Below, piece after piece: positions 1 through 44,847 of a stretch of 44,847 bases of DNA. The position numbers and the translations under genes are program-made. Within the stretch, counting starts at the first letter, position 1; every line of letters starts with the position of its first letter. The stretch is from assembly GCF_030068445.1 (NCBI RefSeq), contig NZ_JAQPOK010000122.1:1-44847 (forward strand), read 5' to 3'. Origin of the DNA: Roseofilum halophilum BLCC-M91 (lineage in GTDB: Bacteria; Cyanobacteriota; Cyanobacteriia; Cyanobacteriales; Desertifilaceae). The notes beneath the pieces are model-generated. The model saw only the letters and a list, made by a program, of their open reading frames with translations, did no database searches and was not told where the DNA came from.

Positions 1-102
1 CGATGTTATGAGGTACAGTAATCGAAATGTTCCTTGAGAGTGTTGTCCCATGAAAAGCCTGAAGAATGGGCACGCATAGCGTAAAAAATGGTTTTCCCAT
101 TA

Positions 103-126
103 CCCATTACCCATTACCCATTACCG
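103..126. repeat. Heptanucleotide tandem repeat (CCCATTA)n
   Basis: About three and a half exact copies of the 7-mer CCCATTA stand in tandem. This is the short tandemly repeated repetitive (STRR) class common between cyanobacterial genes. It sits about 60 bases beyond the stop of the FMN reductase gene. Bases 1-102 show no gene or clear signal. Confidence 0.85.
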
Positions 127-148
127 CGCGAAGCGCTGTAAGTCCCGT

Positions 149-179
149 TAGAAAGCGGGTTGCAGAAACCCACTTTCTA
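149..179 (-). terminator. Dyad downstream of the FMN reductase gene
   Basis: Two 13-base arms, TAGAAAGCGGGTT and AACCCACTTTCTA, pair with one mismatch (a G-U in RNA) around a 5-base loop. The dyad lies just past the minus-strand stop of the FMN reductase gene. It could act as a terminator, although there is no long U tract. It may equally be a copy of a small interspersed palindrome. Confidence 0.45.
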
Positions 180-186
180 CCGCTAT

Positions 187-771
187 CTATTGCAACTTCA
201 TCGCCAACTCCGCCAACTTTTTGCCCAAAGCTTGCACCGACTGCTGCTGCTTTTCATCCTTCAGTTGTCCCTCACCATCAAACTGTTGAAACGCATTGGG
301 AATCGTCTTTTGATCCGGTAAAACTATCACGCCAATATTCTGCAAAATTGCCCGTAAATGCACCAATCCCCTTAACCCTCCTATTCCTCCAGGGGAAATA
401 CTCATAATGGCTGCCACTTTACCTCGAAAACAACTGAGCGCCAAAGGCGGTTCATCCGGTTCCGAACGGGACACCCAATCAATTGTATTTTTCAATAAAC
501 CGGTAATCGAGCTATTGTATTCTGGGGAGGCAATTAACAGCCCTTGGTGAGACTTAAATAATTGCTTCAAGGCTAAAACAGACTCCGGTAAACCCTCCTT
601 CTCTTCTAAATCCTGGTCATAAATCGGCATCGGGTAATCCCGCAAATCAATAAACGTCACTTCTGCACCCGCTTGGGTGACTCCTTGAGCCGCAATTTTC
701 ACCAATTTTTTATGAAAAGAATCCTGACGAGTGCTACCAGCAAAGGCGAGAATTTTAGTTGAATTAGACAT
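187..771 (-). CDS. NADPH-dependent FMN reductase family protein
   Basis: A flavodoxin-fold oxidoreductase expected to bind FMN and reduce flavin, quinones or azo compounds with NAD(P)H in the cytosol. Residues 12-15 (GSTR) form the phosphate-binding loop after the first strand. SPEYNSSITG at 82-91 followed by LKNTIDW at 93-99 is the classic flavin-contacting signature of this family. The length (194 residues) is normal and there is no signal peptide. It lies downstream of the pirin gene on the same strand, separated by 173 bases containing a palindrome, so co-transcription is possible but not shown. A divergent HxlR regulator two genes upstream suggests a role in the response to electrophiles or quinones. 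The exact substrate cannot be read from sequence. Confidence 0.93.
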   Translation of the reverse strand: MSNSTKILAFAGSTRQDSFHKKLVKIAAQGVTQAGAEVTFIDLRDYPMPIYDQDLEEKEGLPESVLALKQLFKSHQGLLIASPEYNSSITGLLKNTIDWVSRSEPDEPPLALSCFRGKVAAIMSISPGGIGGLRGLVHLRAILQNIGVIVLPDQKTIPNAFQQFDGEGQLKDEKQQQSVQALGKKLAELAMKLQ

Positions 772-861
772 GATTGATTCAGTGAAAAAATGAGTAGTTA
801 ACCGTTGTCCTTATCCCCCAACCCCTTCTGCTGGAGATGAGGGAATAGGGATCAATTAAGT

Positions 862-881
862 CCCTCTCCCGTGGGAGAGGG
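862..881. repeat. Perfect 9-bp palindrome between pirin and FMN reductase genes
   Basis: CCCTCTCCC and GGGAGAGGG are separated by two bases, making a strong hairpin about 65 bases past the pirin stop. The flanks carry further degenerate copies of the same G/C-rich words (813-905), so this looks like a small repeat unit. It could also attenuate read-through from pirin into the reductase gene. Confidence 0.5.
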
Positions 882-944
882 ATTGAGGGAGAGGGCATTT
901 TCCCCCCGTGGAAGAGGAAGATAAGCAGAAGGCATTAACAAAAA

Positions 945-1670
945 CTAAGCCAAATCAAACAGCAGAAACTCCGAGGATTCTTGGGCTTGTAGATTTAAGG
1001 TTTGGGTATGGGCGATCGCCGCCCCATCTCCAGTTGCCAATACTGTACCATTAACTGACAGTTTCCCGCGAATCATTTGTATCCATCCATAACGCTCTGG
1101 GGCAAACTCATACGTTAACTTTATTTCTGGATCTAACACTGATGCAAACAATTTTGCATCTTGATGAATCACCACCGAACCCTGCTCGCCATCCGGAGAA
1201 ACTAACAATCGCAGTTGATTGTGTTTCGATTCTGGACTAAAATACTCTTGTTGATAACCCGGATTTAGCCCCTTTTGATTCGGTAAAATCCAGATCTGCA
1301 AAAAATGACCCCAATCCTGCTGAGAATGGTTATACTCGCTATGGGTAACCCCCGTTCCTGCACTCATAATCTGCACATCTCCCGGACGAATCACCGAGCC
1401 ATTGCCCATGCTATCCTTATGCTCTAACCCACCCTCAATCACATAGGAAATGATTTCCATATCTCGGTGGGGATGGGTTCCAAATCCAGAACCGCCCTGA
1501 ATTCGGTCTTCATTAATGACCAAAAGATGGCGAAATTCCTGATACTTAGGGTCATAATAATTGGCAAAGGAAAAGGTATGATTAGACCGTAACCATCCAT
1601 GATTAGCTTGACCTCGTTCTGAGGATTTCCGAACCGTAACTTGGGGGGTTGTTAAAGATGCATTAACCAT
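945..1670 (-). CDS. Pirin family protein (bicupin)
   Basis: A pirin-type bicupin. These bind one iron in the N-terminal cupin; some have quercetin 2,3-dioxygenase activity and others act in regulation. The family hallmarks are visible: GWLRSNHTFSF near the N terminus, the metal-binding THPHRDMEI segment with two His, and GVTHSEYNHS supplying the second His and the Glu ligand. The C-terminal half is the second, metal-free cupin. I place the start at the ATG at 1670 because GAGAG lies eight bases before it; an in-frame ATG at 1694 would add eight residues but has no ribosome site. It is transcribed divergently from the HxlR regulator gene 100 bases away, a common arrangement for oxidative-stress modules. 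Confidence 0.93.
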   Translation of the reverse strand: MVNASLTTPQVTVRKSSERGQANHGWLRSNHTFSFANYYDPKYQEFRHLLVINEDRIQGGSGFGTHPHRDMEIISYVIEGGLEHKDSMGNGSVIRPGDVQIMSAGTGVTHSEYNHSQQDWGHFLQIWILPNQKGLNPGYQQEYFSPESKHNQLRLLVSPDGEQGSVVIHQDAKLFASVLDPEIKLTYEFAPERYGWIQMIRGKLSVNGTVLATGDGAAIAHTQTLNLQAQESSEFLLFDLA

Positions 1671-1735
1671 AATATAAACTCTCAACTCAACCATTAATTA
1701 TTAGTTTAGTCCAGCCTAACTGAGCCTGTAAAGAC

Positions 1736-1751
1736 GGCACTTGAAAGTGCC
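1736..1751. promoter_or_regulatory. Candidate operator: 7-bp dyad in the pirin/HxlR intergenic region
   Basis: GGCACTT and AAGTGCC form a perfect inverted repeat with a two-base spacer, ending 20 bases before the HxlR start and 65 bases from the pirin start. The size and symmetry suit a dimeric winged-helix regulator. Autoregulation and control of the divergent pirin gene is the simplest model. This is inference from position and symmetry only. Confidence 0.45.
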
Positions 1752-1771
1752 CTAGTACCCAAAAAGTAACA

Positions 1772-2107
1772 ATGGAGAGTCAATTTAAGTCCTCAACCCG
1801 CCTAACCTGCGCCGTAGAAACGACCATCAAAGTGATTGGGGGACGGTGGAAGGTGTTGATTTTGCGCGAGTTGTTCTCTGGGGTGAAACGCTTTGGAGAG
1901 CTGCAACGGGCGATTTCTGGAGTGACACAGAAAATGCTCACTCAACAACTGCGAGAAATGGAACACGATGGCCTAATTGAGCGCGTGGTTTATGCCCAAG
2001 TACCGCCGAAAGTTGAGTATTCTTTAACCCCCACGGGAGAGAGTTTAGAGCCGGTTTTGACCGCAATGCATGATTGGGGGATTCAGTATATGGACAATGA
2101 ACAATGA
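1772..2107 (+). CDS. HxlR family winged-helix transcriptional regulator
   Basis: A 111-residue MarR-like winged helix-turn-helix of the HxlR class, acting as a DNA-binding dimer. Diagnostic segments are the GGRWKVLILREL helix, RFGELQR, the recognition-helix region VTQKMLTQQLREME, and the wing ending in EYSLTPTGESL. A single Cys at residue 13 sits where redox-sensing HxlR proteins such as HypR and YodB carry their reactive cysteine. Combined with divergent pirin and flavin reductase genes, this suggests a thiol-based sensor of quinones or disulfide stress. The last residues (DNEQ) and the stop are encoded inside a heptanucleotide repeat, so the extreme C terminus has probably been shaped by repeat expansion. 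The regulated ligand is unknown. Confidence 0.92.
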   Translation: MESQFKSSTRLTCAVETTIKVIGGRWKVLILRELFSGVKRFGELQRAISGVTQKMLTQQLREMEHDGLIERVVYAQVPPKVEYSLTPTGESLEPVLTAMHDWGIQYMDNEQ

Positions 2108-2155
2108 ACAATGAACAATTAACAATTAACAATTAACAATTAACAATTAACAATG
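2095..2155. repeat. Heptanucleotide tandem repeat (AACAATT/AACAATG)n
   Basis: About eight tandem copies of a 7-mer, changing from AACAATG to AACAATT part way. The array starts inside the last codons of the HxlR gene and runs to just before the stop of the convergent DUF790 gene. It is an STRR-type array that fills the whole intergenic space. Confidence 0.9.
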
Positions 2156-2167
2156 CATACAGAACTT

Positions 2168-3394
2168 CTACAATCTGGTTTTTTCTAAGACTTCCAGAAC
2201 TAACTTAGGCAATAACTTATCCTTAAACCAGACAATGGGAATGGGACAGTCGGTAATTTTAACCCCTGCTTTTTCTAAGTTCAAGCGGTCAGAAATTGCT
2301 AAAATAACCGCCTTATCATCAAGATATTTTACTTGATAAAATTTTTTCTGTAAATAACTCGGTCGCCAATACCCTACAATTTCCAATAAAACCGATCGCC
2401 CATCGGGATGGACAAAACGAAAGTCGGGAATCATCACACTACCGGGAATGGGGATTAAATCGACTTCTCGCTCTAAGACCCAATCGGTTTTCTGCTTGGC
2501 CCAGCGCTGGGCAAAGGCAGATTCGATCATACTATCGTAGGGTTTTCCGGGGGGATAGTGACTGACTAATTGACATTGGGAATCTAAGGAAAATTTACCT
2601 TGTTTGGGTGCGCCGGTATAGAAATCACGGGTTTGTAAGTTGGCTTCGATGCTCCATTTGGTGACATGCAGGAGAGCGGGAATTAATTTGGCTAAGGCGA
2701 GTCCGTAGCGCGTACTGACCCGGAGTAAACTGGAGGGCCCATCAATGGTAATGGTAAACCCATGGTCGGCATCGCCTTCAATGTATGCCATGAGTTGAAA
2801 TAGTTTTAAGTAGCGAAATAGAAGCTTATATTCTCCGGGAACATTGCGATGGGCATTAATTTTAATATGGGTGGCGCGATAAAAGATGCCTTGCACTTGG
2901 GAGAGGTTATAGCGATGCAAAAGTGGCTCCGGTTCTGGGGGGTCAAATTGGGTGAAGATGCGATTTTCGATGAGATCGCAATAGAGTCCTTGACGCAGTT
3001 CATCAATGACGATTTCACGCTTGAGTTCTTGGCTCAAACTGTGGGCAATTTGGGTTAGGGTGTGTTCTGTCGAGTCTTCTCCTGGCCGACTTTGGGCGGC
3101 TGCGGTGAAGATGCGCTCTCTGAGTAGGGGAGGGTCAAGGGGGCTGATGATTTCAAAGGCGGAAAAGCTGCTTTTGAGGATATGAGCGAGTCCGCGCTTG
3201 ATGCGAAAATCGGGACTTTCGCCTTCAAATTCTTGTAAGCTGCGATCGAGGTGTTTTTGGGGTTGACCGATATGCTCTTGAAAACAGGCAATTAAATCGG
3301 TGGCTATGCCTATCCAATAGCGGTCTAGTTTTAGCCTTTTGGGGATGATGGTTTCGCCGCTATAGCGATAAATGAGTAGTTCGCTGGGGAGCAT
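2168..3394 (-). CDS. DUF790 / Bax1-like nuclease
   Basis: Matches the DUF790 family, whose archaeal member Bax1 is a nuclease partner of the XPB/Rad25 helicase in nucleotide excision repair. The opening (MLPSELLIYRY) is typical. The C-terminal third carries a restriction-endonuclease-like core: D324 in IPDFRF, E338 in LLEIVGYW, and a downstream lysine-rich helix around 350, fitting PD-(D/E)xK metal sites. The length of 408 residues is normal. Family members often lie beside a helicase gene; none is visible here, so the partner must be encoded elsewhere or the protein works alone. The ATG at 3394 is preceded directly by a TTTTTAA heptad repeat rather than a normal ribosome site. Confidence 0.85.
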   Translation of the reverse strand: MLPSELLIYRYSGETIIPKRLKLDRYWIGIATDLIACFQEHIGQPQKHLDRSLQEFEGESPDFRIKRGLAHILKSSFSAFEIISPLDPPLLRERIFTAAAQSRPGEDSTEHTLTQIAHSLSQELKREIVIDELRQGLYCDLIENRIFTQFDPPEPEPLLHRYNLSQVQGIFYRATHIKINAHRNVPGEYKLLFRYLKLFQLMAYIEGDADHGFTITIDGPSSLLRVSTRYGLALAKLIPALLHVTKWSIEANLQTRDFYTGAPKQGKFSLDSQCQLVSHYPPGKPYDSMIESAFAQRWAKQKTDWVLEREVDLIPIPGSVMIPDFRFVHPDGRSVLLEIVGYWRPSYLQKKFYQVKYLDDKAVILAISDRLNLEKAGVKITDCPIPIVWFKDKLLPKLVLEVLEKTRL

Positions 3395-3416
3395 GATCGA
3401 TTAAAAATTAAAAATG
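3395..3416. repeat. ATTAAAA heptad array abutting the DUF790 start codon
   Basis: On the plus strand, GATCGATTAAAAATTAAAAAT directly follows the CAT of the start codon. The same string follows the start codon of the HAS-barrel-like gene at 12313. On the coding strand this places TTTTTAA heptads and TCGATC immediately before ATG, where a ribosome site would normally be. Confidence 0.75.
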
Positions 3417-3433
3417 GGTCTAGGTAAATTATT

Positions 3434-3466
3434 GTAGGTTGGGTTGAGGCACGAAACCCAATCCTA
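3434..3466. repeat. GTAGGTTGGGTT dyad repeat, copy 1
   Basis: GTAGGTTGGGTT and AAACCCAATCCTA form an imperfect inverted repeat around an 8-base loop. It is one of several copies of this small cyanobacterial dyad in the window; others lie at 15859, 16904, 16951 and (degenerate) 19331. Confidence 0.75.
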
Positions 3467-3478
3467 TTTGCCGAGTTC

Positions 3479-3628
3479 ATATCAAATTCGGTTAATTGGA
3501 TTCAAGAAGCGGGCAAGATGCCCGCACTCCTCGAATTCTTTGATATGACTGGAGTGGGAGCATCTTGCTCCCTGGATTTTTAATTCGGGTATTTCCGCTT
3601 CGCGGACATGAATAAGCGGACTTGATAT
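3479..3628 (-). mobile_element. MITE-like interspersed repeat, copy A
   Basis: A 150-base element bounded by imperfect terminal inverted repeats, ATATCAAATTCG at the left and CGGACTTGATAT at the right. Inside are the dyad GCGGGCAAGATGCCCGC and the block AGTGGGAGCATCTTGCTCCC. The ends and the inner block recur in the opposite orientation at 30545-30639. It has no coding capacity. It accounts for most of the 347-base gene-free stretch 3395-3741, which otherwise holds the two small repeats before it and an STRR after it. Confidence 0.65.
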
Positions 3629-3728
3629 CACTAGGCAACATTAGCAACCTGCAACATCCGCGACTTTTTGGATTGTGGAATTGATGTGGTTAATCCGTGG
3701 GAAGCAAAGCGATGAATTTCCCCTCCGT

Positions 3729-3758
3729 TATTCCCTGTTCCCTATTCCCTATTCCCTC
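3729..3758. repeat. Heptanucleotide tandem repeat (TTCCCTA)n
   Basis: About four copies of TTCCCTA or TTCCCTG in tandem. The array overlaps the last codons and stop of the GmhB-like gene, so the terminal residues of that protein (GNRE) are written by the repeat. Confidence 0.8.
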
Positions 3759-4353
3759 GTCCAAGAATCCAATTTACGCCGTCGGCTAAGTCGGTGGCGA
3801 TATAATCGGGTTGGGTGTGGTGCTGATAGTCTCCAGAGAGGACTCGCGAACCATAACCGGTTTGGACTAAAATTCCTTGACATCCGGCGTTATGGGCCAT
3901 GTCTACGTCGGTGGCTTTATCGCCGATGACAAAACTAGAACTGAGGTCTAAGTCATGTTCCCAAGCGGCTGCGACTAACATGCCGGTGTTGGGTTTGCGC
4001 CAGGTACTCCATCGGGCAAATTCTGGGTTTATTCCGCCTTCTGGGGGGCTGAGATAGGGGCAGATGAGGAGGGCATCTAATATGGCTTCGGCTTGGGTTT
4101 GTAGGAGGTGACAGAGGCGCTGATGGAGGGCATTAACGTGATCCATACTATAGTACGATCGCGCGGGGCCCGATTGATTGGTCACTAGACAACAGAATAG
4201 GTTACGGTCGTTTAAGCGTCGCACGGCTTGAGCGACACCGGGAATGAGGTTGAGGTCTTCGACGCGATGGATATAACCGACTTCCTGGTTGAGGACTCCA
4301 TCGCGGTCTAGAAATACGGCAGGTTGGCTCATGGGATGGCAGGGGGTTTTCAT
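3742..4353 (-). CDS. gmhB: GmhB-like HAD phosphatase (heptose 1,7-bisphosphatase family)
   Basis: A HAD-IIIA phosphatase of the D-glycero-D-manno-heptose 1,7-bisphosphate 7-phosphatase family, which removes a phosphate during ADP-heptose synthesis for LPS core. Visible motifs are the nucleophile loop FLDRDGVLN (D16 and D18), motif II VTNQSG, WRKPNTGM, and motif III IGDKATDV with the Mg-binding Asp. The family's zinc loop (Cys-x-His ... Cys-x-Cys) is mostly lost: only the first Cys remains (CPY), and the last pair is replaced by WSTW. Substrate specificity may therefore differ, for instance histidinol phosphate or another sugar phosphate. The ATG at 4353 is used; an internal ATG at 4332 lies seven residues in. 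The gene stands alone on its strand. Confidence 0.85.
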   Translation of the reverse strand: MKTPCHPMSQPAVFLDRDGVLNQEVGYIHRVEDLNLIPGVAQAVRRLNDRNLFCCLVTNQSGPARSYYSMDHVNALHQRLCHLLQTQAEAILDALLICPYLSPPEGGINPEFARWSTWRKPNTGMLVAAAWEHDLDLSSSFVIGDKATDVDMAHNAGCQGILVQTGYGSRVLSGDYQHHTQPDYIATDLADGVNWILGRGNRE

Positions 4354-4449
4354 GGGTCTGGGGCAATCCTTAAAAGGAAAGTGAACTTTTCCCGGTAAAA
4401 TTTAATTTATAAAAATCTGCTCATCTGTAGCATATATCCTAGGTTCGTG

Positions 4450-6369
4450 CTATTTTCGCATTTCTAGATAAAACTTGATGCGATCGCCGAGTTCATCCAC
4501 GCTCAAACCTTGCAGCCAGTATTCTACCAGGGCATGACCGAAGGCCCAGGCGTTTTTATCGGGGGTTTCTGGGTTCTCTAACAGTTGGGGCCAGAGGGTC
4601 AACAGTTCAAATTTAACTTCTAACTCTGGGTCATTACTCAACAGTAAAAATAAATCGTAGGCCATCTGTAATTTGCCAATCACAACGGGTAACTGTTCGA
4701 TGGGGATTTGTTCGGCTAGGAGATAGGCGAGGGTGGGGGAACCGGTGGCAAGGGTTGATACAAAGCGGAGGACGGGACTTTTCAAGAGAGCGGTTAACCC
4801 TTGGGTGGTGGCCATTTGGAAGGTGTAGCGATCGATGATTTTGGCGGCGGCGAGGGTACGGGCATCGCGATCGCGTAAAAATCGGGCTAATTTCTCCTGT
4901 TTCACGGGCCCGATCGCCTCCATCAGTAGGGCGGCAAGTTGCTCGGTATTCCAACCCTGGCGACCCATCTGAGTATCTGCGGTGACCACTGGCAGGAGGC
5001 GATCGCACCATTGGCCTAACTGTTGCTGACGATACTCCGTTGCTTCCCGGATCGCCAACTCCTTGGGCCGCTCTCCGAACTGCCAGTCATAGGGGGGCGA
5101 CCATTCCCGGATCGGGCGCAAGCGGTCAACTTGAGTCACCAAGGTAATCATCGGTAACTCCCCATTCTCTTCCCGCAGTTGCTTCAAAAACTTCACATCC
5201 ATTTGCAAGGCTGGATCGAGGGCAGGAGTTACCAATAAGACCAAATCGGCCTTAGCACCAAACTCCAACACCTGCTCGGCCAAGTCTGCCCGGTTCACCT
5301 GCTCGTAACCGGGAGTATCCCACAGATTTAAGCCCTCCCCATTTGCTCCCTGCCAGTGATAATTCTTAATTTTGTCTGTGCTGGGCAAAACATCGACTTC
5401 CGCCTGTTCTGCTTGAAATAAGGTGTTAATCAGACTACTTTTACCGGCTCCTGTCCGTCCGACTAAGAGCAGATTTAGGGGTTGTTGCTCGACCTGTTCC
5501 TCTGGAGAGGCTTTGGCAATAATGGCCCGTAGGGTTTCGGTTTTGGCTTTGGGTAGGCTTAATTCGGAAGCCGAAACATTGAGATCGGGGGGGGTGACAT
5601 TGCCGTAGAGGGCGATCGCCTGACGACAGAGATTCCGCAAAGCCGACTCCCGTAACATTTGACCCAGGTTCACCAATAACTCCTGGGTCGCCTGATTTCC
5701 CCATTTGCGCGTCGCTCGTTTGGTTGCTGCTGCGGCAGGATTGAGCAACCATTGGGCCCAACCCCACACCTGTAGCACTTTACGCGCCGAGGGTTCCAGC
5801 TTGCGATACATTTCATAGGCTTGATAGGCTTGGCCAACGGTCACCTGATTGAGAACCGGGGAGAGTTGGGTAATAGCCCGTCCCACATCCTCCACCGTGC
5901 CTTGAACTAACCCGTAGGCTTGGGGGATATAGATATTCAGCAGGGGATATTGGGCATCCTGTCCATAGGCCTGAGCCACACAGACCACCACCGCTTGACA
6001 GCGCTGAAAAAAGGTGGTTTGATCCTCCCAAATGGGGCGATCGCCTTTCGACTCCTTCAGAATCTTCTCCAACTCTGTCTCAATCTGGGCCCCAGTTTCC
6101 GCATTGCCAATGGCAGACTGAGTTTCTTCCGTCACCGCGTCCATCTCCGCGCTCACGGCTGCCACTGCTGCTTCGAGCTGTTCTATCATGGGGCGAGTCC
6201 ACAGCACCAACAACCAGCGCCATCCCAGGAACACCAGGATAAAGACCGCCCAGATCCAACTGATACCCCAAGCATGGATCTGCCACCCGGCCGCGACCAG
6301 TAGTAAAATCAGGATGGAGGCGATCGGGGTAATTAAAACAATCCATTGCCACAGCTTAAAGCGCACCAT
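4450..6369 (-). CDS. Membrane-anchored Era-like GTPase
   Basis: A TRAFAC-class GTPase of about 639 residues with two membrane helices near the N terminus (around residues 10-52, rich in Trp and aliphatic residues). The G domain begins near residue 298: P-loop GRTGAGKSSLIN near 300, DTPGYE near 348, and TQVD near 408 as G4. A long helical C-terminal part follows, in the style of YcjX/YeeP and DUF697-type cyanobacterial GTPases. Function is probably membrane or stress related, but no substrate is known. The ATG at 6369 is preferred to the TTG at 6375. It is the last gene of a minus-strand run, only 27 bases after the kinase/phosphatase stop, so the two are likely co-transcribed. Confidence 0.85.
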   Translation of the reverse strand: MVRFKLWQWIVLITPIASILILLLVAAGWQIHAWGISWIWAVFILVFLGWRWLLVLWTRPMIEQLEAAVAAVSAEMDAVTEETQSAIGNAETGAQIETELEKILKESKGDRPIWEDQTTFFQRCQAVVVCVAQAYGQDAQYPLLNIYIPQAYGLVQGTVEDVGRAITQLSPVLNQVTVGQAYQAYEMYRKLEPSARKVLQVWGWAQWLLNPAAAATKRATRKWGNQATQELLVNLGQMLRESALRNLCRQAIALYGNVTPPDLNVSASELSLPKAKTETLRAIIAKASPEEQVEQQPLNLLLVGRTGAGKSSLINTLFQAEQAEVDVLPSTDKIKNYHWQGANGEGLNLWDTPGYEQVNRADLAEQVLEFGAKADLVLLVTPALDPALQMDVKFLKQLREENGELPMITLVTQVDRLRPIREWSPPYDWQFGERPKELAIREATEYRQQQLGQWCDRLLPVVTADTQMGRQGWNTEQLAALLMEAIGPVKQEKLARFLRDRDARTLAAAKIIDRYTFQMATTQGLTALLKSPVLRFVSTLATGSPTLAYLLAEQIPIEQLPVVIGKLQMAYDLFLLLSNDPELEVKFELLTLWPQLLENPETPDKNAWAFGHALVEYWLQGLSVDELGDRIKFYLEMRK

Positions 6370-6403
6370 AATCAATTAAAAATTAGAAATTAAAAATTAG
6401 AGA
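6370..6403. repeat. ATTAAAA/ATTAGAA heptad array between kinase and GTPase genes
   Basis: A degenerate heptad array fills the gap between the stop of the kinase/phosphatase gene and the ATG of the GTPase gene. It leaves no recognisable ribosome site for the GTPase, like the arrays before the DUF790 and HAS-barrel-like genes. Confidence 0.7.
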
Positions 6404-9400
6404 TCTTTTTCTTTCAGAACCAACAAAGTAATATCATCAAACACTTTATAGTCGCCAATAAAAGATAGCACATCAGAAATGACCGCCTCTTGAATCTCTT
6501 GGGCTGAGTGATGCCAATGCTGCTGTATCACCTCACATAATCGTTCTAATCCATATAACTGACCTGCACAATTTTCTGCTTCCGGAATTCCATCGGTATA
6601 CAGAACCACCCCATCTCCGGGTTCAAGTTTCACCGTCACTTGAGCAATAAAGTCGGCAATATCATCAATTAAACCCACGGTCATCCCCAAATCCATCGTA
6701 TCAATCGCTTCTAATATTCCATCCGCCCGCACCACTAATACCTCTTCATGTTGTCCACTAATACTTAAATAACTATCCGTATAATTGAGTATAGATAAAG
6801 TTAATTGCCGGTCAACTTTCATCCGTTGCACATTTTTATAGAGGGTGCTATTGACCGTATTCAAAAATCGTACCGGATCATTCTCCCGCAGTTCTTTCAT
6901 AGCTCGGATCACAGTTTGAGCCATCATCATCACCAACCCACTTTCTAACCCATGACCAGTAACATCCCCAATACCAATGGTCGTTACCCCATCTTCGACC
7001 AACACATCATAGTAATCTCCCCCCACTTCATCAGCAGCAGCCATGTATCCCGCCATATCTAAGGTGGGAATGGCCCGCAGTTCTTCCGGTCTCGGTAATA
7101 TCATTTCTTGCACTCTGCGGGCAATATCTAATTCCGCCCCCAAACGCAAATTTTCCGCTTTCAGTCTTTCATTCAGTTGAGTAATTTCCTCATTCGCTCT
7201 TGCCAATTGAGCCGTCCGTCGGGCTACCGTATCCTCTAGAGTTTGATAAAATCGAGCATTATTAATCGAAATCGCCGCTTGAGTTGTCAGCAGATTTAGC
7301 ACCTTCATTCGATCGGCTGTAAATGCGTCTGAAGTGAGATGATTTTCTAGGTAAAGAATACCAATCAATTGACCTTGGTTCAGGATCGGAGAACAGACCA
7401 AGCTTTGGGTTGGCTGCTGCAATAAGTATGAGTCACTGCTAAACGAGTGAACTTCTGATAAGTTATTGATCAACACAACTTCTTCCGTTCGTTTTACCCA
7501 GTTAATCAAACTTTGGGGTAAACTATTCACCTGCTCAAGAGGGACAATAGACAGATTACAATTACCCTGAAGGTACTGAGCCATAATTTCCCAAGTTCCC
7601 GTATTATTTAAGATTAAAACCCCTTGAGTCGCCCCTGCATTTTCAATCAGAATATGCATGAACTTAGAGAGTAAACTATTCAGAGAAATTTCTTCCGATA
7701 GCACTTGAGACGCTTTGATGACACTGGTGAGATCTAAGGCATTTGAGCTGCCTGTAGATGTACTCGTCAGAGTTTTGCCTTTAGAAGCTTGGCTTGATCG
7801 ATTAAGAATGGGAGCCAAAAGTTGGGGATATTGGGCTTCGAGGTAGTCCGTTTTAGCTTTGGCTCCCCATTGTGCATACCCATAGTAAGCTTCTTGCATG
7901 TAACCGGCTGCTACTTTTTCTTTGCCCCAGTTTAAGTAAAATTTAGCTGCAAGTTCATTACTCAGGGCTTCTTCGTGGAGAAATCCATTTTCTTTGGCTC
8001 CAGTAATGGCGCGATCGTAGAATTCTGCTGCTTCAAATAAATTCCCTAAAACTCGATGCTTTTCTGCCTCAATCAGATCGCATTTATGCTGAAAATTCAT
8101 CGGAGCAAAGCCAGCCCACATTTGTAGCTTCCGTCGATCATCTTCCAGAATTTTCCACTGCTTTTCTGTTAAACTTTCCTGAGATAACAAGACTAAACTG
8201 TAATAAAATACATGCTCAGACACATAAGTAGTAGAAAGGGCTGCTCCTCTATTTTTCCAACCTTTTTCGCCAACTTCTAGGGCCCTATGATAATCTTCAA
8301 AGTAATAAAAAAGACGGCTTTGCGCCTGATAAAAACAGTAGGCTAGATGACTATTGTTTTTTTCCCACTCTTGCAGATAAGATTGACGATCGAATATAGG
8401 GCCTTCCAGAACTTCTGGATATTCCGTTTCTCCCAAAAGATTAGCAATAATCTGTCGATACAGGATGAAGAAACTTTGATGAAAATCATATTTTGCTTTG
8501 ACAATAGCAGGACAATACTGTTCATGAAGTTTGCGTACTTCTTGCAGAAAACCACCCGTAAAATAGAAATAGTTAGAACGGCCCAGGGCACCATAAAAGG
8601 CAAATTCTAGATCCCCTGTTTCAAAGCCACTTTTAATGACTTCAATAAAATCATCAACCGCATTTTTAAGTGGTTCTTTCCAAGGTCGAATAAACATATT
8701 AAACATATTTCTACTCTTGGTTTCAAATTCCCGCCAATTAAATTTTTCAATTACCTTTAAGGAGAGTATTCCAAATGCATATCCCGCTTCAATTTCATCA
8801 TACACTCCACACAGCACGCTCCCATGCCAAGCGTAAAAAGTTACTGCATCTTCCGACTGTCCATAGTTGATCAGGTATCGAATGCCATGAAAAGCGATCA
8901 AGGGATAGAGATTGGGTTGAGAAATATAAGCCGCAGATGCTGTATTCGTAAGAATCTTGATTGCAGTTAGTTTTTCTTCATCCTCAAGCAATGGCAGATT
9001 TTCTAAATTGGCAATTTCTTCTATGGGTAATTCAACTTCCTTACGGAGCAACTCAACATCAGCCTTGATCTCTTCTGGATCGGATGGTAAATTAATTCCT
9101 AGAGGAATTAGGGCTTGTCGAGCAAGATCAATGGCTTCATACATTTTATTCTCATTGATTTCAAATAAGATTTCAAAGGCATTAATTTTTGCGCGATCTA
9201 CAACTCTTTTAACTTGCGGCAATGTTTTTGTACATAAGCTTCTAGCCGCATCTAAATTATAATTCAGATGTTCGCTTTCAATGGTTGATATTGCCAAGGA
9301 AAACATCAGATCGTAGTTCGTTTCCCAAGCTGATTCATCTAGAAATTTTTGACCTTCATAACAATAATTGCGGCTGGCTTCGTAAGCCACTGATAATTTT

Positions 9401-11679
9401 GCTTTTTTACTCGCTTGTAAATTGAGTCTGGCAATTTCTTCTCGCTCATTTGGGTCGCTAATTAAATCTCGCGCTTCATTGAGATGATTGACAATGTTAA
9501 AAAATTGATCTTCTTTTTCTTCTTCACTTAAATTGTTCAAGAGTTGACGACCAATTTTTAGATGAATTTCCTGTTTTTTATCTTCAGGAATCAGAGAATA
9601 CGCAGCTTGTTGAACTCGGTCATGTAAGAAACGATAGCCTACTAAAAAAAAAGATTTTGTTGGGTTTTCTTCTGTCGTTGATTTTTGGAAAAATTTGTAG
9701 CTTTCATTCGTTGGTAACACCAAACCTTCTTGCAAAGCAATCCACAAATGATCCGCTACTTCTTCTTTGGTTTGTTCGCAGACTACAGATAAATTATCTA
9801 AATTAAATTGGTTGCCAATACAAGCTGCTAGTTTTAAGGTGTCTTGTGTTTCTTGCGGGAATTTCTGCAAGCGTCTCGCCAGAAAAATCACTACATCATC
9901 TGGTAATGCACGATTATAAATTTCGCTTATATTCCAAGTCCAATCGCCTGATTTTTCATCGAAGTCAATTAGATTTTCATTATATAGTCCTTTGATAAAT
10001 TGAGTGGTAAAAAATGGATTACCTTGAGCATTCTGGTACACTAAATCAGTTAAGGGTTGTACTTTGTCTAAAGGGTCGTTGAGGGTATCGGCAATCAGTT
10101 GATTGATATAATCAGAGGCTAAGGGTTCTAGGGTGATTGTAGAGATTACGGCTTTTTCTTGTTCTATTTGCTCTAATTGTAACATCAAAGGATGAGAAGG
10201 AAAAACTTCATTATCCCGATAGGCTCCTAGGATTAATAAATATCCGGTTTTTGAATCTTCCATTAATAGTTTTAAAAGATTTAAGGAGGCGGAGTCTGCC
10301 CATTGTAAATCATCTAAGAATATGACTAGAGGATGGTCTTGATGGGTAAAGACATGGACAAATTTTTCAAATACAAAGTTAAATCGATTTTTGGCGGCGT
10401 TGCCTTCGAGTTCTGGAGCGGGGGGTTGGGGGCCGACAATTTTTTCTAATTCGGGAACGACTTCGATCGCGACGGCGGCATTTTCACCTAATGCTTGCAG
10501 GATTTTCTGTTTCCAGTTCTCTAATTCTTCATCGGATTCCCCTAAAAGTTGCCCCATGAGTTCTCTGAAGGCTTGGACAAAGGCGGAAAAGGGAATGTTG
10601 CGATTGAATTGGTCATATTTGCCTTTGATGAAGTAGCCTCTTTTTTTGACGATGGGTTTGTGGACTTCGTTGACGACTGCGGTTTTGCCGATGCCGGAAA
10701 ATCCGGCGACTAGCATCATTTCGGTGTTGCCTTGTGCTACGCGGTTAAAGGCTTGCAGGAGGGTTTGCACTTGGGCTTCTCTGCCGTAGAGTTTTTCGGG
10801 GATAATGAAGCGATCGCTCCTATCTTCTTTTCCCAGAGCAAATAAAACCAGTTCTCCCGTGGTTTCTAGCTGCTCTAGGCATCTCTCTAAGTCATGTTTT
10901 AAGCCCAAGGCGCTTTGATAGCGGTCTTCTGCATTTTTGCTCATCAGCTTCAAGACGATCGCTTGCAGTACCACCGGCACGTCACTTTCTGGGGGAAATC
11001 CGGCGGTTTGGGCAATATGTTTATGCACTAATTCGATGGGGTCATCACTGATAAAGGGGAGTTGACGGGTGAGCAGTTCATAGAGGGTGACTCCGAGGGA
11101 ATAGAAGTCGGTGCGGTAGTCAATTCCCCGGTTCATGCGTCCGGTTTGTTCTGGGGATATGTAAGATAAACTGCCTTCGAGGAGGTTGGGACTGAGCAGT
11201 TGTTGTTGTTCTTTGGGAAGCTGACTGGAAATACTGAAATCAATCAGTTTAATCTGATGAGTTTCTGGGTGAACGATCAGGTTGGCAGGTTTAATATCTT
11301 TGTGAATAATTCTTTGTTGGCTTAAATAATGCAGGGCTTCTGTCAGTTGAATGCTCAGAGTGAGAACGTCTTTGGGTGATGAGTGGAATGAGTGCCAATA
11401 TTCAGAAAGAGCGATCGCCCCAGAATCGGGCAGAATCAGAGCATAGCCATTGCCGTAGCGCTCTAATGCCACGGGTTGCAAAATGTGGGGATGTTCTAGC
11501 TCGCGAGCGATGACATACTGGTTACGGAACTGCACCAACTCATTAAAGCTGGGGTTGCGATTGTGTAACACTTTAATGATGACTGGCTGGCGATCGCTCT
11601 TTCGGACTCCACGATAGACTAGAGTGTGACTACCATCATAGACCAGCTCATCTGCTTGATAACCCGCTAAATTCAGCAT
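6397..11679 (-). CDS. Ser/Thr kinase - AAA ATPase - GAF - SpoIIE phosphatase fusion
   Basis: A 1760-residue cytosolic signalling protein. Domains in order: an N-terminal protein kinase (about 6-265) with the ATP lysine at K36, catalytic loop HKDIKPANL at 126-134 and DFS in place of DFG at 147; an AAA_16-type ATPase (about 295-560) with Walker A GFSGIGKTAVV near 323 and Walker B FLDDLQWAD near 447; a long TPR-like helical region; a GAF sensor domain (about 1326-1473); a coiled-coil linker; and a PP2C-like SpoIIE phosphatase (about 1530-1758) with GGDYYD, GDVTGHG, YTDGIPEAEN and FDDITLL. The kinase and phosphatase halves both look intact. The ATG at 11679 gives the usual family start (LNLAGY); a GTG three codons earlier is possible. 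It lies between a HAS-barrel-like gene and a GTPase gene in one run. Confidence 0.95.
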   Translation of the reverse strand: MLNLAGYQADELVYDGSHTLVYRGVRKSDRQPVIIKVLHNRNPSFNELVQFRNQYVIARELEHPHILQPVALERYGNGYALILPDSGAIALSEYWHSFHSSPKDVLTLSIQLTEALHYLSQQRIIHKDIKPANLIVHPETHQIKLIDFSISSQLPKEQQQLLSPNLLEGSLSYISPEQTGRMNRGIDYRTDFYSLGVTLYELLTRQLPFISDDPIELVHKHIAQTAGFPPESDVPVVLQAIVLKLMSKNAEDRYQSALGLKHDLERCLEQLETTGELVLFALGKEDRSDRFIIPEKLYGREAQVQTLLQAFNRVAQGNTEMMLVAGFSGIGKTAVVNEVHKPIVKKRGYFIKGKYDQFNRNIPFSAFVQAFRELMGQLLGESDEELENWKQKILQALGENAAVAIEVVPELEKIVGPQPPAPELEGNAAKNRFNFVFEKFVHVFTHQDHPLVIFLDDLQWADSASLNLLKLLMEDSKTGYLLILGAYRDNEVFPSHPLMLQLEQIEQEKAVISTITLEPLASDYINQLIADTLNDPLDKVQPLTDLVYQNAQGNPFFTTQFIKGLYNENLIDFDEKSGDWTWNISEIYNRALPDDVVIFLARRLQKFPQETQDTLKLAACIGNQFNLDNLSVVCEQTKEEVADHLWIALQEGLVLPTNESYKFFQKSTTEENPTKSFFLVGYRFLHDRVQQAAYSLIPEDKKQEIHLKIGRQLLNNLSEEEKEDQFFNIVNHLNEARDLISDPNEREEIARLNLQASKKAKLSVAYEASRNYCYEGQKFLDESAWETNYDLMFSLAISTIESEHLNYNLDAARSLCTKTLPQVKRVVDRAKINAFEILFEINENKMYEAIDLARQALIPLGINLPSDPEEIKADVELLRKEVELPIEEIANLENLPLLEDEEKLTAIKILTNTASAAYISQPNLYPLIAFHGIRYLINYGQSEDAVTFYAWHGSVLCGVYDEIEAGYAFGILSLKVIEKFNWREFETKSRNMFNMFIRPWKEPLKNAVDDFIEVIKSGFETGDLEFAFYGALGRSNYFYFTGGFLQEVRKLHEQYCPAIVKAKYDFHQSFFILYRQIIANLLGETEYPEVLEGPIFDRQSYLQEWEKNNSHLAYCFYQAQSRLFYYFEDYHRALEVGEKGWKNRGAALSTTYVSEHVFYYSLVLLSQESLTEKQWKILEDDRRKLQMWAGFAPMNFQHKCDLIEAEKHRVLGNLFEAAEFYDRAITGAKENGFLHEEALSNELAAKFYLNWGKEKVAAGYMQEAYYGYAQWGAKAKTDYLEAQYPQLLAPILNRSSQASKGKTLTSTSTGSSNALDLTSVIKASQVLSEEISLNSLLSKFMHILIENAGATQGVLILNNTGTWEIMAQYLQGNCNLSIVPLEQVNSLPQSLINWVKRTEEVVLINNLSEVHSFSSDSYLLQQPTQSLVCSPILNQGQLIGILYLENHLTSDAFTADRMKVLNLLTTQAAISINNARFYQTLEDTVARRTAQLARANEEITQLNERLKAENLRLGAELDIARRVQEMILPRPEELRAIPTLDMAGYMAAADEVGGDYYDVLVEDGVTTIGIGDVTGHGLESGLVMMMAQTVIRAMKELRENDPVRFLNTVNSTLYKNVQRMKVDRQLTLSILNYTDSYLSISGQHEEVLVVRADGILEAIDTMDLGMTVGLIDDIADFIAQVTVKLEPGDGVVLYTDGIPEAENCAGQLYGLERLCEVIQQHWHHSAQEIQEAVISDVLSFIGDYKVFDDITLLVLKEKDL

Positions 11680-11706
11680 AATTGTCACTCCAGAATCGAG
11701 TATCTT

Positions 11707-12315
11707 TTAACCCTTAATCGAGCCTAACGTATTCTTCCAGGCTAATTCCTTGCGTAGGATTTCCAGCGCTCGGCGATCGCCTCCTGAAAATAGATTTTGC
11801 TCAATGAGTTCCCCAATCACTTGTTGCACCAACTGAGATGCAAACATGCCCCCACTCCGCAACACATGGGCATAGTAGCCTAAATGGGGACGACCTTGGG
11901 CATTTAAGTGAAACTGATGAATTTCTTCGGGACTCATCTTCAAGACGGGGGTATTGACGGGAACAACTACCCTAGGGATACCTTGCGCTCCGTAGAGGCG
12001 ATCGCCGACTTGCGTCAATTCCCCAATTAAAATTGTACCCAGTAACACCCGTGTTTCTACAATGAGATCTGGTGTAAAAAAGGGATCTGGATCGTTGGAT
12101 AACCGAGGCCCGGTATTGAGAAACTGGGGATTAAACAACTGGGAATTATAAACTAAACCGACTGCCCAATGGCGATCGCCCAGATCTTCCAATTTCACAA
12201 AACAACCAAACCCATAATCCTCTGGTGCTGGTGGATGTAAGAACTCACCCTTGGCATCTAGTTGCACCACATAATCACAATGGGAATTCGATTTAACGAC
12301 TTTACCTAAACGCAT
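11707..12315 (-). CDS. Conserved cyanobacterial protein, possible HAS-barrel domain
   Basis: A 202-residue soluble protein. The first 100 residues look like a small beta-barrel: a leading basic strand MRLGKVVKSNSHCDYVVQL, then GCFVKLED and WAVGLVYNS, reminiscent of HAS-barrel domains found in HerA/FtsK-type ATPases and ATP synthase subunits. The C-terminal third is helical. No ATPase follows; instead, 27 bases downstream, the large kinase/phosphatase begins on the same strand. It is therefore probably the first gene of a three-gene signalling operon. The ATG at 12315 is preceded by an ATTAAAA heptad array instead of a ribosome site. The domain call is tentative and the role unknown. Confidence 0.7.
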   Translation of the reverse strand: MRLGKVVKSNSHCDYVVQLDAKGEFLHPPAPEDYGFGCFVKLEDLGDRHWAVGLVYNSQLFNPQFLNTGPRLSNDPDPFFTPDLIVETRVLLGTILIGELTQVGDRLYGAQGIPRVVVPVNTPVLKMSPEEIHQFHLNAQGRPHLGYYAHVLRSGGMFASQLVQQVIGELIEQNLFSGGDRRALEILRKELAWKNTLGSIKG

Positions 12316-12350
12316 GATCGATTAAAAATTAAAAATTAAAAATTAAAAAT
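12316..12350. repeat. ATTAAAA heptad array abutting a start codon
   Basis: More than four tandem ATTAAAA units start directly next to the ATG of the HAS-barrel-like gene. The first 24 bases, from the start codon on, are identical to those at 3392-3415 beside the DUF790 start. Confidence 0.8.
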
Positions 12351-12412
12351 GATTGTATACCAAATTTCCCACTTCTCTACTCGCAACTTTCCACTTAGAG
12401 CCTATTGGTAAT

Positions 12413-12430
12413 GTAACAGAACGTTACTTA
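12413..12430 (+). promoter_or_regulatory. Candidate regulatory site GTAAC-n5-GTTAC with ACGTTACTTA
   Basis: GTAAC and GTTAC form a short dyad with a five-base spacer about 105 bases before the small HTH gene. The string ACAGAACGTTACTTA (12416-12430) nearly recurs at 12845, upstream of the COP23 gene. A shared regulator of the HTH gene and the island is a reasonable inference. Confidence 0.4.
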
Positions 12431-12532
12431 AAAGCCAATCGATATTAAGATTTATCACAATTTTCTGCCCATTTGCATAAAATCACCCTGATTTTTCAGA
12501 GAGATCTATAGAAGATCTCAAATTCGGGATGA

Positions 12533-12817
12533 ATGAACACCAAACAACTGCTACGGGTTGCAGATGCCCAGCTTTATCGCGAAACCCAAAAACACCTGAC
12601 GGATATCGAGCGACAGGTGCTAAGGGCCTGCCTAGAGGGAATCTCTTATAAACAAATGAGTCAAGAAATACCAAAAAGTCAGGAGCAACTGAGGAGGGTT
12701 GGCGCTCGTTTGTGGAACAAGTTATCCCCCATATTTGGGGAAGAGATTCATAAACATAACATTCGCGGCGCTCTAGAACGTTACCTGGAAGATCGGGAGG
12801 CTGAGGATAGTTCCTGA
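12533..12817 (+). CDS. Solo helix-turn-helix protein, VMAP N-terminal HTH type
   Basis: A 94-residue, mostly helical, charged protein. The pattern TQKHLTDIERQVLRA, then GISYKQMSQEI, SQEQLRRVGARLWNKLS and FGEEIHKHNIRGALERYL matches the N-terminal HTH domain at the start of many cyanobacterial STAND ATPases and vWA-MoxR-associated proteins. Normally it is fused to a large effector or ATPase; here it is a complete stand-alone ORF with a stop, so it may act as a transcription factor or an adaptor. It is the first plus-strand gene of the accessory island and is flanked on both sides by ACGYTACTTA repeats that it might bind. No strong ribosome site is visible before the ATG. The fold call is by recall of family sequences. 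Confidence 0.75.
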   Translation: MNTKQLLRVADAQLYRETQKHLTDIERQVLRACLEGISYKQMSQEIPKSQEQLRRVGARLWNKLSPIFGEEIHKHNIRGALERYLEDREAEDSS

Positions 12818-12849
12818 GAGAATTTTAAGCTTTTGTGAAGTTGCACAGA

Positions 12850-12879
12850 ACGCTACAAAACGCTACTTAATGCTACTTA
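12850..12879 (+). promoter_or_regulatory. Three direct heptamers with 10-bp period (iteron-like operator)
   Basis: ACGCTAC at 12850, ACGCTAC at 12860 and ATGCTAC at 12870 repeat with an exact 10-base period, one helical turn. A possible -10 box, TATAGA at 12902-12907, lies about 23 bases after the last unit, with no -35 box. The layout suits an activator bound next to the polymerase, as for OmpR/PhoB-type direct repeats. The rest of 12818-13105 holds no convincing gene. Confidence 0.5.
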
Positions 12880-13105
12880 CAAACAAAGCATAGAAGATTA
12901 CTATAGATATGGGGCATGTATGGAACTCTATGACTCAATACTTGAGGAGAACTAAGTCGGGCTGGATGACCATTACCCCTATCCTGATTCAGATTCTGGA
13001 AACCCCGATGTGAGTTTCGCCGAAATTCTGAATTTCCGCTCCTAACTCTGTTCGCAAAACTTTCTCAAGGTTTTGTGGAACTTTTAACCTTAAGGATCTT
13101 AGAAA

Positions 13106-13744
13106 ATGATGAACCTACCTTTATCCAATTTGTTTCGTACTGGCGCACAACTGTTGAGCGTTGTGTCGCTGACTGCCTTGAGTATCGCCCTGCCCCAACC
13201 CAGTCAGGCCCAAAGCGCCCGATTTTACTGCGGAACGAGCCAGGGTTCGCCAGCTACTCTCGCCAACACTCCACGAGGTGTCGTTCCTGTGATTGTTTGG
13301 CAATCTCCTTATTTTGAAGCTTCCGGTTATTCCCCCCAAAGACGCTGCCAGGAGGTGTCCTCTCGGTTCCAGACATTTTACAGCAAGGGATCTCTAGAGT
13401 ATCTGACGACAGGTATCGTGAATGGTTATCCGGTCATTTGTGTTAGTCAAACTAATGGAGGCAGTTGTGCAGATACGGAGGTCTTATTTACTCTCAAACA
13501 AGGAGACGATGCTAACCGTGTCTTACAACAAATGTTTGATGTTCGCTCTGGTGCTTCGGGGCCGTTGTATCAGAGTACAGGCCGCCGCCCCACTAAACTC
13601 TATATTGATATGGAGAATTATCTGAATACAGCGCCCGTTGAAAGTGGGTCTTCTCCTAGCGTAGCTCCAAGCCAACCCCAGCCAGCTCCCAATCCTGCTC
13701 CAGCCAATAATCCAGGTTCGGGTTCGGGTGGCTCGGTTTGGTAA
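13106..13744 (+). CDS. COP23 domain protein, exported
   Basis: Matches the cyanobacterial COP23 family, named for a circadian-oscillating membrane-associated protein. A Sec signal peptide covers about residues 1-32, ending PSQAQ. The mature domain has the family pattern: ARFYCG, IPVIVW-like VVPVIVWQS, GYSPQRRCQEVSSRFQ, TTGIVNGYPVICVS, VLFTLKQGDDANRVLQQMF, and YIDMENYL. Four Cys probably form disulfides. A Pro/Ala/Ser/Gly-rich tail (about 175-212) ends in SVW. AAGGA lies about ten bases before the ATG. The protease gene that follows overlaps or abuts its stop, so they are translationally coupled. Biochemical function of COP23 is unknown; in this locus it is the first of several exported products. 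Confidence 0.88.
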   Translation: MMNLPLSNLFRTGAQLLSVVSLTALSIALPQPSQAQSARFYCGTSQGSPATLANTPRGVVPVIVWQSPYFEASGYSPQRRCQEVSSRFQTFYSKGSLEYLTTGIVNGYPVICVSQTNGGSCADTEVLFTLKQGDDANRVLQQMFDVRSGASGPLYQSTGRRPTKLYIDMENYLNTAPVESGSSPSVAPSQPQPAPNPAPANNPGSGSGGSVW

Positions 13745-14666
13745 ATCCTTGATGACTAAGCCTGTTGTAGCATTACTGGCTTGTGGGATGTGCGGCTTGG
13801 TATGGCATTACGGGCCGCTAGAACCTGTGTTGGACGATCGCCCCTTAACCACTGTTCCCATCTCATGGCACTACGGGCCCCTACAGCCCCAGTTAGACGA
13901 TCGCCCATCCTGGACAACTGTACCCACTACTCCGGTTTCCCCAGCCAAATCTCCCCAGGAACTGCGCCAAATTGCTAGGGCGATCGCCGTTAAAGTCATC
14001 GCTGGAACCAGTCATGGTTCGGGGATTATTCTCGGCCGAGAAGGAGAAACCTATCAAGTAGTGACCAACCGTCATGTGTTGACGGCCTCGGATACCTACA
14101 AGATTCAAACCTCTGATGGTCAGGTCTATGCAGCCATTCAGGTCACTGCTATTGATTTCCGGGGCAAGGATCTGGCCTTGTTGACATTTAGGAGCGATCG
14201 CCCCTATACCCTTGCTTCTATTGCAGAAGTTTCTTCTGTCGTAAAGAGCGAAGTGTTTGCAGCAGGATTTCCCCTCCAATCTCCCCCTGATGCGGCTGAG
14301 GATGGATTTGTCTTTAACCAAGGAACCCTCCAATGGCTCCTAGAGCAACCCTTAGCCGATGGCTATCAGATGGGTTACGACAACGACATTCGTAAAGGAA
14401 TGAGCGGGGGGCCTCTCTTAAACAACCGAGGTGAAGTCATTGGCATTAATGGAATGCACGCCTATCCCCTCTGGGGAAATCCCTATATCTATGCTGATGG
14501 CAGCCAACCCGATCCTCTCTTGCGGGAAACCCTGATCGCCCTCAGTTGGGCCATTCCCATTGGCCTATTTCAAAGTTTGAGTAGTTTCGAGGTTTTGTCC
14601 CAAGAGTCTGGGGAGGTTCATCCCATGCCCCCAGTTCCTCCATCTCATTCAGAACTCGTGTGGTGA
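13728..14666 (+). CDS. Trypsin-like serine protease, exported or lipoprotein, VW tail
   Basis: A chymotrypsin-fold protease of the S1/HtrA-like type with an intact triad: H116 in TNRHV, D148 in KDLAL, S226 in GMSGGPL. The GTG at 13728 gives a signal of useful length ending LLAC, a possible lipobox; an ATG at 13752 would leave a very short signal. Just after it comes a tandem repeat of about 21 residues, each unit starting WHYGPL and containing LDDRP and TTVP. There is no PDZ domain. The Pro-rich tail ends in ELVW. It overlaps the COP23 stop by 17 bases with the GTG start. It probably cleaves protein targets in the periplasm. Neighbours suggest it is one of several effectors of the island. Confidence 0.88.
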   Translation: MARFGKSLMTKPVVALLACGMCGLVWHYGPLEPVLDDRPLTTVPISWHYGPLQPQLDDRPSWTTVPTTPVSPAKSPQELRQIARAIAVKVIAGTSHGSGIILGREGETYQVVTNRHVLTASDTYKIQTSDGQVYAAIQVTAIDFRGKDLALLTFRSDRPYTLASIAEVSSVVKSEVFAAGFPLQSPPDAAEDGFVFNQGTLQWLLEQPLADGYQMGYDNDIRKGMSGGPLLNNRGEVIGINGMHAYPLWGNPYIYADGSQPDPLLRETLIALSWAIPIGLFQSLSSFEVLSQESGEVHPMPPVPPSHSELVW

Positions 14667-14721
14667 GCAGACCCAAAGAACACTCTGTTTCGTGTCGAAT
14701 CAAATATGAGGTACATCTAAA

Positions 14722-15660
14722 ATGAATAGAAATTATCTATCTGCGGCTTTAGCAGGAACGGCGATCGTCAGCACAATCGTCATGACGCAAACTCAACCCA
14801 CTTTTGCCCTCACTGGAGTCGAAATCAACAACATTGCCCGCGAAGTCACCGTTCTTATTAAAGATCCTGAAGGAGAAGGCCATGGCTCTGGAGTCATTAT
14901 CGCCAAAGAAGGCAACACCTATTACGTTCTTACCGCCAATCATGTCGTCAGTTATGAAACCCAGTACAATCTCGTTACCGGAGATAAGCAAGGTTACGCG
15001 ATCGACTACAGTAAAATCCAACGGTTGAATGGCGTAGACTTGGCTATTGTTCCCTTCACCAGTGACAAAGACTATCGCATTGCCAAATTAGCCAACACCA
15101 ATACCGTTCAACAAGGACAATCCGTTTTCATTTCCGGTTGGCCAGCTACCAGTCAATCCATTCAAGAAGTGACTCGCCAATTTACGAGCGGTATTGTCTC
15201 CAGCCTACTGGAACAACCTCGTAGTGATGGATATGCTTTAGTCTACGATTCAGTCACCCGACGTGGTATGAGTGGCGGCCCAGTTTTTGATTCTGAGGGG
15301 CGCGTTATTGCCATTCATGGTTTAGGAGATGCAGAAACGCGAGATCAAGTTCAATCTGTTTCTCCCAATGCTCCAGGAATCGAATCCGTTGCCGATCTCA
15401 TCGGGTCAGGATTTAACTTAGGCATTCCCATCACTATCTATTTGCAAACCGCTCCTGGGTCAAACATTTTTCTCACCGTACAAGTCGAAAACACCCCCGT
15501 GCAACAAGCCGTGGTTGACTATACACCGCCCGCGCAACCTGACCCACGGGATACCATGAACATTAACCAAGTCTTCTCCAACATTAATGAAGGTTTAAAC
15601 ACCATCAATCGAGGGGTTGACACCTTCCGTAGAGTTTGCGGATTCTTTGGCTGTCGATGA
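14722..15660 (+). CDS. Trypsin-like serine protease, periplasmic
   Basis: A second S1-type protease of 312 residues, clearly related to the preceding one. The signal peptide (about 1-30) ends TFA. The triad is H74 in TANHV, D106 in VDLAI and S184 in GMSGGPV, with SLLEQP-type loops shared with its neighbour. The C-terminal extension (about 245-312) is unlike that of the neighbour and ends FFGCR, with two Cys close to the end; it lacks the VW terminus. GAGG about ten bases upstream supports the ATG at 14722. It probably arose by duplication with the upstream gene. The 260 bases that follow it hold only repeats. Confidence 0.9.
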   Translation: MNRNYLSAALAGTAIVSTIVMTQTQPTFALTGVEINNIAREVTVLIKDPEGEGHGSGVIIAKEGNTYYVLTANHVVSYETQYNLVTGDKQGYAIDYSKIQRLNGVDLAIVPFTSDKDYRIAKLANTNTVQQGQSVFISGWPATSQSIQEVTRQFTSGIVSSLLEQPRSDGYALVYDSVTRRGMSGGPVFDSEGRVIAIHGLGDAETRDQVQSVSPNAPGIESVADLIGSGFNLGIPITIYLQTAPGSNIFLTVQVENTPVQQAVVDYTPPAQPDPRDTMNINQVFSNINEGLNTINRGVDTFRRVCGFFGCR

Positions 15661-15743
15661 TAGCACTTTTGGCGATCGGTGAACTACGTTTTGATCTTCC
15701 TATCCCCTCTTACAGCATTTTGCGCTCCTTCAAGGGAAATTTT

Positions 15744-15813
15744 GATCCCCCCAACCCCCCTTAAAAAAGGGGGCAGTAAAAGTCCCCCTTTTTAAGGGGG
15801 ATTTAGGGGGATC
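15744..15813. repeat. 70-bp near-palindrome of G/C tracts
   Basis: GATCCCCCCAACCCCCCTTAAAAAAG pairs with CTTTTTAAGGGGGATTTAGGGGGATC across a short centre. This is a widespread type of cyanobacterial interspersed palindrome. It lies between the second trypsin-like gene and the metallopeptidase gene and could also stop transcription there, splitting the island into units. Confidence 0.75.
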
Positions 15814-15858
15814 GAGAGGGACTAAATATCAGAACCAAATACTGTAAACCTTCCTTCT

Positions 15859-15889
15859 GTAGGTTGGGTTGAACAACGTGAAACCCAAC
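15859..15889. repeat. GTAGGTTGGGTT dyad repeat, copy 2
   Basis: GTAGGTTGGGTT and AAACCCAAC flank a ten-base loop. It ends 30 bases before the metallopeptidase start, so it may lie in the 5' leader. Confidence 0.75.
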
Positions 15890-15919
15890 TAACGACTGAA
15901 TCCATTCAGAGGCAAAATA

Positions 15920-16888
15920 ATGATGCGTTGGATTAAATTTAGCCTAATTGCAGCCATGAGTATCTGTGCAGTAATTGGAGAATCTTTTCTTCCTCTATCT
16001 TCCGCTACTGCCGAATACGATCTGTTCCGCAACCCCAATGTTTCTCCCTCAGCGCCCTCTCGTCCTCCTGCTCCCAGATCCAATCCTCCAGTTTCCACAG
16101 GGCCCATACGAGGGCGATTCAAAATTGTTCACGTGCAAATCAAAAAGGAATATTTACAGCAACTGAACATTAGGCTGCAAGATTCTGGGGCGCTGAATTA
16201 CATGCAAAATAACTTAAATAACTTAAATCTAAATTTACCGGCTGATGTCCCCGTTATTTTTGGCGAATGTGGAGAAGCCAATGCTTTCTATAGTCCCAGT
16301 AAACGACAAATTATCATGTGTATCGATCTGGTACATGCCTTTGTTGTGCGTTTTCATGAAGATGACCCAGATGCATCGCTTAAGGAACTACTAGATGTGG
16401 CATTTAACGTCACCTCTTTTGTCGTTCTTCATGAAATGGGACACGCTATTATCGATATTTTTGATATTCCCGTTACTGGAAGAGAAGAAGATGCGGTAGA
16501 TGAAATGGCTGCAATTTTACTCTTAGAACAAGGAAATGCTAAGTCAGAACAAACTGTTTTACAAGCCGCCATTTCTTTCCTTCTTGCCGCAGAAAAAAAT
16601 GAGAACATCAGAAATCTACCCTATTGGGGCGAACATTCTCTAGATCAACAGCGATTTTTCAGCTTACTCTGTTTAGTCTATGGTAGCAACCCGGACAAAT
16701 ATTCTCATTTAGTAGAACGTAACATTTTGCCAGAGAGCAGAGCCAAGAGATGTCCAAGCGAATATACTCAAAAACTAAGCAGTTGGAACCGCCTGCTGGC
16801 TCCTCATATTAACAATAATCCAGTGGTTGCAGGGAATCAGCCTCAACCTCAAACTTCTTATCAACCCGATCCCGGTTTGTTATGGTAA
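15920..16888 (+). CDS. DUF4344-like exported metallopeptidase, LW tail
   Basis: A zinc metallopeptidase resembling the DUF4344 family. The HExxH motif is H171-E-M-G-H175, followed by EEDAVDEMAA (about 189-197) that can give the third ligand. The signal peptide (about 1-35, starting MMRWIKF) ends near SSATA. The mature protein begins with YDLFRNPN, a motif seen three more times in the next gene product, followed by a Pro/Ser-rich stretch. A Pro/Gln tail ends in GLLW. AGAGG about eight bases before the first ATG is the ribosome site; a second ATG follows directly. It is separated from neighbours by repeats but has the same strand and the same tail type as the island's other exported proteins. 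Substrate unknown. Confidence 0.85.
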   Translation: MMRWIKFSLIAAMSICAVIGESFLPLSSATAEYDLFRNPNVSPSAPSRPPAPRSNPPVSTGPIRGRFKIVHVQIKKEYLQQLNIRLQDSGALNYMQNNLNNLNLNLPADVPVIFGECGEANAFYSPSKRQIIMCIDLVHAFVVRFHEDDPDASLKELLDVAFNVTSFVVLHEMGHAIIDIFDIPVTGREEDAVDEMAAILLLEQGNAKSEQTVLQAAISFLLAAEKNENIRNLPYWGEHSLDQQRFFSLLCLVYGSNPDKYSHLVERNILPESRAKRCPSEYTQKLSSWNRLLAPHINNNPVVAGNQPQPQTSYQPDPGLLW

Positions 16889-16903
16889 TTAACCCCAAAA
16901 AAC

Positions 16904-16980
16904 GTAGGTTGGGTTGAACGCAATGAAACCCAACAATCCACACCAAAAATGTTGGGTTACGCTGTTGCTAATCCAACCTA
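16904..16980. repeat. Double GTAGGTTGGGTT repeat, copies 3 and 4
   Basis: Two dyads side by side: GTAGGTTGGGTT with AAACCCAAC (16904-16934), then GTTGGGTT with AATCCAACCTA (16951-16980). The whole block starts with TAGGTT and ends with AACCTA, so it is itself a long palindrome. It lies between the metallopeptidase and VWD genes. Confidence 0.7.
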
Positions 16981-17024
16981 AACCAGAGAGTAGCAAGAAA
17001 AAGCCATCAATTACGAGGTGAGTT

Positions 17025-19322
17025 ATGCGTCTAATCAAATATTTGTGGTTTGCCTTAATCAGTTTCGTTTTAGTCCTTGGTAGCGCCTGGATAAAGCGAA
17101 GTATTGCTGTTGCTTTATGTGGCATTCTAGGGTTTAACTCTAATGCCTGTTTTTGGGCAGAACAAAACCGAGCAGTTGCCATTCAACCCCCAGCGTATAA
17201 TCTTGCTCAAGGCATTGATATTTTTCGCAATGATGGTGAAGCACCACCCCCACAATCTGGCGGTACTGATATTTTCCGCAACGATGGAGGAAGTTCTCCA
17301 CCTCCCCCCGCACCCTCTGCTCCTGGAGGTATTGATATTTTCAGGAATCCGGATGTGAATCAACCGAATTCACCCATTCCTCAACCGGAAATACCTAATA
17401 CTCCTCAATCTCAAGTTCAAGAAGAGAGTTTAGCTGGTATCTGGCTATATGCCATTTACGATCAGCCATTAGCTAATGAACCTGTTCTTATCACATCTAT
17501 CAGAATTAATGAAGCTGTAGATAGAGAAACTGAAGAATTAGAATATTCGATACAAATATGTGATGCTGAATGCGATCGAATTGTTCAAAATTATGATTTT
17601 TATCCTAAAACCAGAACTCCTCACGAACAATCAGCTTTTGCTCGTTACCAAGATTTAACACTGCAAACTGTTGATAGTTTAGATGGACAGCAAATGTGGG
17701 GAGAACTCAATGATACAAGTACTGGGGAATATTTATATTTTACAATGTTAAGAATTGTTCCTGTTTCTTCACAATTTGGTAAATCTTTAAAGGTTAATCC
17801 TATCGGAGGTTCAGGAAATTTTCCTATTCCAGGAGGTAATCCTGGATCAAATAATATTAACAATAAGCCAACCACTCAAAATCCTAACTTAACTAATTTC
17901 ACGAAAAATACCAAAAATGTAGATCGATTTGATAGATTTGTGAGTACTACTGATGTTGCATCTGGCAGTCAAAAAGTTCAAGCCATAAATAGAGTTGAAG
18001 CAGTTGATAATAATTCCGTTAAAAATTGGTTGCGATCAAAAGTAAGAAAAATTTCGGATTTTGGTAAATCTTTTTTTTGCAAGAGCAACTCCAAATGTAT
18101 TAGAGGTAAAATACCGTCAATTTCATCTCGTTCAGTTGGGTCTGCTTTACGGGGAAGTAGAGTTTTAAGAGTCGCCTTGAAAGGAGCTAGATTAGGATTA
18201 AGAGTAGCTGGGAAATTAGCGATTCCTCTACTGATCCTAGATTTAGCATTGACTGCCTATGAATTCTGTCTTGCGAACCCCGATACTTGCAAGCGGATAG
18301 GAGAGAATATTGCACAGGGGTTGGAACGCTTTGGAAATCTACTCAAAGGTTCCAGTTATGGAGATCCTCATTTGGTTACCTTTGATGGGTTCCGATATAG
18401 CTTCCAAACGGTGGGAGAATTTATCTTAGCTAAATCTGTGGGGGGAGACTTTGAGGTGCAAACCCGTCAGGGAGCGATACCGGGACGCGATGTGTCTCTG
18501 AATACGGGAGCAGCAATGAAGATAGGGCGCGATCGCATCGCATTTTATAGTAAATTCTTCCCAGACTCGGATACCAGTACCCCCCTGCGCGTCAACGGTA
18601 GGCCCACCAGAATCTCCGGTAACTCCCTCTCCTTACCCGGTGGAGGCGCAATTTATAAACAGGGAGGTCGAAATTATCTCGTCAAATGGCCCTCTGGAGA
18701 AGAAGTCGCCATCCGCTTCATTCAAATGTCCGGTTCTGAATATATGAACGTCACTCCCCATGTTCTCAGTTCGCCTCCCGGTCAATTTACCGGACTCTTA
18801 GGCAACTTAAACGGCAATCCTGGTGACGACTTACGAACCCGAAGCGGTAATGTGCTTCCCTCCAAATCCAGTTACGGACAAGTGCGAGATGTGGTCACTC
18901 GAATCGTTCCCATTCCCGGTGCTATTCCTGTTCGTCGCATTGAAAATGCAGTCTTCAATCAACTCTATAAAAACTTTGGCAATAGCTGGCGCATTAGTCA
19001 AAGCGAATCCCTCTTTGATTATGCCCCCGGTCAAACCACGGAAACCTTCACCGATAAGAGCTTCCCCAGACGCTATAAAACCATGGATATGCTCTCGGCC
19101 CAACAAATCCGAGAAGCCGAACAAACCTGTTTAGAAGCAGGAGTTGAACCGGACTTATTGGAAGGCTGTATCTTCGATGTTGGCTTTACGGGCGACCGAA
19201 GCTTTGCTCAAGCTGCCGCCAGCGCCTTAAATATCATCGACCAACTCAATGATATTGTCCCTGGTGGCGTGCCCATTCCCCGACCGAGATTACCGATTCC
19301 GATTCCCGGTTTACCGTTTTAA
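17025..19322 (+). CDS. VWD (von Willebrand type D) domain protein, membrane anchored
   Basis: A 765-residue envelope protein. Residues 1-47 form a hydrophobic N-terminal module, MR-IK then LCGILG-x-N-x-N-x-C-x-W, nearly shared with the papain-like product of the next gene. Residues 60-110 hold three DIFRN units in Pro/Gly-rich linker. After an unassigned region and a second hydrophobic stretch (about 390-415), a VWD domain covers about 443-620, with YGDPHLVTFDG at its start and TGLLGNLNGNPGDD near its end. The C terminus is helical, then Pro/Ile-rich, ending GLPF. VWD domains serve in extracellular adhesion or protein binding. GAGGTGAG before the ATG is a strong ribosome site. Bases before 18350 are clearly more AT-rich than those after, suggesting domain shuffling. 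Confidence 0.85.
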   Translation: MRLIKYLWFALISFVLVLGSAWIKRSIAVALCGILGFNSNACFWAEQNRAVAIQPPAYNLAQGIDIFRNDGEAPPPQSGGTDIFRNDGGSSPPPPAPSAPGGIDIFRNPDVNQPNSPIPQPEIPNTPQSQVQEESLAGIWLYAIYDQPLANEPVLITSIRINEAVDRETEELEYSIQICDAECDRIVQNYDFYPKTRTPHEQSAFARYQDLTLQTVDSLDGQQMWGELNDTSTGEYLYFTMLRIVPVSSQFGKSLKVNPIGGSGNFPIPGGNPGSNNINNKPTTQNPNLTNFTKNTKNVDRFDRFVSTTDVASGSQKVQAINRVEAVDNNSVKNWLRSKVRKISDFGKSFFCKSNSKCIRGKIPSISSRSVGSALRGSRVLRVALKGARLGLRVAGKLAIPLLILDLALTAYEFCLANPDTCKRIGENIAQGLERFGNLLKGSSYGDPHLVTFDGFRYSFQTVGEFILAKSVGGDFEVQTRQGAIPGRDVSLNTGAAMKIGRDRIAFYSKFFPDSDTSTPLRVNGRPTRISGNSLSLPGGGAIYKQGGRNYLVKWPSGEEVAIRFIQMSGSEYMNVTPHVLSSPPGQFTGLLGNLNGNPGDDLRTRSGNVLPSKSSYGQVRDVVTRIVPIPGAIPVRRIENAVFNQLYKNFGNSWRISQSESLFDYAPGQTTETFTDKSFPRRYKTMDMLSAQQIREAEQTCLEAGVEPDLLEGCIFDVGFTGDRSFAQAAASALNIIDQLNDIVPGGVPIPRPRLPIPIPGLPF

Positions 19323-19330
19323 TCGCGCTC

Positions 19331-19366
19331 AACCCAACTTAACTCCGCTCTGGGTTGAGTTGGGTT
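19331..19366. repeat. Degenerate TTGGGTT dyad repeat
   Basis: AACCCAACT and AGTTGGGTT form an inverted repeat with an 18-base spacer, just past the VWD stop. It resembles the GTAGGTTGGGTT family but lacks its ends. Confidence 0.5.
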
Positions 19367-19430
19367 TGACTGCGTTCAAACTAACTTACAAACCTCTCAA
19401 CTTTATTGAATGCGAATCGCGAGGTAAATT

Positions 19431-21158
19431 ATGCGTTGGATTAAATTTATAATCATTACCGTCTTCAGTTCTATCCTACTCGTTATCACTTCAGCTCTAT
19501 TTAAGAAGTTTGTAGCAATTTATCTGTGCGGAATTCTGGGAATAAACACCAATCTCTGTCTCTGGCTAGATAGTCAGAAAGTTATAGCACTTGAACCAAT
19601 ACCTCAATTGTCTTTAACAGCATATAAACAATCTCAAAAATCAATTTGGATTCTAGAATTTCCTGGTTTTGAATGGTCAAATAGGACATGCAAATCCAGT
19701 AACATGGTGCAAATCGAGATGGTTTTGAATGGTTCTTCTTTTAGTGGACAAACCCAACGAACAGAAAATAATAGACCAAGAACTGTTGCTGTAGTTAATG
19801 GTGTAATGAGCGGTACTAATGTACAGTTAACAATTACATCTCCTTTAGATGGAGAGATTGTAGTCTTGAATGGTTCCTTAAATCAACAAGGTCAATTTTC
19901 TGGAACTGCAACTTACAGCAATGGTGCTGGGCGTTGTAGAGGACGTTCTTCACAATTCAAGTTAGTCCAAAGATCGGGCACTCCTATTCAACCACAACCG
20001 CAAAATATCGATAAACAAAATTTCCGAAAATCTGATGAACAAGCAGCAGCAGAATTAGCAGCACTGCGACAACAGGGACAGCGTGAAGGTTGGACATTTA
20101 ATCTGGGTGATAGTTTAGCCTTTAGAATTCTTCTCGAAGTGCTGGCTGGTACTCGAATTCCCGATAATTTTAGTCCCATAATCATCGACATTGCCAGAAT
20201 TTTAGCCCTATTAATTCAACAAGCCTCGCAAAATAATCCCACACCTGCGCCACCCGCTCCTACACCTCCTGCTCCTCAACCGAGACCTCAACCCAATCCC
20301 AATCAAAATCAATTACCCAGCCGTTTTGATGCTCGTGAATGGAATGTTGTTCCTAGGGTTAGACACCAAGGAGGTTGCGGAAGTTGTTGGGCATTTGCAG
20401 GCATCAGTTCTCACGAAATCGCCTACAGTTCCCGCTACCAATACCCCAGTAATAGCTTGAATCTGAGCGAACAACAACTGCTCTCTTGTAATCCTCAAGG
20501 CTATAGTTGTGAGGGTGGATTTGTCACTGAAGATGACTCCCATTATCGCTATCAATCTGGGGTAGTCACTGAACAAGTTTATCCTTATGAAGAAGAAAAA
20601 ACTCCCTGTCGAAGATTAAGTCCACCAAGGTCTGGAAATATTTACAATATTAGAGCCTTTGACTTTATCCTTAGCCTCAGAGACAATCCAGGAAGTCAAC
20701 CGAATATCACCAAAATTAAACAAGGGATTTATACTTCCGGCAGTGTTTGGGTAGGAATGGCAACCAATGAAGCCTTTCAAGCGTATCAAGGTGGAGTCTT
20801 TAATGCTTGCTCAACTTCCAAACCCGATCATGCTGTTAACCTCATTGGTTGGGATGATGCAGGAGGTTACTGGATTGCTCGTAATTCTTGGGGCGATGAT
20901 TGGGGAGAAAACGGCTATTTCCGCATCAAGTATGGCTGTAGTCAAATTGGAGCGAGTGCCGCTATTCCTAGACTACCCGAACTCCAATCTTGTAACAACG
21001 GCAATTGTCGGGGTAGAGCAGCAGTTCCTCCCCCTTGGTTAAAAGGTTCTTCAGCTCCAGTTGCTCCACCTCCCGTTCAACCTGCTCCCGTTTCACCCCC
21101 TCCAGCGCAGCAACCCGCTCCTCCCTCTAACGAACCATCTCCAGGATGGTTATGGTAA
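19431..21158 (+). CDS. Papain-like (C1) cysteine protease, membrane anchored, LW tail
   Basis: A 575-residue protein with a catalytic C1 papain domain at about 303-520: C319 in GGCGSCWAFA, H467 in DHAVNLIGWD, N485 in RNSWGDDWGENGYF, and the oxyanion Gln just before the Cys loop. Residues 1-49 repeat the membrane module of the VWD protein (MRWIK ... LCGILG-x-N-x-N-x-C-x-W). A beta-rich domain of unknown type spans about 70-185, then a helical stretch and a Pro-rich linker lead into the protease. Several extra Cys pairs suggest disulfides in the periplasm. The tail (about 535-575) is Pro/Ala-rich and ends GWLW. GAGG before the ATG is a good ribosome site. No inhibitory propeptide is recognisable, unless the beta-rich part serves as one. 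Confidence 0.9.
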   Translation: MRWIKFIIITVFSSILLVITSALFKKFVAIYLCGILGINTNLCLWLDSQKVIALEPIPQLSLTAYKQSQKSIWILEFPGFEWSNRTCKSSNMVQIEMVLNGSSFSGQTQRTENNRPRTVAVVNGVMSGTNVQLTITSPLDGEIVVLNGSLNQQGQFSGTATYSNGAGRCRGRSSQFKLVQRSGTPIQPQPQNIDKQNFRKSDEQAAAELAALRQQGQREGWTFNLGDSLAFRILLEVLAGTRIPDNFSPIIIDIARILALLIQQASQNNPTPAPPAPTPPAPQPRPQPNPNQNQLPSRFDAREWNVVPRVRHQGGCGSCWAFAGISSHEIAYSSRYQYPSNSLNLSEQQLLSCNPQGYSCEGGFVTEDDSHYRYQSGVVTEQVYPYEEEKTPCRRLSPPRSGNIYNIRAFDFILSLRDNPGSQPNITKIKQGIYTSGSVWVGMATNEAFQAYQGGVFNACSTSKPDHAVNLIGWDDAGGYWIARNSWGDDWGENGYFRIKYGCSQIGASAAIPRLPELQSCNNGNCRGRAAVPPPWLKGSSAPVAPPPVQPAPVSPPPAQQPAPPSNEPSPGWLW

Positions 21159-21256
21159 GTCCAGCCGGAAATCTAGAGCTGTTCTCACTCAGTACAGCGT
21201 GAATTCATATCCAATTTGTCCATCCCTTTTCAATTGAGTATTTAGGAGTCCATCAC

Positions 21257-23605
21257 ATGGTTACCTCATCATCCCCTTTAGATAATTTACATGACACCAT
21301 TAAAGGATATTTGCCTGATGCTACTGAGGATCAGATCAAACGTTTTGCCCATCAATTTCAGCGACTGCAAGAGCTTGAGAAATATTTTTCACAATATCCA
21401 GAGGATCTAGAAAGATGGAAAGATAAATCCGGTTTCCCCATCAACGAATTCGCTCGTGCAATCAAAGCCCTCGATTATCAGCGACCCTATCGAATTGCGA
21501 TGATTGGTCTCACTGGTGCAGGCAAAAGTACGCTATTGAATGCTTTGCTGGGAAGATCTTTGGTGTTGATGAAAGATATTGGCAAACCGGCAACTGGAGC
21601 TGCTCTGGAAATTTTTCTAGATGTATCCCAAAGAGGCATTGAGAAAGCCGATGTCAGTTATCGAAAGGAGTCAAATATCCGGGAACTCATTAAGGATTTT
21701 GTTGAACGTTATCAGCTTGATGCTTCCGGACTCACTGGTAATTTAGATGCAGGTTTTGCCACGGCTCTTCGTCAATTACAACCTCAGAATTCATTGACGG
21801 AACGGGAACGCCGAGAATTTGAAGAATTACGAAATACGCTGGCTGATATCGTTATTCAGTCCGCCAATAATGGCAATCATAGTCTTCGTACAGAGTTTTT
21901 TCTATCTAACTCAACCGATGTGCAAGAACTGATGAATTTAATTGATGAGAATAGCCAGCTCAATAGCGAGAATAATCCTCAACGCCGCATTGGTTTAGTA
22001 AAATCTGTCACTTATCATATTAAGCCTCACAGCAACCTCAATGGATTGGCCACACTGCACCTTCCTGGAAATGTCTGCTTGGTCGATCTGCCTGGACTTG
22101 ATGGTACTCCTCTCCATGACATTATCATCAGTGAGGGGATTAAAGATGCTGATGCCGTTGTCTTTATTTTGCGTCCCCCACGCATCCTCGGTCGAGGAGA
22201 TGCTTATCTGCTGAATCGGGTACGCAAATATATCAGTCTTGAGGGTAGTAGTGAATCGGGCGATCGCATCTTCTTGGTCTTGAACGCTAGAGATAGCATT
22301 ATGGTCGATGACAGACGGACACCAGATAACCTGCCAAGGGATATGCAGGATTTGATGGATTTGCTTGTGCCCAATTATGCTAGATATTTTAGCGATCGCG
22401 GTGGCGAGTATCCTTACTTTTTGACTTCTGCTTGGGCAGCATATGCTGCTCAGAAGCAACTGAATGGAGAACCTATCAAGGATATTCAAACCTATGAGTC
22501 AGTTAAACTCAAGCTGGGGGTTCAGGGAAGAGGCGATCGCGAAGTCCTAGAAGCCAGCCAAGTTCCCAAGTTGGCAGAAGAATTGACTAAATTTGCCCGC
22601 GAGCATCGCATTGAGGGACAAATTCGCGATGGTAAATCTGCTGTTGATAGTATCATTGAATGGCTGATTGACAGTTTCAAAAAAGACAGTCAAATTCGGG
22701 ATCGTAGAGGCACATCATACTTAACGGAAAAACGAGAAGAAATCATCAAAAAAAGGCAAAAAGAGCAGGAGAGATTAGTTAAGCAAATCCGAGAAAGTCA
22801 AGAGAGTCGATTGGAGAATTTACGCAGTCAACTGGCAAAAATAGCTCAGTCGATCTGCGATCGCTGCGATCGGGCCATTCAAGAGAAGATGCCTGAACTG
22901 TGGAAAACCAGTTTTCTCGATGTAGAAGACCGTCTTGGTCGTCAAAACATTGCCAAACTCGGTTACGAATGTATACTGACTGAAACTCAAATTAACCTTT
23001 GGTATGAACTAACTCATGAAGTTCCAGATATGGCCAAGAAGTTGGTTCGAGCGTACACCGATCAGATCGCAACTTCCCAGATAGCTGAAAAAATTGCTCG
23101 CGGTTGCTACAACTATGTAGACGTTTCTCTACTCCACTCAACAATCCAAGAAAAAATAGACGAAAACATGCACCGCAACCTACCTGAAATAGCCCGTCGT
23201 ATTGCCATAACTCAAATGACCGATCCCGCGCTTTATTTTACAGCTATGGATGCTAACGGTCACCCTGAGAAAAAGCAGCTTTTCGATCGTCTTGCTCAAA
23301 TCCCACGTCAGCCAGAAGTAAGTAGTCAAAATTTCACTGCATTTATTACAGAAATCCGAAAAATATATGAAAAATTTGTGTCTCCATATTGCATTGTAGG
23401 CCTTTTGAATGTCTATCGATATGAAATGATTGTGATCGAAGATTCGTTACTAGACTACATTAAACAGATGTTTCACAAAATCCGTTATTCAAACGATCCG
23501 ATTTTGAACGCAGCAATCAACGAAAGTCTCAGCGACGATCCTAACTGGAAACGTCTTGAGTTAATCCAACAAAAACTGGCTATCCTCGAAACGATCAAAT
23601 CCTAA
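21257..23605 (+). CDS. Dynamin-like large GTPase
   Basis: A 782-residue cytosolic GTPase. The G domain spans about 75-400: P-loop GLTGAGKST at 84-92, G2 Thr probably in the KPATGA segment, G3 DLPGLDG near 277, and NARD at 343 as G4. A long insert between G2 and G3 and a helical C-terminal half (about 470-782, heptad-rich near 490-540) resemble bacterial dynamin-like proteins, which self-assemble and may remodel membranes. No transmembrane segment is evident. AGGAG eight bases before the ATG is the ribosome site. It starts the cytosolic part of the island and is followed by a second GTPase and a GAP1-like protein, so it probably belongs to one NTP-dependent system. Confidence 0.85.
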   Translation: MVTSSSPLDNLHDTIKGYLPDATEDQIKRFAHQFQRLQELEKYFSQYPEDLERWKDKSGFPINEFARAIKALDYQRPYRIAMIGLTGAGKSTLLNALLGRSLVLMKDIGKPATGAALEIFLDVSQRGIEKADVSYRKESNIRELIKDFVERYQLDASGLTGNLDAGFATALRQLQPQNSLTERERREFEELRNTLADIVIQSANNGNHSLRTEFFLSNSTDVQELMNLIDENSQLNSENNPQRRIGLVKSVTYHIKPHSNLNGLATLHLPGNVCLVDLPGLDGTPLHDIIISEGIKDADAVVFILRPPRILGRGDAYLLNRVRKYISLEGSSESGDRIFLVLNARDSIMVDDRRTPDNLPRDMQDLMDLLVPNYARYFSDRGGEYPYFLTSAWAAYAAQKQLNGEPIKDIQTYESVKLKLGVQGRGDREVLEASQVPKLAEELTKFAREHRIEGQIRDGKSAVDSIIEWLIDSFKKDSQIRDRRGTSYLTEKREEIIKKRQKEQERLVKQIRESQESRLENLRSQLAKIAQSICDRCDRAIQEKMPELWKTSFLDVEDRLGRQNIAKLGYECILTETQINLWYELTHEVPDMAKKLVRAYTDQIATSQIAEKIARGCYNYVDVSLLHSTIQEKIDENMHRNLPEIARRIAITQMTDPALYFTAMDANGHPEKKQLFDRLAQIPRQPEVSSQNFTAFITEIRKIYEKFVSPYCIVGLLNVYRYEMIVIEDSLLDYIKQMFHKIRYSNDPILNAAINESLSDDPNWKRLELIQQKLAILETIKS

Positions 23606-23668
23606 TCAACTCAGCCCTTCCCAAAAGGGCACAGTTAATTTTTGACAATAATTCACTCAGGATATTTT

Positions 23669-24745
23669 ATGAATACTAACAACCCATTCTCGCAATTACG
23701 AACCAGTTTAAAACAATGGTTAGATCGACAAACTTCACCAACTGATATACGCATAGGGCTTTGGGGAACTGTTGGCTCTGGAAAGACAACTTATTTGGCA
23801 ATGCTTTACGATGCCCTAGAGGATTCAGAAGAATTGAGAGTTGAGGCAGGGGACGATCGCGCTGATGAGTTTATAAATGAACACATCAGTACAATTGATG
23901 GTGGAAACTTCCCACCTCCCACCGAAATAGCAAAAGGGAAGCAGCTAGATATTTTTACTTATATCCTAAGACCCGAAGGAGGAACAAGGTCTATCGAACT
24001 AAACTTTATTGACGCTCCTGGCAAGTTTTACGAAGACTTCCGTGGCAATACAGATCAAAAAGTCCAGATAGTTGAAGGCCAAGAAAATCAGGAGACATTA
24101 GGAGATATCGTAGACTATTTACGCAGTTGTGATGGCATTATTTTCTTACTCGATCCAATCCGCAGTAAAGAAGACGGTGAGTCCTACAAGACTTTGGTAT
24201 TAAGATTATTTCGAGAGTTTCAAAGGCGATCTAGACAACAGGGCACAGACACCAAATTACAACAGTATATGGTATTCTGTGTAACAAAGTGCGCCAAAAA
24301 AGAGATATGGACTCAAGGAAAGAAATCAGCAGATTTAGCCAAAGAAGTCATGGGTGGGAAATTATTTAGAAGACTAAGAACTAACTATTGTCTTCCAGGT
24401 CGCTATGAATTCTTTTCTGTAGCATCTATCGGTCTTTGTCAAGATAAAGATGGCCATTGGAAAGAAGCTGTAATTTATCCAGACATCCCAGATAGCTCAA
24501 GCACATCAAAACCTCAAGCTCCTCAACCCTATCAACAGGGTTACGATCCTGATGCTCCATTTGGAAGACCTAACCCTCCTGATGACGACTGGGCAGATTT
24601 AAATAAGACATCAAGGAATGCAGAACCACCTCAGATACCTGTCCCGACTATTAATACAGAGGTGGAACATGAACCCATTAATGTGATCGAACCCATTCAG
24701 TGGTTAATTCAAAGCATTCAAAAAAAACCACCATCTCGGCTATAA
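23669..24745 (+). CDS. Small GTPase, double-GTPase (DO-GTPase) -like
   Basis: A 358-residue P-loop NTPase. GTVGSGKTT at about 33-41 followed by YLAMLYDAL is the opening typical of the GTPases paired with GAP1 proteins (double-GTPase families). NFIDAPGKFYED near 115 is the G3 region and FCVTKCAKKE near 205 is likely G4. A flexible Pro-rich tail (about 283-330) contains QPYQQGYDPDAP, a segment repeated in the GAP1-like neighbour. I start at the ATG at 23669 because AGGA lies six bases before it; the TTG at 23642 has no ribosome site. The gap to the dynamin-like gene is 63 bases. It is probably a regulatory switch with the two neighbouring proteins. Family assignment rests on motif style and context. 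Confidence 0.72.
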   Translation: MNTNNPFSQLRTSLKQWLDRQTSPTDIRIGLWGTVGSGKTTYLAMLYDALEDSEELRVEAGDDRADEFINEHISTIDGGNFPPPTEIAKGKQLDIFTYILRPEGGTRSIELNFIDAPGKFYEDFRGNTDQKVQIVEGQENQETLGDIVDYLRSCDGIIFLLDPIRSKEDGESYKTLVLRLFREFQRRSRQQGTDTKLQQYMVFCVTKCAKKEIWTQGKKSADLAKEVMGGKLFRRLRTNYCLPGRYEFFSVASIGLCQDKDGHWKEAVIYPDIPDSSSTSKPQAPQPYQQGYDPDAPFGRPNPPDDDWADLNKTSRNAEPPQIPVPTINTEVEHEPINVIEPIQWLIQSIQKKPPSRL

Positions 24746-24822
24746 GCTAAATACAAGCGATCGCTGATGGCTGGAGCATTTAAAAACAGATCGCATCCAC
24801 ATTACAAAAAACCTGTTGACCT

Positions 24823-27800
24823 ATGTACTCACAGTTTATTTACGGAAAATTTGTTGGCAGCAGAAGTTCTGAGTATCAGCTTGTTGCTCGCAGTCCTGAT
24901 TTGACTAATGAAGCTGACTTAAACACGATGGCCGAGAGAACCCATCGCTTTTGGGGATCGACACCACCAGAGAGAGAGGTGAAAGCAGTTGGAATCTTTT
25001 TGCACAATCAGAATCTGGTATTAGTCAAAGCTGAAACTGCTGTAGACGATCGCGGTCAGTTTGCTGTCAATGGAGTTAGAGGATTTAATCAGCACCGCTA
25101 TGTTTTTATCCCGATCGCATCCATATCAGCGCTACAAGGCCGGACATTTAGACTACTTGTTTGGATATTGAAACAACCCATCCCTCTACTGGTAGAGTTT
25201 AATGCTCATTTAGAACCTTTATCGATTTCACTCTTAGAAGAGCCAATATCAGCCGAAATTCAGGAGCAAGAAATTGGAAAAATTCAGACCTGTTTGCAAT
25301 ATACTGATCAGCAAAAAACTCTACTTTTATCTGCATTAGCGGCAATCATCAATGGTAAACAGCTACTGCTCACCAATGAGCAAACAGATATTGCTCCTCA
25401 GAACTGGATGGATAGCCTATTGCTCCTACTCCCTGCTAGTATTCGCCCTCAAATCTCCGTTGCTGTTGGCACTCTTAAAGAGCAGGAATGTAGTTGGGCA
25501 CAACTGGTTATTAAAACGAATCAACATTCTTCTCGATCGCTACCTGAAAATATGATTTGGCTTAACCGTGCTACTCAAACCTTTCAGGGACAGTTTGATG
25601 AGGATATATTTGAGAATCGCTATGTTGATTATATACGCGATCATATAGCTAAAGCCCCAGATACTCTTAAGCAACTGATCCAAAAATTAGATGAAATAGT
25701 TGAGGATGATATTACACTAGAGTCCCTAGCTGAACCCAAAATCATTGTCCGCCTGATTCCCGCATTACCTGAAGAACAACAAGATATATTTTTGTCAAAA
25801 TATATTTCTGGATTGACTATCGAAAAGTGGGAAGAATTTATCCCACCGATCATCAAAGAAGATTATCAACAGGGGCTTGTATTTTCATGGATCGAGTTAG
25901 GCAAAAAGGCAATGTTAGAAGCTCAAGCAATCCCACTAATGTTACAGATTTGGAGTCGCCTTGAAAATATTCAATTAGTCCGGCTGTTAGATGAACTCAA
26001 TAATAATTTAACCTTGGCAGAGATATTACTGAGGGAAAAGCGATTATTAGATCGTCCCATGCGCCAAGGTGAAAATACTATAATTAATTACACATTAAAA
26101 TCTCAACCCTATCAACCATCTACACAGACTATGTATTCAGAGGGTTACGATCCTGATGCTCTATCAAGGATATCTAAACCTCCCCCTAGTTCTAGTTCGT
26201 CATCAACTGTAATTGTAAGAAAATTAATCGAACTTTGTCAAAAAGTGGTAGCGCATAAAGCAAAATCGAGTTGGCAAAAGGCATGGGGATTTGCTACTAA
26301 TCTGGCAACTCATAAATTTTTTCCAGATGAGACAGAGGCTTTTTCTCTACTCGATACTGCCCTGTTAGGTGAAATTTCTCTTAAAGATTTATACAACTGT
26401 TTCACCTTAAAGCTGGCAATTTTGTTGCCGAATATTGAGGTGGAACAGTTCAAACACAGTAATTTGCACCGACAGCTTAACTCTAAAAATCTAGCGGTAG
26501 CAGACTTGCTTGAGGCCCTACTTGCAGAGTGCAATGCAGGTTTAGCAAATCTGCCAGAGATAGCCAACTTAATAGAGATGGATAATGCCGCTAAGGATAA
26601 TTGGTACAAAATATTTCTGAAAAAATGGTCGTTTTCCTGGGAACAGGCAAAGTTGCTGTTGGTTGAGGTAATTAAAGACAACCAAAAGTATCGTAATATG
26701 TTTAGTCGCGATGAGCTGCGTCAAACCTATACTTGGTTTGAACAACAGCAGCCTGAACTCAAGGCGATTTTCGATAGTCTCCAGCAGGATTATAGCTGTG
26801 ACAATTGGGTAAACTTGGCTCATGCTATTTATCAAACCCAAAAAGAGCAGACTGAATTTGTAGACAGCTTAGTGGGAAATATTTTTCCTGTTGCGGTGAT
26901 GCAAAAATGGCTCCCGCTAATCGCTGATAATGATAATCTTAGGAAAAATTTTATTGCTACATCCTCTGCATGGCAAAGTCTTACGGTTGAAGGATTCAAT
27001 CAACTTGTTCATCGTTCCCAACAGTATGTTCCTACGTTGACTCGCTGTTTGCGAGATGCCTTACGTCTTTCCTGGATTAAGGGTGACTTATTGCATTACC
27101 TTTGCCAAACCTGGATACGACAAAAGAGAATTGATGAGGACTTGAGGAATGTAATCACTAGCCCTAGCGTAACGAATACCTTTACAACTCAGGATTGGTT
27201 GATTCTACAACGTCTGAGTTGGGAACCAGGAATTGAACTCAATCTAGAACTACCGCTAGGAGTGAAAACTGCTTTGACACCTGAGCAGAAAATTACTTTG
27301 CAGATGAATGCTAAGACAATAGTAAGTCGCTACAATCATCCAGAACAAACACGTGGGTTGCTTCATGACTGTGCGGGATGGGGTTTAGAATTAGATGAAC
27401 AGAAAGAGATTCTCAAAGCGGTTCAACCTTCAGCGTGCAATGCTAACTTAATTAGCCCTTACCTATATCGTGAAGCTAAAGTCATTAATCCGGCTGAAGA
27501 GCAACAGTTAATAGGATTATTACTTCAACTACAATTGAACGATAGTGAAAGACCTGATGTGGAAAAATTTTCTGTCGATGTTTTTAACCAGTATATATTG
27601 CCAAATTGCGCTCTGATTTTGCTCAAGTGGTGGAGAGATAAAGCCGTCGAAAAACAGCTTTACAAAGTCGCATTTTTTACGGCAACTCAAACATATGTGC
27701 AGAACCTCTCTATAACCGATTTTTTTAATTACCTAAAAGTATTGAAAACCCATTCGCTAGTTGAAGAAGCTGGCTGGATGTTCAAAGCAACGTTTAGTTG

Positions 27801-27858
27801 GATACCGGACTTGTTAATTCAACCCATTATTGCTTTTATAGTCGATTCCACATTTTAA
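24823..27858 (+). CDS. GAP1-like GTPase-associated protein
   Basis: A 1011-residue soluble protein without recognisable catalytic motifs. The start, YSQFIYGKF followed by YQLVARSPDLT and GIFLHNQNLVLVKAE, resembles the N-terminal domain of GTPase-associated protein 1 (GAP1), the large partner of the double-GTPase conflict systems; the rest is mainly helical, as in GAP1 middle and C-terminal regions. Residues about 426-462 form a low-complexity insert with QPYQ, GYDPDA and a Ser run. The 20 bases encoding part of GYDPDA are identical to those in the upstream GTPase gene. It is 77 bases after that gene and 14 before the zinc-ribbon gene, an operon-like spacing. Its A+T content is higher than that of the flanking backbone. 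Function probably scaffolding or GTPase control; assignment is by recall. Confidence 0.62.
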   Translation: MYSQFIYGKFVGSRSSEYQLVARSPDLTNEADLNTMAERTHRFWGSTPPEREVKAVGIFLHNQNLVLVKAETAVDDRGQFAVNGVRGFNQHRYVFIPIASISALQGRTFRLLVWILKQPIPLLVEFNAHLEPLSISLLEEPISAEIQEQEIGKIQTCLQYTDQQKTLLLSALAAIINGKQLLLTNEQTDIAPQNWMDSLLLLLPASIRPQISVAVGTLKEQECSWAQLVIKTNQHSSRSLPENMIWLNRATQTFQGQFDEDIFENRYVDYIRDHIAKAPDTLKQLIQKLDEIVEDDITLESLAEPKIIVRLIPALPEEQQDIFLSKYISGLTIEKWEEFIPPIIKEDYQQGLVFSWIELGKKAMLEAQAIPLMLQIWSRLENIQLVRLLDELNNNLTLAEILLREKRLLDRPMRQGENTIINYTLKSQPYQPSTQTMYSEGYDPDALSRISKPPPSSSSSSTVIVRKLIELCQKVVAHKAKSSWQKAWGFATNLATHKFFPDETEAFSLLDTALLGEISLKDLYNCFTLKLAILLPNIEVEQFKHSNLHRQLNSKNLAVADLLEALLAECNAGLANLPEIANLIEMDNAAKDNWYKIFLKKWSFSWEQAKLLLVEVIKDNQKYRNMFSRDELRQTYTWFEQQQPELKAIFDSLQQDYSCDNWVNLAHAIYQTQKEQTEFVDSLVGNIFPVAVMQKWLPLIADNDNLRKNFIATSSAWQSLTVEGFNQLVHRSQQYVPTLTRCLRDALRLSWIKGDLLHYLCQTWIRQKRIDEDLRNVITSPSVTNTFTTQDWLILQRLSWEPGIELNLELPLGVKTALTPEQKITLQMNAKTIVSRYNHPEQTRGLLHDCAGWGLELDEQKEILKAVQPSACNANLISPYLYREAKVINPAEEQQLIGLLLQLQLNDSERPDVEKFSVDVFNQYILPNCALILLKWWRDKAVEKQLYKVAFFTATQTYVQNLSITDFFNYLKVLKTHSLVEEAGWMFKATFSWIPDLLIQPIIAFIVDSTF

Positions 27859-27872
27859 GAAGACTCAATCAA

Positions 27873-28499
27873 ATGACTGTACAACCTCCTAACTCTCCTA
27901 AGCCTGACTCCCCGACACTTAAGTGGAAATGCACTGGTGTTACCAACAATCCACATTCAGAAGTTATAAACCATCAATTTAAGTGCAAATACTGTTCACG
28001 AACATACGATGATGTTCGTGAAGAAAATCAGATTGCTATTGGGCAAAGAATACTAATATCTTCTGCTGGTGTAGCTGCTATAGTCGCTGTATTTCTAGTT
28101 ATTGGGGCTATTTGGTACGCAGCGAGGAAAGTTTCTCAAGCACATAATCTAGTTAATCAAATTCCTGAATTACAAAAATCCCTGGATGAGGCTCAAGTTA
28201 CATGGGAGTCAATTGAGGTTGAACTGGAAAAAACGAAGAACGATTTAAGACAGGCTACTGCCAATTGGAATGAAGCTGAAGCTAAATCAGAGGCATTAGA
28301 GAAATTACTGGCTGATACCCAAAAAGATTTGAGCGCATTTACAGCGCGATCGCAGCGATTAGAAACAAGAGTGACCAATACTCAAGCCGAGTTGAATTCA
28401 ATGAAACAACAAATGGAAGATGTCACGTCTGATATTACACGAATTGATGGAGAGTTGCCCAAAATAAAAGAAAAATTGCCACCCGAACCTCTATGGTAA
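27873..28499 (+). CDS. Zinc-ribbon / single TM / coiled-coil protein, LW terminus
   Basis: A 208-residue protein in three parts. Residues about 17-48 contain Cys and His spaced as a small zinc ribbon (C in WKCTG, His residues, then CKYC). One membrane helix runs about 62-86 (ILISSAGVAAIVAVFLVIGAIW). Residues 95-200 are a continuous coiled coil with repeated ETEL-type and AQ/EL heptads. It ends LPPEPLW. The ATG at 27873, 14 bases past the GAP1-like stop, is chosen over an upstream in-frame start that would overlap that gene. Charges on the two sides of the helix do not settle topology; if the ribbon is cytosolic, the coiled coil and LW end lie in the periplasm with the exported proteases. It probably couples the cytosolic GTPase/GAP1 module to the envelope. 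Confidence 0.75.
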   Translation: MTVQPPNSPKPDSPTLKWKCTGVTNNPHSEVINHQFKCKYCSRTYDDVREENQIAIGQRILISSAGVAAIVAVFLVIGAIWYAARKVSQAHNLVNQIPELQKSLDEAQVTWESIEVELEKTKNDLRQATANWNEAEAKSEALEKLLADTQKDLSAFTARSQRLETRVTNTQAELNSMKQQMEDVTSDITRIDGELPKIKEKLPPEPLW

Positions 28500-28536
28500 T
28501 CCCTCTTGTGTTACCCCTTGAGGCCATTCCCGCACA

Positions 28537-28577
28537 ACCAACCCCCGCCTTCTCCTGGAGAGAAAACAGGGGTTGGT
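28537..28577. terminator. Candidate bidirectional terminator between the island and apcD
   Basis: ACCAACCCC and GGGGTTGGT form a perfect 9-base stem around a 23-base loop, between the convergent stops of the zinc-ribbon gene and apcD. Position and symmetry suit a terminator for both, though no U tract is evident. Confidence 0.5.
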
Positions 28578-28594
28578 GGATTGAGCTAATCCGA

Positions 28595-29080
28595 TTAAGA
28601 CATGGCTTGAATCAGAAAATCAAAATAAGGAGCCGCTTCCTGAGCATCTTCCACACTCAACAGAGCTAAAGACGCTTGCTTTAAGCAACGCATGGCTTCT
28701 GCCATGCCTGCTAGGGGTACGCCGAGGGAATTGTACATTTCCCGCGCTCCTAACACACCAATCTGGTCAACGGTCTCGGTGCTACCATCGAGAACTCCAT
28801 AGGTCACCAGACGTAGATACCAGCCATAATCACGGATACACTGGTTCCGTTCCCGTGTACCAGAGGCATTTCCTCCAGGAGCAATGAAATCGGGTCGTCT
28901 GCGCCACAGCTCTTGGGTGGCCTTGTCTACGATCTTCTTTTCATTTTCCGTGAGAGTGGAGGCAATGCGAGTGCGCTTTTCTCCGGTGGTTAAGAAGGCT
29001 TCAATATTTTGCAGTTCCCCTGCGCTCGGATAGCGCAGCTCTTCGTCTGCATTGAGAATGATTTGAGTAACGACGCTCAT
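28595..29080 (-). CDS. apcD: Allophycocyanin alpha-B subunit (terminal emitter)
   Basis: A 161-residue phycobiliprotein of the phycobilisome core that helps pass energy to photosystem I and II. The Cys in [13 protein letters not shown] (near residue 81) is the phycocyanobilin attachment site. The ApcD-specific style is clear: [21 protein letters not shown] at the start rather than the ApcA form, [15 protein letters not shown], and the end [13 protein letters not shown]. Length is exactly that of the family. It stands alone, convergent with the accessory island and divergent from rlmD, with no other phycobilisome genes nearby, which is usual for apcD. It marks the return to conserved chromosome. 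Confidence 0.95.
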
Positions 29081-29171
29081 GATTATGTTTGAGTCCCTAT
29101 CCTAAACGGAATATCAATATCCTGTTAGTTTAACTATTGGGTGGGACACAAGGGAAGAGAGACTTAACAAC

Positions 29172-30542
29172 ATGAAAACAGAATCGAACTGGAAACAAGG
29201 TGATGTGGTGGAAATCGAGATCGCTTCCTTAAGCGATACGGGGGATGGAGTGGGACGGGTGGATAACCGGGTGGTGTTTGTGCCGAATACGGTTCCGGGC
29301 GATCGCCTCCGGGTTCGGTTACTCTATGTTAAGCCCCAATTTGCCAAAGGAGCGATCGAAGAACTCCTCAAACCCTCCCCCCATGGCATTCGTCCGGCTT
29401 GCATTGTGGCGGATAAATGCGGGGGATGCCAATGGCAGCATGTTCGCTACGACTATCAACAACAGGCCAAACAAACCCTCGTTACAGAAGCCTTAACTCG
29501 GATTGGCAAATTTGCCGATCCTCCCGTTTCTGCCATTATCGGCTCTCCCCAGTCCTTCGGCTATCGGAACAAGGTCTCCTACCCCCTAGAACTCTCGGAT
29601 ATTGGCATCTTCAAAGCCGGATATTACCAAAAAGGAACCCATAAACTGATTAACCTTAACCAATGTCCTGTCCAGGATGAGCGCTTAAACCCCCTTCTCG
29701 CTCACCTCAAAGAAGAGTTTGATCTAGCCGAGTGGTCAGCCTATGATGAGCAGACACACAAGGGACTCCTGCGCCATTTATGTTTGCGTATTGGTCAACG
29801 CACGGGAGAAATTTTAATCACTCTAGTGGCCACGAAGCGCCGGTTACCGAGTTTAGCGACCCATAGCCAGAACTGGTTAAACCAATATCCGGGGGTCGTT
29901 GGGGTTTGTCTGAATGTTAACCCGGATAAAACCAATCGCATTTTTGGTAAGCAAACCCTCTCCATTGTCGGCAAACCCTATGTCCGCGAGCAATTTGCTG
30001 GTTTAACCTTCCATTTGGGAGCGGATACCTTTTTTCAGGTGAATACTGAAGCCGCAGAAATGTTGCTAGAGGTGATGATGGAGCATCTGGACTTACAAGG
30101 TACAGAACGGGTGATTGATGCCTATTGTGGCATGGGTACGCTAACTTTACCGCTTGCCCGTCAAGTGCAACAGGTGATGGGAATAGAAGTCCAAGCCGAA
30201 GCCATTAAACAAGCGAGAGAAAATGCCCAGTTAAACGATATCGAGAATGTAACTTTTCAGGTGGGCAAAGTGGAGGACATTTTACCCCAATTAGACGATA
30301 AACCTGATATTGTCTTACTCGACCCGCCCCGTCAAGGATGCAAACCGGAAGTGCTGCAAGAGTTGTTAAAACGCCGTCCAAATCGTCTGGTTTATGTCAG
30401 TTGTAAACCGGCAACTCTGGCGCGAGATCTTCAAATTCTCTGTGAGGATGGAACCTATCGTCTGACACGAGTCCAACCCGTGGATTTTTTCCCCCAAACG
30501 GCTCATGTGGAGGCAGTTGCCTTTTTAATAAACAATGAATAA
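29172..30542 (+). CDS. rlmD: 23S rRNA (uracil-5-)-methyltransferase RlmD/RumA family
   Basis: A 456-residue SAM-dependent enzyme that methylates C5 of a uridine in 23S rRNA (the U1939 site in Escherichia coli). A TRAM RNA-binding domain covers about 8-65. C77, C83 and C86 (CIVADKCGGC), with a fourth Cys in NQCPVQDERL, match the [4Fe-4S] site. The Rossmann-fold part has DAYCGMGTLTL for SAM, LLDPPRQG as the catalytic motif, and VYVSCKPATLARD with the nucleophilic Cys. All key residues are present. In bacteria with a single RumA-like protein the target could be U747 or both sites. It is divergent from apcD with a 91-base gap. The stop overlaps an ATGAATA-type repeat. Confidence 0.92.
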   Translation: MKTESNWKQGDVVEIEIASLSDTGDGVGRVDNRVVFVPNTVPGDRLRVRLLYVKPQFAKGAIEELLKPSPHGIRPACIVADKCGGCQWQHVRYDYQQQAKQTLVTEALTRIGKFADPPVSAIIGSPQSFGYRNKVSYPLELSDIGIFKAGYYQKGTHKLINLNQCPVQDERLNPLLAHLKEEFDLAEWSAYDEQTHKGLLRHLCLRIGQRTGEILITLVATKRRLPSLATHSQNWLNQYPGVVGVCLNVNPDKTNRIFGKQTLSIVGKPYVREQFAGLTFHLGADTFFQVNTEAAEMLLEVMMEHLDLQGTERVIDAYCGMGTLTLPLARQVQQVMGIEVQAEAIKQARENAQLNDIENVTFQVGKVEDILPQLDDKPDIVLLDPPRQGCKPEVLQELLKRRPNRLVYVSCKPATLARDLQILCEDGTYRLTRVQPVDFFPQTAHVEAVAFLINNE

Positions 30543-30544
30543 TG

Positions 30545-30639
30545 ATATCAAGTCCGCTTGAATATCATTATTAAAACCCTAGGGAGCGAGATGCTCCCAC
30601 TCCTTAATATTAAATTAACCCATTAACCGGATTTGATAT
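30545..30639 (+). mobile_element. MITE-like interspersed repeat, copy B
   Basis: A 95-base relative of the element at 3479-3628, in the opposite orientation. Ends are ATATCAAGTCCG and CGGATTTGATAT, imperfect inverted repeats. The inner block GGGAGCGAGATGCTCCCACT is the reverse complement of the block in copy A with one change. It has no coding potential and lies just after the rlmD stop. Confidence 0.65.
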
Positions 30640-30733
30640 TATTATTCATTACCTGTAGGGGCGGGTTCACAAACCTTTTACAACACCCACTAATAACGTT
30701 CATAAACCCGCCTCCATTGAATTAGCTATTGAT

Positions 30734-32626
30734 CTATGAAGAACAGCTCATTTGCTCGCTATACCCAATTCCTAAAGGCAAAGTTATTTCAAATGTCGCC
30801 CCTTTTCCAGGTTGGGAAACACAAGCGAGTTCTCCCTGATGTTTTTCCGTCACAATTTGATAGCTAATTGCCAAACCTAAGCCTGTGCCTTTACCCACCG
30901 GTTTTGTTGTAAAAAACGGATCAAAAAGCTTTAGTGCTGATTCTTCAGGAATCCCTAATCCATTATCTTCGATCGCAATTTTCACGGTATTTTGGTCTTG
31001 GTAAGTCTGAAGGCGAATATAACTGGGATTGTCCTGAATTTCTTCATAGGATCGATTTTGATTATATTCATCTAACGCATCGATGGCATTGGCAATCAAG
31101 TTCATAAACACTTGATTGAGCTGTCCCGCATAGCATTGTACCAGGGGAATATCACCATAGTTTTTAATGATCTGAATTTCGGGATGTTCGGGTTTGGCTT
31201 TCAGGCGATTGTGCAAAATCATTAAGGTACTATCTAAGCCTTCATGGATATCGACTTCCTTGAGTTGAGATTCATCCATGCGCGAGAAGGTACGCAGGGA
31301 TTTAACAATTTCTTTAATCCGCTCTGAACCGACTTTCATGGAGCCGATTAAACGGGGTAAATCGTCTTTAAGGAATTCTAAATCAATGGCTTCGATCTCT
31401 GCTTCTATTTCTTCTTCTGTTTGGGGATAGTATTTCTGATACAGTTCAATCAAGTTTAAGACATCTTGGGTATATTCTTGGGCATGATTGAGGTTGCCGT
31501 AGATGAAGTTGACGGGGTTGTTAATTTCATGGGCAACTCCAGCCACTAACTGTCCTAAACTGGACATTTTTTCTGTTTGCACCAATTGGGTTTGGGTGCT
31601 GCGTAATTCAAATAGGGTTTGTTCGAGTTTCTGGGTTCTTTCTTGAACTCGTTGCTCTAAGTCTTCGTTGGCTTGTTTTAATGAGGCTTCGGCATTATGA
31701 CGTTTGCGATCGATTTTGCCTAATGCTCTGGCATTCCAGGCAATTAAGCTGGAAAATACAATCACGTTGACGATCCCTAATAAACAAATGGCTAATTCGG
31801 CGGTGTAGATTTTGTAACGATATCCCAGCAGCATTAACCAACAGATCGATGGCGGAATGATGACAGCAGCGAGAATCAGGCGTTGTGCTAAAATTCCTCC
31901 GGCATTGTTCATTGTGATTAATGAAACTAAATTCCGTTTGGGATTAGCGAGGAAGATACTTAGGGTACTTAAAATAAAGGCGATCGCCGTATGCAGAGCC
32001 ATCGCCGTAAATGCTGAACCGTATTTATAAAAGTAGGCGTTGCCGTAAAGATAGCCCAGTAATCCTAAATAAGCAATCAAAAAACTTACTAGGGTTAAAA
32101 TCTGAGAACTGAGATAATTTTTACGGGGAAAAACAATAGCCATTAAAGCCGAGCCGACAATCAAAAAGTTAAAAGCGCTGTTGAGTGCCATCCGCCCTGG
32201 AGAGGCTGTGGCTACGGCATCGACTGATTCTTGAAAGACCAGTTGATCGATCCCCAAATCTACATTCCACCCATATTGAACCAGGGTCAAGAAACCAATA
32301 AGAAATACTAATATTGCTGAACCTTGGGCGAGCAGACGAGTTTTAGTATTCCCTGGAGTTTGATGCCATGCCCACAGGGAAAGACCACTGAAAATAAAGC
32401 CAAATGCTGTGTTGGCTTTCATGGTGACTAAACCCGGCAGCACACTTTTGAGTAAGCCAATATCAAAACACCAGCCAACAATCACGATGCACCCAATCCA
32501 AAATACAGCGATCGCACTGTGTTTTGATATTCTTTGTAGGTTATTTATTAGCAACTGAGAGTGCTTGTGCATGGTTTTTTTAGACCACATTATATCTTTA
32601 CAGAGTCTATTGGATTTTGCAATCAT
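30734..32626 (-). CDS. Membrane sensor histidine kinase
   Basis: A 630-residue sensor kinase. Residues about 30-300 contain roughly eight hydrophobic helices, like MASE-type integral membrane sensor domains. A coiled coil (about 305-350) leads to a HisKA domain with the phospho-acceptor in [17 protein letters not shown] (His near 367) of the common cyanobacterial type. The catalytic ATPase part has N-box residues in [20 protein letters not shown] and [11 protein letters not shown]. No receiver domain is attached and no response regulator gene lies next to it, so it is an orphan kinase. The first ATG at 32626 is used; an ATG at 32572 (MHKHSQ) is an equally possible start. The signal sensed is unknown. 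Confidence 0.92.
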
Positions 32627-32757
32627 TGATTGTGATTGTAGCTACGGTTTTACAAAATGTTTAGATTTGCAAATAAATCCTAGTTAACTCTGAAGTTGCC
32701 CATAAAATTAAATCAGTTACCCATAACCCACACGACTGACTCTACCTGTAAACCCTT

Positions 32758-34701
32758 ATGCATAGTATTCTTAAAGCCGTCGATCGCATCCTAGACACCC
32801 GTCCCGATACCCTAGACTTTCGAGATAAACTCTACGAAGCCACCCTCGTGGAAGTTCCGGCTCGCATCGACTTGGAAGAATACATGAAATGGAATATTCC
32901 CATCCTCGATCAAGGACGGGAAGGAGCGTGTACTGGGTTTGCTTTGGCTACGGTTGCCCATTATTTACTCACGAAACGCTACGGTTTAAAAAATTTGACT
33001 CAAGTTAGCCCCTGGATGTTATACGCCATGGCCAAGCGCTATGATGAATGGCCGGGCGAAGACTACGAAGGATCGAGTGCCAGGGGAGCCATGAAAGCTT
33101 GGCATAAACACGGAGTGTGTAGCGATCGCATCTGGACTCATCGCTCCGGAAAAGTGAAACGAGACCTAAACGACTCCCAAGCCTCGGATGCTGCCCAACG
33201 CCCCCTAGGAGCCTATTACCGGGTCAACCATAAAGACTTGGTAGCCATGCATAGTGCGATCGCCGAAGTCGGTGTCCTCTATGCCACCGGCCTCGTCCAT
33301 GAAGGATGGGAACAAATTGGATCAGATGGAGTAATTCCCCTGAAAAAAACCATCCGAGGCGGCCATGCTTTTGCCCTCGTTGGCTATGATGAACGGGGCT
33401 TTTGGTTCCAAAACTCCTGGGGCAACAGTTGGGGAAAAAACGGCTTTGCCCTGATTACCTATGATGATTGGCTGATCAACGGAACCGATGTGTGGGTGGC
33501 GCGTCTAGGCGTTCCCGTGATCCTCAACAACCCCATTCCCAGACAACCCAAACAACTCAGTGGTCTGCAAAAAACCAGCGCCTATATCTATCAAGACCTA
33601 CGTCCCCACCTCATCAGTATTGGCGCAGATGGGGCATTAAGCGACAATGGAACCTATGCCAGTTCCTCGGAAGCTCTCCAACGGATGTTAATCGAAGATT
33701 TTCCCCGCATTACCAAATCTTGGCAGAAAAAACGCCTCTGTCTCTTTGCTCCAGGAGGCTTACAGTCCAAAGACCAGGTGGTTGAAGCGCTCACCGACTT
33801 GCGGCAGATATTCCTCAATCAAGAAATTTATCCCCTCGCTTTCCTCTGGAATACTGAGTATGGGGCGACCTTAACCCAGATTCTGGAAAATTGCTTAAAA
33901 CAGCGCCGACCGGAAGGTACAGTAGAAGAGAATCAGGACTTTATGCTCGATCGCCTCGATGATGCCCTAGAACCCCTGGTGCGTCCAGAGGGCAGTCTGC
34001 AATGGAGCATCCTGAAAACGAAAGCCCTGCAAGCGGCAAAAGTCTACAATGGGGCGATTCGCTTAACCTTGGAATTTATCAATCAATTGCAAAAACAAGA
34101 GCCGAATCTAGAAATTCATCTCATCGGCCATAGTGTAGGCAGTCTGCTCTTAGAACCCTTGGTACAACTGTTAACCACACAGGGCTTAATTGGCGGTTCT
34201 CTGCTTGCGGGGGATGTGGGCTATGGTCAGGCGATCGCCTCCTGTACCCTCTGGGCCCCTGCATCTACTCTATCGGCCTTTCATCAAAGCTATGGCCAGG
34301 CGATCGCCAACGACAAGATCGGTAAATTTACCCTCTTTACCCTCACCGATGATGCGGAAAAGAACGACCACTGCGCGAACCTTTATCATCGGTCTCTGCT
34401 CTATTTGATTGCCCATAGCTTAGAAGAAAAACCCCGCATTCCCTTCTCCCCTACCCATGCTCAAGGAACGGCGATCGCCGGAATGGAGACCTTTATCCGC
34501 CAAGATGAACAACTGCAAGACTCGATTGCCTCTGGGAAAGTCGATTGGATTTTAGCCCCCAATACCGGTTCCCAAGGCGATCGATTCCATTGTAGCGCTC
34601 GTACCCATCAAGGATTTGCCCAAGATCGAGCCACCTTAAAAGCCACCTTAGCCCGTATTCTCAGGGAACCGGAACCAGAGGAGAGCCAAGAAAGCGATTA
34701 A
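32758..34701 (+). CDS. Papain-like (C1) peptidase fused to an alpha/beta-hydrolase-like domain
   Basis: A 647-residue cytosolic-looking protein with no signal peptide. The N-terminal C1 domain (about 15-260) has C58 in GREGACTGFA, H203 in GGHAFALVGYD and N219 in QNSWGNSWGKNGFA. The C-terminal half (about 275-640) looks like an alpha/beta hydrolase: LIGHSVGSLLLEP with the nucleophile elbow Ser at 459 (G-x-S-x-G), DD in LTDDAEKND, and a late His in FHCSARTHQGF. Both active sites look complete. A protease joined to a lipase or esterase-like enzyme is unusual. Its stop codon overlaps the stop of the convergent moeA by four bases. It is separate from the island but shares the papain theme. Confidence 0.85.
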   Translation: MHSILKAVDRILDTRPDTLDFRDKLYEATLVEVPARIDLEEYMKWNIPILDQGREGACTGFALATVAHYLLTKRYGLKNLTQVSPWMLYAMAKRYDEWPGEDYEGSSARGAMKAWHKHGVCSDRIWTHRSGKVKRDLNDSQASDAAQRPLGAYYRVNHKDLVAMHSAIAEVGVLYATGLVHEGWEQIGSDGVIPLKKTIRGGHAFALVGYDERGFWFQNSWGNSWGKNGFALITYDDWLINGTDVWVARLGVPVILNNPIPRQPKQLSGLQKTSAYIYQDLRPHLISIGADGALSDNGTYASSSEALQRMLIEDFPRITKSWQKKRLCLFAPGGLQSKDQVVEALTDLRQIFLNQEIYPLAFLWNTEYGATLTQILENCLKQRRPEGTVEENQDFMLDRLDDALEPLVRPEGSLQWSILKTKALQAAKVYNGAIRLTLEFINQLQKQEPNLEIHLIGHSVGSLLLEPLVQLLTTQGLIGGSLLAGDVGYGQAIASCTLWAPASTLSAFHQSYGQAIANDKIGKFTLFTLTDDAEKNDHCANLYHRSLLYLIAHSLEEKPRIPFSPTHAQGTAIAGMETFIRQDEQLQDSIASGKVDWILAPNTGSQGDRFHCSARTHQGFAQDRATLKATLARILREPEPEESQESD

Positions 34702-35936
34702 ATAGCCAGCACTTGCACCCATTCCCCTGGATGAATCCGATCTTTGCCTGCGGGAATGACAGCAAACCCGGTGGTTCCGGCTACATTAATTAAATTGGCG
34801 GAAATTTGTAAACCGGGGGCTAAATCAAACTCACAGCCTTGGGGAGTATAGGTTAAGTTGCCCCAAACATAGGTTTCTCTGGGGCCGCCGCGCAATAAAC
34901 AGCGATTTTGGGCTAAGATAAATTTCGGTTGCCATCCACTGCTATAACCGGATAATTTTTTCAGCGCCGGTTGGACAAATCGCCAAAAACAAACTAGGGC
35001 CGAAACGGGATTTCCAGGGAGACCAAAATAATATGAACAACTGGGAATTGAGCTTTGGGGAAATGTGGCAAAGGTTAAGGGTTTACCGGGTTTAATCTTC
35101 ACTTTGGTGACGTGGAGAGTTGCGCCTAAGTCCTGCAAAATGCGGTCAATATAATCATATTCCCCGACAGAAACGCCGCCAGAAGAAATAATTACATCCA
35201 CTATGGATAAGGCTCCAGAAATGGCTTTTTGAGTGGCTTCTGGGTCATCGGGGATAATGCCAAAACAATGGGGAATGCCGCCTAATTGGGCAATTCCGGC
35301 AGCGATCGCATATTGATTAGAATCTACAATCTGACCGGGTGCTAAGGGGCGATCGCAAGCAACCAATTCATTCCCTGTCGCAAAAACAGCCACTCTGGGG
35401 CGACGATACACGGAAACTTGGTTACATTGAGCCGCCGCTAGAATAGCGACTTCGGGCATATTAATCGGTATTCCTGACTGGAGTAAAATATTACCCGCTT
35501 GATAAAAACTGCCCTGTTTGCGGATAAATTCCCCGGATTTAGGAGCCGCCAACACCGAAACTTTTTTCCCTTCTAGTTTCGTATTTTCTTGCATGACGAT
35601 GGTATCTGCACCAGCCGGAATCATCGCCCCGGTAAAAATGCGGGCAGCTTGCCCGCGATCTAGGGTAAAAGCCGGTACTTTTCCGGCGGGGACTTCCCCC
35701 ACCACATCTAAAAGCACCGGCTTTTCTGGGGAAGACTCGCGCACATCCAGATAGCGGACAGCGTAGCCATCCATAGCCGAATTGTCCCAATGGGGAAAAT
35801 CCAAGTTGCTGGTTACGGGACTCGAAAGTACGCGCCCCCTAGCTTCATCCAGGGTAACCATTTGCGACTCAGTTTCGGGGTTGAGGGGATGAATTTGATT
35901 GAGGATTAAACGTTCAGCTTCAGCAACAGGTAGCAT
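34698..35936 (-). CDS. moeA: Molybdopterin molybdenumtransferase MoeA
   Basis: Inserts molybdate into adenylated molybdopterin in molybdenum-cofactor synthesis. Visible family features are LPVAEAERLIL at the start, DNSAMDGYAVR (substrate site), RIFTGAMIPAGADTIVMQE, VISSGGVSVGEYDY in the MPT-binding domain, and KPGKPLTF followed by FGLPGNPVSALV. The C-terminal domain is complete, ending PGEWVQVLAI. I use the ATG at 35936 because homologues start there; an ATG at 35957 would add seven residues. No other cofactor genes lie nearby. Its 3' end overlaps the convergent papain/hydrolase gene within TTAA. Confidence 0.95.
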   Translation of the reverse strand: MLPVAEAERLILNQIHPLNPETESQMVTLDEARGRVLSSPVTSNLDFPHWDNSAMDGYAVRYLDVRESSPEKPVLLDVVGEVPAGKVPAFTLDRGQAARIFTGAMIPAGADTIVMQENTKLEGKKVSVLAAPKSGEFIRKQGSFYQAGNILLQSGIPINMPEVAILAAAQCNQVSVYRRPRVAVFATGNELVACDRPLAPGQIVDSNQYAIAAGIAQLGGIPHCFGIIPDDPEATQKAISGALSIVDVIISSGGVSVGEYDYIDRILQDLGATLHVTKVKIKPGKPLTFATFPQSSIPSCSYYFGLPGNPVSALVCFWRFVQPALKKLSGYSSGWQPKFILAQNRCLLRGGPRETYVWGNLTYTPQGCEFDLAPGLQISANLINVAGTTGFAVIPAGKDRIHPGEWVQVLAI

Positions 35937-35976
35937 GGTTAGGTAATGGGTCACCATTTTAGGGTTGTCACGGCAC

Positions 35977-36010
35977 TAGGGTGCGTTACGCTGTCGCTAA
36001 CACACCCTAC
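35977..36010. repeat. TAGGGTGCGTTA dyad repeat
   Basis: TAGGGTG and CACCCTA flank an inner CGTTACGCTGTCGCTAACA. This is a small cyanobacterial interspersed dyad of a different family from the GTAGGTTGGGTT repeats, lying upstream of moeA. Confidence 0.6.
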
Positions 36011-36049
36011 GATCTTTGACTGTATTGTGATAAACATCCTTGGCAGACA

Positions 36050-36439
36050 TCAGGATCGATCGGGTTGGGTTAAAAATTGTTTGAGTCTGAGCAAACTAAC
36101 GGTTTGGCCCAAATTGAGCGGTAGTAGGGTGACTCCTTCGAGTCGGGACTGTATCCATCCATCGCCCCACATCCATTCATGGAAGCCGTCAATGCCATGA
36201 CTCAGGAGTAAGCGTAAATGGCGATCGCCAGCCAAGTCAACCTGATGAGCGATCGCCACCGGCCCCACCTTACTGGTAAAGGTGACCCCTGCGCTCAACT
36301 GTTCGGGTAACCCCTCCGATAAAGTTTGGGGCCATAACCACTGACGTAGGCGATCGGGATACAACAGACTCTGGCGAATCTTAGCTTCAGAAGCCTCAAC
36401 TTCTATCCGTAACTGGCTCGATTGAAATGTCCCAAACAT
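36050..36439 (-). CDS. Conserved hypothetical protein, possible SRPBCC (START-like) fold
   Basis: A 129-residue soluble protein. The pattern of an N-terminal strand (SSQLRIEVEAS), a short helix (AKIRQSLLYPDRLRQWLWP), then alternating strands and a long C-terminal helix region (LGQTVSLLRLKQFLTQ) is what one expects of a small SRPBCC or polyketide-cyclase-like domain that binds hydrophobic ligands. No catalytic residues stand out. It is divergent from hslO with a 117-base gap that must hold both promoters. It resembles short conserved cyanobacterial proteins of unknown role; the fold call is tentative. Confidence 0.65.
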   Translation of the reverse strand: MFGTFQSSQLRIEVEASEAKIRQSLLYPDRLRQWLWPQTLSEGLPEQLSAGVTFTSKVGPVAIAHQVDLAGDRHLRLLLSHGIDGFHEWMWGDGWIQSRLEGVTLLPLNLGQTVSLLRLKQFLTQPDRS

Positions 36440-36495
36440 GCTATCTATCCCAATTGCAAGGGTTCCCTTCTCCAGTATGCCAGAGAGATTTGTCG

Positions 36496-36525
36496 TTTTG
36501 TAAAGCTCACTTCCCTGTTTAGAAT
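36496..36525 (+). promoter_or_regulatory. Candidate promoter of hslO
   Basis: TTTTGT at 36496 and TAGAAT at 36520 are separated by 18 bases, giving a plausible sigma-70 type promoter about 30 bases before the hslO start. A ribosome site TAAGGGG follows at 36546. Confidence 0.3.
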
Positions 36526-36556
36526 AAAGAAAGTGTAAAGAAATGTAAGGGGTTTT

Positions 36557-37459
36557 ATGGTAGACCAGCTAATTCGGGCCACAGCAGCCAATGGCGGTAT
36601 TCGAGCAGTAGGAGTCATTACCACCCGCCTCACGGATGAGGCTCGTAAACGGCATAATCTGTCCTATGTGGCGACAGCAGCCCTGGGACGCACGATGACC
36701 GGCGGACTCTTACTGGCTTCGAGCATGAAACGGCCGGGATCGCGGGTGACCATTAAAGTGAATGGTAATGGGCCATTGGGTTCGATTTTAGTCGATGCGG
36801 GTTTAGATGGGAAAGTGCGCGGTTATGTCCATCATCCCCATGTGGAATTACCGCCCAATGACAAGGGTAAACTCGATGTTGGTGGCGCAGTGGGCCAGGA
36901 AGGCTATTTATATGTGGTACGGGATGTGGGCTATGGTTATCCCTACTCCACCACAGTAGAATTAGTCTCTGGAGAAATTGGTGAGGATTTAACCCATTAT
37001 TTGGCAACCTCTGAACAAACCCCTTCGGCTCTGATTTTGGGGGTCTTTGTGGATGCCGATGGGGTACAAGCGGCTGGGGGGCTGTTGCTGCAAGTGTTGC
37101 CGAAAGCAGCCGAAGATGAGAGTTTGGTGAGTGCCTTAGAATCCCGTTTTTCTCAGTTATCCGGGTTTACGCCCCTGCTCCGGGCTAATAAAACGCTGCC
37201 GGAAATTTTTCAGGATCTCTTAGGGGATTTCGATCTGCATATTTTCCCAGAAACTCAGATGGTGCAATTTTCTTGTCCCTGTTCCGTGAATCGAGTGTTA
37301 GGGGCTTTAAAATTGCTGGGACAGACGGAATTGCAAGATATGATTGAAAACGATGAGGGTGCAGAAGCCACTTGTGAATTTTGTCAGGAAATCTATCAGG
37401 TGAACTCGGATCAATTGGCAGAACTGATTGAAGATTTAAAAACCAATACGGGTTCTTAA
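36557..37459 (+). CDS. hslO: Hsp33 redox-regulated chaperone
   Basis: A cytosolic holdase chaperone switched on by oxidation of four zinc-bound cysteines. The cysteines are C240 and C242 (SCPCS) and C273 and C276 (CEFC), the expected CxC and CxxC pairs. The N-terminal domain shows the family start VDQLIRATAANGGIRA and GGLLLASSMKRPGSRVTIKVNGNGPLG. Length is 300 residues, normal for the family. TAAGGGG lies a few bases before the ATG. It is divergent from the small SRPBCC-like gene. No neighbouring heat-shock gene is present. Confidence 0.95.
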   Translation: MVDQLIRATAANGGIRAVGVITTRLTDEARKRHNLSYVATAALGRTMTGGLLLASSMKRPGSRVTIKVNGNGPLGSILVDAGLDGKVRGYVHHPHVELPPNDKGKLDVGGAVGQEGYLYVVRDVGYGYPYSTTVELVSGEIGEDLTHYLATSEQTPSALILGVFVDADGVQAAGGLLLQVLPKAAEDESLVSALESRFSQLSGFTPLLRANKTLPEIFQDLLGDFDLHIFPETQMVQFSCPCSVNRVLGALKLLGQTELQDMIENDEGAEATCEFCQEIYQVNSDQLAELIEDLKTNTGS

Positions 37460-37616
37460 GCAGCTAACCCGAATTTATATTCAGGATCGATCGGTTGGCG
37501 TTTCTGGACGGCAACGGTAGGATAAGAACACCCTTAATCTCCTTTTAATCTGCTTTTTTCGTTGGCGATCGCCTGAATTGCCCCCATAATATAGCAAGTC
37601 TTGACAAACTGGCCCT

Positions 37617-39707
37617 ATGAATTCTCCATCCCATACCCCCAACTCCAATCTCAAGGTTCAGACCATTGGCCCTCAATCCTGGTTATTCTGGATTGCCCTG
37701 ATTATCCTTGTGCCAGGAGGTTTAGGGTTTTTAAGTATCTTGACTTTGCTGAAATTGCCCAAGTTACCGAACTGCGACCAAGTTCAATGGGCAACAGCTT
37801 CGGCTTCCCTGCGCTTGCATTGTGCGGAAATGGCGGCTCAAGAGCAGACGGGAGAAGGGTATTTAGAGGCGATCGAAATTGTAAATGCTTTGCCCATGGA
37901 TCATCCTTTGCGCCCTCGAATTAATCAATCAATTGAGGATTGGGCAGAAAATATGCTGGTTTTGGGGGATATGCTGTTTGAACAGGGGAAGTTGCAAGAG
38001 GCGATCGCCACAGCCCAAAATATTCCCAGTAATACCACGGCATCAGGTCTGGTGAATAATCGCCTGGAGCGCTGGCGGGCTTTATGGGAAAAGGCGGAAG
38101 GGATTTATGAAGAAACAGAAGCATTGATCCGCAAACGACAATGGACGCAGGCGTTCCGCAAAGCAACGAGATTGCTGGAAATTAATAACGTCTATTGGTC
38201 GGAAACCCGCTATCAGGAGTTGACCCAATTGATCCAAACTGCTCGTCGGGATGGTCAAACGTTGGTTGAGGCCGAAGATTTGGCCGACTTGGGCACGGTG
38301 GAGGATTTGCTCAAGGCGATTGCTTTGATGGAGAAGGTGGAGAAGTCGAGTTATTTGTATGGAGAGGCTCAAAATCTGATCCGTAAGGTAGGTCGCCAGA
38401 TGATGGAATTGGCACAAGAGCAGTTAGAACTTGAAGATGCCCAAGGGGCGATCGCCATTGCGGCTAAAATTCCGGCTACTGCCCAAATGGAGAAACAGGT
38501 AGAGGATTTTACGGTTTTGGCTAAAGCCCATCAATTGACCTGGAGTAATACGGTTTCAGGATTAGAAAAGGCGATCGCTGGGGCCCAACAAATTGATATT
38601 AAACGACCCCTCTATGGCAAGGCCCAATATTTTATCTCTCGATGGCAACGGGATATTGAAGATGTGGCGCGGTTGGAAAAAGCCCGCCATCTAGCCAGTT
38701 CTGGCGGAGTCAACGATCTAGCTAAAGCGGTGGCGGAGGTGTCCTTAATTTCTACCAATGCGCCCCGCTATGAGGAAGCCTCTACCCTGCTCAATACCTG
38801 GAATGCCGAAATCCAAACGATTGAAGACCGGCCGTACTTAAATCGGGCTGAATCTTTGGCCATCGGAGGGACTCTAGACGATTTGCGATCGGCCATTCGG
38901 GAAGCGAGTATGATTAGTCCGGGTCGCAGTCTCTATCATCAAGCCCAAGATAAAATTGACCGTTGGCAAGACCAAGTGGAGCGCATTGAAGATCGGCCCT
39001 ATTTAAATAATGCCCAAAGTTTGGCCTTTGCTGGGGATGCTCTCTCCCTACAATCTGCTATTAATGAAGCCCGACGCATTTCTCCAGGACGGGCGCTCTA
39101 TCCCCAAGCTCAGGAGAAAATCCGCATGTGGACGAATCAGTTAGAGCTACTCGAAGATAGACCCTATCTGGATCGAGCGCGAAATTATGCCAATATGGGC
39201 GATCTCAGTGGGGCGATCGCCACTGCGGGGCAAATTTCCCCCGGTCGCGCCCTTTCCGGTGAAGCCAATGATTTAATTGATGATTGGCAATGGCAACTCA
39301 GAGGTCGGGATAATTTGCAAACAGCTCAACAAATCGCGGCTAAAGGTTCACCCGAAGACCTAGCAGCCGCCATTAACCGCGTCCAACAAGTGCCTTGGGA
39401 ACATCCCTTACGTCAAAGTGCTGAACAAGAAATGACTCGTTGGGGACAACAATTACTGAATTTAGCCCAAGCTCGATCCAGTTACGATCTGCCAGGGGCG
39501 ATCGCCATTGCCGCTAAAATTCCTCCGAGTCATAGCCTCTATTCCAGCGCCCAATCCCAGATTACAGTCTGGGAAGCCCGTCTTGCTCCTCCCATCTATA
39601 CCCCAGAACCTGCGCCCCCAGAACCCGATGCACCAGAGTCTGTTGCTCCAGTACCGGGACTCGAAGTTCTACCGATTTCTAATCCGAACTCAGAATCAGA
39701 GCGTTAA
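37617..39707 (+). CDS. Membrane-anchored helical-repeat protein
   Basis: A 696-residue protein of unknown function. One transmembrane helix lies near residues 22-46; the rest is a long array of helical repeats of about 57 residues. The best copies (about 400-570) share DRPYL-N-A followed by a DL--AI-EA--ISPGR-LY-QAQ-KI--W pattern. Earlier and later units are more degenerate. The C-terminal 40 residues are Pro/Glu-rich. The architecture is TPR-like and suits a scaffold facing cytosol or periplasm. Related cyanobacterial proteins are often labelled as chromosome-segregation ATPase-like, but no ATPase motif is present. Its stop overlaps the convergent DUF1232 gene inside TTAA. Confidence 0.75.
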   Translation: MNSPSHTPNSNLKVQTIGPQSWLFWIALIILVPGGLGFLSILTLLKLPKLPNCDQVQWATASASLRLHCAEMAAQEQTGEGYLEAIEIVNALPMDHPLRPRINQSIEDWAENMLVLGDMLFEQGKLQEAIATAQNIPSNTTASGLVNNRLERWRALWEKAEGIYEETEALIRKRQWTQAFRKATRLLEINNVYWSETRYQELTQLIQTARRDGQTLVEAEDLADLGTVEDLLKAIALMEKVEKSSYLYGEAQNLIRKVGRQMMELAQEQLELEDAQGAIAIAAKIPATAQMEKQVEDFTVLAKAHQLTWSNTVSGLEKAIAGAQQIDIKRPLYGKAQYFISRWQRDIEDVARLEKARHLASSGGVNDLAKAVAEVSLISTNAPRYEEASTLLNTWNAEIQTIEDRPYLNRAESLAIGGTLDDLRSAIREASMISPGRSLYHQAQDKIDRWQDQVERIEDRPYLNNAQSLAFAGDALSLQSAINEARRISPGRALYPQAQEKIRMWTNQLELLEDRPYLDRARNYANMGDLSGAIATAGQISPGRALSGEANDLIDDWQWQLRGRDNLQTAQQIAAKGSPEDLAAAINRVQQVPWEHPLRQSAEQEMTRWGQQLLNLAQARSSYDLPGAIAIAAKIPPSHSLYSSAQSQITVWEARLAPPIYTPEPAPPEPDAPESVAPVPGLEVLPISNPNSESER

Positions 39708-40006
39708 TCAAGGGAAACTGCATCCACATCAACCGTGTTTTGGGGAGCGCTTTCGTCACTGGAGGAGGTGGTCGCTGATGGCTGTTTGGCTTTCACTCGG
39801 TCTAAAATCAATTGGGAGACCTCGGAAAGCAAAATTACCATGACGGCCACATCATCAATTTGACCGGCGATCGGAAACACATCCGGGGAAATATCTAGAG
39901 GGCTGAAAATATAAACCAATGTCCCCAGAATAATCCACCAGCGATACTGGGGATTGCGAATCATATTTCGATACCAGGTGTACAGGGATTGAATGGGGTT
40001 GCTCAT
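39704..40006 (-). CDS. DUF1232 (YkvA-like) membrane protein
   Basis: A 100-residue protein of the DUF1232 family. The signature is clear: RWWIILGTLVYIFSPLDISPD followed by FPIAGQIDDVAVMVILL, forming one or two membrane helices around the conserved SPLDxxPD and DD residues. The C-terminal tail is acidic. The ATG at 40006 gives MSNPIQ; a TTG at 40024 is in frame but less likely. The family's function is unknown; members are small inner-membrane proteins. It converges on the helical-repeat gene with a four-base overlap at the stop codons. Confidence 0.85.
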   Translation of the reverse strand: MSNPIQSLYTWYRNMIRNPQYRWWIILGTLVYIFSPLDISPDVFPIAGQIDDVAVMVILLSEVSQLILDRVKAKQPSATTSSSDESAPQNTVDVDAVSLD

Positions 40007-40202
40007 AGGATCGTTTTCTCTCAATGCCTCTATTGTGGCAAACTCTTATCTAAAATGCGGGTAAGGATTACCCCACCTAGCTCCACCGGAAGCAAAAACC
40101 CGATCGCAAACTCCGAACACCCGAAATTTCACCCTAAAATGTAAGACAATCGAAGAACACCGATCCATTATCCAGCGTTTAGGCACAGAGAACCAGACAA
40201 CC

Positions 40203-40904
40203 ATGACGATCGCAGAAATTTTAGAGAAGGGGGGGTTAACCATTGGCCCATTGCTGTTCTTATCCGTACTTGCCCTCAGTACGATTATTGAACGGTTGTG
40301 GTTTTGGTGGACAGTTTTAACTAAGGAAAAAGAACTGATCGAGCAAATTCTAGAAGCCGCACGGGAAGACTGGAGAACTGCGCCAGAAATTGCCCGACGC
40401 GCCAGCGATCAACCCGTCGGTCGGTTTCTCTATGCTCCGCTAAGGATCAGAAATGCCGATCCAGAGGCCTTTCGTTTAGCCTTGGAAGCAGCAGCCGATG
40501 ATGAACTAGCAGCCATGCGTCGGGGGGATAAAATCCTAGAAGCGGTGATTTCCCTCTCTCCCATGTTGGGACTCCTGGGAACGGTATTAGGGTTGATTAA
40601 TTCCTTAGGCTCCATTCGTATTGGGGATTTAGCCACTGCCTCCACCCGTGGCGTAACCTTGGGGATTGGTGAAGCGTTAATTAGTACCGCCGTGGGTTTG
40701 GTGATTGCGATTACTGCTGTGGCCTTTTACCGCTTGTTTCAAGGCTTGATTTTTATGCAAGTGAAACTCTTTCGCCGCGCTGGAAGTGAGTTAGAGCTGT
40801 TGTATCGTCAATATTGGTCGGAGGAGGAAAGCAATTATTTGGAAAAAACGCCCCGCACGTTGGATAAAGGTTCCGTGCAAGCTGATGGTTCAGATGCGCC
40901 TTAG
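40203..40904 (+). CDS. MotA/TolQ/ExbB proton channel family protein
   Basis: A 233-residue inner-membrane protein with three predicted helices, near 17-34, 120-140 and 158-180. The conserved region [17 protein letters not shown] and the later [19 protein letters not shown] are typical of ExbB/TolQ proton channels that energise outer-membrane transport or envelope processes. No ExbD/TolR partner gene follows, although one normally does; the next gene is an unrelated reductase after 170 bases. It may work with a partner elsewhere. The cytoplasmic loop between the first and second helices is of usual length. Confidence 0.9.
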
Positions 40905-41035
40905 TGGGGGAATAGGGACTCTTGCTCTGAAGTTGGGTAAAATCGGTAGTTAAATGCTCTTTCCATGGGTGAGTCGAAGGACTTCTCACATTGTAGCACC
41001 TAAGATGTAATTGTGGTAGCCTATGCTTAGTAAAG

Positions 41036-41052
41036 CCGCCCTGGAAGGGCGG
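41036..41052. repeat. CCGCCC/GGGCGG hairpin, possible IS200/IS605-type end or terminator
   Basis: CCGCCC and GGGCGG with a TGGAA loop, followed by GGTTTCAGACCC. Such G/C hairpins with this flank occur at ends of IS200/IS605-like elements and their small derivatives in cyanobacteria. No transposase gene lies next to it. It could also terminate transcription from the ExbB-like gene. Confidence 0.4.
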
Positions 41053-41074
41053 GGTTTCAGACCCAATTTTTCTG

Positions 41075-41950
41075 ATGAAAAAACTACTCATTACCGGGGC
41101 AAGTGGCTTTTTAGGCTGGAATCTCTGCCAAATTGCCCAATCTAATTGGCAAGTTTACGGCACATATCATACCCATAGCCTCCCCTTACCCCAAATTCGT
41201 CTCACCCCCCTTAACCTCCTCGACTTCACCGCTCTAGAGGGCCTCTTCACCGATATTCAACCCGATGCTATCATCCATACTGCCGCCCAATCCAGCCCCA
41301 ACTATTGCCAAAACCATCCTCAAGAAACCGACAAAATTAACATTAACGCTGCCGTCGAAATTGCCCGACTCAGCGCCCAACTGCAAATTCCCTGCGTCTT
41401 TACCTCCACCGATCTCGTGTTTGATGGCACAAGCGCACCCTACCTAGAAAGCGATCGCCCTTCCCCCATTAACCATTATGGACAGCAAAAAGTAAAAGCA
41501 GAACAGGCAATGCGCCAGATCTATCCCCAAGTTACTATTTGTCGGATGCCCCTGATGTTTGGCGCTGCCCCTGCCCATGGGAGTAGTTTTATTCAACCCT
41601 TTATTCGCACCTTGCGATCCAATCAACCCCTCGCCCTCTTTACCGACGAATGGCGCACCCCCGTCAGCGCCACCACTGCTGCTCAGGGACTTCTGCTTGC
41701 CCTCAACCATCCAGGGGAACTGCTCCATCTCGGAGCCAATGAACGTATTTCTCGCTATGCATTTGGCCAACTCATGGCAGAATCCCTACACCTACCCACG
41801 GAATTCATCCAACCCGCCCGCCAACAGGATGTCCCCATGGCAGCGCCGCGCCCCCAGGATGTTTCCCTCGACAGCTCTAAAGCCTTTGCCCTCGGCTACA
41901 ATCCCCCACCCCTACAAGCCCAATTAGAGGCGCTCCAGGGGCAAGTTTAG
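41075..41950 (+). CDS. NAD(P)-dependent sugar reductase, RmlD family
   Basis: A 291-residue extended short-chain dehydrogenase resembling dTDP-4-dehydrorhamnose reductase (RmlD), which makes dTDP-L-rhamnose for surface polysaccharide. The nucleotide-binding loop is GASGFLG at 8-14. Y135 and K139 in NHYGQQKVKAE form the catalytic YxxxK pair, with TSTDLVFDG supplying the Ser/Thr. Typical RmlD segments IHTAAQSSP and RMPLMFG are present. There are no other rhamnose genes nearby, so the substrate could be another nucleotide sugar; SDR epimerases are an alternative. It follows a small palindrome 23 bases upstream. Confidence 0.85.
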   Translation: MKKLLITGASGFLGWNLCQIAQSNWQVYGTYHTHSLPLPQIRLTPLNLLDFTALEGLFTDIQPDAIIHTAAQSSPNYCQNHPQETDKININAAVEIARLSAQLQIPCVFTSTDLVFDGTSAPYLESDRPSPINHYGQQKVKAEQAMRQIYPQVTICRMPLMFGAAPAHGSSFIQPFIRTLRSNQPLALFTDEWRTPVSATTAAQGLLLALNHPGELLHLGANERISRYAFGQLMAESLHLPTEFIQPARQQDVPMAAPRPQDVSLDSSKAFALGYNPPPLQAQLEALQGQV

Positions 41951-42017
41951 GGGTTCAAAAACCCAGTTTTTTAAAATGCTAATTTAACCCAAGCTTGAGA
42001 ACTGCTCCGTTTAACCT

Positions 42018-42140
42018 ATGGCCAAACTTTTTAGCCCTCATTATGTTTGGCAACCTTATGAGGGTGAAGTCTATAATCCCTTAACCGCATCCCCAGATTT
42101 AAACAACCAGTTGAAAGAGCTTCTAGCATTTAGCAATTAA
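42018..42140 (+). CDS. Possible 40-residue small ORF
   Basis: A short reading frame starting MAKLFSPHYVWQPYEGEVY and ending LLAFSN, placed in the 254-base gap between the RmlD-like gene and the convergent pentapeptide gene. There is no obvious ribosome site. It could be a real small protein, or the decayed N-terminal end of a former gene. No homology is recognised. The rest of the gap shows nothing clear. Confidence 0.3.
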   Translation: MAKLFSPHYVWQPYEGEVYNPLTASPDLNNQLKELLAFSN

Positions 42141-42204
42141 CACTTATAGCCCTTTGCGCTGGTAATCGGTAAACGTTTTTTACTCTTGAAATCTGCTCTT
42201 TTCC

Positions 42205-43398
42205 TTACTCCCCATCTTCTTCAAAAATAGCTCCACTTTGCAACAAAGTATCGTGCAAGGCTTTTGTTAACCCCGGATTATCCTTAAATCGCGTATTGTT
42301 AACCTTAACTCCATCGAGAATAACGTCGGTAATATCGGAAAGCACCATACCTGCACCCGTTAAGTCTGCTCCGGTAAACTTCGCCCCTTTTAACTGGGTA
42401 TCGCTGAGGTTGGCATTGCGGAGGTTAGCCTCAGTGAAGTCTGCCCCCGTTAAGTTCGCTCCACTGAGGTTAGCGAGGGCTAAACTGGCGCGGTGGAAGT
42501 TTGCCCCTTCTAAATTCGCATCGCTGAGATAAGCGCCACTGAGGTCTGCACCGCCAAAGTTGGCCTGTTGTAGATTTGCACTGCTGAAATCCACATCACA
42601 CAGTTCTGCTCCCCGTAAATAGACGCGAGAAAGGTTCGCTTCGCTCAAGTCTAAACCGTTTAAATTGGTTCCTAAGAGTTTAGCTCCGGCTAAGTCTTGG
42701 GCTAGGTTTAAGCCAGCCATGTCGGCGAGTTCTTGGAAGTTGTCCGTGTTGGCGGTGGTAATTTGGGTAATCAGGTCTAAGGCTGGAGTTTGATCGAAGT
42801 GGGGTTGATAGGGGGGTTGCATCTCCACTTCCCCTTGAGATTGCCAGAGGGTGCGACTGATGTAGGGTTGCAGTGATGATTTTAGCAGCATCAGGGCCAG
42901 TTTTTGCTCGGCGATCGCCACTTGATTCGGCGTGACTTGATGAAGCCATAACCCTTCTGCCCCCATAATTTGGATATCCGTCGCCTTCAGAGAAAACGTC
43001 GCTTCTAGCGCTCCCTGGCTAGAACTAGCTCGAATACGCCCCCACTTGCATCCCGTGATAGAGCCGGCCAATATCTGGCCGGATTTCAGGGGAGTTAACG
43101 TCCAGGTGGGGTTTTCTGGGATTCCAGAGGCTTTAGCCCGTGCCCCAATCCCGCCCAAATCCGGCTCCTGACCCGCTTCTAAACACCAAATTCCTCCTTT
43201 CAACCTCAGCGCCAACTCGCCCCCCTTCAAGCCCCATTGCAGCTTGCCATTCCCCAGGGACTGCCACTGACGACCCAAGGTCAAACTCAAATACAAATCA
43301 TACTGTTGCTCATCCCCCGTAGACTCAGAAAGGGGTACAACAGACCACTCTAGAGATAGCACTTCCGGATATCGATTCTCAGTCAGGGGTTGGGACAT
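42205..43398 (-). CDS. Pentapeptide repeat protein
   Basis: A 397-residue protein in two parts. Residues about 1-190 are a beta-rich domain of unknown type with many Trp and Gly. From about 230 to 375 there are some 25 pentapeptide repeats of the A(D/N)Lxx form (ANLSRVYLRGAELCDVD and so on), which build a right-handed quadrilateral beta-helix. Function of most cyanobacterial members is unknown; some mimic DNA, but this one is not a clear Qnr type. The ATG at 43398 (MSQPL) is preferred to a GTG at 43413. It stands alone on its strand. Confidence 0.9.
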   Translation of the reverse strand: MSQPLTENRYPEVLSLEWSVVPLSESTGDEQQYDLYLSLTLGRQWQSLGNGKLQWGLKGGELALRLKGGIWCLEAGQEPDLGGIGARAKASGIPENPTWTLTPLKSGQILAGSITGCKWGRIRASSSQGALEATFSLKATDIQIMGAEGLWLHQVTPNQVAIAEQKLALMLLKSSLQPYISRTLWQSQGEVEMQPPYQPHFDQTPALDLITQITTANTDNFQELADMAGLNLAQDLAGAKLLGTNLNGLDLSEANLSRVYLRGAELCDVDFSSANLQQANFGGADLSGAYLSDANLEGANFHRASLALANLSGANLTGADFTEANLRNANLSDTQLKGAKFTGADLTGAGMVLSDITDVILDGVKVNNTRFKDNPGLTKALHDTLLQSGAIFEEDGE

Positions 43399-43572
43399 AA
43401 AGGTTGCTCTCACTCGTTCAACCTGTTATTGTCTCATGCTTTGCGGCTCAATAACGGGCTTGTACAACCTTAAAAGCAAGCCAAAACGGCCTCTTGTCCC
43501 GACCGTAGCGAATAGGAGATAGTGATAGGGAAGTGAACTACCCACGAGTCCTTAACCCAGACCGGCCGCAGT

Positions 43573-44607
43573 ATGCTCTTTTCCCTACTCACTCGGCTTT
43601 TGCTCTGGCTGCTGATTGCAGTCATTGCTTACGCGATTCTCCTGCAATGGATTCCGAAAAAATATTATACCTGGTTGGGCGGAATCCTGATTTTCACCCT
43701 GATTATCTTGACCTTTTTCAATCCCAGTACGGTGGTGGTGGCAGACATTTGGAGGTTGTTGGTTTTTCCCCTCACCCCCCTCGGACTCTCCATTATCCTG
43801 ATTTTATCGGGGATGCTGCACTTCAAAGGCAAGGAAATTGCTAAACCGGGGAAAACTTTGTTGTGGGCTGGGTTTGCTATTTTGGTTGTGTTTAGTCTGC
43901 CCTTAGTTGCCTATACCTTGGCCCATCAAGCCGAATCGGAATCCGTGAGAACCACGCAACAACGGTATCTGAACTGTCAAGCGGCTTGTCCTGTTCCCTT
44001 AACTGAACAAGCTCGGATCATTGTCCTTTTAGGTCAAAATACGACGGAAGCATTGACTACGGAAAATCATCGCCATGTGCAGTTGAGCGATCGCGGTAAC
44101 CTAATTTTTCATACCCTAGAAATATTTTGGGCCTCCGTTTCCCAAAACCAAGACCCCCAAATCATTGTCACCGGACGGTCTAGGGTAGAGAGTGTCAGCC
44201 TCACTGAACCCCCGAACGAAGCCCAAGATATTGTCAATGTACTCCAGCGTTTTGGAGTCCATAATTCTAACCTGCAACCCATTTCTCAAGGGAATAATAT
44301 GTATCGCGCTGCCCTACAAGTCCAAAAAATTATGGAGGTGCAAGGATTACAAAAGACTCCGATTATTCTGGTCACCTCCGCTTTACAAATGCATCGGGCA
44401 GAACTCACCTTTTCTCAACTGGGAATGACCGTTATTCCTAGCCCAACTGATTTTATTACTCGTCAAGATTTATCGATTTTGAAAAAAATAACCTTAGAAG
44501 ATCTTATTCCTAGTGCCCAAGCCCTAACCTTAAGCACCCAAGTCACCAATGAATATTTAGTGACCATCTACTATTTTTTACGCGGATGGTTGTCACCCTT
44601 TATTTAA
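43573..44607 (+). CDS. YdcF-like (DUF218) membrane protein
   Basis: A 344-residue protein with four hydrophobic helices in the first 120 residues (about 4-24, 31-51, 57-78, 92-114) and a DUF218/YdcF-type domain after about 145. The domain shows IIVLLGQ near 150, PQIIVTGRSRV near 197, the conserved E in NEAQDIVNVL, and PIILVTSALQMHRAELTF near 268. Members such as SanA and ElyC act in envelope or peptidoglycan and undecaprenyl-lipid metabolism. The ligand is unknown. No ribosome site stands out. The 240 bases after its stop contain a possible insertion-sequence remnant but no clear gene. Confidence 0.88.
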   Translation: MLFSLLTRLLLWLLIAVIAYAILLQWIPKKYYTWLGGILIFTLIILTFFNPSTVVVADIWRLLVFPLTPLGLSIILILSGMLHFKGKEIAKPGKTLLWAGFAILVVFSLPLVAYTLAHQAESESVRTTQQRYLNCQAACPVPLTEQARIIVLLGQNTTEALTTENHRHVQLSDRGNLIFHTLEIFWASVSQNQDPQIIVTGRSRVESVSLTEPPNEAQDIVNVLQRFGVHNSNLQPISQGNNMYRAALQVQKIMEVQGLQKTPIILVTSALQMHRAELTFSQLGMTVIPSPTDFITRQDLSILKKITLEDLIPSAQALTLSTQVTNEYLVTIYYFLRGWLSPFI

Positions 44608-44635
44608 GAGAATTAATGACTCATTACTCATTCTA

Positions 44636-44790
44636 ATGACACAAGGAGAGAGCAATCAACCCGACAGTCAATGGGTTAACAGTAGGCTGAACCCCGCTCC
44701 TTGTCATCACGAAAAAAAGAGTGGGAGAACGGAAGCCGGGTTACTTTAGTACGCGGAGGAAGTTCGACTCAGGCGGTTTTAACCGCCGTG
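44636..44790 (+). mobile_element. Possible remnant of an IS200/IS605-type right end
   Basis: A 37-codon frame (44636-44749) starting MTQGESNQPDSQW and ending RTEAGLL is followed by GCGGAGGAAGTTCGAC and by the perfect palindrome GGCGGTTTTAACCGCC (44772-44787). The combination of a short Ser/Arg/Gly-rich tail, a GGAGGAAGT string and a closing palindrome resembles the 3' end of TnpB-encoding elements and their guide RNA. No transposase body is present. This is recognition by style only. Confidence 0.3.
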
Positions 44791-44847
44791 AATCTTAGAA
44801 TAAACTTAGTTGCTCTCCTTCTGTTCCTTTAGATTTACGAGTACGTT

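Follow-up and report, generated by a model that had tools for sequence, protein, structure and literature searches.

A hydrophobic-tryptophan C-terminal end on non-homologous exported proteins of cyanobacterial COP23 islands

In the window, a stretch of 44,847 nucleotides from Roseofilum halophilum BLCC-M91, five non-homologous proteins encoded close together end in tryptophan, which raises the question of whether these ends form a common signal and, if so, what reads it. The original prediction, made from the DNA letters, counted five such ends, and translation confirms all of them (GGSVW, SELVW, PGLLW, PGWLW and PEPLW), together with the absence of a Trp end from the 27 other translated products and the different aromatic end, GLPF, of the VWD protein. 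The Pro-rich tail said to precede the Trp is generally present; the exception is the zinc-ribbon protein, which is Pro-rich in its last residues only, the remainder of its C-terminal half scoring as coiled coil. Export signals were assigned by visual inspection and with a simple hydropathy rule for hydrophobic N-termini.

Table 1. Gene products of the window and their C-terminal ends.
Product	C-terminal end	Position	Strand	Evidence
COP23 protein, N-terminal export signal, Pro/Gly/Ser-rich tail	SGGSVW	13106..13744	+	PF14218, E 1.2e-46; translation
Trypsin A, Deg/HtrA-like protease domain without PDZ, Pro-rich tail	SELVW	13728 or 13752..14666	+	PF13365
Trypsin B, untagged	CGFFGCR	14722..15660	+	PF13365
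DUF4344 putative metallopeptidase	DPGLLW	15920..16888	+	PF14247, E 4.4e-71
Exported VWD-domain protein	GLPF (aromatic variant)	17025..19322	+	PF00094
Papain-like C1 protease	SPGWLW	19431..21158	+	PF00112, E 1e-47
GTPase genes (dynamin-like, DO-GTPase2, 1011-aa GAP1-like)	no Trp tag	21257..27858	+	PF00350, PF19993
Zinc-ribbon/TM/coiled-coil protein	PEPLW	27798 or 27873..28499	+	translation

Tryptophan makes up 1.39% of residues in a sample of 20 genome stretches. The chance probability of at least five Trp ends in ten, earlier put near 1e-7, recalculates to 1.0e-7 at 1.34% Trp and to 1.3e-8 if the observed proportion of Trp-ended genes is used instead (7/797, counted over 1.0 Mb of the genome from which the window comes). 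Elsewhere in this 1.0 Mb, Trp is the last residue of none of the 47 Pro-rich tails, nor of any of the 22 proteins combining a hydrophobic N-terminus with a Pro-rich tail, which leaves a general exported-protein signal unsupported in the sampled part of the genome. A chance origin of the Trp ends is ruled out by this background together with the comparison of collapsed clusters given below.

The Trp-end pattern is not confined to the window. Near tagged COP23 genes of other loci, non-homologous exported neighbours also end in Trp, among them Deg-like trypsins, DUF4344, CAP, papain-like and small exported proteins. The excess anticipated near COP23 genes is found: 24 of 112 proteins with a hydrophobic N-terminus end in Trp near tagged COP23, versus 1 of 187 in own-genome stretches, and after collapsing at 50% identity the figures are 12/60 versus 1/181 clusters (Fisher p 2.4e-7). 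Support for a common terminal tag on exported proteins reaches, in this way, far outside the window. From COP23 onward, 6/7 genes are Trp-tagged in locus L275 and 5/8 are tagged in L129, while L053 holds four tagged genes in succession. The papain-like protease has a relative in L275 with 60% identity and the end SPQPLW, and the GLPF end of the VWD protein recurs in L046 and L121.

Most of the neighbour proteins run against Pfam had been picked for a Trp or Phe end, and DUF4344 proteins, CAP proteins and trypsins were therefore searched irrespective of end. The expectation that orthologues keep the terminal Trp fails outside COP23 islands, where it is present in 0/11 DUF4344 and 0/31 CAP relatives read, and mostly holds within tagged islands (5/5 and 4/5, respectively). 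Trypsins near tagged COP23 are mixed, 30/67 ending in Trp or Phe. Part of the 'far' comparison set consists of island members lying beyond the fourth gene.

In the COP23 family itself, a set of 104 non-redundant cyanobacterial proteins, Trp ends 45 and Phe 11 of the 74 members whose tail beyond the domain is 16 residues or longer, versus 0 and 5 of the 30 with a shorter tail, a split that is rough because domain ends were placed by an in-house profile and some are misplaced. The count covers loci of at least 3,500 bases, with the window's own COP23 left out and gene ends taken from an in-house caller; before most counts, sequences whose final 60 or 70 residues exactly duplicated another's were removed. 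The query for the scan of named genomes was built from tagged COP23 proteins, with both of its patterns lying within the domain, and this biases the set toward tagged relatives.

Across 88 Trp ends, the consensus is a Pro/Ser/Gly-rich leash followed by [G/E]-x-[L/V/I/A]-W-COOH. The last eight residues are mostly P, S, G, E or N and then x-[LVIA]-W, position -2 being L, V, I or A in 74/88 and position -4 Gly or Glu in 54/88, and Phe sometimes takes the place of the terminal Trp. Conservation is limited to about the last four residues, while the tail varies in sequence and length. The codons at -2 differ among tagged genes, and the stop codons are of three types (TAA 65, TAG 12, TGA 11) with no fixed downstream base, ruling out a DNA or RNA signal around the stop. 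Since both the codons and the downstream DNA vary, selection acts on the protein. What is observed directly is the tag, its being a feature of the protein, its clustering in islands and its occurrence on non-homologous proteins.

A reading without any common function, in which the ends reflect shared descent, recombination copies or a codon bias favouring TGG before the stop, draws on the tree of COP23 ends, where a minimum of 9 changes accounts for 92 rows and tags partly follow clades. We regard it as very unlikely: the tagged families are non-homologous and their tails differ, Pro-rich tails elsewhere in the genome lack the Trp, and replacement of Trp by Phe needs two base changes. A test of whether the tags of COP23 and its neighbours change together on the tree has no power, with one supported independent pair. 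Direct anchoring, with the Trp of a flexible tail lying in the lipid interface and no receptor involved, is consistent with the preference of Trp for membrane interfaces and with the hydrophobic residue at -2; a lone Trp bearing a free carboxylate anchors weakly, however, and both its placement at the very end and the frequent Gly or Glu at -4 suggest a pocket, making this reading very unlikely.

Such a pocket is the core of the reading we favour, although we place it somewhat short of an even chance: the tag would be a docking ligand for one common envelope receptor that gathers COP23 and the island hydrolases. Exported proteins would carry the free C-terminal ligand on its flexible leash, a common envelope pocket would read the carboxylate and the aromatic side chain, and docking would bring COP23 and the hydrolases to one place or complex. 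That there is one receptor, of which class and for what purpose, is what we infer. The tagged proteins may be periplasmic, to judge by their hydrophobic N-termini (simple hydropathy rule), and the 88 ends have the features of PDZ ligands, namely a free C-terminus that stops at a nonpolar or aromatic residue with hydrophobic ones beside it. The trypsin A tail (residues 280-304) has pLDDT <50 and no predicted strand and, given this very low model confidence, is probably free; the COP23 tail is modelled with middling rather than very low confidence (49-69) beside a well-modelled core (90 residues at pLDDT of at least 90).

By analogy with MucE and AlgW, the likeliest pocket would be the PDZ domain of a housekeeping Deg/HtrA-type protein, and the next candidate reader a TPR-bearing island protease. 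According to PMC8545111, the AlgW PDZ binds the MucE C-terminus and AlgW is activated by WVF or a decapeptide ending in WVF; MucE/AlgW and outer-membrane protein C-termini/DegS resemble the proposed case in that an envelope protein presents an aromatic end with a free carboxylate as a ligand to be read in the periplasm. In those systems stress is signalled, either by a small protein or by mislocalised outer-membrane proteins, and the AlgW and DegS peptides end in Phe, not Trp. The present end has Trp in last position, sits on the Pro-rich leashes of several non-homologous families and would have a candidate receptor. Cyanobacterial Degs have one PDZ domain, and Deg PDZ domains a carboxylate-binding loop (PMC4877387). 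PDZ_2 matches are present in 12/12 island-bearing genomes, with eight in the window's own genome; on the island contigs (draft contigs, one PDZ model) there are none in 12/12 genomes, which gives no genetic link to a receptor and rejects a PDZ receptor adjoining the island.

Trypsin A is itself Deg/HtrA-like: among solved structures the nearest are those of the proteases Do, DegQ, HhoA and DegP, and H108, D140 and S218 of its trypsin-type domain, invariant in 15 sequences, are taken as the triad. Pfam finds no PDZ after the protease domain, which 16 residues follow; PDZ number ranges from 0 to 4 across the Deg/HtrA family, and absence does not exclude membership. PDZ proteases classically bind nonpolar C-termini, and the end could instead be a degradation or processing tag, delivering the proteins to a tail-specific or Deg protease that would keep hydrolases short-lived or activate them by trimming. 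The Deg PDZ offers C-termini to the active site (PMC4877387). This is quite unlikely, as COP23, which bears the tag most often, matches no hydrolase family in the Pfam scan and no solved structure at E ≤0.001 (best 0.06; sequence search without match, best E 0.93).

A sorting or secretion signal, read by an outer-membrane machine (such as BAM, through mimicry of the beta-barrel C-terminal signal) and leading to the outer membrane or surface, would account for the aromatic last residue, which beta-barrel outer-membrane proteins share, and nine tagged islands encode, two or three genes downstream, a protein whose last strand is barrel-like (GVGYSHFFSF etc.). The Pro-rich, low-complexity tails lack the alternation of hydrophobic residues typical of a barrel strand, however, and tagged proteins with Pfam matches fall in enzyme or COP23/CAP families. 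Since the tag is concentrated in islands rather than spread over the exported proteome, it is unlike general sorting signals, and we consider this reading unlikely. PEP-CTERM, LPXTG and type IX CTD are C-terminal sorting tags that likewise sit on unrelated exported proteins, but the 88 ends contain neither a hydrophobic helix with a basic tail nor a sortase motif, and Pfam scans of tagged proteins find no CTD. PTS1 (SKL-COOH) and EEVD-COOH, the latter read by TPR proteins, are cytosolic systems in which, as here, a few terminal residues and the carboxylate are the entire signal; the TPR-bearing proteases of many islands are no more than a possible reader.

Directed literature searches found no description of such a Trp-end tag, and the main texts of two exoproteome studies (PMC4390845, PMC8092324) do not mention COP23. 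The COP23 transcript shows the most dramatic light-dark change, more than 5-fold, in the nitrogen-fixing UCYN-A (PMC6315102). If docking is correct, about four residues would set membership of an envelope system that includes COP23, DUF4344 and small exported proteins with unassigned roles. It would also supply a sequence rule by which more members can be sought, a bait peptide to capture the receptor and an entry point to the COP23 family. A bolder version, which we consider doubtful, is that hydrophobic-Trp-COOH at the tip of a Pro-rich leash forms a hitherto undescribed address code. A receptor of its own in the envelope would read it and assemble a multi-enzyme protease/COP23 machine in cyanobacteria, which proteins would join over evolution by gaining the short end.

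On sequence grounds, the tag marks COP23/protease islands rather than the GTPase module. The suggested link to GAP1 genes, like one to the GTPase genes as a whole, finds no support: relatives of the GTPase genes occur together without nearby COP23 or trypsin genes in L276-L279, and the zinc-ribbon relatives in L276/L277 end QSKF and LERQ. Judged from the sequences, the GTPase genes are a unit separate from the tagged island, and the zinc-ribbon protein is the weakest member of the tagged set, with one relative in genome G001 (68% identity) ending DPLW. As in the GTPase-centric conflict systems, which feature DO-GTPase and GAP1 (PMC7159879), the DO-GTPase2 gene, with its PF19993 match, is followed by a GAP1-like gene, but here GTPase genes and tag occur apart; that paper's main text has no occurrence of COP23, DUF4344 or 'C-terminal tail'. 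The adjacent 1011-aa product matches no GAP1 model in Pfam, so its name derives from its position after the DO-GTPase gene.

Several individual ends depart from the pattern. Trp-ended proteins of L056 and L066, presumably CHAT-like, carry GSPW, a papain-like protein of L284 ends VYAW without a Pro-rich tail, and the 'far' set holds unrelated Trp-ended proteins that do not fit. An untagged CAP protein near a tagged COP23 (L275, 3753-4721) ends GSPF and has no Pro-rich tail. The island's second trypsin, trypsin B, is untagged, and its relatives end LLRF, ILPF and IFGR.

Translation of the window places a C-terminal Trp on five of the ten island products, exactly those named in the original prediction (COP23, trypsin A, the DUF4344 metallopeptidase, the papain-like protease and the zinc-ribbon protein), and on none of the 27 other products, as it had also claimed. 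Its chance estimate near 1e-7 for five of ten is reproduced (1.0e-7 at 1.34%) and becomes 1.3e-8 with the share of Trp-ended genes measured in the window genome (7/797). In the related genome G001, the Trp ends of COP23, trypsin A, DUF4344 and the zinc-ribbon protein are kept, as is the LPF end of the VWD protein. A second contig of the window genome, C111, carries a second set ending GNF, SFW and PWF.

Features of the island and its 5' flank
Feature	Coordinates	Strand	Description
HTH-like protein	12533-12817	+	small, stand-alone, immediately 5' of COP23
Island	13106-28499	+	COP23, trypsin A, trypsin B, DUF4344 metallopeptidase, VWD protein, papain-like protease, then the GTPase and zinc-ribbon genes
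Trypsin A	13728 or 13752 to 14666	+	ends SELVW
Trypsin B	14722-15660	+	ends CGFFGCR
VWD protein, N-terminal module	17025-17192	+	membrane/Cys module
Papain-like protease, N-terminal module	19431-19601	+	membrane/Cys module
Remaining part of island		+	dynamin-like GTPase, DO-GTPase2 protein, 1011-aa protein, zinc-ribbon/TM protein

The first 57 residues of the VWD protein and the papain-like protease are 41% identical, so that by sequence the two appear to have a common front end besides a common kind of back end; similar stretches occur in G001, G003, G004 and G005. The HTH-like protein, recognized by eye and matching no Pfam family, is a possible island regulator.

COP23 (PF14218) was matched in 56 of the 59 genomes searched, the window genome among them. 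The comparison covered 104 non-redundant COP23 proteins, all on loci 3,500 bases or longer; it takes in 56 named cyanobacterial loci and leaves out the window copy. At least 16 residues follow the domain in 74 of them, often as a Pro-, Ser-, Asn- and Gly-rich tail variable in both length and sequence; Trp is the last residue of 45 of these 74 and Phe of 11, while the remaining 30, shorter after the domain, include no Trp end and five Phe ends (Fisher p 1e-9 for Trp end and tail length). These sequences share ancestry, however, and a tree built from 92 COP23 domains needs no fewer than nine changes in the Trp state.

Same-strand genes up to four places away from a tagged COP23 (one with a Trp or, in some counts, a Phe end) are Trp-ended in 31 of 202 cases and Phe-ended in 28; with a hydrophobic N-terminus, 24 of 112 are Trp-ended. 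The Trp-ended share is 4/150 near untagged COP23 and 15/599 farther away. A control of 60 stretches (1.0 Mb) of the window genome contains 187 proteins with a hydrophobic N-terminus, of which one is Trp-ended; the 22 with a Pro-rich tail as well include no Trp end and two Phe ends. After collapse at 50% identity, 12 of 60 clusters near tagged COP23 are Trp-ended, compared with 1/39 near untagged COP23 (p 0.014), 6/139 farther off (p 0.0009) and 1/181 in the own-genome sample (p 2.4e-7). The tag-bearing neighbours comprise Deg-like trypsins (including trypsin-TPR proteins), DUF4344, CAP, a papain and small exported proteins, the last with no Pfam match.

When loci were searched regardless of protein end, island membership weighs more than family. 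The lack of Trp in most relatives, which the original prediction would have counted against a tag, holds outside tagged islands (the neighbourhoods of tagged COP23) and fails inside them. All five DUF4344 proteins of tagged islands (window, L046, L048, L053 and L129) end in Trp and none of 11 others does, their ends being I, K (3), L (3), P, D, S and F; the F end is SAPTF (L012), and the D end, GGIRWGD (L011), adjoins an untagged COP23. Four of five CAP proteins near tagged COP23 are Trp-ended (L060, two in L129, one in L275), the fifth, GSPF-ended, lying upstream of COP23 in L275; elsewhere 0/31 end in Trp and 3/31 in Phe. The L275 papain, 60% identical to the window papain-like protease over residues 58-573, ends SPQPLW; four of five other papain-like proteins with readable ends are not Trp-ended, and the fifth (L284) is, without a Pro-rich tail.

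The clearest separate example is locus L275 (genome G291), where six of seven genes counted from COP23 are Trp-ended: COP23 (GGNAW), trypsin A (PELLW), trypsin B (IFGR), the papain (QPLW), two small exported proteins (GMLW, EMLW) and CAP (ERLW). L053 has a run of four (COP23, two trypsins, DUF4344). In L129, five of eight genes from COP23 onward are Trp-ended (COP23, a trypsin, two CAP, DUF4344), and a Phe end lies on a protein of the same family as the M48-TPR protein of L076.

Among 88 Trp-ended island proteins (46 COP23 and 42 neighbours within eight genes, probably including a few unrelated proteins, such as those ending GSPW), position -2 is L (37), V (13), A (12) or I (12), position -4 is G (44) or E (10), and P, S and G make up most of positions -5 to -8. 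The stop codon and the bases after it differ between genes, and Trp can give way to Phe, so the constraint acts on the peptide. The trypsin A tail (residues 280-304) is modelled with pLDDT below 50, in keeping with a free tail; for the COP23 tail (181-212), block means of 49 to 69 against more than 90 over much of the core decide little either way.

An aromatic last residue with a free carboxylate, held on a leash and kept amid upstream drift, looks like a peptide ligand. The best-documented periplasmic parallel we found is MucE, whose C-terminus binds the PDZ domain of the HtrA-type protease AlgW, which is activated by WVF or a decapeptide ending WVF (PMC8545111); cyanobacterial Degs have one PDZ (PMC4877387). 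Because of this ligand-like end, the MucE-AlgW case and the single PDZ of cyanobacterial Degs, we favour a reading in which the tagged tails would dock into a PDZ-like pocket, gathering COP23 and the hydrolases together. The window genome has eight PDZ_2 matches, and in none of 12 island-bearing genomes does PDZ_2 lie on the island contig; a PDZ-type receptor would therefore probably be a housekeeping protein. The TPR-bearing trypsin, which adjoins many COP23 genes, tagged and untagged alike, is a candidate receptor ranked second. Within literature coverage that excludes most subscription journals, no description of a C-terminal Trp tag was found among the listed titles and opening lines of abstracts on cyanobacteria, secretion, periplasm, outer membrane, sorting, proline-rich tails or exoproteome.

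Of 105 COP23 proteins, 87 have a Deg-like trypsin no more than four genes away or fused to them, as do 53 of the 58 tagged ones. Within five genes of Trp- or Phe-ended COP23, 21 of 67 trypsins end in Trp and nine in Phe; near other COP23, three and one of 31. Trypsin A resembles the protease domains of Do, DegQ, HhoA and DegP, and retains the putative triad residues, but its tail stands where most Deg proteins have a PDZ. It is suggestive only that the island proteases have an apparent PDZ ligand instead of a PDZ. Near the N-terminus of many trypsin A homologues, a brief hydrophobic segment leads into a conserved Cys (LVAC, LLAC, LSAC and variants); this may be a lipoprotein signal, although the residue preceding the Cys varies. 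Trypsin B relatives have hydrophobic or aromatic ends (LLRF, ILRF, ILPF, IFR, IFGR) preceded by an apparent helix.

The link to GAP1 genes suggested in the original prediction finds no support. The dynamin-like, DO-GTPase2 and 1011-aa proteins have relatives grouped in L276-L279 (the L279 dynamin-like match is weak, at 25% identity and E 1e-4); the 19-20 kb covered there contain neither a COP23 nor a trypsin gene, and the two zinc-ribbon relatives in each of L276 and L277 end QSKF and LERQ. The window and G001 therefore seem to combine two units. Observed only in these two, the Trp end of the zinc-ribbon protein could be either a co-opted tag or a product of chance. The main text of PMC7159879, on GTPase-centric conflict systems, contains no mention of COP23, DUF4344 or 'C-terminal tail'.

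In L032, L074, L168, L170, L171 and L147, some COP23 tails end CPPILCD, CSPLLCD or CPPILCP, and some trypsins end GGC-x-S-[LM]-LL followed by a C close to the terminus; this may be a hydrophobic form of the end that is closed by a disulfide. Two or three genes downstream of tagged COP23 in L122, L125, L126, L128, L139, L141, L142, L148 and L159 lies a conserved protein whose final strand is barrel-like (GVGYSHFFSF type); the one tested (L126) has no Pfam match. Upstream of COP23 in L127, L131-L134 and L136 are Ser/Thr kinase-like genes (Pfam was applied to the L131 gene) with Pro-rich tails ending PLF, and the adjoining COP23 copies end NPLF or NQLF.
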